From Mycobacterium sp. (lineage in GTDB: Bacteria > Actinomycetota > Actinomycetes > Mycobacteriales > Mycobacteriaceae), in the NCBI GenBank assembly GCA_020438845.1, contig JAGQTV010000091.1, positions 1-45,985 of the forward strand: a stretch of DNA of 45,985 nt. The letters run 5' to 3'. Shown piece after piece: positions 1-45,985 of this stretch. Numbering within the stretch: position 1 is the first letter of the stretch; the number at the start of each line of letters is the position of its first letter. Made by a program: the position numbers and the translations under genes. Below the pieces are notes generated by a model that searched no databases, was not told the origin of the DNA, and saw nothing but the letters and a program-made list of their open reading frames with translations.

Positions 1-66
1 CTACGGAAACGCCGCGACAACGTCGTCGACTTCCCCTCTCACAAGCCGAACCCGAACCCCGACTGA
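1..66 (+). CDS. C-terminal end of an unidentified protein (partial)
   Basis: Frame 1 is open from the window edge and ends at TGA 64-66. It encodes a 21-residue basic, proline- and asparagine-rich tail. The tail follows host codon use, and the next reading frame starts two bases later, so it is probably the end of a real gene that begins outside the window. Nothing in 21 residues identifies the product. Confidence 0.5.
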   Translation, partial: LRKRRDNVVDFPSHKPNPNPD

Positions 67-68
67 CC

Positions 69-1778
69 TTGCTGAACCTCACAGGTAAGGCTGGGAGCTC
101 TACCTCAATGAGGCCTCCACAGAACGGAAACTTCTACCTGAAGGTCAACGGTCGGGATTTCTTGGTGCGCGGGGCGACCTACACCCCCGACCTGCTCTAC
201 CGGTACGACCCGGACCGGGACGCGACGATCCTGCGCTACGCCAAGGATCTCGGAGTGAACATGCTGCGGCTGGAATCCAAGATCTCCTCGACCACTTTCG
301 TAGAAATGGCCGACGAACTGGGGATTCCCTTGATGTACGGCTGGATGTGCTGCAACCAGTGGGAGAAGTGGCAACAGTGGGACGACGAGGACCGCCGGGT
401 CGCGAAGGAGAGTCTGCGATCACAGATCGAGATGCTGCGGTCACACCCCGCGGTCTTCATCTGGGCCAACGGCAGCGACGGCCGGCCGCCCGAGGGGGTC
501 CGGGTCGCCTACCGCCGCATCCTCGACGAACTGCACTGGCAGAACGCCACCGTCGACACCGTCTCGGCGTTCGCCCGCGACACCGACGGCAAGCCGTTGT
601 GGGACGGCATCCAGATGTCCGGGCCGTACAGTTGGCGGCCGCCGTCGTACTGGTTCGCGGGGCTCTACGGTGCGGCCCGCGGGTCCTCGGCCGAGCAGGG
701 CGATAACGAACACATCCCGCCCTATGCCAGCCTGAAACGGTTCATCCCGGCCGACAAGCTCTGGCCCATCAATGACACGTGGTTCTTCCACGCCGGTTCC
801 AACCAGCAGAATTCCACGCTGAGTAACGTCCGGCGGGTGGTCGACAGCCGATACGGGCCGTCCACCGGGGCCGAGATGTTCGCCGACAAGGCACAGTTGG
901 CGCACTACGAAGCCACCCGCGCCCAGTTCGAAGCGTTCGCCGCCAACGGCTGGGACGGCCACAAGATGACCATCTACTGGATGCTCAACAGCCACTGGCC
1001 GTCGTTCTTCGGCAATATCTTCGACTACTACCTGCGGCCGGGCGGCGCGTATTTCGGAGCGAAGAAGGGCTTGCGCCCGCTTTCGGTGGTATTCGACTCC
1101 TACGCAACCGGTAACCATCGGCAGGCCGAGGTCAGCGTGGTCAACCAGACTCCGGAGCCACGGAAGGACCTGCGGGTGCGGGTGCGGATCTACGACCTGA
1201 ACGGCAAGCAGCGCGAGGACCGCACCGCCGCCGGGGTTAACGTGGCCGCCGGGGGCTCCGTGCCGGCGATGACGCTCCAGGCCGGTCCGGCCGATTCGCC
1301 CGTGTTCTTCGTCCGGTGCCAGTTGATCGACAAGGACGGTGCCGTGCTAGCCGAAAACGTCTACTGGCAATCCCAGATCCCCGATGACGTAGGGCCGCCC
1401 GACAACGACGTGGCCTTCGACTCCAGGCAGGTCAGCTGGGCCGACATGACACCCTTGAACACCATGGCGAAGGCCACCCTGGAGGTCAGCGCGCGATTGA
1501 CCGGCGACTCTGCCGGCTCCGTCGGTTCCGGCACCCGCGAAGTCACGATCCGACTGCACAACCCGACGGCTCAGCTGGGCTTCTTCGAGCGGGCCGAGGT
1601 GCTGAGCACGCCGGACGGAGACGAGATTCTGCCCATCGAATACGACGACAACTACATCACGGTGTTCCCCGGAGAGTCTGCCGAGATTCATGCGCAGGTA
1701 CCCGCCGGCGAGGCGAACCCCGGCTGGGTCCGCGTCACCGGATACGGAGCAGCAGCAACCGTCGTCCCCGTGAAATGA
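69..1778 (+). CDS. Glycoside hydrolase family 2, exo-beta-glucosaminidase-like, lacking the N-terminal domain
   Basis: The 569-residue product matches the catalytic and C-terminal half of GH2 exo-beta-D-glucosaminidase-type enzymes. It begins almost directly at the barrel entry (NGRDFLVRGATYTPDLLYR, about residues 27-45). A general-acid motif NGSD places Asp137. A candidate nucleophile, Glu209, lies in SSAEQGDNEHIPP, and the 72-residue spacing matches what I recall for CsxA (D469/E541). C-terminal beta domains follow from about residue 340. Family members are usually 850-1000 residues, with an N-terminal jelly-roll and immunoglobulin-like domain that is missing here, and no signal peptide is visible. 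The TTG at 69 is only the first possible start; ATG 108 is an alternative. It may be a 5'-deleted gene or a genuinely short version. Substrate is not deducible. Confidence 0.65.
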   Translation: MLNLTGKAGSSTSMRPPQNGNFYLKVNGRDFLVRGATYTPDLLYRYDPDRDATILRYAKDLGVNMLRLESKISSTTFVEMADELGIPLMYGWMCCNQWEKWQQWDDEDRRVAKESLRSQIEMLRSHPAVFIWANGSDGRPPEGVRVAYRRILDELHWQNATVDTVSAFARDTDGKPLWDGIQMSGPYSWRPPSYWFAGLYGAARGSSAEQGDNEHIPPYASLKRFIPADKLWPINDTWFFHAGSNQQNSTLSNVRRVVDSRYGPSTGAEMFADKAQLAHYEATRAQFEAFAANGWDGHKMTIYWMLNSHWPSFFGNIFDYYLRPGGAYFGAKKGLRPLSVVFDSYATGNHRQAEVSVVNQTPEPRKDLRVRVRIYDLNGKQREDRTAAGVNVAAGGSVPAMTLQAGPADSPVFFVRCQLIDKDGAVLAENVYWQSQIPDDVGPPDNDVAFDSRQVSWADMTPLNTMAKATLEVSARLTGDSAGSVGSGTREVTIRLHNPTAQLGFFERAEVLSTPDGDEILPIEYDDNYITVFPGESAEIHAQVPAGEANPGWVRVTGYGAAATVVPVK

Positions 1779-1865
1779 CCGCTATTGGCCTACATTCGGT
1801 GATACGCAGCCGCAGAGTGCGCAAAGATCTGGGACGGGCCAACCGACGCGCCGGAAGGGATCTCC

Positions 1866-2759
1866 ATGCTTAAGCATGCCCTAGTCGTTGCCGCGGCCCT
1901 GGCCAGTGCGGTTTTCATCGCGATCGGGATCGTGGTGCGCCAGCGGGCGACCATGGACGTCCCGGAGGATCAGGGCGTCAGCACCGTGATGGTGACGACG
2001 CTGCTGCGTCGGCCGTTGTGGTGGGCGGGGACGGGTTCGGCGATCATCGGATTCGCCTTCCAGGCAGTCGCACTCGCCTTCGGCTCGTTGTTGCTGGTCG
2101 CCCCGCTTCTGGTGTCGGCGTTGTTGTTCGCCCTGCCGCTCAGCGCCCGACTGGCACACCGCACCGTGACCAGGGCCGAATGGCTCTGGGCCGTCGTCCT
2201 CACTGTGGCATTGGGGGTGTTCGTGGCGCTGGCGCGCGCCGCACCCGGCGACTACGACGGATCTGAGCGGCCCGCGACGATCGTCGCCACCGTGGCGCTG
2301 GGGTGCGCCGTGTGCGTCCTGCCCCTGGCCATCCGGCTATCCGGCTGGCGCCGAGCCCTGATGCTGGCAACAGCTGTCGGCGTCCTGTTCGGGGTGGTGT
2401 CACTGCTGACCAAGATCGTCATGAATACCGTGACCGAGGGCAACGCAGCCCAGCTGCTGACCTCCCCTGCCGTCTACGCACTACCGGTGGTGGGTGTGGT
2501 CGCGACCCTGCTACAGCAATCGGCATTCCACGCCGGCTCGCTGCGGGCCTCGGTGCCGGCGATGTTGGTACTTGAACCTGTCGTCGCGGTTCTGCTTGGC
2601 CAGGTGGTCCTCGGCGAGCACCTCACGGTGAACCCACGGACGGCGCTGGTGCTGGGGATGGCGCTGGCCGCGATGGCCGCTGCGACCATCGCCCTGGGCC
2701 GCGACGAGGGCGCTTACGAAGAGGAACTGGAAGCGGCCGCCCGGCATCGGACCACCTGA
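1866..2759 (+). CDS. DMT-superfamily (EamA-like) integral membrane protein
   Basis: The 297-residue protein is a succession of about nine or ten hydrophobic helices separated by short polar loops, and it ends in an acidic cytoplasmic tail (GRDEGAYEEELEAAARHR). The late segment carrying LEPVVAVLLGQVVLGE is typical of the second repeat of drug/metabolite transporters. Mycobacteria carry a conserved family of such DMT proteins whose substrates are unknown. The ATG at 1866 is preceded by GGAAGGGATCTCC, which gives a fair ribosome site. It stands alone between the GH2 fragment and the HAD gene, with 60 bp to the latter. Confidence 0.8.
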   Translation: MLKHALVVAAALASAVFIAIGIVVRQRATMDVPEDQGVSTVMVTTLLRRPLWWAGTGSAIIGFAFQAVALAFGSLLLVAPLLVSALLFALPLSARLAHRTVTRAEWLWAVVLTVALGVFVALARAAPGDYDGSERPATIVATVALGCAVCVLPLAIRLSGWRRALMLATAVGVLFGVVSLLTKIVMNTVTEGNAAQLLTSPAVYALPVVGVVATLLQQSAFHAGSLRASVPAMLVLEPVVAVLLGQVVLGEHLTVNPRTALVLGMALAAMAAATIALGRDEGAYEEELEAAARHRTT

Positions 2760-2819
2760 CGCGGTACCCCGCCCGAGACCGGGAACACGCCGCGGCGGCG
2801 CGTATCGCATGATGGTGGG

Positions 2820-3638
2820 GTGGTGGTGAAGTCCAACCCCGTCGCGCAGATCGCGGAAGGCCCGGCCGGCCCGACGGTCGGGGCGTTCTTCGACCTTGAC
2901 GGCACGCTGGTGGCCGGCTTCACTGCCGTTGCCCATGCCAGCGACCGCATCAAGCGCGGTCAGGCCAGCCTCGGCGAGGTACTCGGCGTCATCGAGGCTT
3001 CGGTGCGGTACAAATTGGGCCGCATGCAGTTCGAACGCCTGATCAGCCGTGCGGCGGGCTACCTGCGCGGCGAGTCCCTGCAGGAACTCGACGAGATCGG
3101 CGAACGGCTGTACGCCGAGCAAGTGGCGTACAAGGTCTATCCCCTGATGCGCCAGATCGTTGAAGCCCATCGGGCCCGCGGCCACACCCTGGTACTGAGT
3201 TCGTCAGCCCTGACCATCCACGCCGAACCGGTGGCTCGTGCGCTGGGGATCGCCGACGTGGTGTGCAACACCTTCGAACTGGACAGCAGCGGGTTGCTGA
3301 CCGGCCGGATCAACCGCCCGGTCGTCTGGGGCCGGCAGAAAGCGGTTGCCGTGCAGAGGTTTTGCGCCGACCGTGGGGTGGCACTGCGGAACAGCTATTT
3401 CTATGCCGACGGTGACGAGGACTCCTCGCTGATGGAGTTGGTCGGTCACCCCAGGCCGGTCAACCCGCGCCAGGGATTGGCGACGCTGGCGGCCACCCGC
3501 GGCTGGCCGGTGCTGCAGGTCGCCGTTCCCGGCCAGCGTGTTGGCGCGGCCGACGCGCTCGGGCACCTTCCCGGTCTGGGCCGGGCGGCACTCGGAGCGG
3601 CGTTCAGTTCGCTGGCTCTGCGCCGACGGGACGGATGA
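2820..3638 (+). CDS. HAD-IB family phosphatase (SerB/PlsC-N-like)
   Basis: The 272-residue protein is a single HAD-like phosphohydrolase domain. Motif I is FFDLDGTLVAG, with nucleophile Asp25 and acid/base Asp27. Motif II is the serine in VLSSSALT, the motif III lysine lies in WGRQKA, and motif IV is YADGDEDSSLM. In mycobacteria this HAD-IB type occurs alone or fused to a PlsC acyltransferase; here there is no acyltransferase and the C terminus is a short basic tail. The substrate is probably a small phosphate ester, possibly lipid-derived, but this is inference. The start is one of two adjacent GTG codons (2820 or 2823). Confidence 0.8.
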   Translation: MVVKSNPVAQIAEGPAGPTVGAFFDLDGTLVAGFTAVAHASDRIKRGQASLGEVLGVIEASVRYKLGRMQFERLISRAAGYLRGESLQELDEIGERLYAEQVAYKVYPLMRQIVEAHRARGHTLVLSSSALTIHAEPVARALGIADVVCNTFELDSSGLLTGRINRPVVWGRQKAVAVQRFCADRGVALRNSYFYADGDEDSSLMELVGHPRPVNPRQGLATLAATRGWPVLQVAVPGQRVGAADALGHLPGLGRAALGAAFSSLALRRRDG

Positions 3639-3669
3639 CGGGCCGGGGCGGACGACGGGGAGGCCTGGC

Positions 3670-4410
3670 TCAGATCGCCCGGTGCGGGACGTCGGTGATC
3701 AGACCGCCGTCGACCACGTACTCCGAACCGGTCGAGAATGACGACTCGTCACTGGCGAGGAACACGACGAACGTCGCGACCTCGTCGGGCGTGCCGGGAC
3801 GGCCCATCGGAGCCTGAACGATGTTGTCGGGCAGGTGCTTTGTCATCGGGGTACGGATGAAGCCCGGGTGAATCGAGTTGACCCGAATTTTCTCGGGTGC
3901 CAGCTCCAGCGCAGCCGATTTGGTCAACCCGCGCAGGCCCCATTTCGAGGCGACATAGCTGTGGGCCCAGACCGCGCCGCGCATGCCCTCGATTGAGGAC
4001 ACGTTGATGATGGACCCACCACCTGCGGCGATCATCGGGTCGATCACCGCCTGGATGCCCCGCATGGCGCCGGTGAGGTTGACGTCGAGCACTTTCTGCC
4101 AGCGGGAGATGTCTGCCGTCTTCAGCGGTGCCGCCTGGACGATGCCCGCGTTGTTGACCAGGACGTTGAGCTTGCCGAAGGCGTCCACAGCGGTGCCGAC
4201 GGCAGCCTTCCAGTCTTCGGCGCTGGTGACGTCCAGGTGCACGTAGCGGACGGCATCGCCCAGTTCCGCCGCCAGAGCTTCGCCCTCCTTGTCCAGGATG
4301 TCGCCGATCACCACGTTGGCACCCTCGCCGACCAGCATGCGGGCGTCAGCGGCTCCCATGCCCCGGGCGCCGCCACTTATCAATGCCACTTTTCCCTCTA
4401 CGCGTCCCAT
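3670..4410 (-). CDS. Short-chain dehydrogenase, FabG3-like (hydroxysteroid dehydrogenase type)
   Basis: A classical SDR of 246 residues. It shows the NAD(P)-binding GGARGMG turn near the N terminus, the NNAG motif, a catalytic serine in NVSSIEG and the YxxxK pair in SYVASKWG. The sequence reads very close to M. tuberculosis FabG3 (Rv2002), described as a 20-beta-hydroxysteroid dehydrogenase, including the tails GSIINVSSIEG and VNSIHPGFIRTPMT. The frame stays open 30 codons upstream, but the family N terminus aligns with ATG 4410 (MGRVEGKVAL). It is divergent from the sulfotransferase, with inverted repeats in the gap. A steroid or acyl substrate is likely, but specificity cannot be read from the sequence. 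Confidence 0.88.
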   Translation of the reverse strand: MGRVEGKVALISGGARGMGAADARMLVGEGANVVIGDILDKEGEALAAELGDAVRYVHLDVTSAEDWKAAVGTAVDAFGKLNVLVNNAGIVQAAPLKTADISRWQKVLDVNLTGAMRGIQAVIDPMIAAGGGSIINVSSIEGMRGAVWAHSYVASKWGLRGLTKSAALELAPEKIRVNSIHPGFIRTPMTKHLPDNIVQAPMGRPGTPDEVATFVVFLASDESSFSTGSEYVVDGGLITDVPHRAI

Positions 4411-4462
4411 GATCGGTGAGGCTACCGGCGACCCTCCCGGTACCCAAAGTGCCCGCATCCCG

Positions 4463-4483
4463 ATCGAAAACCAAGGTTTCGAT
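4463..4483. promoter_or_regulatory. Inverted repeat in the SDR/sulfotransferase divergent intergenic region
   Basis: Arms ATCGAAA and TTTCGAT enclose ACCAAGG. They sit inside an outer pair, GGTACCC (4439-4445) and GGGTACC (4491-4497). The nested symmetry, 50-90 bp upstream of the SDR start, looks like an operator for a dimeric regulator such as a TetR-type repressor. No regulator gene is adjacent. Nothing else was recognised in the rest of this 216-bp gap. Confidence 0.4.
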
Positions 4484-4626
4484 GAGATTCGGGTACCCAT
4501 GCCTGGCTACATCGGTTCGGGCCACGCACCCGCACGAGGGGCGATACCGTAATCAATAACGGGGCCAGTAGGCCGCACTTCGAGACAACGGCAAAAACCA
4601 TCATGAACCGAAGACGGAGGCGGGAC

Positions 4627-5520
4627 ATGCGGCTGGCGTCGAAGGGCGGGATGGGCTTCTTCGAGAGGCAGTCGTTCTACCTTTTTCGGGTGCGTAAGCG
4701 GCTCGGCCAGGTCGGCAAGTATGAAAGCGGTGCGCCCAAGAAATTGTTGTTCATCGTCGGCTGCCAGCGCAGCGGAACGACGTTGCTCCACCACATCTTC
4801 CGCCTCGACCATCACACGGCGACCTACGACGAGTTCAGTCGTCTGTCGCGGGAGGATACGGAACGCCTTGGCTTGGACCCCCGCGAGAAGGTGATGGCCC
4901 GCATCGCAACCGACCGCCCTCCGCTGATCGTCGCCAAACCGCTGGTGGAATCCCAGAACGTGCGCGACATCCTGGACTGGGCTCCGGAGGCACGAGCCAT
5001 CTGGATTTACCGCGACTTCCGGGACGTTGCGGCGTCCAACCCCGAATATTTCGGTGGTGACAAGGGCCATCGGGACCTGGCGCACATCCTGGCGACGGAC
5101 GACGCCAACTGGCGGCTGCAGAACATGGATCCAGACGATGTCGAGAAGATCCGTACCGTTTACACGCCCGATATCGGCCCCCACGATGCTGCGGCGCTGT
5201 TCTGGTGGGCGCGCAACAGCTTGTTCTTCTCCCGCGCCTGCCACGAGGACGAGCGGGTGGCCCTATGCCGCTACTTCGATCTGGTCAACCACCCCGGCGT
5301 GGTGATGCGTCGCGCCTACGACTTCGTCGGGCGCCCCTATCCCGGCGACCACATCACCCAAGATGTGGTCACCGATTCGGTTGGACGCGGCCGCGACATC
5401 CCCCTCAGCGACGGCGTGCGGGACATGTGCGAGGCGCTGTTGGCGCGACTGGACGCTTCGCCCGGCATGCGCATCGACCTGCGCCAGGACGCCGCACAAG
5501 CACAAGTTAGCGGCCTTTGA
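4627..5520 (+). CDS. Sulfotransferase family protein
   Basis: The protein carries the 5'-phosphosulfate-binding loop LLFIVGCQRSGTT, followed by a conserved histidine-rich strand. It also has a YRDFRDVAAS segment matching the 3'-phosphate-binding region of PAPS sulfotransferases. It therefore probably transfers sulfate from PAPS to a hydroxyl acceptor; mycobacteria use such enzymes on trehalose, glycopeptidolipids and menaquinone. The acceptor cannot be told from sequence. ATG 4627 has GGAGG six bases upstream (4616-4620), so I prefer it over the ATG at 4603. At 297 residues it is normal family length. The next gene begins 23 bp downstream, which suggests one transcript. Confidence 0.85.
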   Translation: MRLASKGGMGFFERQSFYLFRVRKRLGQVGKYESGAPKKLLFIVGCQRSGTTLLHHIFRLDHHTATYDEFSRLSREDTERLGLDPREKVMARIATDRPPLIVAKPLVESQNVRDILDWAPEARAIWIYRDFRDVAASNPEYFGGDKGHRDLAHILATDDANWRLQNMDPDDVEKIRTVYTPDIGPHDAAALFWWARNSLFFSRACHEDERVALCRYFDLVNHPGVVMRRAYDFVGRPYPGDHITQDVVTDSVGRGRDIPLSDGVRDMCEALLARLDASPGMRIDLRQDAAQAQVSGL

Positions 5521-5542
5521 CTTCACGCTCTCCTGCCCGCTG

Positions 5543-6625
5543 ATGACCATTCGAGTCATCCACATCGGCACCGGCAACGTCGGCCGTCTGGCCCTGGCGG
5601 AGTTGATCGCCAACCCGGCCTTCGACCTGGTCGGAGTGTGTGTTTACAGTCCCGACAAGGTCGGCAAGGACGCCGGGGAACTCGCGGGATTGGCAACGAC
5701 TACCGGGATAACCGCGGTCGACGACCTCAGCGCACTGTTGGCGGCCGAACCGGAGTGTGCGGTCTACTGCGCCATGGGCGACACCCGACTGCCGCAGGCA
5801 AGCGAGGACATTAGGCGAATCCTCGCCGCCGGGGTCAACGTGGTGGGATCAGCTCCGGGTGTTTTGCAGTTCCCCTGGCACGTGCTGCCCGATAAATACA
5901 TCGAGCCGTTGGAAGTCGCTGCGCGCGCAGGAAATTCGAGCATCTTCATCAGCGGTGTGGACCCCGGCTTCATCACCGACTTGATCCCGCTGGCTTTCGC
6001 CGGCACGTGCCGAAGCATCGAGGCGGTGCGCTGCATGGAGATCGCCGACTACGCCACCTATGACGGTGCGACGGTGATGTTCGACGTGATGGGGTTCGGC
6101 AAGCCGCTATCGGAGGTTCCGCTGCTGTTCCAACCCGGGGTGCTCAGTGTGGCCTGGGGGTGCGCCATCCGCCAGCTTGCCGCCGGGCTGAACCTCTCCG
6201 TCGCGGCGATCACTGAGACCTATCAACGTGAACCGGCTCCCGAAGCGTTCGATATCGCCGCGGGGCACATTCCCAAAGGCGGCGTGGCCGCGGTGCGGTT
6301 CGAGATCGCCGGCATGGTCGACGACAAGCCGGTGATCGTCGTCGAGCATGTCACCCGGTTGCGCGGTGACCTACGACCGGACTGGGCTCAACCCGCCCAG
6401 GCCGGCGGCTCCTACCGCATCGAGATCACCGGCGAACCGTCCTATTCCGTGGACATCTGCCCCACCAGCAGCGATGGCGACCACAACCACGCAGCTATCT
6501 CCGGTGCGGCGGGCCGGATCGTCAACGCCATCCCCGCCGTGGTCGCCGCGCCGCCGGGAATCCGTACGACACTGGACCTGCCGCTGGTGAGTTCGGTCAA
6601 CCGCTTTGGGGTGGTTGCCCGGTAG
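5543..6625 (+). CDS. NAD(P)-binding dehydrogenase of the dihydrodipicolinate-reductase-like / amine dehydrogenase family
   Basis: The 360-residue protein starts with a Rossmann fold (TIRVIHIGTGNVGRLALAEL) and continues with a DapB-N-like domain. The rest matches a large mycobacterial family annotated as NAD(P)H-dependent amine dehydrogenases or dihydrodipicolinate-reductase-like proteins. The N-terminal fold is certain; the substrate is unknown. The frame is open well upstream inside the sulfotransferase, but ATG 5543 begins exactly at the Rossmann strand and lies just after the sulfotransferase stop, so I use it. True DapB motifs for dihydrodipicolinate binding were not seen, so a lysine-pathway role is unlikely. 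Confidence 0.8.
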   Translation: MTIRVIHIGTGNVGRLALAELIANPAFDLVGVCVYSPDKVGKDAGELAGLATTTGITAVDDLSALLAAEPECAVYCAMGDTRLPQASEDIRRILAAGVNVVGSAPGVLQFPWHVLPDKYIEPLEVAARAGNSSIFISGVDPGFITDLIPLAFAGTCRSIEAVRCMEIADYATYDGATVMFDVMGFGKPLSEVPLLFQPGVLSVAWGCAIRQLAAGLNLSVAAITETYQREPAPEAFDIAAGHIPKGGVAAVRFEIAGMVDDKPVIVVEHVTRLRGDLRPDWAQPAQAGGSYRIEITGEPSYSVDICPTSSDGDHNHAAISGAAGRIVNAIPAVVAAPPGIRTTLDLPLVSSVNRFGVVAR

Positions 6626-6839
6626 TAACCCGGTTCGTCACCCGGGGCGGTCGGTTGTCGAGTGCTGCCGAGTTTAGCCAGAGCGCGCCGCATCGATACC
6701 AGCATCGGTACGGTCCCCGGCGTGAGCGGAACAACTAAGGGTGTTCGCGGGCTTTCGCAATTGGGCACGGCGACGGGCCTCGCCTGTATTGCCATCGCGC
6801 TGGCACAACTGCCACAACTACCGATCCAGCGCGATCTGG

Positions 6840-7163
6840 TCACGGGTGGTATCCGGGTGCCAGGACGGCCCCGGGGTACCAGCCATACCCGCCGTTGACG
6901 TAGAGCGACAGGCACTGCGCCCGCAAAGCATCGCTGCCGATGCTGCAGTTGAGTAGGGCAGTCGCATCCGGCGCCGACCCCAGAACCCGGGGTGGGCGGT
7001 GTGGTATCGCGCAGTTGTTCACATAGGGGTTCAGCGGGAACACGCCGTTGTAGCACGGCGCAACAGGGGTCTGGTCGGGGCTGGCCGACGCCGCCGGTAC
7101 TGCGACCAGCGTTCCTACGCACAGCGCCATTGCCAGCAGGGTTGCTCTGACTCGGATGGTCAT
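6840..7163 (-). CDS. Small secreted protein, mycobacterial
   Basis: The 107-residue product has a clear Sec signal peptide (basic MTIRVR, hydrophobic core to about residue 25, ASAS-type cleavage). The mature part has four to five cysteines and many Gly/Tyr/Pro residues (YNGVFPLNPYVNNC, LYVNGGYGWYPG). ATG 7163 is preceded by AGGAGG at a good distance. It points away from the displaced start of the nitronate monooxygenase-like gene and shares an intergenic region containing a KstR-type operator. Function is unknown. The 214 bp between it and the dehydrogenase gene (6626-6839) hold no ORF or motif I can support. Confidence 0.75.
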   Translation of the reverse strand: MTIRVRATLLAMALCVGTLVAVPAASASPDQTPVAPCYNGVFPLNPYVNNCAIPHRPPRVLGSAPDATALLNCSIGSDALRAQCLSLYVNGGYGWYPGAVLAPGYHP

Positions 7164-7244
7164 GGTGAAGACCTCCTCACCCGCCAAGCTCAACGTTGGC
7201 CGCACCTATAACGGTACTCCCCAAGTGCTGATATCTCGCTAAAC

Positions 7245-7258
7245 TAGAACACGTTTCA
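7245..7258. promoter_or_regulatory. KstR-type operator, original host copy
   Basis: TAGAACACGTTTCA fits the established KstR consensus TnnAACnnGTTnnA at every fixed position. It is centred about 38 bp upstream of the displaced host ATG (7290) and about 88 bp from the divergent secreted-protein start. KstR represses cholesterol/lipid catabolism genes in mycobacteria. I recall, unverified, that the M. tuberculosis counterpart of the split gene (Rv1894c) belongs to the KstR regulon. Confidence 0.65.
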
Positions 7259-7289
7259 GTCGGCTCACCGACGATCTAGGAGCTCCGTC

Positions 7290-7373
7290 ATGCACACTCC
7301 CCTATGCGACGAACTCGGCATCGAGTTCCCGATTTTTATGGATTGCGGACAATGGAGTTTAGACCGGTCTTAG
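7290..7373 (+). pseudogene. Displaced 5' end of the host nitronate monooxygenase-like gene
   Basis: ATG 7290 has AGGAG seven bases upstream. It opens a 27-codon frame whose first 16 residues (MHTPLCDELGIEFPIF) correspond to the N terminus of the gene that continues at 17747. After the shared LGIEFPIF the frame runs into element sequence and stops at TAG 7371-7373. This is the stranded host start left by integration: it keeps its own ribosome site and operator but can now make only a short peptide. Confidence 0.8.
7314..7337. other. Left attachment junction (attL) of the integrated element
   Basis: These 24 bases encode LGIEFPIF and align codon for codon with 17771-17794. Sixteen of 24 bases are identical, and every mismatch is at a third codon position. 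The longest exact run is GAGTT (7323-7327). Codons up to CCG use host-like C/G endings, while ATT TTT beyond looks element-derived, so strand exchange probably occurred between about 7323 and 7336. Serine integrases need only a 2-3 bp identical core; the exact dinucleotide cannot be fixed from one integrated copy. Confidence 0.7.
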
Positions 7374-7386
7374 CCCCAGCTTCGGT

Positions 7387-7392
7387 TAGGCT
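7387..7392 (+). promoter_or_regulatory. Candidate -10 box for a leaderless transcript of the zinc-ribbon membrane gene
   Basis: TAGGCT fits the mycobacterial TANNNT -10 pattern and lies six bases before ATG 7399, so transcription could start at the ATG itself. There is no ribosome site upstream of that ATG, which supports leaderless translation. No convincing -35 is visible. Confidence 0.4.
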
Positions 7393-7398
7393 CCTGCG

Positions 7399-7950
7399 AT
7401 GGGCCGGGGGAAGACCTACGACGCGATATGTCCACAATGCGGGACACTGCTAGCCATCCCATTCGGGTCACCCGAGCGAGTCAAGTGCGGCAAGTGTTCC
7501 ACGGTGACCGAACGAGCAAAGCTGGTAGCGCCCCGTCCGAAGAAGCCGATTTTCGTTCCTGCGGCCATCGGCTTCGGTTTGGCGTTCGCTCTGATCACAG
7601 CGCTGCTCCTGCTCAGCCAATGCGGCGGCGGCCATCACAGCAGTCGTGAAGGTGGTAACACCACTGCGCCGTCGCCTTCACGCACTACCACCGCAACCGC
7701 TCCTACTGTCACCGCGAGCCCAAATGGGGACGAAAGCGGATACCTTGCCGCCATCCAGGAGGAAGCGCCCTTCGTCTACAACAAGTACGGACAGGCGAAC
7801 ATCTTGGACCTCGGGCACAGGGTGTGCAAGTGGAGCTCTCAAGGTGTGGGCGACATCGACATCGTGATCAGAATTCAGGAGTTGGCGCCGATGTCTGATC
7901 GGGCTGCCAGCAAGATCGTGGTGAAAGCGCAACGCTATTTCGGTTGCTGA
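7399..7950 (+). CDS. Zinc-ribbon, single-pass membrane protein with a DUF732-like C terminus (element cargo)
   Basis: The 183-residue protein has an N-terminal zinc ribbon (Cys11, Cys14, Cys30, Cys33 as CPQC...CGKC). A single transmembrane helix at about residues 50-70 is followed by a low-complexity Ser/Thr/Pro linker. The C-terminal 75 residues have the DUF732 pattern, with a conserved internal cysteine and a terminal Cys183, as in many mycobacterial secreted proteins. Topology is probably a cytoplasmic ribbon with an extracytoplasmic DUF732. It is the outermost gene next to attL and reads opposite to the phage genes, the usual position for a gene expressed in the integrated state. Function is unknown; host-surface modification or superinfection interference is speculation. 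Confidence 0.75.
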   Translation: MGRGKTYDAICPQCGTLLAIPFGSPERVKCGKCSTVTERAKLVAPRPKKPIFVPAAIGFGLAFALITALLLLSQCGGGHHSSREGGNTTAPSPSRTTTATAPTVTASPNGDESGYLAAIQEEAPFVYNKYGQANILDLGHRVCKWSSQGVGDIDIVIRIQELAPMSDRAASKIVVKAQRYFGC

Positions 7951-7968
7951 CCGCTGCCGGGTAGGAAT

Positions 7969-8316
7969 TCAACGTCTCATTATGACGTAATCACAGTGAG
8001 CCGTGCGGCGGCTGCCGTTATAGAACCTGGGTTCGCCTTCTATCGACCACCGTTTGTCCTTCCACTCCACCTGAGACTGAGCACCCAGAACACCGGGATA
8101 ACCGACTAGCCGAAGGCGGTACTTGCTTTCGGTTTGGAAGCCGATCTTTTGGTCTTCGTCGCCGCCGGTAGCTGCTGCTGATGTGATGGGCTGGACTACC
8201 GCCCTACAGACCACACCGACCGAGCTAGCCCTGGTGATCGTGTTGCCGTCGATGTCGGTTGTGACTTCCTCGGGGAAGACGGTTACCAGTTCCGTTCCGC
8301 GTTGCAACAGACTCAT
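7969..8316 (-). CDS. Putative head-tail stopper/connector protein
   Basis: The 115-residue beta-rich protein occupies the last position of the head gene cluster. It has the general look of siphovirus head-closure (stopper) proteins: an early strand with LLQRGTELVTVFPEE, a polar loop and a final segment WSIEGEPRFYNGSRRTAHCDYVIMRR. Its start overlaps the preceding gene's stop (shared bases at 8316), implying coupling. Assignment rests on position and overall pattern, not on a motif. Downstream there are only 18 bp to the convergent membrane-protein gene. Confidence 0.55.
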   Translation of the reverse strand: MSLLQRGTELVTVFPEEVTTDIDGNTITRASSVGVVCRAVVQPITSAAATGGDEDQKIGFQTESKYRLRLVGYPGVLGAQSQVEWKDKRWSIEGEPRFYNGSRRTAHCDYVIMRR

Positions 8317-8696
8317 CAGCGACCGCTCATCATGGTTGAGAGGTCAGGCCCGAACGTGAACACCTTCCGGCGATAGCCCAGCGCCGCCCACTCCTCGGGA
8401 CGGATCTCCAACCGCCCGGAGGCCATCGCCTGACTGAGCATGTATGTGTAGTTCCCATCGGTCTCGGAGATCAGACCATCGGGGTTACGAACCAACCGAA
8501 GCACGGCTTCGGCCTCGACTTGGATCACGTCATCCTCGTTGATGTCGCCGGAGTCAACCTGGGCATCTAAATCGGTGATACGTCGCAGGATCATCCGCTC
8601 TACGTCGGCCAGCCTGGTCTCAACCAGGGTCGTCTCTTCGGGAGTCATCTCCCTGCCTAACCTGTCCTGTACGTCTGCGCTACTCGCGTAAGCCAT
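8316..8696 (-). CDS. Putative head-tail adaptor (Gp15/Gp19-like)
   Basis: The 126-residue, mostly helical protein begins MAYASSADVQDRLGREMTPEE and continues with LVETRLADVERMILRRI. This is the typical start of phage head-tail adaptor (connector) proteins that sit under the portal; the ETDGNYTYMLSQ region is also common in that family. It lies in the expected order after the capsid and before the stopper. In the satellite it would let element-encoded heads join helper-phage tails. It starts four bases after the upstream gene ends. Confidence 0.65.
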   Translation of the reverse strand: MAYASSADVQDRLGREMTPEETTLVETRLADVERMILRRITDLDAQVDSGDINEDDVIQVEAEAVLRLVRNPDGLISETDGNYTYMLSQAMASGRLEIRPEEWAALGYRRKVFTFGPDLSTMMSGR

Positions 8697-8700
8697 CTCG

Positions 8701-8985
8701 TCATTCCTTGTCTTGTAAGCGTTGTGAGTTCAAACGAACTCGGAAAAAGTTCTCCACCGAAACCCCAGCGGCCTCTCGGACAACCGTCAGCGTCTCCGAA
8801 GCGATACCGGGGGCTTGGGTGTTCAGCCAGTCAGCTACCCGTCCGCAGTGGGCTAGGTACTGGGCTACGGAGTCGAAGGGTTCAGCCCCTCGGAGTTCAT
8901 CGGGCATCCGGGCTATCAACGCGTCAGGGTCCATACCAGGAGCGGTCTTGTCGCGTCTGCGAGTTTTCGGCATCTGAGCAGGCAT
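8701..8985 (-). CDS. Small helical phage protein, function unknown
   Basis: The 94-residue protein starts with a basic segment (PKTRRRDKTAPG) followed by predicted helices (DALIARMPDEL, DSVAQYLAHCGRVADWLNTQ, ASETLTVVREAAG). No motif is recognised. It sits between the small terminase and the head-tail adaptor in the same orientation and is tightly spaced to the adaptor, so a packaging or head role is likely by context only. Confidence 0.5.
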   Translation of the reverse strand: MPAQMPKTRRRDKTAPGMDPDALIARMPDELRGAEPFDSVAQYLAHCGRVADWLNTQAPGIASETLTVVREAAGVSVENFFRVRLNSQRLQDKE

Positions 8986-9027
8986 CTTTTACTCACATCC
9001 TGTTGATAGTCGTGTGCATATCCGGGG

Positions 9028-9504
9028 TCACAGATCCGGTGCTCCCTCAAAGTTCAAGCGCGCCAACAGTTGTGACAGCAGCCCCCGCTGAAACCGGACC
9101 TCGGACACCAACGGGTGAATCACCTTCTGCCCAGCCGAACCCCGGACCGTCAGCGGCTCACTCCGGGCGGCGCGCTCTAACTCAGCGATAGCATCCGAAA
9201 CCCGGCAAGCGTGCGTGAGGATCTCCACCTTGTGCGGCTCATAGTCAAGCTCATATTCAGCTAAGACGGTCTTCCAGAGCTTTTGCCCAGCCGTACCAAA
9301 GCCTTTCGGCATTCGTAAAGTCATCGTTCTTCCGATCAATTCAGGCCCGATCAGGGCATTCGGTGAAAATCCAGCGGCTAAAAGTTGCAGCGGATGCGTC
9401 ACCCGCATGACGGCCCGGTCGACGTGCCCGCGTGGGGGTATGCCCCCCTGGGGGGCGGGTAACCCGTTGTGCCCCAACGGGTCTGGGGGTACCGTGGTGG
9501 CCAT
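9028..9504 (-). CDS. Phage terminase small subunit, P27 family
   Basis: The core pattern PKGFGTAGQKLWKTVLAEYELDYEPHKVEIL, then THACRVSDAIAELE, then GQKVIHPLVSEVRFQRGLLSQLL, is the hallmark of P27-type small terminases, which recognise the packaging site. No large terminase is encoded in the element, so it probably redirects a helper phage's packaging motor. The N-terminal 60 residues before the core are unusual and proline-rich. ATG 9504 is the chosen start; GTG 9513 and an internal ATG before the core are alternatives. Its 5' end is divergent from a small forward gene, so the two share a short control region. Confidence 0.7.
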   Translation of the reverse strand: MATTVPPDPLGHNGLPAPQGGIPPRGHVDRAVMRVTHPLQLLAAGFSPNALIGPELIGRTMTLRMPKGFGTAGQKLWKTVLAEYELDYEPHKVEILTHACRVSDAIAELERAARSEPLTVRGSAGQKVIHPLVSEVRFQRGLLSQLLARLNFEGAPDL

Positions 9505-9536
9505 CCCCTCCACCTCACCTACGACAGGAGACCCCC

Positions 9537-9743
9537 GTGATACCCCAGGCGATACTCGCCACCGCCATAGCCCTGCTACCCCTAGCCGGGGGCACCCCGG
9601 CCCCTACCCACTACCCCATGCCTGCCTCGGGGGTGGTGGCCTCACTGCTACCCGGTGGCATACCGGAGGACGGGGACGGGGTGGTACAGGAGGATGAGGA
9701 GGGGTGGAACTGCCTCACCATGGGTAACCGACGGTGCGGCTGA
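9537..9743 (+). CDS. Small exported-type protein with a Cys-containing C terminus (element cargo)
   Basis: GTG 9537 is preceded by AGGAG (9526-9530) with six-base spacing. It encodes 68 residues: a hydrophobic N-terminal segment (IPQAILATAIALLPLAGG), a Pro/Gly-rich stretch, an acidic run and the ending GWNCLTMGNRRCG. From memory, a similar CxTMGNxxCG ending recurs in small actinobacteriophage proteins of unknown role. It lies forward between reverse-strand terminase and zinc-finger genes, so it has its own promoter. It may be membrane-anchored or exported; no function is known. Confidence 0.6.
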   Translation: MIPQAILATAIALLPLAGGTPAPTHYPMPASGVVASLLPGGIPEDGDGVVQEDEEGWNCLTMGNRRCG

Positions 9744-9748
9744 CGCTG

Positions 9749-10066
9749 TCAGCTTTCTGGTTCGACCGTTCGATAGTCACCGGTTACGACCGCGTTCCAC
9801 TTCACCTCGGACATACCCACGGACTGGGCGACAGTCTTCAGGTGCGACTCAAGCATGCGGATCTCGGTCAGCGAATCGGACATCTCGACAGCCAGCGCCC
9901 ACAGCCGGGAACCCTCGTTTGCTCCGACCGCTTCACAGATCCGTTGCGCCCGATCCATCTGAGCATCAACCGCGTGACACACCGCCGAGCAGTACCGGTG
10001 TTGTCGTGAGCGTTTCGCTGTGCAGGTTTCCCGGCTGCATGTCCGGTCTCTGAATCGTCTGGTCAT
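9749..10066 (-). CDS. Small zinc-finger-like phage protein
   Basis: The 105-residue protein has a Cys/His-rich N terminus (CSRETCTAKRSRQHRYCSAVCHAV), consistent with one zinc site. A long helical region rich in Glu, Leu and Ser follows (RICEAVGANEGSRLWALAVEMSDSL, TEIRMLESHLKTVAQSVG). ATG 10066 has GAGGAAG upstream. It may bind DNA or RNA. It lies just after the capsid gene, which suggests a late role, but no family was recognised. Confidence 0.5.
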   Translation of the reverse strand: MTRRFRDRTCSRETCTAKRSRQHRYCSAVCHAVDAQMDRAQRICEAVGANEGSRLWALAVEMSDSLTEIRMLESHLKTVAQSVGMSEVKWNAVVTGDYRTVEPES

Positions 10067-10144
10067 TGCTTCCTCTTCGTAGGTACAAGGGAAGGGAAGA
10101 GATCCCCCGACCGAAGCCGGGGAACCCCCTCACCAACCAGCGAG

Positions 10145-10996
10145 CTAGACGCTCGCAGACTCCTCGTAGAGACGGACGATGCCCGCCGGGTTAGCGAAGC
10201 CGAACCCGACCCGAGACACAGCCCTGATCTGGACAGCGTCATACCCGAACGCGGCGTCTTTTGAAGTAGCCAACGTGGTACCCATTCGGCGAACCACCAT
10301 TATCTGAGACTGATCGACAGCCCAGGCGTTACCAGCGGTGACGTGCGGCGAGACCAGAGCGACCAGACCAGCGAGCTTTATCCCGTCATCGACGGTCTCC
10401 AGTAGGCCCATGTTCGATCCGCTAGCTTGCTTCGCCTTGGCCAGGGCCAGAGCCACGTCTGGGGCCAGGACGATATGGGTCAGTTCCGCACCTTCGGCAA
10501 TAGCCGCCGACTTCGCGTCGTGAACGTGATCGAGCGTGTCCCAAACCGACTCGGTATCCACCACCTGATACAGCACGTCGGACTCACCCTCCAGCGACAG
10601 CAACCCCGAAGGACCGTTACTGGTGGTGTCGGAGAAGAACGCGGCGTCGATCTTCTTTGCGATATCGCGGGCCAGAGACCTCCCGATCACAGCGGCGATA
10701 GCAGGGTCAGTGTCGTCGGCGGCTTCGTTGGAAACCTGAGTACGGCCAGCTACCTTCGTCGGGACAACGACAACCTCGGAGGTATCGGGATCAACCAGCG
10801 TGATCTCGGTGTTTTCAGCGAACCATCCCGAAGAAGGATCACTCACAAGAATCGGGAACCGGACCTGGTGTTTGGTGGTATCGACCACGGTGCCAATCTT
10901 GAAAGCGACGCTCTTAGCGTCCACCTCGGTATCAATGAGCTTCCCGTAATCCTCCGGAGTAAAAGCGTTCTCCAGAGTTGAGTTCAATACAGCCAT
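10145..10996 (-). CDS. Major capsid protein, HK97 fold
   Basis: The 283-residue protein has the features of phage HK97-type capsid proteins. An N-arm leads to VRFPILVSDPSSGWFAENTEIT, followed by the central helix region LARDIAKKIDAAFFSDT and a late beta segment with AFGYDAVQIRAVSRVGFGFANPAGIVRLY. No protease domain is fused and no separate protease gene is visible, so the shell may not be proteolytically matured, or a helper protease is used. A GAGGAG site precedes ATG 10996, and a strong hairpin (11021-11039) lies in the leader. The downstream gap 10067-10144 contains only a short GC hairpin (CCCCG/CGGGG). Confidence 0.85.
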   Translation of the reverse strand: MAVLNSTLENAFTPEDYGKLIDTEVDAKSVAFKIGTVVDTTKHQVRFPILVSDPSSGWFAENTEITLVDPDTSEVVVVPTKVAGRTQVSNEAADDTDPAIAAVIGRSLARDIAKKIDAAFFSDTTSNGPSGLLSLEGESDVLYQVVDTESVWDTLDHVHDAKSAAIAEGAELTHIVLAPDVALALAKAKQASGSNMGLLETVDDGIKLAGLVALVSPHVTAGNAWAVDQSQIMVVRRMGTTLATSKDAAFGYDAVQIRAVSRVGFGFANPAGIVRLYEESASV

Positions 10997-11020
10997 TCTG
11001 TTTGCTCCTCAAACAGTTGT

Positions 11021-11039
11021 CGGCCCGGATTCCGGGCCG
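11021..11039 (-). promoter_or_regulatory. Perfect hairpin in the capsid mRNA leader
   Basis: CGGCCCGGA, one base, then TCCGGGCCG is a near-gapless palindrome 25 bp upstream of the capsid start codon. It has no T-run, so it is not an intrinsic terminator. It could stabilise the abundant capsid message, separate it from the scaffold message by processing, or bind a regulator. The rest of the gap between the scaffold-like and capsid genes (11040-11142) shows nothing else. Confidence 0.45.
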
Positions 11040-11142
11040 GGGTGAATGTGTGAAAGACACCGGGCACGGCCAGATGTCGGGATGGGGCACTGCCCCGAAC
11101 GCGGGTTACCGCCTAGCGAGACGGCGACCTAGCGGGAAAGAT

Positions 11143-11565
11143 CTAAGGACGGAGAAGGTCCGAGAACGTAGGGGACGGCTTACCGCCGCCGCCGTGAAGG
11201 CCCTGGGTGGGATCGACAGCCGGTGAATGCTTCGCTAGTCCTGGCCTTGAGCCGACGAGATTCCGGACCACGGCGTCAACCTTGCTGGGATCAACCTCGC
11301 CATCACTCATCAGGTCGGAAACGGTGACGCCACCGACCGAGAACAGATCAGCAGGCTCGGCTAGGCCACGGCTGGCGATACGCTCGGCTTCCCGTTGGTG
11401 GAGTTGCTCAATCCGGGCGATGAGTTCGTCCCGCTCCTGCCTGGCGCTGTTGCGCTCTACCCGATACTTCGCTTCTCGGTTCCCGGTGGGCTGCTCGGCC
11501 TGGTCCGGTTCTTGAGCCGGCTCAAGGTTGGTTTCGGCTTCCGGTGTTGTCGTGGTTTCTGTCAT
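11143..11565 (-). CDS. Scaffold-like head assembly protein
   Basis: The 140-residue protein is acidic at its N terminus, with TTTPEAETNLEPAQEPDQAEQ repeats. It then forms a strongly charged coiled coil (YRVERNSARQERDELIARIEQLHQREAER) and ends in a Gly/Pro-rich tail. That architecture, placed directly upstream of the capsid gene, is typical of phage scaffolding proteins. ATG 11565 is chosen because GGAG precedes it and the upstream extension overlaps the neighbouring gene. Family assignment is by architecture and location only. Confidence 0.65.
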   Translation of the reverse strand: MTETTTTPEAETNLEPAQEPDQAEQPTGNREAKYRVERNSARQERDELIARIEQLHQREAERIASRGLAEPADLFSVGGVTVSDLMSDGEVDPSKVDAVVRNLVGSRPGLAKHSPAVDPTQGLHGGGGKPSPTFSDLLRP

Positions 11566-11566
11566 G

Positions 11567-11926
11567 TCACTTGCTCCAATCGAAAACGAGCCGCCAACCA
11601 AGCGGGAGGGAGCCAGCATCAACCGGCGGCCTTCCGTAGAGGGGCACCACCTGGCCGCGTGGTGGGCTGTAACTTCCAGCCGGGGTCATCTGCCGAACCC
11701 GCTCCACCGGCATATCCAGCCACCGCGACAACTCCGATTCAGTCATCAGCAGCGGGGCGTTCTCCTCCACGCACAACAGACACATCCGGGGGTCGATACG
11801 GTCGTACCGGTCGGTCGGGAACTCGCTGTGAGGCTTACGGGTACGGCAATCGCGGCATGTCTTCTCCGGGCTGGTTCTAGGGGTGGTTTTGGCTTCTATA
11901 ACTGCGCTGGTCAAAGCGTCGTCCAA
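11567..11926 (-). CDS. Zinc-ribbon protein with a helix-turn-helix-like C terminus
   Basis: The 119-residue protein has a zinc knuckle typical of phage HNH/recombination accessory proteins (CRDCRTRKPHSEFP...RMCLLC). A predicted DNA-binding helix pair follows (TESELSRWLDMPVERVRQM) and then a basic, aromatic tail. The TTG start at 11926 is weakly supported; it lies just past an intrinsic terminator for the upstream transcript, so its own promoter may overlap that terminator. The frame ends one codon before the scaffold-like gene. It may regulate the head operon, but that is inference. Confidence 0.5.
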   Translation of the reverse strand: MDDALTSAVIEAKTTPRTSPEKTCRDCRTRKPHSEFPTDRYDRIDPRMCLLCVEENAPLLMTESELSRWLDMPVERVRQMTPAGSYSPPRGQVVPLYGRPPVDAGSLPLGWRLVFDWSK

Positions 11927-11928
11927 TC

Positions 11929-11955
11929 AAAAAAGGCCCGGTGTAGTCGCCGGGC
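11929..11955 (-). terminator. Intrinsic terminator after the 11990-12447 gene pair
   Basis: Read on the reverse strand, the stem GCCCGG/CCGGGC with an eight-base loop is followed by six T residues. It closes the transcript of the two small genes upstream and separates them from the head genes. Confidence 0.75.
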
Positions 11956-11989
11956 GGGTCTGGGTGGTGTGGTGGTACCGGAGAGGCGG

Positions 11990-12280
11990 TTAGGCGGCGG
12001 CGTGCTCGGCCTCGGAGGCCGGTTGCCAGGTTTCGTCTGCCCGGATGTCAGCCAGCGAGGTGAACAGCCCAGCCGGGGGTGGCGGCTTCTGGTAGCGCCG
12101 CATATACAGATCACGTCTCCGGGCTATGTCGCCGCCGTGCCAAGGTTCGTCCCCCGCTTCTCGGATGGCAGCCACATACGGCTCGTTAAGAGTCAGGTAT
12201 TCCTGAAACTGGGCCTCGCGCTGGTCGTCTAGGGACATCTGCCAGAGCGGCAACGGCGGTCTAGTTAGTGGCTCAGTCAT
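11990..12280 (-). CDS. Small charged phage protein, unknown
   Basis: The 96-residue protein is rich in acidic and aromatic residues (DDQREAQFQEYLTLNEPYVAAIREAGDE, DIARRRDLYMRRYQKPPPP). Its ATG overlaps the preceding gene's stop (TGATG), so the two are translationally coupled. A strong terminator follows. No family was recognised. Confidence 0.5.
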   Translation of the reverse strand: MTEPLTRPPLPLWQMSLDDQREAQFQEYLTLNEPYVAAIREAGDEPWHGGDIARRRDLYMRRYQKPPPPAGLFTSLADIRADETWQPASEAEHAAA

Positions 12281-12447
12281 CAGCCCCGGTCCCAGGTCGC
12301 AACGGTCAAGCCGTCAAAAGGGTTACCGGGAACGTCACCAAACAAGACGGTGGAACGGTCGGGGTAGGTGTCCCAGACGGTGCGGTAGGCGGGCTGGCGG
12401 TCGGAGTCGGCCAGATGTTCTAGGGCTTTAAGAATCGGGTCAAGCAT
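12280..12447 (-). CDS. Small unknown protein of 55 residues
   Basis: The reading frame from ATG 12447, preceded by AGGAGA, encodes 55 residues starting MLDPILKALEHLADSDRQPAYRTV and ending TVATWDRG. The stop overlaps the start of the next gene. The strong ribosome site and the coupling are the evidence that it is real. Function unknown. Confidence 0.55.
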   Translation of the reverse strand: MLDPILKALEHLADSDRQPAYRTVWDTYPDRSTVLFGDVPGNPFDGLTVATWDRG

Positions 12448-12485
12448 GGTTTCTCCTGGGTGTTGTGCGCCCGAAGGCGCATACG

Positions 12486-12512
12486 AAAAAGTCCCCGGCT
12501 ATCACCAGGGAC
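12486..12512 (-). terminator. Intrinsic terminator downstream of the helicase gene
   Basis: On the reverse strand the stem GTCCCTGG/CCGGGGAC (one mismatch) with loop TGATAG is followed by five T residues. It terminates the helicase transcript, so the 55-residue gene just below needs its own promoter or read-through. Confidence 0.7.
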
Positions 12513-12539
12513 TCGGTGGACGGAAACGATGAAGGACAT

Positions 12540-12601
12540 CCCCTCGCTACCGCTCGGGGTGCTGTTCTGTTGGGATACCCCCCTCGCTATCGCTCGGGGG
12601 G
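12540..12601. repeat. Two similar GC hairpins in the helicase 3' untranslated region
   Basis: Hairpin one (12540-12559) has arms CCCC/GGGG around TCGCTACCGCTC. Hairpin two (12578-12601) has arms CCCCCC/GGGGGG around TCGCTATCGCTC. The loops differ at one base, so these are two copies of one element. They lie between the candidate replication iterons and the terminator. Role unknown. Confidence 0.6.
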
Positions 12602-12640
12602 CCGTTCATCGTCCTTACTAGTGCTGGAAGTGAAAAGTTC

Positions 12641-12765
12641 TGCACCTTTTGCACCCAAACTACCTCTGATCAGGCAACTTACCCGCGAGTAGGGTGCAAC
12701 GGGGGTGCAAAACTCGCCTCGTAGGGTGCAAAACTCGGGCTGTAGGGTGCAAAACTCGCCTGCTC
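12641..12765. repeat. Iteron-like repeats, candidate replication origin of the element
   Basis: GGGTGCAA occurs four times in direct orientation (12692, 12703, 12724, 12745). The last three copies belong to 21-bp units sharing GGGTGCAAAACTCG. One inverted copy, TTGCACCC (12649-12656), and a partial one, TGCACC (12641-12646), lie just outside the helicase stop. The direct copies are inside the last 30 codons of the helicase and encode its SFAPY repeats. Satellites and phage P4 commonly place iterons beside their replication initiator/helicase gene, so this is a plausible origin. Confidence 0.55.
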
Positions 12766-14085
12766 AGGACCGGGTTCAAACTCCCAACCACGGACACCTT
12801 TACGGGTCTTCGGCTCCCCCAACACTGCCGCTACACGGGCGTAGAAATTGCCTTTGGTCAGTGCGTTTTTTCCGTTGCCGTCTTCGATCCAGTTCCGGTA
12901 ATCGGCATAAACCCGCTGGCGCTCCTGAAAGTTCTTCAGAGTCGTCTCCTCCAGCCACGTCCTGACCGGGTCGGAGCGGTTAGCGAAGACGGCGTGTGCC
13001 CGCTGGCCGGGGTCAGACTCCCGAATCTGGAACGGATGAGCCACAGCGTGCGCTAACAACTTGCCCGTGATCGCCGGAAGCTCAGCCGACAGACGAGACT
13101 CCAGATCGGTATCCGAACCGTCGAACTGATTAGGAAACTCCACCACCTCCCAGCGACGGAGATAGCCGTGGGACGTATCGGCAGAGGTCGGAATCTGGTT
13201 GGCGCTGAAGACCGGAACCGCCCAGACCCTGCCCTTGAACGGCTTAGCGTTCTTGACATCCATACGGACGGTGTCTTCCCCGGTGATCTGTTTGAACTTG
13301 CCGGTGTGGGTGATGTGTTCGCCGTCGATGTCCCCGACGATGTTGATCGGCACGCCGTAGAGGTCGGAAGCCGCAAACCGGGTAGACAACTCCTGAAGCG
13401 AGACATGCGCGGCGTTCTGTTTGCCGATCATCGACTCCACCAACCGGAGCAGGACACCTTTGCCGTTGCGGCCAGACCCAGAGAACATCACCGCTTTCTG
13501 ACGCGGGTTCCCCGGCACCAACAGATAGGCCAGGATGTCGAGAACACGCTCTGGATCACCGGGATGAAGGACCGACTTCAAGAACAGATCAAACTCCGGG
13601 GTCGGGGCATCGAAATCGGGTTCCACCTGAAGCTGGTAGGTCGTCACCACGTGGGAGTCGTGCGGATGGATCTCGCCAGATTCGATATGGAACAGCCCAG
13701 ACGGCACCGAGATATAACGCGTATCCGGCCAATCAGGCTGAATCAACTCCCCGTCATTGAACAGCTTTGAGTACAGGTAGTTTGCGACCGTGGTCGTGTC
13801 GGGGGTTCGGAACGTGCGCCCGATCTTCCGGGGTAGCCGCCTAGCGACCACCTTGCGGGATTCCTTCCACACGCCGTTGTCGTACTCCCAGAACGCATCC
13901 GAGATCGGATCGACCCGAATAGGGCCATCTGCCAACACAGCGCCCGCCCAGTACGGAGTGTTAAAGCCGTTGGAGCGGTCTGGATCGACGTGGCCGTGGG
14001 TTACCCTCGGATTGACAGGCAGAGAGGCACAACAGCACGGGAGCCTGTTGCAGAAACGGCATACATTCTCCCCGGCGCTACTCAC
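12679..14085 (-). CDS. SF3 (D5/P4-type) replicative helicase
   Basis: The 468-residue protein has an N-terminal Cys cluster (CRFCNRLPCCC, residues 9-19) and a D5-N-like middle region. Its AAA+ superfamily-3 core shows Walker A GSGRNGKG (203-210), Walker B in INIVGDIDGE (248-257), KQITGEDTVRMDVK, the sensor asparagine in VFSANQIP and an arginine-rich YLRRWEVVEFP. No primase Toprim domain is visible. It resembles the phiRv1 protein Rv1582c in type and length (recalled). It probably initiates replication of the excised element. The C-terminal 25 residues repeat SFAPY because iteron-like DNA lies in the gene's 3' end. The start is GTG 14085, which overlaps the end of the upstream 46-codon gene. 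Confidence 0.82.
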   Translation of the reverse strand: MSSAGENVCRFCNRLPCCCASLPVNPRVTHGHVDPDRSNGFNTPYWAGAVLADGPIRVDPISDAFWEYDNGVWKESRKVVARRLPRKIGRTFRTPDTTTVANYLYSKLFNDGELIQPDWPDTRYISVPSGLFHIESGEIHPHDSHVVTTYQLQVEPDFDAPTPEFDLFLKSVLHPGDPERVLDILAYLLVPGNPRQKAVMFSGSGRNGKGVLLRLVESMIGKQNAAHVSLQELSTRFAASDLYGVPINIVGDIDGEHITHTGKFKQITGEDTVRMDVKNAKPFKGRVWAVPVFSANQIPTSADTSHGYLRRWEVVEFPNQFDGSDTDLESRLSAELPAITGKLLAHAVAHPFQIRESDPGQRAHAVFANRSDPVRTWLEETTLKNFQERQRVYADYRNWIEDGNGKNALTKGNFYARVAAVLGEPKTRKGVRGWEFEPGPEQASFAPYSPSFAPYEASFAPPLHPTRG

Positions 14086-14218
14086 TGGCAGCCCCCTTTA
14101 AGACCAACGCCGCCAAAGCATCACGGGCCTCGTTGCGCTGCTGCCTAAGCTGCTGATTCTCCCGTCGTAGGCGACGGACCTCGCCCTGCCAATCGGCGGG
14201 TAATTCTTCGATACTCAT
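14078..14218 (-). CDS. Small coiled-coil protein of 46 residues
   Basis: ATG 14218 has a very strong AGGAGGG site seven bases upstream. The product is MSIEELPADWQGEVRRLRR followed by a Gln/Arg-rich helix and a short hydrophobic end. Its TAG (14078-14080) lies inside the start of the helicase gene, an eight-base overlap that couples the two. It may be a helicase partner or DNA-binding helix. The reading frame is below usual length cut-offs. Confidence 0.65.
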   Translation of the reverse strand: MSIEELPADWQGEVRRLRRENQQLRQQRNEARDALAALVLKGAASE

Positions 14219-14284
14219 ATTTTTCCCTCCTGGGGATATAGGCCGGATAAACCGGCGATTAGTGGGTGCGGCGTCAAGCCGCTA

Positions 14285-14446
14285 CTACGAGGAGGCCAAA
14301 GCCTGGATTTCTTTGAGTCGGAGACGCGCGTGGCGACACGCTTCTCGGTACCGCTGTTCGTTGGACCGTGAGCACACAACACAACTGCCGTTGCTGCGCC
14401 TGTCCTGTGGCCCTCTGATCTCGTGGCCGTTCCTGCACGTTGTCAT
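14285..14446 (-). CDS. Small zinc-finger protein of 53 residues
   Basis: From ATG 14446 (site GGAGGGAG upstream) the product begins MTTCRNGHEIRGPQDRR, continues with SCVVCSRSNEQRYREAC and ends in a basic helix. The CxxxH...CxxC arrangement is typical of small actinophage zinc-finger proteins, some of which are HNH remnants. No catalytic HNH residues are present. It lies between a terminator (14487-14511) and the coiled-coil/helicase pair. Confidence 0.6.
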   Translation of the reverse strand: MTTCRNGHEIRGPQDRRSNGSCVVCSRSNEQRYREACRHARLRLKEIQALASS

Positions 14447-14486
14447 GTGCTCCCTCCGGTTAAATGCGCCATCGACGGCGGGGAAT

Positions 14487-14511
14487 AAAAAAGGCCCTGA
14501 GAACCAGGGCC
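14487..14511 (-). terminator. Intrinsic terminator upstream of the helicase cluster
   Basis: On the reverse strand, perfect arms GGCCCTG/CAGGGCC with a five-base loop are followed by six T residues. It ends the transcript that starts near 15500 and carries the 195-residue gene. Confidence 0.8.
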
Positions 14512-14537
14512 TGATGTGGCTGGGTGAAGGGCAGAGA

Positions 14538-14585
14538 CCCCCGGCTGCCGACACTGTAAGGAAGTAGTCCCAAAACAGCCGGGGG
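14538..14585. repeat. Long-loop inverted repeat in a non-coding stretch
   Basis: CCCCCGGCTG (14538-14547) and CAGCCGGGGG (14576-14585) are perfect 10-base arms around a 28-base loop. They lie in a 225-bp non-coding gap (14512-14736) just upstream of a terminator, so a structured RNA leader, trailer or small RNA is possible. CACTTTTAGTG at 14718-14728 is a second small symmetric element. No coding frame with a ribosome site was found in this gap. Confidence 0.5.
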
Positions 14586-14736
14586 GCTCAAGCCGTGAGT
14601 AACACCCAGAATTACGTCACGGGACAACCGCTGGAATCCCCATGAAAGCCAGCGGAAGAGTAAGAGCCCAAACGGTCGGGCTGGGAGTGGCAGCGCAACA
14701 AACCTCTGGCCCCTACACTTTTAGTGAATAAAGGCT

Positions 14737-15324
14737 TCACGCCCTGACCAGGACTTTCTCCTTGGATCGACGGGCGCGCTGTTGGTCGTTGCGGAGTTTC
14801 CTCTTGCACTCAGGCTGACCACACTGGACAGCGGGACGGCCCCGGGCGCGGTAAGTACCCGACTCGTATTGCTGACGGCACAAGCACCAATTGCACGAAC
14901 ACCCCGCCCAGTCGCTCCAGCCGAACTGACAGACCCACTCGGTTTCAGCCCCCCGGATCACCTCACCGCAGTATCGGCACGGAGTCGGCACCAGGAAGGT
15001 AGGCGCACCCCCCAACGTCCGCAGGAGGAACCCGTGGCCGCTACTGACCAGATCACCGACCGCCTCCACCTGACGAAGACGCTCACCGCTAGGGCGGCGC
15101 GCCCGCAAACCCTCACGGTCGTCTCTGTAGGTATCAACACGATCTTCGTTACTGACACACACCTCAGACTCGGGAGCGCCCTCTTCGTACTCCTCAAACC
15201 GGGACGGCGGTACCCAGTCGTCATCACCTTTGACACGCTGAAAGTCGGACGTGAAATCGGTGTGGCGCTCTAGGTAGTCCTCCGACGCGGCGTTCTCCGA
15301 CTGGGACACTTGTAACGAATCCAA
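14737..15324 (-). CDS. Cys-rich putative nucleic-acid-binding phage protein
   Basis: The 195-residue protein has an acidic N-terminal half (DDDWVPPSRFEEYEEGAPESE) and a Cys-rich C-terminal half. The visible Cys clusters are CRYCG, CSCNWCLC and CGQPECKRKLRNDQQRARR, suggesting two zinc sites followed by a strongly basic helix. TTG 15324 is supported by GGAGG six bases upstream. It is the first gene after the candidate promoter at 15504-15530, and a palindrome lies in its long leader, so it may be an early regulator or replication protein. No known family was recognised. Confidence 0.6.
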   Translation of the reverse strand: MDSLQVSQSENAASEDYLERHTDFTSDFQRVKGDDDWVPPSRFEEYEEGAPESEVCVSNEDRVDTYRDDREGLRARRPSGERLRQVEAVGDLVSSGHGFLLRTLGGAPTFLVPTPCRYCGEVIRGAETEWVCQFGWSDWAGCSCNWCLCRQQYESGTYRARGRPAVQCGQPECKRKLRNDQQRARRSKEKVLVRA

Positions 15325-15435
15325 CAGATTCCTCCACTCCTGGAATTGGAAAAGGGTCCACCACGCTGGCAGACCCGGAAAACAACAAAGGGCCGACCAA
15401 AAAACTGGCCTGCCCTGGGCTTATGCTGGAATTTT

Positions 15436-15450
15436 GGGTAGCGTCTACCC
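15436..15450. promoter_or_regulatory. Perfect 15-bp palindrome in the early leader region
   Basis: GGGTAG, three bases, CTACCC lies between the candidate promoter and the 195-residue gene, in a 243-bp gap (15325-15567) that otherwise shows no gene. The size and symmetry fit a dimeric repressor operator. No repressor gene is recognised in the element, so the regulator could be the 88-residue protein or a helper-phage protein. Confidence 0.5.
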
Positions 15451-15503
15451 ACAGCAAAGGCGCGGCAAGGACTGATCTAGATTGTTCAACCCACAGAGTG
15501 CCG

Positions 15504-15530
15504 CTACTAATATTTTACCATGCATGTCAA
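15504..15530 (-). promoter_or_regulatory. Candidate promoter of the early region
   Basis: On the reverse strand an exact TTGACA (15525-15530) is followed 15 bases later by TAGTAG (15504-15509). The spacing is short for a sigma-A promoter, but the surrounding DNA is the most AT-rich of the element and it precedes the early genes. The mapping is tentative. Confidence 0.35.
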
Positions 15531-15567
15531 TAGGCAGGATTTTTTTGTAGGTTTCCAACAACCTCGG

Positions 15568-15834
15568 TCACCCCCAGCAGCTAGGCGTTCCAAGCGCACC
15601 GCGCAACCGAAGACTGACCTCACACCCAGGCTGCAACGCAGGCGAGAACACCTCCACCAAAAAACCGAACTCCACCAGTTTGTAGACCGCGTTATACAGA
15701 TCCGTCTCAGACATATCGACATCAACACCCAGCACCCACAGCGCAGCAAGCGACTCGGCAACAGTCATGTCCGGGTGGCGGTCGATAGCTTCCAGCCATT
15801 CGTAGGTGTCGGCCTCGGTCGGTGCGTTCGTCAT
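15568..15834 (-). CDS. Small helical protein next to the integrase, possible directionality factor or regulator
   Basis: The 88-residue acidic protein contains helices EADTYEWLEAIDRHPDM and VAESLAALWVLGVDVDMSETDLYNAVYKLVEFGFLVEV. This is compatible with a small winged-helix or helical bundle in which YNAVYKLVEFGFL is a recognition-like segment. It starts 105 bp after the integrase stop in the same direction. Serine-integrase elements usually encode a recombination directionality factor near the integrase, and this is the best placed candidate, but those factors share no common sequence. ATG 15834 has GAGAGGG upstream. Confidence 0.55.
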   Translation of the reverse strand: MTNAPTEADTYEWLEAIDRHPDMTVAESLAALWVLGVDVDMSETDLYNAVYKLVEFGFLVEVFSPALQPGCEVSLRLRGALGTPSCWG

Positions 15835-15938
15835 GGTGCCCTCTCGGTCGTGTGAATCTGACGAGGGGAAGTTATGGCGGCAAGTAAGGCACCGCACCTT
15901 GACACTGAAAGAACTAGGTCTGAACTCTGGTTATGTAG

Positions 15939-17648
15939 TCAGATTCGGCGTGTCCAAGTGATCTCGCTGCCGTTGTCAGGGTCATCGGGGCGAGCCGCGA
16001 ACTCGGCAATCCTTTGGGCTGTCTCCTCCTGCGCTGCAAGGTTCAACCGTGCGAAGTAGTCGCCGTCAGACTCACCATCCCGCTGTGCGAGCGGGTCACC
16101 TTCATTGTTTGCCCGAATGGCTGCTTGCGGATCTGTCACGTCCATCGCGAAAAGGCGATACTCGGGAACCCGGACACCGATCTCGTTCTTGATCGCGGAT
16201 ACCTCGACTGACACCCTTCGTTTCAACAGGAGTTGCCTTCGGCCTTCGGTATCTGCCGCCGCCCATGCGTCAGCGTAGGTCTGTTGAAGCTTCCTAACCT
16301 TCCAACCACCTTGGGACACCGGCAGTTTCTCAAGCGCCGCCATCCGGCGGTCGATGGCTTCCAGTTGGCTTTGGTAGAACTTCCGCATCGTGTCCGATGT
16401 CGCCGACCCCAACATCAGGGCTATCTCCTGGGCAGCGCGCTTCGCGTCCGCGAGTTGCTCTTCGTGATTGTCGCCAGGGACGTAATACGGCTCCTCGATC
16501 TGCTCATGGCCGTACCACCACAGAAACTGCTGTTCCGCGAGCTCCTCGACCTCGTCAGCTTTGGCGATGTTCGTCCCATGTTTGGGCAGCAGTTCCCCTC
16601 CCCCGCCTGATGTTGCGCCGCCTGTGCATTGGTAATAGCGATAAGTCTTGCCCCTGGCCTTGCTGTGATGCTGCCGAAGGTGCATCGGCTTCTTGCATAC
16701 GGCGCAAATGGCGACACCGAGCATCGGACTCACATTCTCGGAGCGGTTGGACACCTTGAAGGAACGAGCACCGAGCGCAGTCTGAAGACGGTCGAACTTC
16801 TCCCGCGAGATCAACTCGGGCGCTTTGCGAATCGGTAGCCCATCCTCGTCCCTGAGCGTCTTTCCGTTATGGGTCGCATAGCCGAGCAGCGTCTCTGACT
16901 TCAACAACTGTCTGATAGTCGCGTTCGACCACTTGGTGCCCTTAGTCGGCTTACCCGCACGGTGCCGTATGTAGTCAGACGGCGGTAGCTCGCCCGCTGT
17001 GTTCAATTCTTTGGCGATGGATTCGGTTGACCGGCCCGCAAGCACTTTGTCAATGATCGACATCAGCACCTGTGAAGCGTGTTCGTCAGGGACCAACTCG
17101 TGGCCGTCGCCGTCTTTCCGCTTCTGCGACTTGTAGCCGTAGTAAGGCTTGCCGCCACCCCACCGACCTGTCTCCCGGAGCTTCTTCTGAGATCCACGGG
17201 TCCGTTCCCGTATTGCCTCAAGCTCCCCTTCAGCCACCCCGGCGATGACGCTGGCGACCATCCGGCCAACCCAGTTACTCAGGTCGATGTTGTCGGAGAC
17301 GCAGACGAGTGTCTTCTCGTTTTCCTGTAGCCACCCGAAGACCTTGTGCATCGGGATAGCGCGGCGAGAGATCCGGTCAAGTTTCCACGAACACAAGATG
17401 TCCCACTGATGGATCTTCTCCTGATCCGTCAGCCACGGGCCCAGTCCCGGTGTATCAAACGGGTCCACCCCACCGGATACGTCTAGGTCTTCTGCCCAGC
17501 CGACGATGGCGTGATCGTTGGAGTCAGCCCACTGTTGGATTAATTCACGCTGACGCTCGACGCTCGTACTCTCCTCGGTAACCCTGCTGAGCCGGATTCT
17601 GCCCAACACGCGAAGACCCGAAGCCGCGTCACCATCTGATATCCGCAT
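15939..17648 (-). CDS. Large serine recombinase (phage integrase)
   Basis: The 569-residue protein has a resolvase N-domain with the RxS...ERQ signature (RIRLSRVTEESTSVERQRE; catalytic Ser21, Arg19) and DRISRR (Asp90, Arg91, Arg94). A recombinase domain follows (GGGKPYYGYKSQKRKDG, GTKWSNATIRQLLKSETLLGYATHNG). A zinc beta-ribbon begins CAVCKKPMHLRQHHSK, then a long coiled coil (KRAAQEIALMLGSATSDTMRKFYQSQLEAIDRRMAALEKL). These are the parts of the phiC31/Bxb1 class, which recombines attP and attB with a very short core. The start lies about 130 bp from attR, the standard integrase-attP arrangement. Its target here is the 5' end of a nitronate monooxygenase-like gene. The promoter region contains a KstR-type palindrome. 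Confidence 0.93.
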   Translation of the reverse strand: MRISDGDAASGLRVLGRIRLSRVTEESTSVERQRELIQQWADSNDHAIVGWAEDLDVSGGVDPFDTPGLGPWLTDQEKIHQWDILCSWKLDRISRRAIPMHKVFGWLQENEKTLVCVSDNIDLSNWVGRMVASVIAGVAEGELEAIRERTRGSQKKLRETGRWGGGKPYYGYKSQKRKDGDGHELVPDEHASQVLMSIIDKVLAGRSTESIAKELNTAGELPPSDYIRHRAGKPTKGTKWSNATIRQLLKSETLLGYATHNGKTLRDEDGLPIRKAPELISREKFDRLQTALGARSFKVSNRSENVSPMLGVAICAVCKKPMHLRQHHSKARGKTYRYYQCTGGATSGGGGELLPKHGTNIAKADEVEELAEQQFLWWYGHEQIEEPYYVPGDNHEEQLADAKRAAQEIALMLGSATSDTMRKFYQSQLEAIDRRMAALEKLPVSQGGWKVRKLQQTYADAWAAADTEGRRQLLLKRRVSVEVSAIKNEIGVRVPEYRLFAMDVTDPQAAIRANNEGDPLAQRDGESDGDYFARLNLAAQEETAQRIAEFAARPDDPDNGSEITWTRRI

Positions 17649-17714
17649 GTCAGCAACCGTATCAAAGTTCCACTATCCATCAAGACTGACACCCGAAACA
17701 TTGATTCACTTTTC

Positions 17715-17728
17715 TAGAACGTGTTCCA
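17715..17728. promoter_or_regulatory. KstR-type operator carried by the element beside attR
   Basis: TAGAACGTGTTCCA fits TnnAACnnGTTnnA at every fixed position and shares CTAGAAC..GTT with the host copy at 7245-7258. Flanking sequences of the two copies do not otherwise align, so this is not a simple duplication. It lies between the integrase start and the restored oxidoreductase start and overlaps the expected -35 region of the candidate leaderless promoter. Confidence 0.6.
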
Positions 17729-17735
17729 ATTTTGC

Positions 17736-17741
17736 TATCAT
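17736..17741 (+). promoter_or_regulatory. Candidate -10 box giving a leaderless transcript of the restored oxidoreductase
   Basis: TATCAT (TANNNT) ends five bases before ATG 17747, and no Shine-Dalgarno sequence precedes that ATG. Both facts fit a leaderless mRNA starting at the ATG. The -35 position would fall within the KstR-type operator. Confidence 0.5.
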
Positions 17742-17746
17742 CAAGT

Positions 17747-18880
17747 ATGCGGACAGCGCTTTCACAAAGTCTTGGAATTGAGTTTCCCATCTTCGCCTTC
17801 ACCCACTGCCGTGACGTCGTAGTGGCGGTGAGCAGGGCCGGCGGCTTCGGGGTGCTGGGCGCGGTGGGTTTCACCCCCGAACAACTCGAGATCGAATGCA
17901 CCTGGATTGACGAGCACATCGGCGACCATCCCTACGGTGTCGACATCGTGATTCCGAACAAGTACGAAGGCATGAACGCCGATATGTCCACCGAGGAGCT
18001 CACCACGATGCTGCGGAAAATGGTGCCGCAGCAGCATCTGGACTTCGCCAAGAAGATTCTCGCCGATCACGGAGTGCCGACCGGCGATGCCGACTCGCAC
18101 GCTCTGCAGTTGCTCGGGTGGACCGAGGCGACAGCCACCCCACAGGTTGAAGTGGCGCTCCGCCACCCCAAGGTCACGCTGATCGCCAACGCGCTCGGCA
18201 CACCGCCGGTCGACATGATCACCCGCATTCACGAATCCGGCCGTAAGGTCGCGGCCCTCTGCGGCTCCCCGGCGCAGGCGCGAAAGCACGCCGACGCTGA
18301 CGTCGACATCATCATCGCCCAGGGTGGCGAGGCCGGCGGCCACTGCGGCGACATCGGATCGATCGTGCTGTGGCCGCAAGTCGTCAAAGAGGTCTCGCCT
18401 CGGCCGGTGCTCGCGGCCGGCGGGATCGGCAGCGGCGAACAGATCGCCGCGGCGCTGGCACTGGGCTGCCAGGGCGCGTGGTCGGGCTCGCAGTGGCTGA
18501 TGGTCGAGGAAGCCCACAACACCCCGGTGCAGCAGGCGGCCTATGCCAAGGCCACCAGCCGGGACACGGTCCGCAGCCGGTCGTTCACCGGCAAGCCGGC
18601 TCGCATGCTGCGCAACGACTGGACCGAGGCCTGGGAGACTCCCGGGAATCCCGAACCGTTGGGAATGCCGTTGCAGTACATGGTCTCCGGCATGGCAGTG
18701 GCGGCCACCAGCAAGTACCCGAACGAGACCGTGGATGTCGCTTTCAACCCGGTGGGTCAGGTGGTCGGCCAGCTGGCCAAAGTGGAGAAAAGCGCCGCGG
18801 TGATCGAGCGGTGGGTCGAGGAGTACCTCGAGGCCACTAACCGCCTAAACGAACTGAACGAGGCGGCGGCCTCAGTATGA
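17747..18880 (+). CDS. Nitronate monooxygenase-like flavin oxidoreductase, 5' end supplied by the element
   Basis: The 377-residue protein belongs to the 2-nitropropane dioxygenase/nitronate monooxygenase TIM-barrel family that binds FMN. It shows an N-terminal GIEFPIFAFTH, AVSRAGGFGVLGAVGFTPEQLE, the diagnostic AQGGEAGGHCG and the phosphate-binding AAGGIGSGEQIAAALALG followed by GAWSGSQW. The frame reopens inside the element at ATG 17747, so the first 13-14 codons are element-derived and replace MHTPLCDELGIEFP with MRTALSQSLGIEFP. The enzyme is probably still functional because FMN-binding segments are intact. Mycobacterial relatives are linked to lipid or sterol catabolism, which fits the KstR-type sites on both sides. 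Substrate is unknown. Confidence 0.88.
   Translation: MRTALSQSLGIEFPIFAFTHCRDVVVAVSRAGGFGVLGAVGFTPEQLEIECTWIDEHIGDHPYGVDIVIPNKYEGMNADMSTEELTTMLRKMVPQQHLDFAKKILADHGVPTGDADSHALQLLGWTEATATPQVEVALRHPKVTLIANALGTPPVDMITRIHESGRKVAALCGSPAQARKHADADVDIIIAQGGEAGGHCGDIGSIVLWPQVVKEVSPRPVLAAGGIGSGEQIAAALALGCQGAWSGSQWLMVEEAHNTPVQQAAYAKATSRDTVRSRSFTGKPARMLRNDWTEAWETPGNPEPLGMPLQYMVSGMAVAATSKYPNETVDVAFNPVGQVVGQLAKVEKSAAVIERWVEEYLEATNRLNELNEAAASV
17771..17794. other. Right attachment junction (attR) of the integrated element
   Basis: These 24 bases encode LGIEFPIF in frame with the downstream gene. Codons CTT GGA ATT GAG TTT use A/T endings (element side); ATC TTC GCC TTC ACC use C endings (host side). Differences from 7314-7337 are all at third codon positions. 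The exchange lies in or just after the shared GAGTT (17780-17784). Confidence 0.7.
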
Positions 18881-18886
18881 GCGCGG

Positions 18887-18969
18887 TATGAGCCCGGTAT
18901 GAATCAGGATGAGCCCGGTATGAGTCAGGATGAGCCCGTATGAGTCAGGATGAGCTCAGCGTGACTGAG
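18887..18969. repeat. Four-copy 20-21 bp tandem repeat downstream of the oxidoreductase
   Basis: Units at 18887-18907, 18908-18928, 18929-18948 and 18949-18969 share GATGAGCCCGGTATGAGTCAG. Unit three is one base short and unit four is degenerate. The array starts right after the stop codon and fills the gap to the convergent secreted-protein gene. Copy number probably varies between strains. Confidence 0.85.
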
Positions 18970-18979
18970 TTGCGTTAGC

Positions 18980-19420
18980 TCAGTTAGCCGGTTCGAAGGA
19001 GCTTCCGTTGCCCCAGGCGCCGACCTTGAGGAAGCCCGGCTGCCAACCCTGAGCGCCCAGGCACAACATCGGCAGGCCGTCGGGCGACTGCGCTGCAGCC
19101 TGCGAACCCGGGCACGGCGATCCGATCTCCTGAACCCCGTACAGCTTCGGAGAGATCTGCCAGAAGCCGACACCCTCGGGCGGTGAGTCCCAGCCGCCGG
19201 GGATGTAGATCTGATTGTTGATCCAGTGGCAGGCCATCGCCTCACCGCCCGGTCCGCGGCCAAAGATGAAGCGGTCCCAGCGGAAGCACGCGTCGTTCAG
19301 GTTGACCCCGTACGCCATTCCGGGCACGTCTCCGGTGTAGGAGGGGTCGGCTGTTGCCGAGGGCGCGACGGTGAGCGCGGCGCCGGCGACGGCTGCTGTG
19401 ATGACGAGTTCGCGGAACAT
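18980..19420 (-). CDS. Secreted mycobacterial protein of unknown function
   Basis: The 146-residue product has a signal peptide ending near SATADPS (about residue 26). The mature domain is rich in Gly, Trp and Cys (DACFRWDRFIFGRGPGGEAMACHWI, GSPCPGSQ, PMLCLGAQGW). The paired cysteines suggest disulfides in the cell wall. It belongs to a recognisable mycobacterial exported family with no known function. It converges on the oxidoreductase gene across the tandem repeat. The short gap after it (19421-19486) shows nothing. Confidence 0.75.
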   Translation of the reverse strand: MFRELVITAAVAGAALTVAPSATADPSYTGDVPGMAYGVNLNDACFRWDRFIFGRGPGGEAMACHWINNQIYIPGGWDSPPEGVGFWQISPKLYGVQEIGSPCPGSQAAAQSPDGLPMLCLGAQGWQPGFLKVGAWGNGSSFEPAN

Positions 19421-19486
19421 GGACCAGAGCCTAGCTAATGGGTCCCGCGGACCTTGGCCAAACCACGCAGGCGCAGAAAAAAGCGG

Positions 19487-20101
19487 CTAGATGGCGGGCA
19501 GGTCGATAGTCGTCGTCACCGCGACGAGTTGCGGAAGCGGTGGCGCCGAGGAAAAGCCGAACTTCACCGGGGGCAGCAATGGCGCCAGGCCACCCAGGTC
19601 TCTCCCATCGAAACGTCCGGTCACCGCCGTGATTAGCCGCGAGCGTCGTACGCCGTAATACTCCCGACGACCGTTTCCGGCGCTGCCCGCGGTATGAACG
19701 CCCCTGACGATGCGCGAGGCCACCGGGTCGACTGCCTTCAACCACCAGGGCGCGGCGGCCAGCGCGCGGGGAACCACCCGCAACAGCCAGTCGATGGGAG
19801 CCGGTCCGCCGAGCGACACCGACGCCTCGAGAATCGGCGCACTGACCACGAGCCGCTGATGCGACAGTTCCGCGTGCACCGGGCCCACCTCCACCCGGTC
19901 GAATTGGTAAGTGTCGGATACGAATTCGGCTACTCGGCGGTCGGGGGCCAGCAGAATTCGCTCATCGTCGGCGGTCTGCACCATGACATCGGAAAACGCC
20001 CCGAAGGGCGACTCCTTCCATGTGCCCACAACCATGCGCACCCCCAGTCCGGTTCCTAAACCGGCGATGTGTCCGGTGAACGCCAGGCGTTGCGCAATCA
20101 C
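19487..20101 (-). CDS. Conserved mycobacterial protein, unknown function
   Basis: The 204-residue protein starts at GTG 20101 with MIAQRLAFTGHIAGLGTGLG and continues with RMVVGTWKESPFGAFSDVMVQTADDERILLAPD. The rest is beta-rich with basic stretches (GNGRREYYGVRRSRLITAVTGRFDGRDLGG). The pattern is of a soluble or weakly membrane-associated domain; no catalytic motif stands out. It is divergent from the YceI gene with a 49-bp gap, so both may share control. Confidence 0.65.
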   Translation of the reverse strand: MIAQRLAFTGHIAGLGTGLGVRMVVGTWKESPFGAFSDVMVQTADDERILLAPDRRVAEFVSDTYQFDRVEVGPVHAELSHQRLVVSAPILEASVSLGGPAPIDWLLRVVPRALAAAPWWLKAVDPVASRIVRGVHTAGSAGNGRREYYGVRRSRLITAVTGRFDGRDLGGLAPLLPPVKFGFSSAPPLPQLVAVTTTIDLPAI

Positions 20102-20150
20102 TCCACGAGGTTAGGCGAATGACCGCACCGGTCACGGATAGAGTCGGGGC

Positions 20151-20702
20151 ATGGCGGCTTCAACTTCAACCTGGACCCTTGACACCTCGGTCGGTGAACT
20201 GCAGATCCTCACCGGCGTTGCCGGCCGGGCCGCGAAGATGGGTCACCGGCTGACCATCGGAATGACGTCCTGGCAGGCCAGCGTGGAATGGCAGGGCGAG
20301 CGGCCGGTGGCCGCCGAGCTGGTGGTCGAGGTGGACTCATTACAGGTGCTCAAGGGCGAGGGCGGTGTCACGCCGCTGTCCGGGCCGGAAAAAGGCGTGG
20401 CCCGTTCCAACGCCCTGAAGTCGTTGGACGCCAAGAAGTTTCCGCAAATCCGGTTCTCGACATCCGACATCGCCAAGACGGCCGATGGGTACCGGATGAC
20501 CGGTTCGGTGGAAATCCACGGCACTTCCCGGCCACAGGTGGTCGATGTGGCAGTCGAGGACCGGGGCGAGAACTGGGCGCTGTCGACTCGGGTGCCAGTC
20601 ACCCAGACCGACTTCGGTGTCAAGCCCTACTCGCTTTTGATGGGCTCGATGAAGGTCGCGGACGAGGTCACCATCGCATTCACCGCGACATACCCGAAGT
20701 AA
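20151..20702 (+). CDS. YceI-family lipid-binding-like protein
   Basis: The 183-residue protein carries the YceI lipocalin-like pattern. It starts with STWTLDTSVGELQILTGVAGRAAKMGH, has a central ARSNALKSLDAKKFPQIRFSTSDI and a final VTQTDFGVKPYSLLMGSMKVADEVTIAFTATY. Known YceI proteins bind polyisoprenoids or amphiphiles in a beta-barrel. There is no signal peptide, so this copy is cytoplasmic. It is transcribed toward the FadR-type regulator 48 bp downstream. Confidence 0.88.
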   Translation: MAASTSTWTLDTSVGELQILTGVAGRAAKMGHRLTIGMTSWQASVEWQGERPVAAELVVEVDSLQVLKGEGGVTPLSGPEKGVARSNALKSLDAKKFPQIRFSTSDIAKTADGYRMTGSVEIHGTSRPQVVDVAVEDRGENWALSTRVPVTQTDFGVKPYSLLMGSMKVADEVTIAFTATYPK

Positions 20703-20750
20703 CTGGTCTGACCACTTGACCTTTCTCCAGCTGTTCGTCATGCTGATGCC

Positions 20751-21539
20751 ATGGCCCTACAGCCGGTCAACCGCCGCTCCGTCCCCGAGGACGTCTTTGA
20801 GCAGATCCTCGCCGAGGTGCTCAGCGGCGAGATGCAGCCTGGTGAATCGCTACCCAGCGAGCGCCGATTGGCCGAGGTTCTCGGCGTCTCCCGGCCTGCC
20901 GTCCGGGAGGCGCTGAAGCGGGTCGCGGCCGCCGGGCTAGTAGAGGTGCGACAGGGCGACGCCACCACAGTCCGCGACTTCCGCCGGCATGCCGGTCTGG
21001 ACCTGCTCCCCCGACTGCTGCTGCGCGGCGGCCCGAATGGGCAGGAACTCGATGTGTCAGTGGCCCGCAGCATTCTGGAAGCTCGCCTGCACAACGGCCC
21101 CAAAGTCGCCGAGTTGGCGGCCCGCCGCCGCCCGGCCGGGCTGGTGACGCTGCTCGACGAGTCGATCCGTGATCTGGAGAACGACGACGATCCCGTGGGA
21201 CAGCAACGCCACGCGCTGAAGTTCTGGGATCACGTGGTCGATGGTGCTGATTCGATCGCATTTCGGCTGATGTTCAACACGTTGCGAGCCGCATACGAGC
21301 CGGCACTCCCCGCGCTGGCCACCATGATGGCCGCCGAGGTAGGTCAGATCGAGGCGTATCGCGCGGTGGCCCGGGCAATCGATGCGGGCGATCCGGTGGC
21401 GGCCCAGACAGCTGCCCGACAGCTACTCGAACCCGCCACCGGCGCGTTGATCACCGCGCTCAGCGCCATCGAGCAAGCGGGGCCATCGAGCAAGCGGGGC
21501 CATCGAGCAAGTCCAGCAATAAGCAATAAGGAGGAATGA
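20751..21539 (+). CDS. GntR/FadR-subfamily transcriptional regulator
   Basis: The 262-residue protein has an N-terminal GntR winged helix ([55 protein letters not shown], residues about 14-70). A helical FCD-type effector domain follows, with ARSILEARL and a later [10 protein letters not shown]. Its last 24 residues are encoded by a 17-bp tandem repeat that shifts frame with each copy; with a single copy the protein would end SAIEQVQQ. The stop overlaps the next gene's first in-frame ATG (ATGA), so it probably regulates and is co-transcribed with the hydroxylase-like gene. Confidence 0.88.
21465..21511 (+). repeat. 17-bp frame-shifting tandem repeat in the regulator 3' end
   Basis: GCCATCGAGCAAGCGGG occurs at 21465-21481 and 21482-21498, with a partial third copy at 21499-21511. 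Because 17 is not a multiple of three, gain or loss of a copy changes the reading frame of the FadR-type C terminus and its distance to the downstream gene. Confidence 0.9.
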
Positions 21540-21541
21540 GC

Positions 21542-22225
21542 ATGGCGGAAACGAAATCCGGTCGTCGCGGGATGACCCTGGCCGACGCCGGACGTGAATT
21601 CTGGCGGCATCCGACGCCGTGGCTGTTGTCGGGAGCTTTCGTCGCCGCTCTCGTGGCACGCATCGCCGTTGGGGACTGGCAGTACACCGACGCTGTCGTG
21701 GCCGCGGTGGTTCTGGCGGTATTTCCATTCGTGGAGTGGATGATTCACGTCTTCATCCTGCATTGGCGGCCCCGCAGGATTGCGGGCGTGATGATCGATC
21801 CGCTGTTGGCCCGCAAACACCGCGAGCACCACATCGACCCGCGCATCATCAAACTGATCTTCATTCCGTTGCAGTCACTGGCCGGGGCCTTTGCCGCGGG
21901 GTTGCTTGTCGCCTTCTGGGCATTCCCGCGAACGGGTCTCGGGTTGACCTTCCTGGTGGTGTTGTTCGCGATCGGCGTCGTCTACGAGTGGAGCCACTAT
22001 CTGGTCCACACCGACTACAAGCCGAAGTCGGCCTTCTACCGGACGCTGTACCGCAACCACCGGTGGCACCACTACAAGAACGAGAACTACTGGTTCGCCG
22101 TCACCACTCCGGGCATTGCCGACCGCGTGCTCGGCACCTACCCGGATCCGCAGACGGTGCCCACGTCACCGACCGCCAAGAACCTTCACTCCGCGGCGCG
22201 TGTGACGAAGAAGGCTGCCGCGTAG
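21542..22225 (+). CDS. Fatty acid hydroxylase/sterol desaturase-like membrane protein
   Basis: The 227-residue protein has four to five hydrophobic helices and the histidine clusters of membrane di-iron hydroxylases: EWMIHVFILH, KHREHHIDPR, EWSHYLVHTDY and NHRWHHYKNENYW. It would introduce a hydroxyl group into a lipid, carotenoid or sterol in the membrane. ATG 21542 has GGAGG seven bases upstream; the ATG at 21536 is too close to that site. It follows the FadR-type regulator in one transcript, pointing to regulated lipid modification. Confidence 0.82.
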   Translation: MAETKSGRRGMTLADAGREFWRHPTPWLLSGAFVAALVARIAVGDWQYTDAVVAAVVLAVFPFVEWMIHVFILHWRPRRIAGVMIDPLLARKHREHHIDPRIIKLIFIPLQSLAGAFAAGLLVAFWAFPRTGLGLTFLVVLFAIGVVYEWSHYLVHTDYKPKSAFYRTLYRNHRWHHYKNENYWFAVTTPGIADRVLGTYPDPQTVPTSPTAKNLHSAARVTKKAAA

Positions 22226-22229
22226 CGGT

Positions 22230-22988
22230 TTACCAGTTGATGACCACCGGGTCGCCGATGCCGACCTGGTTGAAGTACCAGAGTGCGTTGTCCGGGCTGA
22301 GGTTGATGCAGCCGTGGGAGACATTGGCGTAGCCCTGGGAGCCCACCGACCACGGCGCCGAATGGACGTAGACGCCACCCCAGGTGATCCGCACGGCGTC
22401 GGCGACCACCAGTTTGTATCCCTCCGGGTCGTTCAGAGGGATGCCGATGGTCCGGGAGTCCATGACGATCGACTTGTACTTCTCCAGCACGCTGAAGGAG
22501 CCCACAGGTGTCGGAAACTTGGGTTTGCCCATGGAGGCCGGCATCTGGCGCATCACCACACCGTTAACGCTCACAGTAAAGGTGTGGCCGGAAATGCTCC
22601 CCGTGCCGAGCACGACACCCCCCGTGCCGAAGTTGCGGCGCTGCCCCCCGGCCATCAGGGTGATCTGGGAGTGGGCGGGCCAGAACTTGTCGGGAACCCA
22701 CTGGACGACGTTGTCGCTCAACCACTCGAACCGGCCAGTGAGATTGGCCGGTGAGGTGACCGCGATCGTGCGCTCGGCCGCCGCGCGGTCGAGCACCTGG
22801 TTGGTGAAGGTCACGATGATGGGGTGCGCCACGCCGACGGTCTGGCCGTTGTACGGCCGCACCGAAGCAACCTGCCCGCCCGACACGGACGGGGCGACAG
22901 CGGCCGTGCCACTCGGTGCCGTCGCTGCCATCGCAACCAGTGCGATCCCCGCGGCTGCCACTGCCCGTCGTCCAACTTCTCTGGCCAT
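22230..22988 (-). CDS. L,D-transpeptidase, LdtMt1-like
   Basis: The 252-residue protein starts at ATG 22988 with a signal peptide (REVGRRAVAAAGIALVAMAATAPSGTAA). An immunoglobulin-like domain (SVRPYNGQTVGVAHPIIVTFTNQV...VVQWVPD) and a YkuD catalytic domain follow, with the HSAPWSVGSQGYANVSHGCINLSPDNA signature; the Cys in SHGCINLS is the nucleophile. It reads close to M. tuberculosis LdtMt1 (Rv0116c) in both domains and length. It forms 3-3 peptidoglycan crosslinks outside the membrane. An IdeR-like box lies 35 bp upstream of the start, hinting at iron control. It converges on the hydroxylase gene with only 4 bp between. Confidence 0.92.
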   Translation of the reverse strand: MAREVGRRAVAAAGIALVAMAATAPSGTAAVAPSVSGGQVASVRPYNGQTVGVAHPIIVTFTNQVLDRAAAERTIAVTSPANLTGRFEWLSDNVVQWVPDKFWPAHSQITLMAGGQRRNFGTGGVVLGTGSISGHTFTVSVNGVVMRQMPASMGKPKFPTPVGSFSVLEKYKSIVMDSRTIGIPLNDPEGYKLVVADAVRITWGGVYVHSAPWSVGSQGYANVSHGCINLSPDNALWYFNQVGIGDPVVINW

Positions 22989-23022
22989 GGCTTCCCTAAT
23001 CCCCTCTGGCGGTCCGACTTTA

Positions 23023-23041
23023 TTAGGCTGTCCTTGCCTAA
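23023..23041 (-). promoter_or_regulatory. IdeR-like iron box upstream of the L,D-transpeptidase
   Basis: On the reverse strand TTAGGCAAGGACAGCCTAA matches the IdeR consensus TWAGGTWAGSCTWACCTWA at 15 of 19 positions, with perfect outer arms. It ends about 35 bp before ATG 22988, where IdeR with iron would occlude the promoter. Nothing else is evident in the remaining 170 bp to the forward gene at 23210. Confidence 0.55.
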
Positions 23042-23209
23042 GGCGAACAGCAACTTGCCAGTCTAGATGCTCAGGCAATTACGGCAGCGTACTGCCGGTA
23101 TTCCTGGCCGCAAGAATGATTCAGGCAACATTCCGGCAACGACCGGGGACCCGTCGGTTCACCCCGGCCGTACGGCGACCGATCGCGCGGGGGCGATAGA
23201 GTCACCGCC

Positions 23210-23578
23210 ATGGGTGAACAGGGCCACAACCACGACGTGCTCGACGTCCTCCGACCGCAGCATCGCGCCTTGAGGCAGGCCATTCCGGGCGTCTACAAGG
23301 CCTTCAACGAGATGAGCGGCGCCGCACTTGCCGAGGGTGAACTGCCCACCAGCGTCAAGGAACTGATGGCGATGGCCATCGGCGTCGTGCATGGCTGCGA
23401 CGGATGCATCGCCTCACACGCCCGAGGCGCAGTTCGCGCCGGCGCAACCAAACAGGCGGCCGCCGAGGCCATCGGGGTCGCCATCATGATGTACGGCGGT
23501 CCTGGCACCGTGTATGGGGCCCGTGCCTACGACGCGTTCTGCGAGTTCTTCGACGCGGCGGCGTCGACCTCGACCTGA
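23210..23578 (+). CDS. AhpD-like carboxymuconolactone decarboxylase-family protein
   Basis: The 122-residue protein has the AhpD fold signature GVVHGCDGCIASHARGAVRAGAT, with the redox-active CxxC (Cys-Asp-Gly-Cys) and the following histidine three residues on. Such proteins act as small peroxidases or thiol oxidoreductases. No canonical AhpC partner is adjacent. The start is ATG 23210; the gene is monocistronic and converges on the ferredoxin gene. Confidence 0.85.
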   Translation: MGEQGHNHDVLDVLRPQHRALRQAIPGVYKAFNEMSGAALAEGELPTSVKELMAMAIGVVHGCDGCIASHARGAVRAGATKQAAAEAIGVAIMMYGGPGTVYGARAYDAFCEFFDAAASTST

Positions 23579-23606
23579 ACTGCCGCGCAGACCCGAACCT
23601 GAGCGC

Positions 23607-23951
23607 TCAGGACACCGCGATCGGAAGCCCTGAGACCATAGGAGTGTCGACGCCGACCGGACCGAGGTCTGTCGACCCGCCCGGAGTTCCCAGCGGGGCA
23701 TCCCGGCCCGGCAGCACCTCGTTGAAGAACGCGGCGTTGTCGGCGAGGAATTTGCGCTCCGCCTCGGGCAGATCACCCTCAAAGTAGATGGCGTCGACCT
23801 CGCACAGCAGACGGCAGGCACCGCACTCGACGCACTCGTCGGGGTTGATGTACATGGTCCGGTCGCCCTCGTAGATGCAGTCCACCGGGCACTCCTGGGC
23901 GCACGCCTTGTGCTTGACGTCCACACACGCGCTGGTAATCACATAGGTCAT
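23607..23951 (-). CDS. fdxA: 7Fe ferredoxin FdxA
   Basis: The 114-residue protein has the seven-iron pattern. Cys9, Cys17 and Cys50 ligate a 3Fe-4S cluster, and Cys21, Cys40, Cys43 and Cys46 ligate a 4Fe-4S cluster; Cys25 is also present. It reads like M. tuberculosis FdxA (Rv2007c) including the C-terminal AFFNEVLPGRDAPLG and GVDTP segments. It carries electrons in the cytoplasm, often to P450s, several of which lie in this window. ATG 23951 is used because the family starts MTYVI; the upstream extension has no ribosome site. A DosR-like box upstream suggests hypoxic induction, as for Rv2007c. Confidence 0.92.
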   Translation of the reverse strand: MTYVITSACVDVKHKACAQECPVDCIYEGDRTMYINPDECVECGACRLLCEVDAIYFEGDLPEAERKFLADNAAFFNEVLPGRDAPLGTPGGSTDLGPVGVDTPMVSGLPIAVS

Positions 23952-24006
23952 GACGCCAATTGTATCTGTGACGCGGCGTACCAGACACGGGTAGAAGGTC
24001 GCCACG

Positions 24007-24026
24007 CCGGGGACCAAAGTCCTCAA
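24007..24026. promoter_or_regulatory. DosR-like (dormancy) operator upstream of fdxA
   Basis: The 20-bp site centred on GGGACCAAAGTCC matches the DosR consensus TTSGGGACTWWAGTCCCSAA at about 16 positions. It ends 56 bp upstream of the fdxA ATG and lies in the gap shared with the gene at 24047-24580. Confidence 0.7.
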
Positions 24027-24046
24027 TTTCGGCGTCACTCAGGCGG

Positions 24047-24580
24047 CTAACGGTGCAATCGGTCGCCGATATCGACGAAACCGGTGGCGTCCAGGCGGTG
24101 GTCGGTGACATTGCGGCACTCCCCGTAGATTTGCAGGACACCGCGGCCCGGTATGTCGGCGTTTCGGTAGATGAGAGCGGTCACGCCGTTGTTGACCATG
24201 ATCTCGCCGCCCGGGTGCTGGTTGGGGTCTAGCCCTGGCTTCCAGCCCCGTTTGGCCATGGTGCGGGCCAGGTTGGACAAGTAGTCGGGTGCAGTGGCGA
24301 CCGGGGGCAACGCGAAGTCGAGGTAAACAGTGCCCTGGTACGGCGGTTCGTCCTCGGTCCGGCACGACATCAACAGGTACGTGGCGTGAATGGTCTCCAG
24401 CCGGCCGGCCTCGACGAACTGGCGGGCGGCTGAGACCACCTGTTCCATAGTCTCGTCGTCGTTTAACGGGTGTGCTGGCGGCTCTACGGCCGCGCCGTGA
24501 TGGGCGTGCTGCCGGTGCAGCACGACGAAAGCCGTTGCGAGGGTCAGGCACATCAGCAGAGTGGCGGCCAGGAGGAGCAC
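24047..24580 (-). CDS. Membrane-anchored or exported protein, unknown
   Basis: The 177-residue product begins with a hydrophobic helix (LLLAATLLMCLTLATAFVVL), then a His-rich linker and a soluble domain. That domain contains ETIHATYLLMSCRTEDEPPYQGTVYLDFALP and NLARTMAKRGWKPGLDPNQHPGGEIMVNNGVTALIYRN. Two cysteines may pair outside the cell. GTG 24580 is the first usable start; an earlier non-ATG start is possible because the frame stays open. It lies upstream of fdxA in the same direction, with a DosR-like box between. Function unknown. Confidence 0.65.
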   Translation of the reverse strand: MLLLAATLLMCLTLATAFVVLHRQHAHHGAAVEPPAHPLNDDETMEQVVSAARQFVEAGRLETIHATYLLMSCRTEDEPPYQGTVYLDFALPPVATAPDYLSNLARTMAKRGWKPGLDPNQHPGGEIMVNNGVTALIYRNADIPGRGVLQIYGECRNVTDHRLDATGFVDIGDRLHR

Positions 24581-24671
24581 GAGCGGCCGTGAACGTAGCG
24601 TGGTGCTGTCGATTGCGATGGGCCGAATCGTACTCGTTGCGGCATAAGCCGCCTGGCTGAGCAGTTGTGGG

Positions 24672-24688
24672 TCACACTGTCAGTGTGA
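24672..24688. promoter_or_regulatory. Perfect 17-bp palindrome upstream of the PepA-type protease
   Basis: TCACACTG, one base, CAGTGTGA lies 53-69 bp before the protease start. Further TGTGA units follow at 24683-24687 and 24697-24701. The outward TCACA/TGTGA arrangement is not the CRP consensus, so I assign only a dimeric operator of unknown owner. Confidence 0.5.
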
Positions 24689-24740
24689 TGTGACGAGTGT
24701 GAACTGGGTGTTTTACGAATTTTCAGGCAGAGTTGAAGGC

Positions 24741-25820
24741 ATGGACGCAACGCATCCACTACTGAGGCGCGCCCGAATGCGCCGTCTGCCGGGTGTGCTA
24801 GCTGCTTTGCTGCTGCTCGCAGGGCTGCTTGCCGCGCCGGCCACGGCCGTTCCCGCGCCGCTTCCGCACGCGCCGTTGGACCAGTCGGCGCTGCTCAGCC
24901 AAGTCGTGCCGGGATTGGTCGACATCAACACGACCTTGGGTTACCAGGGTGCGATCGGGGCCGGCGCCGGCATAGTCCTGGACCCCAGCGGTGAGGTGCT
25001 GACCAACAACCACGTGATCGAGGGGGCGACCGAGATCACAGCGGTCAGCCTGGCCAACAGTCAGACCTACCCGGTGGACGTCATCGGGTTCGACCGCGAC
25101 AGCGACATTGCCCTGGTGCGGTTACGGGGTGCGGTTGGCCTGCCCACTGCGTTCGTGGGTACGTCGTCCAATCTGGCGGTGGGCGACCCGATAGCCGCGA
25201 TCGGAAACGCCAATGGCTCGGGTGGGCCGCCGAGCTTCGCTCCCGGCCACGTCACCCAGATCGGCGCTTCGGTCCGGGCTTCCGACGAGTCCGGCGGTGG
25301 CGCGCGGGAGTTGTACGACCTGATTCGGGTGGCCGCCGACATCCGTCCGGGCGATTCCGGCGGGCCGCTGGTCAACAGCGCCGGCCAAGTCGTCGGGGTC
25401 AACGTGGCGGCGACGCTGACCTACCGCATGGGCGGGGTCACCGGGGGCGAGGGGTTCGCGATTCCGATCGACCGGGCCATGGCCATTGCAAACCAGATCC
25501 GAGCCGGGGCGCCCTCGGAATCGATCCATCTCGGCGACACCGCCTTCATCGGCATCGGCATCGGTGATCCGCTCCCGGGTCGCGGTTTGCCGGGAGCAGT
25601 GGTCCGTCAGGTGATCCCCGATACGCCCGCCCGGGCGGCGGGCCTGCTCCCCGGCGACGTGATCACCGCCGTTGATGGCATCCCGGTGAACGCGGCCGCA
25701 GATCTGTCCAACATCATGGACCAACGCCGGCCGGGCGACATCGTGACGCTGACCTGGATAGATCGGGCCGGAAACCCGCGAAGCGCTCCGATCGTGCTGA
25801 CCAAGGGGCCGGTGGGCTGA
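24741..25820 (+). CDS. pepA: Secreted trypsin-like serine protease with PDZ domain (PepA/MTB32A-like)
   Basis: The 359-residue protein has an N-terminal signal segment (RRLPGVLAALLLLAGLLAAPATA). The chymotrypsin-fold catalytic domain has His91 (LTNNHVIEG), Asp122 (RDSDIALV) and Ser206 (RPGDSGGPL). A C-terminal PDZ domain (about 260-350) contains VIPDTPARAAGLLPGDVITAVDG. It reads close to M. tuberculosis PepA (Rv0125), an exported protease/antigen. ATG 24741 is used; ATG 24777 is possible. A perfect palindrome lies upstream, and the chorismate mutase starts two bases after its stop, so the two are co-expressed exported proteins. Confidence 0.88.
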   Translation: MDATHPLLRRARMRRLPGVLAALLLLAGLLAAPATAVPAPLPHAPLDQSALLSQVVPGLVDINTTLGYQGAIGAGAGIVLDPSGEVLTNNHVIEGATEITAVSLANSQTYPVDVIGFDRDSDIALVRLRGAVGLPTAFVGTSSNLAVGDPIAAIGNANGSGGPPSFAPGHVTQIGASVRASDESGGGARELYDLIRVAADIRPGDSGGPLVNSAGQVVGVNVAATLTYRMGGVTGGEGFAIPIDRAMAIANQIRAGAPSESIHLGDTAFIGIGIGDPLPGRGLPGAVVRQVIPDTPARAAGLLPGDVITAVDGIPVNAAADLSNIMDQRRPGDIVTLTWIDRAGNPRSAPIVLTKGPVG

Positions 25821-25822
25821 CC

Positions 25823-26377
25823 GTGATCCGCGCCGTCGGCGCAGCGCTGTCGCTCCTCGCACTGCCGTTTCAGGTCGCTGCGGCAGGGGCCCAAACCGAA
25901 CCGCTCTATGACCTGGTGGACGCGGCTGCCCAGCGATTGCAGACCGCCGACCCGGTCGCGGCCGTCAAATGGCTGCGCGGCGGCTCGATCAACGATCCCG
26001 CACGGGTGCAGCAGGTGCTGGCTGCAGTGTCCGCCGATGCGGAATCTGCCGGGGTGCCGAGCAACTACGTCACGACGGTCTTCACCGATCAGATCGACGC
26101 CACCGAAGCCATCCAATACAGCCGGTTCTCCTGGTGGAAGCTGGACCCGGCGGCCGCCCCCTCGTCAGCCCCGGATCTGTCGGCGTCGCGTGCGCAGATC
26201 GACGGGCTCAACCACCGGATGGTGAGCCAGATCGCCGAGCAGTGGCCGGTTCTTCATTCCCCGGACTGCCAGGGCAGTTTGGACAGCGCCAAATCCGCTG
26301 TCGAGGACAACCGCCAGTTCGACCCGCTGTACCGGCAGGCCCTCGACGCCGCCACTCGCTCGTACTGCTCAGGCTGA
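25823..26377 (+). CDS. Secreted chorismate mutase (AroQ-gamma)
   Basis: The 184-residue protein has a signal peptide to about residue 24 and a helical AroQ-gamma domain. The segments DLVDAAAQRLQTADPVAAVKW, DQIDATEAIQYSRFSWWKLDP and LSASRAQIDGLNHRMVSQI match M. tuberculosis Rv1885c closely. They include the arginine, lysine and glutamate residues of its active site and two C-terminal Cys (DCQGS, SYCSG) that form a disulfide. It converts chorismate to prephenate outside the cytoplasm; its biological purpose there is unsettled. GTG 25823 starts two bases after the protease stop, so translation is coupled. Confidence 0.92.
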   Translation: MIRAVGAALSLLALPFQVAAAGAQTEPLYDLVDAAAQRLQTADPVAAVKWLRGGSINDPARVQQVLAAVSADAESAGVPSNYVTTVFTDQIDATEAIQYSRFSWWKLDPAAAPSSAPDLSASRAQIDGLNHRMVSQIAEQWPVLHSPDCQGSLDSAKSAVEDNRQFDPLYRQALDAATRSYCSG

Positions 26378-26428
26378 AGCCGACGACACGGTCGGCTCAC
26401 GGTGCCAGCTCGAGAGGACCGGTCGTCT

Positions 26429-26434
26429 TAGCCT
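26429..26434 (+). promoter_or_regulatory. Candidate -10 box for a leaderless deacetylase transcript
   Basis: TAGCCT (TANNNT) is followed by six bases and then the GTG start at 26441, with no ribosome site. The geometry is that of mycobacterial leaderless promoters. Confidence 0.45.
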
Positions 26435-26440
26435 AGCTGT

Positions 26441-27271
26441 GTGACTGATGGTGCGGGAGTGACGTCTCGACGTCGCTTCATTCTGGCCCTGCTGGGGTCG
26501 GCGGGCCTGATCGGAGCGAGCAGAGCGCTCTCCGGTCCAAGTGGCGGGGCCAGCGCCGGGGCAGCCCTCGCGCCACCTCCGGGCCCCGCTCCGCTATTGC
26601 CGCCGCCTCCACCGCGCCACCGAATCGCACTGCCCGGGGGCGGCGAGTTGTCGAAGATACCTGGTGACGGGGACCTCCTTGCGCTGACCGTCGACGACGG
26701 TGTGAATTCGGAGGTGGTTCGCCTTTACACCCAGTTCGCCAAGGAAACCGGAGTCCGGCTGACCTTCTTCGTCAACGGGGTGTACGACTCCTGGCGCGAC
26801 AATGCCGGTCTGCTGCGGCCGTTGGTTGATTCCGGCCAGATCCAACTCGGCAACCACACCTGGTCGCACCCGGACCTGACCACGCTCAACGCCTCCCAAA
26901 TCGAAGAACAGCTCAGCCACAACCACCGCTTCCTGCGGGACACCTTCGGAGTTGAGGCCACGCCGTATTTCCGCCCGCCCTATGGAAACCACAATTCCGC
27001 GGTGGACGCGGTTGCCGCCGATCTCGGTTACCGGACGCCGACCATGTGGTCAGGTTCGCTGTCGGATTCGTCGCTGGTCACCGAGGACTACATCGTGTCG
27101 ATGGCCGACAAGTTCTTCCGGGCCCAGAACATCGTGATCGGACATCTCAACCATCTTCCCGTGACCCATGTGTTTGCGGCTCTAGCCGACATCATTCGCA
27201 ACCGAAACCTGCGCACGGTCACGCTCAACGATGTGTTCCTCTCACCTGAGATCCCGTTTCGGGCAAGCTAG
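26441..27271 (+). CDS. Tat-exported polysaccharide deacetylase (NodB domain)
   Basis: The 276-residue protein starts with a twin-arginine signal (SRRRFILALLGSAGLIGASRAL) and a Pro/Ala linker (to about residue 60). The CE4/NodB domain follows: LALTVDDGVNSE (Asp85, Asp86), metal ligands His139 and His143 in GNHTWSHPDL, YFRPPYGNHN and a late GHLNHLP. Motif 1 has Val where most members have Phe (TFDDG). It would remove acetyl groups from a cell-wall or extracellular glycan. GTG 26441 fits a leaderless start. Confidence 0.87.
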   Translation: MTDGAGVTSRRRFILALLGSAGLIGASRALSGPSGGASAGAALAPPPGPAPLLPPPPPRHRIALPGGGELSKIPGDGDLLALTVDDGVNSEVVRLYTQFAKETGVRLTFFVNGVYDSWRDNAGLLRPLVDSGQIQLGNHTWSHPDLTTLNASQIEEQLSHNHRFLRDTFGVEATPYFRPPYGNHNSAVDAVAADLGYRTPTMWSGSLSDSSLVTEDYIVSMADKFFRAQNIVIGHLNHLPVTHVFAALADIIRNRNLRTVTLNDVFLSPEIPFRAS

Positions 27272-27321
27272 GAGTCGAGCTCGTTCGCAGCTCGGGTCGG
27301 TCGCTTGTTGAGGAGGAACTG

Positions 27322-27783
27322 ATGGAAGGTTCGGTCACCGTTCACATGGCCGCTCCGGCGGAGAAGATCTGGAATCTGATCGCCGACGTGCGCAACACCG
27401 GGCGATTTTCCCCCGAGGTGTTCGAGGCAGAGTGGCTCGACGGGGCATCCGGCCCAACCCTCGGTGCCAAATTCCGGGGCCACGTGCGGCGCAATGAAAT
27501 CGGCCCGGTGTATTGGACCACCTGTCGGGTCACCGCGTGCGAGCCCGGGAAGGAGTTCGGCTTCGCGGTTCTGGGCCCGGGCGATCAGGCGATCAACAAC
27601 TGGCACTACCGGCTGACGCCGCGGGGCGACGGAACCGATGTCACCGAGTCGTTCCGGCTGAATAACTCCCTACCGGTGAGGGTGTTCTGGATGTTCGCCG
27701 GCTATCTGCGGGGACGGCGCAACGTCCGGGACATGCGCACCACTCTGCAGCGCATCAAGGAAGTGGTCGAAGCCGAGAACTGA
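27322..27783 (+). CDS. SRPBCC (polyketide cyclase/START-like) family protein
   Basis: The 153-residue protein has the helix-grip fold pattern: MEGSVTVHMAAPAEKIWNLIADVRNTGRFSP, beta strands around FRGHVRRNEIGPVYWTTCRV, and a C-terminal helix RGRRNVRDMRTTLQRIKEVVEAEN that closes the hydrophobic pocket. Such proteins bind lipids or aromatic intermediates; this one corresponds by position to Rv1883c near CYP140 in M. tuberculosis (recalled). GAGGAGG precedes the ATG. It is transcribed toward the two P450 genes, so a ligand shared with them is possible. Confidence 0.82.
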   Translation: MEGSVTVHMAAPAEKIWNLIADVRNTGRFSPEVFEAEWLDGASGPTLGAKFRGHVRRNEIGPVYWTTCRVTACEPGKEFGFAVLGPGDQAINNWHYRLTPRGDGTDVTESFRLNNSLPVRVFWMFAGYLRGRRNVRDMRTTLQRIKEVVEAEN

Positions 27784-27853
27784 ACCCGACGGCCTACTGT
27801 GGAGGAACGGCGGCCCTGCGTGGTTCGGGGCAGGCCGGGGATGGAGGGCTCAC

Positions 27854-29137
27854 ATGGGTATCGCGACCCGGGTCAATGGCGAGGCACCGCCGGATGTTCC
27901 GCTGGCTGACATCGACCTGAGCGACCCGGAATTCTGGGCACTTGACGACGCCATCCGCGACGGGGCGTTCGCCACCCTGCGCCGGGAGGCGCCGATCAAG
28001 TTCTTTCATGAGTTGGAGTTCGAGGGCTTCGAGCACGGTCCCGGTCACTGGGCGCTGATGAAATTCGATGACGTCCACTTCGCGAGCAGGCATCCCGAGA
28101 TCTTCAGCTCATACCCCAACATCACCATCGCCGATCAGATGCCCGAAGTGGCTGAGTACTTCGGGTCGATGATTGCCCTCGACGACCCTCGGCATGCCCG
28201 GTTGCGCGGAATCGTCCGTAGCGCCTTCACCCCCAAAGTGGTGGCGCGAACCGAAGAGTCCGTGCGAGACCGGGCCAGGCGACTGGTGTCGGACATGATC
28301 GCAAAGCACCCCGACGGCAACGGCGAACTGGTGTCCGAACTGTCCGGGCCGCTGCCCCTCCAGGTGATCTGCGACATGATGGGCATCCCAGAGGCCGATC
28401 ACCAGATGATCTTCCAGTGGACCAACATCATCCTCGGGTTCGGCGACCCGGATCTCACCACTGACTTCGAAGAGTTCATGAAGGTCGCCATCGATATCGG
28501 CGCCTACGCCACCGCCATGGCCGAGGATCGGCGGGTCAACCCGTGCGACGACCTGACCACCGCGCTGGTAGCCGCCGAGGTGGACGGCCAGCGGCTCAAC
28601 TCCTCCGAGATCGCCTCGTTCTTCATCCTGCTCGCCATCGCGGGCAATGAAACCACCCGAAACGCCATCAGCCACGGGTTGCTCGCCCTTACCCGCTATC
28701 CCGAACAGCGTGACCTCTGGTGGAGCGACTTCGGCGCGCACGCCCCCACCGCCGTCGAGGAGATCGTGCGGTGGGCTTCGCCCGTGGCCTACATGCGTCG
28801 CACCGCCACCCGCGACGTCGAGGTCAGCGGTGTGCCGATCGCAGCCGGCGACAAGGTCACCATGTGGTATGCCTCGGCCAATCGTGACGAGGACAAGTTC
28901 GACAACCCGTGGATGTTCGATATTGCCCGCTCGCCCAACCACCATGTCGGGTTCGGCGGTGGCGGAGCGCATTTCTGCCTCGGTGCGAACCTTGCCCGGC
29001 GCGAGATCGCGGTGGTTTTCGAAGAGATGCGCAACCGGGTTCCGGACATCGCCGCTACCGAAGAGCCGGCCATGCTGTTGTCCTCGTTCATCCACGGGAT
29101 CAAGCGGCTTCCGGTCAGCTGGACTCCCCCGGTCTAA
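27854..29137 (+). CDS. cyp124: Cytochrome P450, CYP124-like methyl-branched lipid omega-hydroxylase
   Basis: The 427-residue protein has the I-helix oxygen-binding motif LLAIAGNETTRNAISH, the ExxR helix EEIVRWASP and the heme loop FGGGGAHFCLGANLARRE, with Cys at about residue 375. Long stretches (FATLRREAPI, EIFSSYPNITIADQ, RHARLRGIVRSAFTPKVVAR) match M. tuberculosis CYP124 (Rv2266). That enzyme omega-hydroxylates phytanic-type branched lipids and cholesterol side chains. GGAGGG lies five bases before ATG 27854. A second P450 begins two bases after its stop, so they form an operon. In M. tuberculosis the two P450s are in separate places, so the pairing is notable. Confidence 0.93.
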   Translation: MGIATRVNGEAPPDVPLADIDLSDPEFWALDDAIRDGAFATLRREAPIKFFHELEFEGFEHGPGHWALMKFDDVHFASRHPEIFSSYPNITIADQMPEVAEYFGSMIALDDPRHARLRGIVRSAFTPKVVARTEESVRDRARRLVSDMIAKHPDGNGELVSELSGPLPLQVICDMMGIPEADHQMIFQWTNIILGFGDPDLTTDFEEFMKVAIDIGAYATAMAEDRRVNPCDDLTTALVAAEVDGQRLNSSEIASFFILLAIAGNETTRNAISHGLLALTRYPEQRDLWWSDFGAHAPTAVEEIVRWASPVAYMRRTATRDVEVSGVPIAAGDKVTMWYASANRDEDKFDNPWMFDIARSPNHHVGFGGGGAHFCLGANLARREIAVVFEEMRNRVPDIAATEEPAMLLSSFIHGIKRLPVSWTPPV

Positions 29138-29139
29138 CA

Positions 29140-30462
29140 ATGGCATCCATCAAGGAACGTTTGCACTGGGCGGCCCTGCACGGCGTGGTGCGCTCAATGG
29201 CCGCCATGTCGGCTCGCCGGGGGGATCCGCAGGCACGGCTGGTTGCCGACCCGGCGGTGCGGGCCAACCCCTTCCCGTTCTACGACGAGCTTCGGGCTCA
29301 GGGACCACTCATCCGTGCCCGCGTCAGTCATCTGACCGTCGACCATGCCGTGGCCCACGAGCTGCTGCGCTCAGAGGATTTCCGGGTCATCTCCATGGGC
29401 GGTAGCCTCCCACCGCCATTGCGGTGGCTGGAGGAACGGACTCGCGCCGAGCTGCTGCACCCGCTGCAACCGCCATCACTCCTGGCCGTCGAGCCACCGG
29501 AGCACACGCGCTATCGCAAGACGGTGTCTTCGGTGTTCACCACTCGAGCGGTGGCCGCACTGCGCGACGGCGTGGAAGACACCGCCTCGACCCTGTTGAC
29601 ACGGCTGTCCGAAAATGTTGCCGGCACGGCGGCCGTGGACGTCATCGAGGGCTATTGCGCGCAGTTGCCGGTTTCCATCATCAGTGAATTGCTCGGGGTG
29701 CCGGAGTCGGACCGGCTCAAAATTCTCGAGTTCGGCGAGCTAGCCGCTCCCAGCCTGGATTTCGGCCTCAGCTGGTCGCAGTACCAACAGGTCCAGCTCG
29801 GATTGGTGGGGTTCAATGATTGGCTGGCTGCGCATTTGGAGAAACTGCGCAACGAACCCGGCGACAACCTGATGAGCAAACTCATCGAGGCTTCCGAGGG
29901 TGGCATCCGGCTCAACCAAGCCGAGTTGCAAGGGATCGCCGGACTGGTATTGGCGGCCGGATTCGAGACCACGGTCAACCTGCTGGGCAACGGAATTCGG
30001 CTACTGCTCAACTCCCCCGACCAACGCGCGCTGCTGACTGCCGACCCCTCGCTGTGGCCGGGAGCTGTCGAGGAGATCCTGCGTCTGGAGTCACCGGTCC
30101 AATTGACAGCCCGGGTGGCACGGGCCGACACGACGGTGGCCGGCGCAACGGTACGCCGCGGCGAGATGGTGGTGATCTACCTGGCCGCCGCCAATCGGGA
30201 TCCCGCCGTCTTCGCGGATCCACACCGCTTCGACATCACCCGACCGAATGCCGGCCGGCATCTTGCCTTCTCAGGTGGTCGGCACTTCTGCCTCGGAGCG
30301 GCGTTGGCCAGGACCGAGGGCGAGGCAGGATTGCGGCGGTTCTTCACCCACTTTCCCGACGCGCAGTTGGCCGGTGCCGGGCGCCGCCGCGATACTCGGG
30401 TCCTACGGGGCTGGGCCGAGCTGCCGGTTCGGTTGGGCGAGCCGGCTCGGACCTACACCTGA
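29140..30462 (+). CDS. cyp140: Cytochrome P450, CYP140-like
   Basis: The 440-residue protein has the I-helix motif LAAGFETTVNLLGN, ExxR in EEILRLESP and the heme loop FSGGRHFCLGAALARTE (Cys about 384). Its length, order and placement beside the amidohydrolase and GlnA3-like genes match M. tuberculosis CYP140 (Rv1880c). The substrate is unknown. ATG 29140 follows the CYP124 stop by two bases, without a ribosome site of its own, which indicates coupled translation. The 3' end overlaps the convergent amidohydrolase gene by ten bases. Confidence 0.92.
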   Translation: MASIKERLHWAALHGVVRSMAAMSARRGDPQARLVADPAVRANPFPFYDELRAQGPLIRARVSHLTVDHAVAHELLRSEDFRVISMGGSLPPPLRWLEERTRAELLHPLQPPSLLAVEPPEHTRYRKTVSSVFTTRAVAALRDGVEDTASTLLTRLSENVAGTAAVDVIEGYCAQLPVSIISELLGVPESDRLKILEFGELAAPSLDFGLSWSQYQQVQLGLVGFNDWLAAHLEKLRNEPGDNLMSKLIEASEGGIRLNQAELQGIAGLVLAAGFETTVNLLGNGIRLLLNSPDQRALLTADPSLWPGAVEEILRLESPVQLTARVARADTTVAGATVRRGEMVVIYLAAANRDPAVFADPHRFDITRPNAGRHLAFSGGRHFCLGAALARTEGEAGLRRFFTHFPDAQLAGAGRRRDTRVLRGWAELPVRLGEPARTYT

Positions 30463-31589
30463 TAGACGCGCTGGGCGTTGCGGCGGCCGATCAGATCAGC
30501 AACGCGGTAGGAGTCTTCGGCGCTCCATTCCCCTCGTTCGACGAAATCGCTTAACACCGAGTTCATTCCGCTCCGCCAGAGCTTGGCGCCCAGGTAGTGC
30601 AGTTCCGGCGGCCCGAACGCATCCGAGGAATAGAGGATCTTGCGGAAAGGCGCAAGCTCCAGAGCCCGGGCCAAGAAAGCCGCACTGCGGGCCCCCAGGT
30701 GATTGACGGTCAAGCCCACGTCGAGATGGACATTGTTGAACGCCTGGGCGAGGTAGCCGGCCTCTCGTTCATAGGGGTAGCAATGCAGCAGCACGATGGG
30801 GATTTCACCGGAGCCGCGCAGGAAATCCAGCAGGAGCATCGGGTTGGTGCGGTGAAGTTCGCAATCCCGGTCGCCGAGGCCGACGTGAATCTGCAGTGGC
30901 TTTCCCAATCGCAACGCCTCGTGCAACCCGAACCGCAGCACGACCCGGTCGGTCAGTCGCGCCTCTCCGCTGTCCCGCCACCGGCTGACGGCGCTTTCGA
31001 CCTCTGGATCGGTTGGCGCGGTCAGGTCTCCGTCGAATCCGCTCCGATAGGCCAGGATCGTCTTCGTGGCAACTGCGGATTGCGCTCTGTTGGTAAGGAT
31101 TTCGCGAAAATGATCGCAGTATCCCCCGGTGAGCGCCGCCGCCTGTTCAGCGATGTGTTCGAGGCGGACTACTTCGTGGACCTTGGCGCCCGTGGACTTG
31201 GTCATCTCGGCCAGCCCGGCGACGCCGCCAGTCAACCCGGTGTCGAGCAGCCACTCGGCGACCCCCGCTTCGGTCAGGAAGATCCGCGCCAACTCCGCTG
31301 CGCTGAACTCGGCCCGGCGCTGGAAGTAGGTGTCCGGTTGGACATGGCGGGGCAGGCCGAGCAGAGGGGCGCAATGCGCTCGTACGGCGAAGCCGAGTTG
31401 GGTGTCGAATCCAGAGTCGAAGTCGGCCAACGGTTCGGTGTTGGCCTCGTTGAGCCCGTTCTCGAAGCGGATGCGGTCGACATCAGATGTCCAATATCCG
31501 TGGACATGGTTGTCGATCAGCGGCAGGTCGGCGATGCGTTCAGCAAGGCCTGGATTCAACGACTCGGGGCTCACGTGCTCGGTGCTCAA
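30453..31589 (-). CDS. Amidohydrolase-family metal enzyme, partner of the GlnA3-like synthetase
   Basis: The 378-residue TIM-barrel protein has likely metal ligands in LIDNHVHGYW, PLQIHVGLGD, IVLLHCYPYE and KILYSSDAFG, as in amidohydrolases that cleave amide bonds. It matches Rv1879 of M. tuberculosis in size and context. Its TTG start (31589) overlaps the stop of the glutamine synthetase-like gene (TTGA), so the two are co-translated. Together they may make and break a gamma-glutamyl amide. The exact substrate is unknown. Confidence 0.82.
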   Translation of the reverse strand: MSTEHVSPESLNPGLAERIADLPLIDNHVHGYWTSDVDRIRFENGLNEANTEPLADFDSGFDTQLGFAVRAHCAPLLGLPRHVQPDTYFQRRAEFSAAELARIFLTEAGVAEWLLDTGLTGGVAGLAEMTKSTGAKVHEVVRLEHIAEQAAALTGGYCDHFREILTNRAQSAVATKTILAYRSGFDGDLTAPTDPEVESAVSRWRDSGEARLTDRVVLRFGLHEALRLGKPLQIHVGLGDRDCELHRTNPMLLLDFLRGSGEIPIVLLHCYPYEREAGYLAQAFNNVHLDVGLTVNHLGARSAAFLARALELAPFRKILYSSDAFGPPELHYLGAKLWRSGMNSVLSDFVERGEWSAEDSYRVADLIGRRNAQRVYQV

Positions 31590-32902
31590 ATACTCCAGGC
31601 CATCCGGAATTTGTCAGTCAGATCCTGGGGATCGAGGTGTGCGTAGGTGTCCAGTTCATATCGGCGAACCGCCACCAGTGCATCGACCGCCGGGTCACCG
31701 AGCAGAGACCGCATCCGGGGTGAACCATCAAGTGCAGCAATGGCATCCGCCTGGTTATCGGGGAGTTGTACGACGCCGGCCGCCGACTTCTCCTCCTCTG
31801 TCAGCGCTCGGGGGTCAACCGTGATCTCGGTCGGCAGTTCCGCCTTTCGCTCGATGCCGTCGAGTGCCAGGCCGAGAATGGCCGCGGTGGCGAAATACGG
31901 GTTGGCCGAGGGATCGGTGACCTTGACCTCAACATTGGCGCCACGGGGGTTGCCATGTGTGGCGCGCAAGAAGCGCACGGCCGCCTCGCGGTTCTCGGTG
32001 CCCCAGCAGGCGTGGGCACCTGCCCAGTTTCCAGGTTGCATGCGCAGTCCGGACACGATCGACCCGCACAAGACCAACTGCGCTTCGGCCAAACCGGCGA
32101 GAATACCGGCAATGGCTGCCGCACCGTCGGCGGTCATCCGGTGGGCTCCTGTACCTCCGGAGAACACCGGGCGGCCGTCGCGGCGCAGTGAGAAGTGTTG
32201 GTGTGCACCACAACCCACGCTGCCGGCGAACGGCACCGGGGACAGGGTCAGCCGCAAGCCGTGCGCGCGGGCCACCCGGCTGAGGAGGATCCTGGCCAGA
32301 ATCAACTCGTCGGCCGCGGCGACCGGGGCTTTTGGTGTCAAAGACATCTCGAACTGGTTGACTCCATATTCGGGATGGAACTGCTCGATGCCCACCCCGG
32401 CGTCGTTCATCGCCGCCAGTACGTCGCGAACGAAACCCTCGTGCTCGAGGACGCCGGCCAGTCCATACTGTGCCCACAGTTCACCGGGTATCCGGCTACC
32501 TGTCGGGTCCACGAGTTGGAATTCGATCTCGTGGCCCACCAACGCCTCCAGACCGGCTTGTTCGAGCCTGGATTCGATGCGGCCTAGTGTTCCCCGCGAG
32601 CAGGCCGGTACCGGGGTGCCGTCCTGGTCGAAGAACGATGCCGGAGCCCAGCCCAGGCCGTCGTCGATCGAACGCAGGGCATGCAGGTCGATGCGCAATC
32701 GCTCGTCGCCGATGACGCTGATGGCGTCGGTGAAAGCAATCCCCGCACGGTCGATGGCAAAGCCGTGCCAGGTAGAACTCGCGCCCAGGCCGGGATCGGC
32801 GAAATTGCGCACCCGGCTCGCAGGGACCACCTTCGCCAGTGTCAGGCCGGCCGGGTTGACGATGGTGCCGATGACTGCCGCAGGATATGCATGGTCGTCC
32901 AT
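31586..32902 (-). CDS. glnA3: Glutamine synthetase-like ligase, GlnA3 type
   Basis: The 438-residue protein has the glutamine synthetase catalytic domain: GHEIEFQLVDP and NQFEMSL metal-glutamate motifs, the GCGAHQHFSLR histidine, and RGANVEVKVTDPSANPYFA in place of the usual Arg-rich motif before the C terminus. It matches Rv1878 (GlnA3) in length and neighbourhood rather than the ammonia-assimilating GlnA1. GlnA3-type enzymes in actinobacteria are linked to gamma-glutamylation of polyamines or other amines. The frame is open far upstream, but ATG 32902 (MDDHAYPAAVIG) fits the family N terminus. It is coupled to the amidohydrolase. Confidence 0.86.
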   Translation of the reverse strand: MDDHAYPAAVIGTIVNPAGLTLAKVVPASRVRNFADPGLGASSTWHGFAIDRAGIAFTDAISVIGDERLRIDLHALRSIDDGLGWAPASFFDQDGTPVPACSRGTLGRIESRLEQAGLEALVGHEIEFQLVDPTGSRIPGELWAQYGLAGVLEHEGFVRDVLAAMNDAGVGIEQFHPEYGVNQFEMSLTPKAPVAAADELILARILLSRVARAHGLRLTLSPVPFAGSVGCGAHQHFSLRRDGRPVFSGGTGAHRMTADGAAAIAGILAGLAEAQLVLCGSIVSGLRMQPGNWAGAHACWGTENREAAVRFLRATHGNPRGANVEVKVTDPSANPYFATAAILGLALDGIERKAELPTEITVDPRALTEEEKSAAGVVQLPDNQADAIAALDGSPRMRSLLGDPAVDALVAVRRYELDTYAHLDPQDLTDKFRMAWSI

Positions 32903-32970
32903 GATGGGAATCGTAGTTGTCGGACAACCCGTCTCTCGATCGTTCGTTCGGTTCCGCGGGTCCGTACGCA

Positions 32971-35343
32971 CTAGCCTTCGGACACGCCGAGGGAAAGCCC
33001 GTCCAGGCGCACCGTGATGGGTTGCGCGCCAGCCGGAATCGGCCTGCCGAAGAGGTAGCCCTGTCCGTATTCGATGGCCGCCGTCTGTGCGGCGATCTGG
33101 TGGATGGTTGTTTCCACGCCTTCCACGACGGACGACGCGCCGACGGCACGTGCTACCTCGCCGGCCGCTCTGAGCAGCCGCAGGCCACGGGGCGTGTTGG
33201 AAGCGAGCATGAAACTGCGGTCGATCTTGACTGAAGTAACCGGAAAATAGAGCAGGTACGACATGGCGGAGTAGCCGGTGCCGAAGTCGTCGATGGCGAC
33301 CCCGACACCCATCTCGGCGAGCTCGCGAAGTTCGGATTCGGCACTGTCCCCGGCCCGGACGATGGCTTCTTCCAGGATCTCGACGGTGAGGTTGTGCGGC
33401 GGGACGCCGTGTCGGGCGAGCGCTCGTTGCACGGCGGCCCTGAACCGACCTTCGCCGAGTTGTCGGGCGGAGACGTTGATGGACATGCGATGCCGTTCCA
33501 TACCCGGCTGGGTCTGCCATCGCGCTTGTACTTCCAGTGCGGTGTTCAGGACCCATTCCCCCACCTGCTCGATGTAGGGACCGGTGTCCAGCGCGCTGAG
33601 GAATGCGACTGGTGGGACGAGTTCGCCGTTCGTGTCACGGATTCGCAGCAGTGCCTCGGCACCTGCGGTGCGGCCGGCTTCGAGGTCGACGATTGGCTGG
33701 TAGGCCAATTCAAAGGAATCGTTGTCGAGCGCTTGCACCAGCAATCGTTCGGCGTCGACGCGAGCCTGTGCCTCGGCTCGGTGGGTGGGTTTGGATTCGG
33801 CCCATCCGCCTCTGCGCTGTCGTCGGGCGGCACGCATGGCGGAGTCGGCCTCCCGGAGCATGTCGCTGGCGTCGGCATCCGGCGCCGAGCCCCGAACAAC
33901 GCCGAAGCTGACGCTGGCGTGTACTGCGGTCAGTTCCAGCTGGATCGGCTGCGTGAGAGCGCGACGGATGGGCTTGAGGAACTCAGCTACGTCCCACTGC
34001 CCGGGAAGTCCGGTCATCAGGACCACGAACTCCGCGCCGCCCAGGCGCGCCGTCAGTGAATCGAGACCGACGTGTTCGACCAGGCGCCGACCGATCGTCT
34101 TGACCAGCCGATCGCCCTCGGCGTGTCCGAAGGCGTCGACGACGTCAGAGAAGCTGTCGATTCCGACAACGATGAGCGCGACGCCGCTGTCACCGGCGCG
34201 GCCGTTGAGCGTTGCGCCGATCCGGTCGATCAGCTCGTCGCGCGTGCTCACATCGCCCGTACCGGAACCGGAGTCACGTTCGGACGGATCGTCGAGCTTG
34301 GCAAGATCCACATGCGTCAGGACTGCGCCCTGAGCCCCTCGCAGCGGAAGTGCCACCAGCCGGAAGGTCCGCGGCTTGCCGGATCCGGGAGTCGGGTCGC
34401 CGGCGCGGTACTCCACCACGATCGATTCCTCGTGGCCGGCGAGCAGTTCTTCGACAGCGTCGACAGCCGTCACCGCAAAGGGGTTGGGCATCGTCGAGGC
34501 CGCACCGGACCGGCAGAGCTCGAGATAGTTCATGCTCCGCCAATCGGGCGCCTGGTCAGTGCGGGCGAGTTCCCATTGCCGGTCCCACTCGCGATTCGTG
34601 GCGATGATGGCGCCCGAGCCGTCGATCAGCACGCACTGCGACGGCATCGAGTCGAGCATCCCCTGCACCACTGCCCGTTGATCTCGTTCGATCACACGAC
34701 CAAGCTGTGTGCCCGCCCTGGCCAGGACGTCAAGGAGGTTCGGGTCCATCGGCAGTGGGGTCGTTCCGAAGAACTCGAGGGCGGCCGCGACCTGCGTTCC
34801 GATCAGCAGCGGGACGGCGAATGCGGCCCTCATTCCGGACCGGAGGGCAATGTCGCAACGGGGGCATGTCGGTCTGTGCGAAAGGTCGTTCAACCAGACT
34901 GGTCGGCCGGATTCCCAGACCTGGCCGACCAGTCCCTCCCCCTTGCTGAAGGCGTACTCCGCGGTGGCAGTCCGTAGTGCGGAGAGGTCGAGGGACGGAT
35001 CGGCGTACCAGATGTTCCCCGGCCGCATTCGCAGTGCCGTGCCATCCGCGGCGACGATGTAGGCGTGCGCGACTGGCCATTGGAAGAACTGGCAGATGTA
35101 CTCGAGCGCGGACGCCAGAACTTCCCTGACCGAACCCGCCTGGTTGGCCAGGGTGGCGATCTGCGAGAGAAATTCGAGTTCCCGCTTTTTCTGGTACAGG
35201 TCGTGAAGTCCCTGTTCGGCGATTTCCTCCGCCTCGCGGCGGATCCTCCGTTCGCGATCGAGGCGGCGGTTGAGGAATTTGTTCTCGTCCGTCAACGCTG
35301 CCACCGAGTCAGTGTCGGGCGGATGTCCGTGGTTTGCCGCCAT
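32971..35343 (-). CDS. GAF-PAS-GGDEF-EAL cyclic-di-GMP protein with degenerate cyclase motif
   Basis: The 790-residue protein starts with a coiled coil (about 15-58). A GAF-like domain (58-225) with Cys160 and Cys163 and a PAS-like domain (226-345) follow. A GGDEF domain holds GGAEF at 435-439, and the EAL domain holds EAL (563-565), SINVSARQL, VEILEEA, DDFGTG (685-690), KIDRS, VVEGVET and GQGYLFGRP. The GGDEF signature has Ala for the catalytic Asp and no RxxD inhibitory site, so cyclase activity is unlikely. All EAL catalytic residues are intact, so it is probably a phosphodiesterase hydrolysing cyclic-di-GMP under GAF/PAS control. ATG 35343 is chosen over 35391. Confidence 0.88.
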   Translation of the reverse strand: MAANHGHPPDTDSVAALTDENKFLNRRLDRERRIRREAEEIAEQGLHDLYQKKRELEFLSQIATLANQAGSVREVLASALEYICQFFQWPVAHAYIVAADGTALRMRPGNIWYADPSLDLSALRTATAEYAFSKGEGLVGQVWESGRPVWLNDLSHRPTCPRCDIALRSGMRAAFAVPLLIGTQVAAALEFFGTTPLPMDPNLLDVLARAGTQLGRVIERDQRAVVQGMLDSMPSQCVLIDGSGAIIATNREWDRQWELARTDQAPDWRSMNYLELCRSGAASTMPNPFAVTAVDAVEELLAGHEESIVVEYRAGDPTPGSGKPRTFRLVALPLRGAQGAVLTHVDLAKLDDPSERDSGSGTGDVSTRDELIDRIGATLNGRAGDSGVALIVVGIDSFSDVVDAFGHAEGDRLVKTIGRRLVEHVGLDSLTARLGGAEFVVLMTGLPGQWDVAEFLKPIRRALTQPIQLELTAVHASVSFGVVRGSAPDADASDMLREADSAMRAARRQRRGGWAESKPTHRAEAQARVDAERLLVQALDNDSFELAYQPIVDLEAGRTAGAEALLRIRDTNGELVPPVAFLSALDTGPYIEQVGEWVLNTALEVQARWQTQPGMERHRMSINVSARQLGEGRFRAAVQRALARHGVPPHNLTVEILEEAIVRAGDSAESELRELAEMGVGVAIDDFGTGYSAMSYLLYFPVTSVKIDRSFMLASNTPRGLRLLRAAGEVARAVGASSVVEGVETTIHQIAAQTAAIEYGQGYLFGRPIPAGAQPITVRLDGLSLGVSEG

Positions 35344-35576
35344 GTCCGCATTATGCCGCTGGCATTGCCTTCCAGGCAGCGTTCCAGCCACCGTTCCTGC
35401 ATCCCCGGCGCTCGCCTGGGCGTCGATGCCAATGACACGGCGAGAGCGGCCCGGTGAGCAGATAATCGGTGCGGGCCCAAGACGACAAATTCCAATTACT
35501 CTTGCCCACAGCTGATTTCAGAGTTCCATCAACCCGTCCGGTCGCCGTGAGTAGACTTATGCTGTCCGATCAACCC

Positions 35577-35593
35577 GGTCACATCACGTGACC
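35577..35593. promoter_or_regulatory. Inverted repeat upstream of the haemophore-like gene
   Basis: GGTCAC, five bases, GTGACC lies 19-35 bp before ATG 35612, where a repressor could block the promoter or translation. It is in the 268-bp divergent gap with the EAL protein gene; nothing else there is convincing. Confidence 0.4.
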
Positions 35594-35611
35594 ACCGGCG
35601 GAAAGGCACCC

Positions 35612-35947
35612 ATGACCCCCCTGGCTCCTGTCGTGTTCCGTGCGGTCGCTGCGGCGGCAGTTGGCAGTGCGATGCTGCTCGGCAGCGTCGCGATCGCCCA
35701 GGCTGATACGCCGGCCAATTGCACCGCCGGTGACCTGGCCCGTGTTTCGTCGGGTGTTTCGAATGCCACGGCGGATTATCTGTTCAGCCATCCCGATGTC
35801 AACACCTTCTTCACCGGCCTTAAAGGCCAGGATCCCGACGTGCTGCGCACCAACGTGCAGAACTATCTGGACGCCAACCCGCAGGTTAAAAGCGAACTGC
35901 AGTCTGTCCGTCAACCTTTGGTTGATTTCAAGGCCAATTGCCAATAG
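35612..35947 (+). CDS. Secreted haemophore-like (heme-binding) protein
   Basis: The 111-residue product has a signal peptide (VVFRAVAAAAVGSAMLLGSVAIAQAD). The helical mature domain reads CTAGDLARVSSGVSNATADYLFSHPDVNTFFTGLKGQ, continues through LRTNVQNYLDANPQVKSELQSVRQPL and ends FKANC; the two cysteines probably form a disulfide. This is the mycobacterial haemophore family (Rv0203-like), which binds heme outside the cell. ATG 35612 follows GGAAAGG; the GTG at 35588 would prepend eight residues. The small exported gene 59 bp downstream may be co-transcribed. Confidence 0.82.
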   Translation: MTPLAPVVFRAVAAAAVGSAMLLGSVAIAQADTPANCTAGDLARVSSGVSNATADYLFSHPDVNTFFTGLKGQDPDVLRTNVQNYLDANPQVKSELQSVRQPLVDFKANCQ

Positions 35948-36006
35948 GGCAGCGCCTGGATCTCAACTGTTCTGACCCAGCTCGGACCGTCGAAAGGATG
36001 ACCGCT

Positions 36007-36291
36007 ATGCGAATCGGACGGATCAGTCTGACTGCCATTTCCTCGAGCGCCCTCGCCGCCGCGGCGATGATCAGCACTCTCGCCGCATACCCGCCAGAAC
36101 TCAACGCCGATCCCGGGATAGGGGGCTGCGTCGACGTGGTTGGGGTGTCGGCTTGCAGCAACGTCGACGCCAACGTGCCGAATATCAATGCGGTGGCAAA
36201 CGCCATTCCGAACATCCCGGTTCCGAACATCAACGTGCCTAACGTCCACATCAATCCGGGTCACGTCGGTCTGCCGGGCCGAGGGCGCTAG
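36007..36291 (+). CDS. Small secreted protein with an Asn/Pro/Val-rich tail
   Basis: The 94-residue protein has a signal peptide (MRIGRISLTAISSSALAAAAM) and two cysteines (GGCVDVVGVSACSN). Its tail repeats a short Asn-Ile/Val-Pro motif (AIPNIPVPNINVPNVHINPG). It looks like a cell-wall-exposed low-complexity peptide. GAAAGG lies about nine bases before ATG 36007; ATG 35998 is an alternative. No function is known. The 140 bp after it (36292-36431) contain nothing I can identify. Confidence 0.6.
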   Translation: MRIGRISLTAISSSALAAAAMISTLAAYPPELNADPGIGGCVDVVGVSACSNVDANVPNINAVANAIPNIPVPNINVPNVHINPGHVGLPGRGR

Positions 36292-36431
36292 CGCCGCATC
36301 GCTCAGAATGAGGCGTCTTTCGACCCTACAGTTCCACCGCGTCCCAGCTATCTAAGCAGGGCGAGAATGGTTGGAGTGAAGGGGAATTCGGTGGCCGAAC
36401 CGCGGCCCTCCGATTGTGCAGCGGAACCTCA

Positions 36432-38603
<2,172 letters not shown>

Positions 38604-38627
38604 TCAAGACAGCGAAGGTGGTCATCG

Positions 38628-41096
38628 TTGACGGCGATGAACGGGCGTGCCGCACGGGTGGGGGCCGCAGCATTCGCGCTCGGCCTGTCCTTGGCCGGAC
38701 TTCAGGGTGCCGGGATTGCCGCTGCCGACGAGTCCGACTCGCCGTCGGCCACCGCACCCGTTACGCCGTCGAGAAGTTCGGCGACCACCCGGTCGGGCCC
38801 TGGGACCAGCCGTCCCTCTGGCGATCGAAAACGATCAGCACCGTCGGCAATTCGAGAGGCGACCAGGGCCGTTGCGGAAGTCATGCCGGTGCGTCAACGG
38901 CCGCTACCGAAACCCCCTGCGCCGGCCGCCGTCGCTCGTCCGGCCGCCGCTGTTACTGCGGCCTCCCGGGTTACGAGGTTCAGGCGTGAGCTGCCGGTGT
39001 TCCAATTATGGTCGTCGGGCTTGCGAGCGGTAAGCGCAGCCAGCCCTGTCGCTCCTGATCAGGCCGCGGCGATCACGGTAGCGGTCAATACATTCCTCAC
39101 CTCCGCTGCTGACCGGCTGTCCGCGTGGCCCGCAAGCCCGGTAACCGAGTTCATGCAGGGCGCACTGCTACTTGTGCGCCGCACCCTGTCCGGCTTGTTT
39201 CCCGGCGTTGGGGCCGGCACAACCACGGGAACAACGACAACGTCGCCGTACTTCACCGACGAGCAACTGCGGGACTACCTGCTCGGTCTTGCAAAGGAGC
39301 AGTACGGCGGATTGTTCGGTCAAACGGTGCCGTCCTATGACTACTACGGTCCGTACTACAAGTATCTCGATGTGGCCGCGTCGCCAGACTCCGCCACCGC
39401 GTCCGACACCAACGTGCAGGTGGAAGGCGTCGACGAAGCCGATTTCGTCGAAAACGACGGACACTATCTATATGTGGCCCAGAACGGCCAGCTGACCATA
39501 TTCGATTCCAGTTCGGCCATCTCGTCGCAAACAGCTCTGTCCGGCAACGTCGTTGGTGAGTTTCTCGCCGGTGACCGGCTGACGGTGATCACCCAATCCG
39601 GTTCCGGTTGGTACGGGCCGACGATGAGGATAGCCGGACCCTGGTACTGGAATCCACAGACCACCGTCACCGTGTTCGACGTGTCGGAGCGCTCCGCTCC
39701 GGCAGTGGTGACCCAGACGGTGTTCGACGGCGGCTACCGTGACGCCCGTGCTGTGGATGGCACCGTCTACCTCGTCATGGACCGCTCTCTGGAATTACCC
39801 GAACTGCAGTACACGGAGTTCACCGTGCAGCCGGATGCTGCGGCAGCACTGAAGATTCCTTGGGATCCCAACGCTCCCGTCACCTACCGCACGTACGAGA
39901 CCTGGGAGTCCTACGCCGCGCGAGTGGGTCCACAGATCGCGACTTTAGCTCTGCCGCATGCATATTCGGTGGACGACGGCGGGAACGTCATCGATCTGGG
40001 GGTACTGCTCGACGCCGGGGAGATCGTTCGCCCGCAAACCGAGGGTCAGCAATCGCTGCTGACCGTGGTGTCGGTCGATTCGCAGAATGCCTCGACGGGT
40101 TCGCATTTCGATGACAGCGCAGGTGCGCTGGTGCACTCCAACGGCACCACCATCTACATGACGGCCGAAGCAATCTATGTTGCGTCGAACCAGGACGACT
40201 ACTCGGAGATGAGTTCCTCGACCAAGACCCGCATCGACCTATTCACCGTCAACGGCACCGATCTGAGCTGGCAGGCCAGTGGCGTGGTGCCGGGCTCGCC
40301 GATCAACCAGTTCGCCCTTTCCGAGCAGGACGGCCACCTTCAGGTGGCAACCCACACTTGGAGTTGGCAGTGGATCCCCGGCGGCGAGGGCACCGGTACA
40401 GGAACCTGGATTTCCCGCGACGACAACGGTGTCTACGTCCTCGACACTGTCGGCGACACGCTCGACGTGATCGGAAGCCTGACCGGATTGGCCCCCGGCG
40501 AACAGCTCTACGCGGCTCGCTTCGTCGACAGCATGGCCTATCTCGTCACATTCGTGCGCACTGACCCACTGTTCGCCATCGACCTCGGCGATCCGACGGA
40601 GCCCACCCTGCGAGGCGAACTGGTCATCCCCGGCTTCTCCAACTACCTGCAGCCCGTCGGTGACGGCCTGCTGCTCGGGATCGGCCAGGAGCGCCCCTCA
40701 GAAACGTCAGGCAACCAGGTGCAAGTTTCGTTGTTCGACGTCCGCGACGCCACGAATCCCACCCGGATCGATCAGCAGTTCCTCGACGAGGATGCGCAAT
40801 GGTCGTGGTCTGAGGCGCAGTTCGACCACCACGCGCTGCTGTATTCGCCCGAGGACGGCCTCCTGGTGGTTCCGGTCTCCGGCAGCGGGTACGACCCGCA
40901 GACGGGCACTTACCGATACGGGCAGACGCTTGAAGTGCTGAGCGTCGACGCCGGCGGCATCCAACGTCGGGGCGAGATTCACACCGACGGGTCGGTGATC
41001 CGGACAGCTCGCATCGGTGACGTGCTGTATGCGGTGTCCGCCGACCACGTCACGGCTTACAGTCTGACCGACCTGTCGCCGATCGCCACCACCTGA
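38628..41096 (+). CDS. Large secreted beta-propeller protein
   Basis: The 822-residue protein has a signal peptide (RVGAAAFALGLSLAGLQGAGIAAAD) and a long Ser/Pro/Ala-rich linker (to about residue 220). A beta-propeller-type domain follows, with markers NVQVEGVDEADFVENDGHYLYVAQNGQLTIFD and later repeats such as FDVSERSAPAVVTQ and LFDVRDATNPTRI. Such PF09826-type proteins are surface-associated and of unknown function. TTG 38628 has AAGGTGG about eight bases upstream; ATG 38637 is the alternative. It is divergent from the exporter gene across a 195-bp gap that shows no clear motif. Confidence 0.8.
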   Translation: MTAMNGRAARVGAAAFALGLSLAGLQGAGIAAADESDSPSATAPVTPSRSSATTRSGPGTSRPSGDRKRSAPSAIREATRAVAEVMPVRQRPLPKPPAPAAVARPAAAVTAASRVTRFRRELPVFQLWSSGLRAVSAASPVAPDQAAAITVAVNTFLTSAADRLSAWPASPVTEFMQGALLLVRRTLSGLFPGVGAGTTTGTTTTSPYFTDEQLRDYLLGLAKEQYGGLFGQTVPSYDYYGPYYKYLDVAASPDSATASDTNVQVEGVDEADFVENDGHYLYVAQNGQLTIFDSSSAISSQTALSGNVVGEFLAGDRLTVITQSGSGWYGPTMRIAGPWYWNPQTTVTVFDVSERSAPAVVTQTVFDGGYRDARAVDGTVYLVMDRSLELPELQYTEFTVQPDAAAALKIPWDPNAPVTYRTYETWESYAARVGPQIATLALPHAYSVDDGGNVIDLGVLLDAGEIVRPQTEGQQSLLTVVSVDSQNASTGSHFDDSAGALVHSNGTTIYMTAEAIYVASNQDDYSEMSSSTKTRIDLFTVNGTDLSWQASGVVPGSPINQFALSEQDGHLQVATHTWSWQWIPGGEGTGTGTWISRDDNGVYVLDTVGDTLDVIGSLTGLAPGEQLYAARFVDSMAYLVTFVRTDPLFAIDLGDPTEPTLRGELVIPGFSNYLQPVGDGLLLGIGQERPSETSGNQVQVSLFDVRDATNPTRIDQQFLDEDAQWSWSEAQFDHHALLYSPEDGLLVVPVSGSGYDPQTGTYRYGQTLEVLSVDAGGIQRRGEIHTDGSVIRTARIGDVLYAVSADHVTAYSLTDLSPIATT

Positions 41097-41102
41097 TCGG
41101 CG

Positions 41103-42200
41103 TTACTGGCCTTCGGCCTTGGCCTGCATCATCGGACAGCCGCGCATCGGTCGCTCAACGACGGGCTGGGTCGCCAGCCGCTGCTCCTGCCGACGGGCAA
41201 GGACGGCAGGATCGAGGGTGTAAGCATCTGCGTCCCAATGGCCTTCGGCGAACCGCGCCTCCATCGCCTGCGCACGGGCCGCGCAGGAGAAGTACAAATT
41301 GGGCAGCAGGCCAGGCTTGTGCAGCGCATTGGGAATGAATCCGGTGAAGTGGACCATGCCGTCGGCGTAGACGTAGCTGCCCAGCCCGTAGCCGGTCAGG
41401 TGACGAGTGAGATCGGCGGCGTTGAGCGACAGCGCCAGTTTCACACCCTCGGATTCGGACTCGACGTCGACCGGAAAGCGCTGCAGCACAAGCAGTCCGT
41501 TGCCGTAGAGGGGGTGCGACTGGTCGCCGAGCACCTGCGAAAGGGAGGTCGTCTCGCCGAACGGGAACTCGACGGTGAAGCCGCGCCCTCCGGCGGTGGC
41601 GGCAACCGCCGGAGGTCGGTTCATATATCCGGTGACGACGTCACGGAATTCGGCCTCCGGCCACGCGCACGGCTCATCGCCCGAGGTCACGAAAATCCCG
41701 GCAGCAAAAGCCATCTCGTCGGGAACGGTACGTAAGCCCGCCTCCGGATGATCACTGGTCGCAGGTAACGCACCGGTCGCCTCCGCCAGAACCGGCGCGA
41801 CGATCCGTGCTTCGGCCAACTGGATCACCGCTGCCGCTGCGAGCAGATACCGCATCCAGCTTCCGTTGTCATCGGTCACCCGGGCCAGCGACCAAAGGTC
41901 CAGCCGCCGTGCTTCCACGTCATAAACCGGGCCGGCCAAGGAGGCGCAACGCATGGGGAAGGCGTTGATCTCCGCGAGTGCAGCCTCGGTCAGATCCAGG
42001 TCGCGCAGCAACTCAGTCCGAACGCAGACGAGGTACCCGGTCTCGCCGTTGGGGCCTTTCTCTTCACGGACGAATTCGACGGTCTGGGCGTATTGGTCCG
42101 CCCACCAGGTGAACCCGGTCGGCAGCAGGTAGGACCACTGCTCATCGATCTGAAGTTGATCTTTGTAGAGCCAGTCGATGATCTCTTCGGCGATGTTCAC
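41103..42200 (-). CDS. Conserved protein of unknown function, last gene of an oxidised-lipid operon
   Basis: The 365-residue protein has no signal peptide. It begins MNIAEEIIDWLYKDQLQIDEQW and contains conserved segments FTVEFPFGETTSLSQVLGD, PLYGNGLLVLQRFPVD and DGMVHFTGFIPNALHKPGLLPNLYFSCAARAQ, ending in a short Cys-containing tail (RGCPMMQAK). I do not recognise a family. It overlaps the acyl-CoA oxidase-like gene by four bases and ends the reverse-strand operon. By context it is linked to oxidised fatty acids. Confidence 0.7.
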   Translation of the reverse strand: MNIAEEIIDWLYKDQLQIDEQWSYLLPTGFTWWADQYAQTVEFVREEKGPNGETGYLVCVRTELLRDLDLTEAALAEINAFPMRCASLAGPVYDVEARRLDLWSLARVTDDNGSWMRYLLAAAAVIQLAEARIVAPVLAEATGALPATSDHPEAGLRTVPDEMAFAAGIFVTSGDEPCAWPEAEFRDVVTGYMNRPPAVAATAGGRGFTVEFPFGETTSLSQVLGDQSHPLYGNGLLVLQRFPVDVESESEGVKLALSLNAADLTRHLTGYGLGSYVYADGMVHFTGFIPNALHKPGLLPNLYFSCAARAQAMEARFAEGHWDADAYTLDPAVLARRQEQRLATQPVVERPMRGCPMMQAKAEGQ

Positions 42201-44122
42201 GAGCCGGCTGCCGGAATGTGCTCCGGATGCAGCATCTCGGCGTACCGCAGTTGCTCGGGGATTGCGAAGGCATCGACGAGGGTCTCCGCATACGGGCGAA
42301 GATTCCGGCAGCGTTCGTTGATCCCATTGTTCACCGCGCGGGCCCGCTCGGTCGACAACAGCCGATGCTCCAGAAAAAAGGCCTTGTCCGCCTCGATCAC
42401 GCTGAGCGCGTAGAGGTCGCAGACCTTCTCGAGAATATCCTTGGCCTCCGGGTCATAGCAGTTGTCGATACCGGCGATGAAGGCCTCCAGCACAACGCGG
42501 TCGACGTGTGCCCGCGCCGCGTGCATGACGTGGTCTTGCACGGAGTTGAACGCGTCAAAAGCCGGCATCGTCTTCGCCCGGCGCTGCAGCCGACGGGCCA
42601 GTGAGGACAGCAGATACTTCTCGCGGTCCTCGAACATCTGCGCCTGGGTGCCCCGGTTGAACAGGCTGCCCTCTTCGCTATTGTCCTGCCTGTTGTCGAT
42701 GAACCGCTGCATGATCTGCGCCGCCGCGGTCCTTCTCGACACGCGCTCACCGGCGAAATTCGCGGCGAACTGGACCCATTCGAATGGGCTCATGCTCTTT
42801 ATGTCGTCGTTGTAGCCGGTCAGCAAGTGCTTGGTCACCAGTTGCAGCAGGACGTGGTTGTCGCCCTCGAACGTGGTGAACACGTCGCTGTCGGCCCGCA
42901 ACCCGACCAGTCGGTTCTCGGACAGGTAGCCGGCACCGCCGCAGGCTTCGCGACACTCCTGGATGGCGGCACTGGTATGCCAGGTGGCTATGGCCTTCAG
43001 GCCGGCCGCGTGGGCCTCCAGGTCGCGATGCGCTTCCGGGTCATGGCCCTCAGAGGTTTCGAGGTCGTGGAGTTTGGCCACGAGTTCGTTCTGAGCAAAC
43101 TGCAGTGCGTAGGACTGTGCGACGTACGGCAGGAGGCGGCGCTGATGCACCAGGTAGTCCATGATCAGCACTTCGCTGCCGTCGCCGGAGTCGTGGAACT
43201 GCCTACGCTGCAACGCATATCGCACCGCGATGTCCAACGCGACCCGGGCCGACTGCGCCCCGCTCCCGGCGACCGTGACACGGCCGCGGACCAAGGTGCC
43301 CAGCATCGTGAAGAAGCGCCGATTGGGGTTCGCGATCGGTGACGAATAGGTGCCGTCCGCAGCGACATCGGCGAACCGGTTCAGCAGATTCTCCCGGGGA
43401 ACCCGCACCTGGTTGAACATGATGCGTCCGTTGTCGACGCCGAGCAGACCGCCCTTGTAGTCACAGTCGGTGATGGTGACCCCGGGCAGGGTGTTGCCAC
43501 TTTCGTCGCGTATCGGCACCACGATGCAGTGCACGCCGTGGTTCTCGCCCAAGGTGATCAACTGAGCGAAAACCGCTGCTACCGAAGCGCTTTCGGCCGC
43601 ACCACCGAGATAGTCCTTGCGCGAGTTCGGTGTCGGGGAATGGATGACGAACTCTTCGGTCTCCGGGTCGTAGACGGCCGTGGTCTCGAGCGACTGAACA
43701 TCACTGCCGTGGCCTGTCTCGGTCATGGCGAAGCAACCCGCCAGGTCGAGGGTGATCAACGGCCGAACGTAGGCCTCATGGTGACGCTCGGTCCCGAGGT
43801 TCTCGACCGCTCCTCCGAACAGGCCCCACAGCACGCCCGCCTTGACCATCAGCGACAGATCCGACATCGCCAGCATCTCGATCTTCGACACCGCTGCGCC
43901 AACGTCGCCGGTGCCCCCGTGATCCTTCTGGAACAGATCCTCGGCGGCGCCGGCGGCCGCGATGATCTTCAGCTGTTCCATCACCCGGGCGCGTGCCACG
44001 GACTTGGACGGGAAGAAGTGCGGCTTGAAGATCTCAAGCGACAACTTCTCGCGGATCATGTTCTTGGTGTCACGCCAACGGCCGTCGAGGGCGCGTTGCA
44101 GATGCTCGCTTGTGGTGGTCAT
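42197..44122 (-). CDS. Acyl-CoA oxidase/dehydrogenase-like flavoenzyme
   Basis: The 641-residue protein has the acyl-CoA dehydrogenase/oxidase plan: an N-terminal helical domain, the FAD-binding beta domain (CFAMTETGHGSDVQ) and the C-terminal domain (GRVTVAGSGAQSARVALDIAVRYALQRRQF). The glutamate in TTFEGDNHVLLQLVTKHLL matches the peroxisomal acyl-CoA oxidase motif. The length of over 630 residues fits the acyl-CoA oxidase group rather than standard dehydrogenases near 380. It would oxidise acyl-CoA to the enoyl form, probably passing electrons to oxygen. ATG 44122 is chosen; the preceding P450 gene ends about 50 bp upstream. Confidence 0.85.
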   Translation of the reverse strand: MTTTSEHLQRALDGRWRDTKNMIREKLSLEIFKPHFFPSKSVARARVMEQLKIIAAAGAAEDLFQKDHGGTGDVGAAVSKIEMLAMSDLSLMVKAGVLWGLFGGAVENLGTERHHEAYVRPLITLDLAGCFAMTETGHGSDVQSLETTAVYDPETEEFVIHSPTPNSRKDYLGGAAESASVAAVFAQLITLGENHGVHCIVVPIRDESGNTLPGVTITDCDYKGGLLGVDNGRIMFNQVRVPRENLLNRFADVAADGTYSSPIANPNRRFFTMLGTLVRGRVTVAGSGAQSARVALDIAVRYALQRRQFHDSGDGSEVLIMDYLVHQRRLLPYVAQSYALQFAQNELVAKLHDLETSEGHDPEAHRDLEAHAAGLKAIATWHTSAAIQECREACGGAGYLSENRLVGLRADSDVFTTFEGDNHVLLQLVTKHLLTGYNDDIKSMSPFEWVQFAANFAGERVSRRTAAAQIMQRFIDNRQDNSEEGSLFNRGTQAQMFEDREKYLLSSLARRLQRRAKTMPAFDAFNSVQDHVMHAARAHVDRVVLEAFIAGIDNCYDPEAKDILEKVCDLYALSVIEADKAFFLEHRLLSTERARAVNNGINERCRNLRPYAETLVDAFAIPEQLRYAEMLHPEHIPAAGS

Positions 44123-44171
44123 ACTTCGTTCATAACCCACTATCGAAACCTGACGCTACTTGTGCGGAGCC

Positions 44172-45491
44172 TCAACCTTTGGGGTCGACTCGGACGCTGA
44201 AGCCGAACAGGTCGAGGCTGTGCGGCAGCGGTTTACCCGGATCCAGCTGGGCCCCGGCGAGCGACAACTCCCCGGAACTGAGTAGGTGCGCCATGACTGC
44301 TTGGCCAAGGAACACCGACATACCGTAGCCCGGGCAACCCTGGGGGCCATGGCTCATGAAGTTGAACGACCAGTTTTCGCTGGCGGTTCCGGTCACCCAC
44401 TCCCCCGGTGAGAAGTGGTCGGCGTACCGGACGCGAGCCCGGTTGCGGTGGTTGAACACGTTGTAGATCAACACCTGGGTGCCCTCGGGAAGGACGGATC
44501 CGTTGGGGAACTCGATGTCCCGGGTCGACACCCGGGCGAACAACCCGGTGGTCGGCCAAAGCCGCATGGCTTCCAACAGGCAGCCGGCCAGATACTTCAA
44601 CGACGCGACACCCTGCGGCGTGCTGATGTCGGCCGCCGCGATCTCCTTGCGCGCCTCTGCCCGCTGCTCGGGATGGGTGGCCAACGCAGCCAGCGCACGC
44701 AGTGTGTTGGCTGACAGCGTGTCGCCCATCGCCATCAACCAGTGGACCACCTGGCCGGCCGCTCCACCGGGCGGAGCGGGGGTCTTTGCGATTTCAGCGG
44801 CCAGGCTGCCTGATTCGGCTTTCGCGAGGTGGCCCTCGATGATGCCGATCATCTCCGGGTACTGCGGTCCGGGTTTTCCAGGCATCTTGTTGCCCTGCGA
44901 CATGAGCTCGCCCAGCAGTTCCATCAGCCGGGTGTCGTCGGCGGCATGGTCGCCCAGGACGATGCGTCGCGTCATCCGCTGAAATGCGCTGTCGATGACG
45001 TGGTAGTTGACCGACTTGCCGGTGAGTTCGCCGGCGGTGTCAGCCGCAATCTTGACGAACGACCCGGCCAGATCGTGCAGTGGCTTACCAGGCTCGAGCA
45101 CAGCGTCGGCGAATTGCCGACGCTGTGCCCAAAGGTCGCCTCGCGAAATCGTCAGCGCGTCCGGCTGGAAAGCGGACATCCCGTTCTTCTTCGGCTCTGG
45201 GTCAGAGGCGAAGGGATCCGGAGAACCGCCCAGCACAAACTTGATGTCTTCGGGGTTGTGGACCAGAAGGGCCTCGTCTTTGGCGACCCGGACGTAGAAC
45301 GGCCCAGGTCCGTGGCTCTTCACCAGCCCTTCGACGAGCCGGTAGCCCAGATAGTCGGCGCCAAGCATGGACGCCAACTTCGTGGGCAGCTCCCGCTTGT
45401 TGAACAACCCCTGAATGACGTTGGGGATGCCTATCTGAGCAGTGAACCGGATGCCTTCAAGTGCGGACGCGTGTGGGAAGTCGCGAGCCAC
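44172..45491 (-). CDS. Atypical cytochrome P450 linked to a heme peroxidase
   Basis: The 439-residue protein has a P450 fold pattern: ExxR in CLLEAMRLWPTTGLFARVSTRD, an I-helix segment HWLMAMGDTLSANTLRAL and the heme cysteine (about 386) in NFMSHGPQGCPGYGM. The usual FxxGxRxCxG is altered: Gln replaces the conserved Arg/His two residues before Cys, and Phe is displaced by one. Such departures are known in peroxide-using and hydroperoxide-rearranging P450s. It lies 3 bp after the peroxidase gene, so it probably acts on that enzyme's fatty-acid hydroperoxide. This is inference; the substrate is untested. Confidence 0.75.
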   Translation of the reverse strand: MARDFPHASALEGIRFTAQIGIPNVIQGLFNKRELPTKLASMLGADYLGYRLVEGLVKSHGPGPFYVRVAKDEALLVHNPEDIKFVLGGSPDPFASDPEPKKNGMSAFQPDALTISRGDLWAQRRQFADAVLEPGKPLHDLAGSFVKIAADTAGELTGKSVNYHVIDSAFQRMTRRIVLGDHAADDTRLMELLGELMSQGNKMPGKPGPQYPEMIGIIEGHLAKAESGSLAAEIAKTPAPPGGAAGQVVHWLMAMGDTLSANTLRALAALATHPEQRAEARKEIAAADISTPQGVASLKYLAGCLLEAMRLWPTTGLFARVSTRDIEFPNGSVLPEGTQVLIYNVFNHRNRARVRYADHFSPGEWVTGTASENWSFNFMSHGPQGCPGYGMSVFLGQAVMAHLLSSGELSLAGAQLDPGKPLPHSLDLFGFSVRVDPKG

Positions 45492-45494
45492 CGA

Positions 45495-45985
45495 TTAACC
45501 CCAGGGCATGTAGGCGCGGACGGTGTCGGCCAGTTGGACGATCCGGTTGGGCTTGTCCGGTGCCGGGGCGCCAAGCTTGGGCCACGGGGCGAAGACGCGC
45601 TCGACCCCTTCCAGTGCCGGTTCGAGCTCAGGGTAGTGACGCAGGATGACGTCCTTCATACCGTTGTTGTTGACCCAGTCGAAGCCGACCTGGGTGTACA
45701 CCTCGGGACGGAAGTCCTCGGTGAAGAACCGGTCGGACTTCAGCCGGCGCGACGCCATCACGATGAAAATCCGGAAAGCGGTATCGGAGAACCCGAAGCC
45801 CTTGGGCGGCTGCTCGGCCTGCATGCCGATCTGGGTGTCGACCAGGTCGACATCACCACCGTAGATCTCGTTGATCTCCTTGGCCCACTCCTTGTTGGGC
45901 GTGATCTCATCGATGCTCTTCCGACGCGGCATGTGCAGCATCTCGCGGAAATCGTTGTACCGCGGCACTCCACGCTCGCGATCCC
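45495..45985 (-). CDS. C-terminal part of an animal-type heme peroxidase/fatty acid dioxygenase (partial)
   Basis: The visible 163 codons are open to the window edge. They encode DRERGVPRYNDFREMLHMP and continue through IDEITPNKEWAKEINEIYGGDVDLVDTQIG to FRIFIVMASRRLKSDRFFTEDF. This is the C-terminal signature of the animal-peroxidase family that includes cyclooxygenases, alpha-dioxygenases and fungal linoleate dioxygenases. The N-terminal heme-ligand region lies outside the window. The atypical P450 follows directly, which recalls the fused dioxygenase-P450 enzymes of fungi. Confidence 0.8.
   Translation of the reverse strand, partial: DRERGVPRYNDFREMLHMPRRKSIDEITPNKEWAKEINEIYGGDVDLVDTQIGMQAEQPPKGFGFSDTAFRIFIVMASRRLKSDRFFTEDFRPEVYTQVGFDWVNNNGMKDVILRHYPELEPALEGVERVFAPWPKLGAPAPDKPNRIVQLADTVRAYMPWG

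Follow-up and report, generated by a model that had tools for sequence, protein, structure and literature searches.

How can a mobile element sit within the first codons of a host gene yet leave that gene readable? The question is raised by a contig of Mycobacterium sp. (GCA_020438845.1, contig JAGQTV010000091.1, positions 1 to 45,985 of the forward strand; this whole stretch of 45,985 nucleotides is called the window), in which a satellite-like element of about 10.5 kb (7328..17784, no strand assigned, its ends set by the crossover inferred below) interrupts a gene of the NMO family. The best reading, in which we have good confidence, is that the element's attachment site rebuilds the host gene together with its predicted KstR control. 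Among the element's proteins (10 in each of two scans, a subset of the ORFs) we found matches to an HK97-type capsid, a head-tail adaptor (Ad1), a head closure protein (Hc1), a terminase small subunit (TerS), a primase-type protein and an integrase. PICI-like satellites span ~10-15 kb and carry some head genes without a full virion set; here there are 10.5 kb and, from that subset of ORFs, the capsid, Ad1, Hc1 and TerS matches. The 569-aa integrase (15939..17648, minus strand) has the domains of a large serine integrase, namely a Resolvase N-domain, a Recombinase domain and a Zn-ribbon (PF00239 + PF07508 + PF13408), and is 56-63% identical to six integrases from phages or elements with the same attP. 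Scans with a single integrase sequence gave four stretches in IMG/VR, with no relative among them, and one match only, at 24% identity, in GTDB contigs. PADLOC gave no match for the three window proteins scanned.

To characterize the junctions, we compared the two copies of the peptide LGIEFPIF that a sequence-only reading of this DNA had placed there, and both are indeed encoded, at 7314-7337 and 17771-17794. Seven of the 24 bases differ, one fewer than first counted (CTC/CTT, GGC/GGA, ATC/ATT, TTC/TTT, CCG/CCC, ATT/ATC and TTT/TTC, with GAG unchanged), and all seven differences fall at third codon positions, as had been claimed; for seven random mismatches among 24 sites the chance of this is 8/346,104 = 2.3e-5. 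Two other lysogens offer both junctions: G254 has two differing bases and L074, from IMG/VR, has four, again all at third positions, giving 13 of 13 over the three lysogens. In L074 two of the four are non-synonymous (I to M, F to L); the restriction to wobble positions therefore generalises and the identity of the peptide does not. In 8/8 elements tested (8 of 14 collected) attP is most symmetric when centred on the codon-13 TT, as for large serine integrases, whose attP is symmetric about a 2-bp core, and we infer crossover at this dinucleotide (plus strand, attL 7326..7327 and attR 17783-17784). With that crossover the element's codons at the seven differing places are CTT GGA ATT TTC CCG ATT TTT and the host's are CTC GGC ATC TTT CCC ATC TTC. 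The proposed split into A/T-ending element codons and C/G-ending host codons thus holds roughly (5/7 and 6/7) and fails in its strict form.

The interrupted gene is of the Rv1894c/MSMEG_3519 type. Its rebuilt form runs from 17747..18880 on the plus strand (PF03060, E 1.1e-39), and the gene is present in 373/396 genomes of the genus at E<=1e-120. At the left junction (7290..7373, plus strand), sequence, translation and the native starts of relatives identify a displaced native start, MHTPLCDELGIEFPIF, which is followed by 11 element-coded residues and a stop. All 29 empty-site loci, from best-hit genomes, fit the start pattern M/VHT..CD.LGIEFPIFAFTHC and equally M/VHT..CD.LGIEFPIFAFTHCRDVV, which marks the left copy as the native start, since displaced, and MRTALSQS as element-made. 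In a survey of native starts by peptide pattern on fetched loci, mostly from best-hit genomes, 77 distinct rows yielded 72 native starts, the scar in G370 (L133) being left out; codon 9 is Leu in 71/72 and codon 10 is Gly in 72/72. A KstR motif had been described upstream of Rv1894c, where it was EMSA-positive, and of MSMEG_3519, where it was RT-qPCR-positive (Kendall 2007). The published 29-bp Rv1894c probe is present in 2/396 genus genomes, in both lying 30-31 bp ahead of the NMO gene studied here, and in 0/8 genomes of a first, smaller check. The native NMO promoter in the window has 22 consecutive bases in common with the probe, and the longest such run elsewhere in the window is 9. These matches are best read as placing the target, an NMO-family gene core to mycobacteria, in the KstR cholesterol regulon, with a native promoter that corresponds to the published Rv1894c site.

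We then scored KstR sites with a matrix, for which 47 published sites with a median score of 24.7 served as the reference. Only two sites in the window score like published ones. One is the gene's native operator, TAGAACACGTTTCA (7245..7258, plus strand), an exact match to TNNAACNNGTTNNA with a score of 27.9, which is orphaned at attL. The other is a putative operator borne by the element, TAGAACGTGTTCCA (17715..17728, plus strand), 32 nt upstream of the new ATG, with a score of 26.9; the next best site in the window scores 11.3. This second operator, the main feature of the locus, had been missed by the sequence-only reading. As regulon operators do, it carries the motif TnnAACnnGTTnnA upstream of a regulon gene. 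The corresponding sites score 28.0 in seven free phages and G254 and 21.5 in L074, and a KstR motif lies <=120 nt from the start in all 72 distinct native NMO starts read. This genome also encodes KstR, adjoining its auto-operator (match to a PDB chain named KstR, E 6e-114). As controls we took 53 integrase relatives from IMG/VR without the NMO peptide (233 kb): none has a comparable KstR site (maximum score 12.4), although 16 of the 53 extend <200 nt beyond the integrase match on its 5' side. The plain consensus occurs in two of these loci (L188:2080 and L202:3057), both scoring <8 by the matrix. Between the element's operator and its start lies a -10-like hexamer, TATCAT (17736..17741, plus strand, at -11..-6 of the new ATG), whose position is occupied by TACAGT in the other box-bearing elements. 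If it acts as a promoter, the hexamer would yield a leaderless transcript. The published KstR EMSA concerns the Rv1894c box (Kendall 2007), not the element's, for which binding is a prediction from the motif match.

The same attP occurs in 58 mycobacteriophage records, as found by an exact pattern search that attP sites with other codons escape. Box and start form a block in 20 of them, and the remaining 38, of the Theia type and near-identical to one another, have the codons without the box; in the four Theia-type records read, a GTG start and an AGGAG stretch accompany the retained codons. Their lack of the box weighs against our reading, as does the position of the window's own box at -32 rather than -21. 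For the free phages, attB is predicted by matching the peptide and not by reading the lysogen junctions of these phages. G254 and L074 show the same architecture as the window (L095, L101 and L103, which are short contig starts, were unused). The box lies between a divergent integrase gene and the new start in the window, in G254 and in the box-bearing phages read, while in L074 it stands beside the new start with the integrase at the opposite end, 80 bp from the native ATG. Two genomes, G375 and G370, retain the box and a phage-type start, and an intact integrase of this family was not found in either, although a stretch in G370 still aligns with the 5' end of the integrase gene. Both look like prophage scars; they come from among the matches listed, and others as diverged as G370 may have escaped notice.

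Altogether, these observations suggest the following mechanism. The satellite-like element would have integrated via its large serine integrase at the TT of codon 13 of the NMO gene. Its P arm (17747..17784, plus strand), which runs from the replacement ATG through MRTALSQSLGIE to the second base of codon 13 and recurs as the same kind of block in free phages, would serve together with the sequence before it as a prefabricated gene start, with a KstR operator that overlaps or adjoins the -10-like element, a start codon and 12 in-frame codons. Insertion near the start of a conserved gene, for which the element supplies a new in-frame start, bears out the earlier proposal of a serine-integrase element that carries its own coding copy of the target's first codons plus a new ATG. 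Integration has exchanged the native start, with its KstR operator, for the start and KstR box that the element brings; the former are left orphaned at attL and the latter lie at attR. The rebuilt gene is intact, its frame open, and it probably remains under KstR. Selection on the fitness of lysogens may be the cause.

Much of the pattern at the junctions could, however, reflect the integrase: the same enzyme binds attP and attB, the target's codons fix the first and second bases, and wobble positions alone are free, with no need for selection on the host enzyme. The P' arm (7328..7361, plus strand, the element side of attL) speaks for this when compared with free-phage attP sites. Its first 10 bases vary at wobble positions only, even though P' lies outside the rebuilt gene, and it permits amino-acid changes (I/M, F/L). 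The symmetry of attP about TT and the mismatches of the three lysogens, 2 of the 13 being non-synonymous, point the same way. Near the core we accept this explanation: the wobble-only mismatch between attP and attB is there best explained mainly by tolerance in the integrase, which would read the first two bases of each codon, conserved through the protein, and accept variation at the third. As an account of the whole site it is possible but doubtful, since it leaves unexplained the start codon, the KstR operator and the synonymous-only change in codons 3-8 of the P arm. Across 14 sequences those codons (TALSQS) have changed at least 5 times, always at third positions and never altering the amino acid. 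In addition, the distal P arm is more conserved than P' at like distance, with 7/24 against 17/21 variable sites (Fisher 8e-4). The excess of third-position change in the P arm has p 0.002 by inferred changes and p 0.06 by variable sites, in attP sequences that are related to one another and give counts that are not independent. A protein-level constraint beyond the integrase's tolerance is thus the best explanation for the P arm only, where the replacement peptide of the free phages still differs from the host's (codons 9-10 are MN or LN). The suggestion that identity of the whole eight-residue peptide reflects selection for the enzyme is not supported, because the P' half, outside the rebuilt gene, also varies at wobble only near the core. 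Conservation of the peptide among related attP sites is seen in codons 3-8 and not in P', and mismatches are confined to wobble near the core, beyond which attP varies at wobble but not only synonymously.

Repair of the gene with its control must also be weighed against the idea of a KstR box working for the element itself, perhaps by placing the integrase or lysogeny under host KstR, its place before the new start being incidental. The position of the box next to the divergent integrase gene in most elements read would fit. We nevertheless judge this unlikely in view of L074, where the box accompanies the new start, of the 0/53 related integrase loci with a comparable site (16 holding little 5' sequence), and of both scars, which kept box and start. 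Separately, control of the integrase by the box is made unlikely by L074, the box as a general trait of the integrase family by the 53 control loci, and a requirement for the box in recombination by the 38 phage records, known here from sequence, that are without it. The P arm could also be a host 5' end captured long ago and kept by descent with no present function: MKTALSQS and MHTALCDE have M, T, A and L in common, and box and start are ordered as in the host. We give this little credence, as the 18-bp box is 98% identical and codons 1-8 of the P arm are 94% identical across elements (six for the box, the window excluded) against 35-37% just upstream, TALSQS changes only synonymously, and the box-to-start spacing is 21 or 32 nt in elements (32 in the window) versus 35-94 in hosts. 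Finally, an unrelated paralogue or a chance match, for which only the shortness of the peptide speaks, can be practically dismissed: the left copy has the start type of every empty site, two further lysogens share the architecture, and the uninterrupted MRTALSQS homologue that would have spoken for a paralogue was most nearly approached by G375 and G370, of which G370 holds prophage debris.

The rebuilding may have a counterpart on the left, where the native KstR-controlled promoter would pass to the element's first gene as the KstR-controlled replacement passes to the host gene. We regard such an exchange as tentative. The first gene in the window (7399..7950, plus strand) encodes a 183-aa membrane-type protein, with Cys pairs near the N-terminus, one hydrophobic stretch and a weak PHROG 658 match, and could be controlled by the native NMO promoter. 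At the corresponding position and in the same orientation, the five free phages looked at encode a small membrane protein (DUF2637 in the two scanned), and L074 has its integrase there. G254 has no clear gene at this place, which counts against the exchange. If true, prophage expression would track the sterol signal of the host, and selection would have shaped the attachment site into a device for swapping regulation in both directions.

More generally, the family predicts an attB, the start of MSMEG_3519, for dozens of sequenced phage records that lack the long core homology by which an attB is revealed. It also offers a system for studying how integrases evolve toward wobble tolerance in coding targets, and in the two natural scars the host appears dependent on a phage-made gene start. 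Compared with known KstR operators, the motif is the same and the matrix score is in the published range; here the operator sits on a mobile element's attachment arm, an arrangement of which our literature search found no report. Phage 21 and e14 in icd likewise carry a synonymous copy of their target's end, but at the 3' end of the gene, with long homology and no known promoter or operator. SXT/R391 elements at prfC reportedly bring a new promoter and N-terminus; the present element differs in supplying a host-regulon operator along with the start. In the part of the SXT/R391 literature consulted, these ICEs use a tyrosine recombinase and attP and attB are nearly identical (PMC2791158), whereas here a serine integrase acts on sites sharing 17/24 bases. 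The M. abscessus MabA1 prophages likewise rebuild a host gene's 5' end, that of a tRNA-Met gene, a phage promoter then being needed; they use a tyrosine integrase and, unlike here, operator mimicry is absent from the portion of the description consulted (PMC8092301). Bxb1 and other mycobacterial phages have large serine integrases that also act inside protein-coding genes. In the sections consulted, they are described as disrupting their target ORFs (PMC8092301; PMC9262239), whereas here the gene is rebuilt. Set beside prophages so described as gene-breaking, this family looks built to repair both the gene and its control.

An NMO-family gene (PF03060) in the window is interrupted at its 5' end by a 10.5-kb element. 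At the left junction (attL) the native start, MHTPLCDE, is retained and followed by LGIEFPIF; at the right junction (attR) the element-made start, MRTALSQS, precedes the same peptide. Translation confirmed the sequence-only reading that both junctions encode LGIEFPIF and that all differences between them lie at third positions, while correcting its count of differing bases from 8 to 7 of 24. That reading had also considered that an uninterrupted homologue might begin with MRTALSQS. All 29 uninterrupted loci in the best-hit genomes carry the left-type start, and the left copy is therefore the displaced native start. The anatomy of the insertion is firm, and the NMO gene is very likely rebuilt by the element. 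Domain and phage-family scans, of 10 proteins in each, gave a large serine integrase, HK97-type capsid, head-tail adaptor, head closure, terminase small subunit and primase-type protein; since its gene set combines an integrase, head genes and a primase-type protein, the element looks like a phage satellite.

Two more integrated elements with both junctions were found, in the genome G254 (about 11.3 kb between its two starts) and on the IMG/VR contig L074 (10,995 bases). Over the three, all 13 attL/attR mismatches are at third positions, so the proposed confinement to wobble positions held; synonymy did not, as two L074 mismatches change the amino acid. The three elements (window 7290-17800, L074, and G254 C26, loci L076/L099), of about 10.5-11.3 kb, have a common integration site, and capsid and head-tail adaptor matches occur in both the window element and L074, the two scanned. 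Together they form a candidate mycobacterial satellite family. A Ser/Thr kinase (L074:419-1624), which PADLOC matched to its Stk2 and mad6-type models, adjoins the L074 P arm, the element side of attR, and is possibly defence cargo of this satellite-like element.

In Kendall et al. 2007 (PMC1995591), a motif for the cholesterol repressor KstR lies 5' of Rv1894c (EMSA-positive) and upstream of its orthologue MSMEG_3519 (RT-qPCR-positive). We infer that the target gene is of the Rv1894c type, because the published 29-base Rv1894c probe, present in 2 of 396 genomes (G272:C85:1252-1280 and G285:C139:1850-1878), precedes the NMO start there by 30-31 bases (starts 1312 and 1909), and the window's native promoter has 22 consecutive bases in common with it. 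The NMO gene is near-universal (373/396 genus genomes at E<=1e-120), and a KstR motif was found within 120 nt of all 72 distinct native starts read. The window's genome encodes KstR, adjoining KstR's own operator; with its genus relatives and phages, this KstR points to Mycobacterium as the genus. Short GTATGAGTCAGGATGAGCCC-type repeats lie directly 3' of the NMO stop codon (window 18880-18960).

The KstR consensus TNNAACNNGTTNNA occurs three times in the 46 kb of the window, versus 0.28 expected: 5' of the native start, 5' of the element-made start, and once elsewhere. Against a matrix built on 47 published sites, whose median score is 24.7, the boxes before the native and the element-made start reach 27.9 and 26.9, respectively, and the match elsewhere (44452-44465) is weak, at 11.3. 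A box scoring 28.0 stands at exactly -21 of an ATG in seven free phages (Benedict, UnionJack, Archetta, Naca, DarthPhader, SheaKeira and Chargerpower) and in lysogen G254, and in all of these the ATG opens the peptide M(R/K)TALSQS(M/L)(N/G)IEFP; the L074 box, also at -21, scores 21.5. No annotated feature lay under the peptide match among the 57 mycobacteriophage matches listed. Among 58 mycobacteriophage records, a count that includes RefSeq and GenBank duplicates, the match spans the full box-start block in 20 and begins only at the start codon in 38 (the Theia type); in the four Theia-type loci read, the box is missing and AGGAG stands 5' of a GTG. The NMO peptide is carried by 9 of 62 IMG/VR relatives of the integrase, and a matrix scan of the remaining 53 loci (233 kb; sequence 5' of the integrase match amounts to 200 nt or more in 37 and to less in 16) gave nothing above 12.4. 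KstR control of the rebuilt gene seems likely.

The box is tied to the replacement start rather than to the integrase. In L074, box and replacement start lie at the end opposite to the integrase, beside the kinase gene. Over six elements the box is 98% identical, versus 37% for the 35 nt at -60..-26. In the window element the box-to-ATG distance is 11 nt greater and the position of a -10-like hexamer is unchanged.

The shared peptide had been taken to suggest selection to keep the enzyme working. In a set of 14 P-arm sequences, at least 5 changes fall in codons 3-8, every one synonymous; for the P arm as a whole, third positions account for 12 of 18 inferred changes (binomial p 0.002; Fisher p 0.06 by variable sites). 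In its distal part the P arm varies much less than the distal part of P', the element side of attL outside the rebuilt gene, with 7/24 versus 17/21 variable sites (p 8e-4). As the 14 sequences are related (11 come from free-phage loci, several of them nearly identical), these p-values are indicative only. Near the inferred TT crossover, P' too varies at wobble positions only, I/M and F/L changes included, and there the pattern does not speak for selection. Two causes thus appear to act: tolerance by the integrase of third-position variation in its coding target and, for the P arm in addition, constraint at the protein level.

A search with the phage-type N-terminus matched 390 genus genomes; among the matches listed, three reached 94% identity (window, G254 and G375). 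A further genome, G370, was added after reading its start and box. Both G375 (L149:11280-12434) and G370 (L150) have a phage-type box at -21 and a phage-type start. For G375 the integrase search gave no relative; for G370 it gave a single one, 33% identical and on a different contig. By eye, no prophage was evident in the 11 kb upstream of the G375 start, where window-like neighbours are kept. In G370, whose contig holds only 1.4 kb of upstream sequence, a 182-bp stretch aligns with the P arm of G254 at 71% and extends into the integrase 5' end. Both appear to be scars in which the host uses the phage-made gene start. Because they keep box and start and no intact integrase of the element's family was found, the phage-made start can apparently outlive the prophage.

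Promoter exchange is a bold extension of these results. The first gene after P' in five free phages encodes a small membrane protein in the NMO direction (L006:861-1280, L007:915-1343, L096:2661-3080, L097:2660-3079 and L098:2661-3086), with DUF2637 by Pfam in both proteins scanned; integration would place this gene behind the native KstR promoter. At attL of L074 (L074:10838 and 10850-10995) the integrase begins 80 bp downstream of the native NMO ATG, so that the host's KstR promoter may drive it in this lysogen.

In the literature searched, with most subscription papers outside it, we found no report of the NMO/attB/serine-integrase arrangement or of a prophage-borne KstR site; MSMEG_3519 appeared there in Kendall et al. 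2007 alone. Two other papers describe serine-integrase prophages of M. abscessus (PMC8092301) and mycobacterial serine-integrase phages, Bxb1 and others (PMC9262239), as disrupting their target ORFs. The MabA1 phages of M. abscessus, according to the former, rebuild a tRNA 5' end; this is likewise 5'-end rebuilding, but with a tyrosine integrase and a tRNA, whereas the window element uses a serine integrase and an NMO gene. SXT integrates at the 5' end of prfC (PMC2791158), and the window element at the 5' end of the NMO gene.
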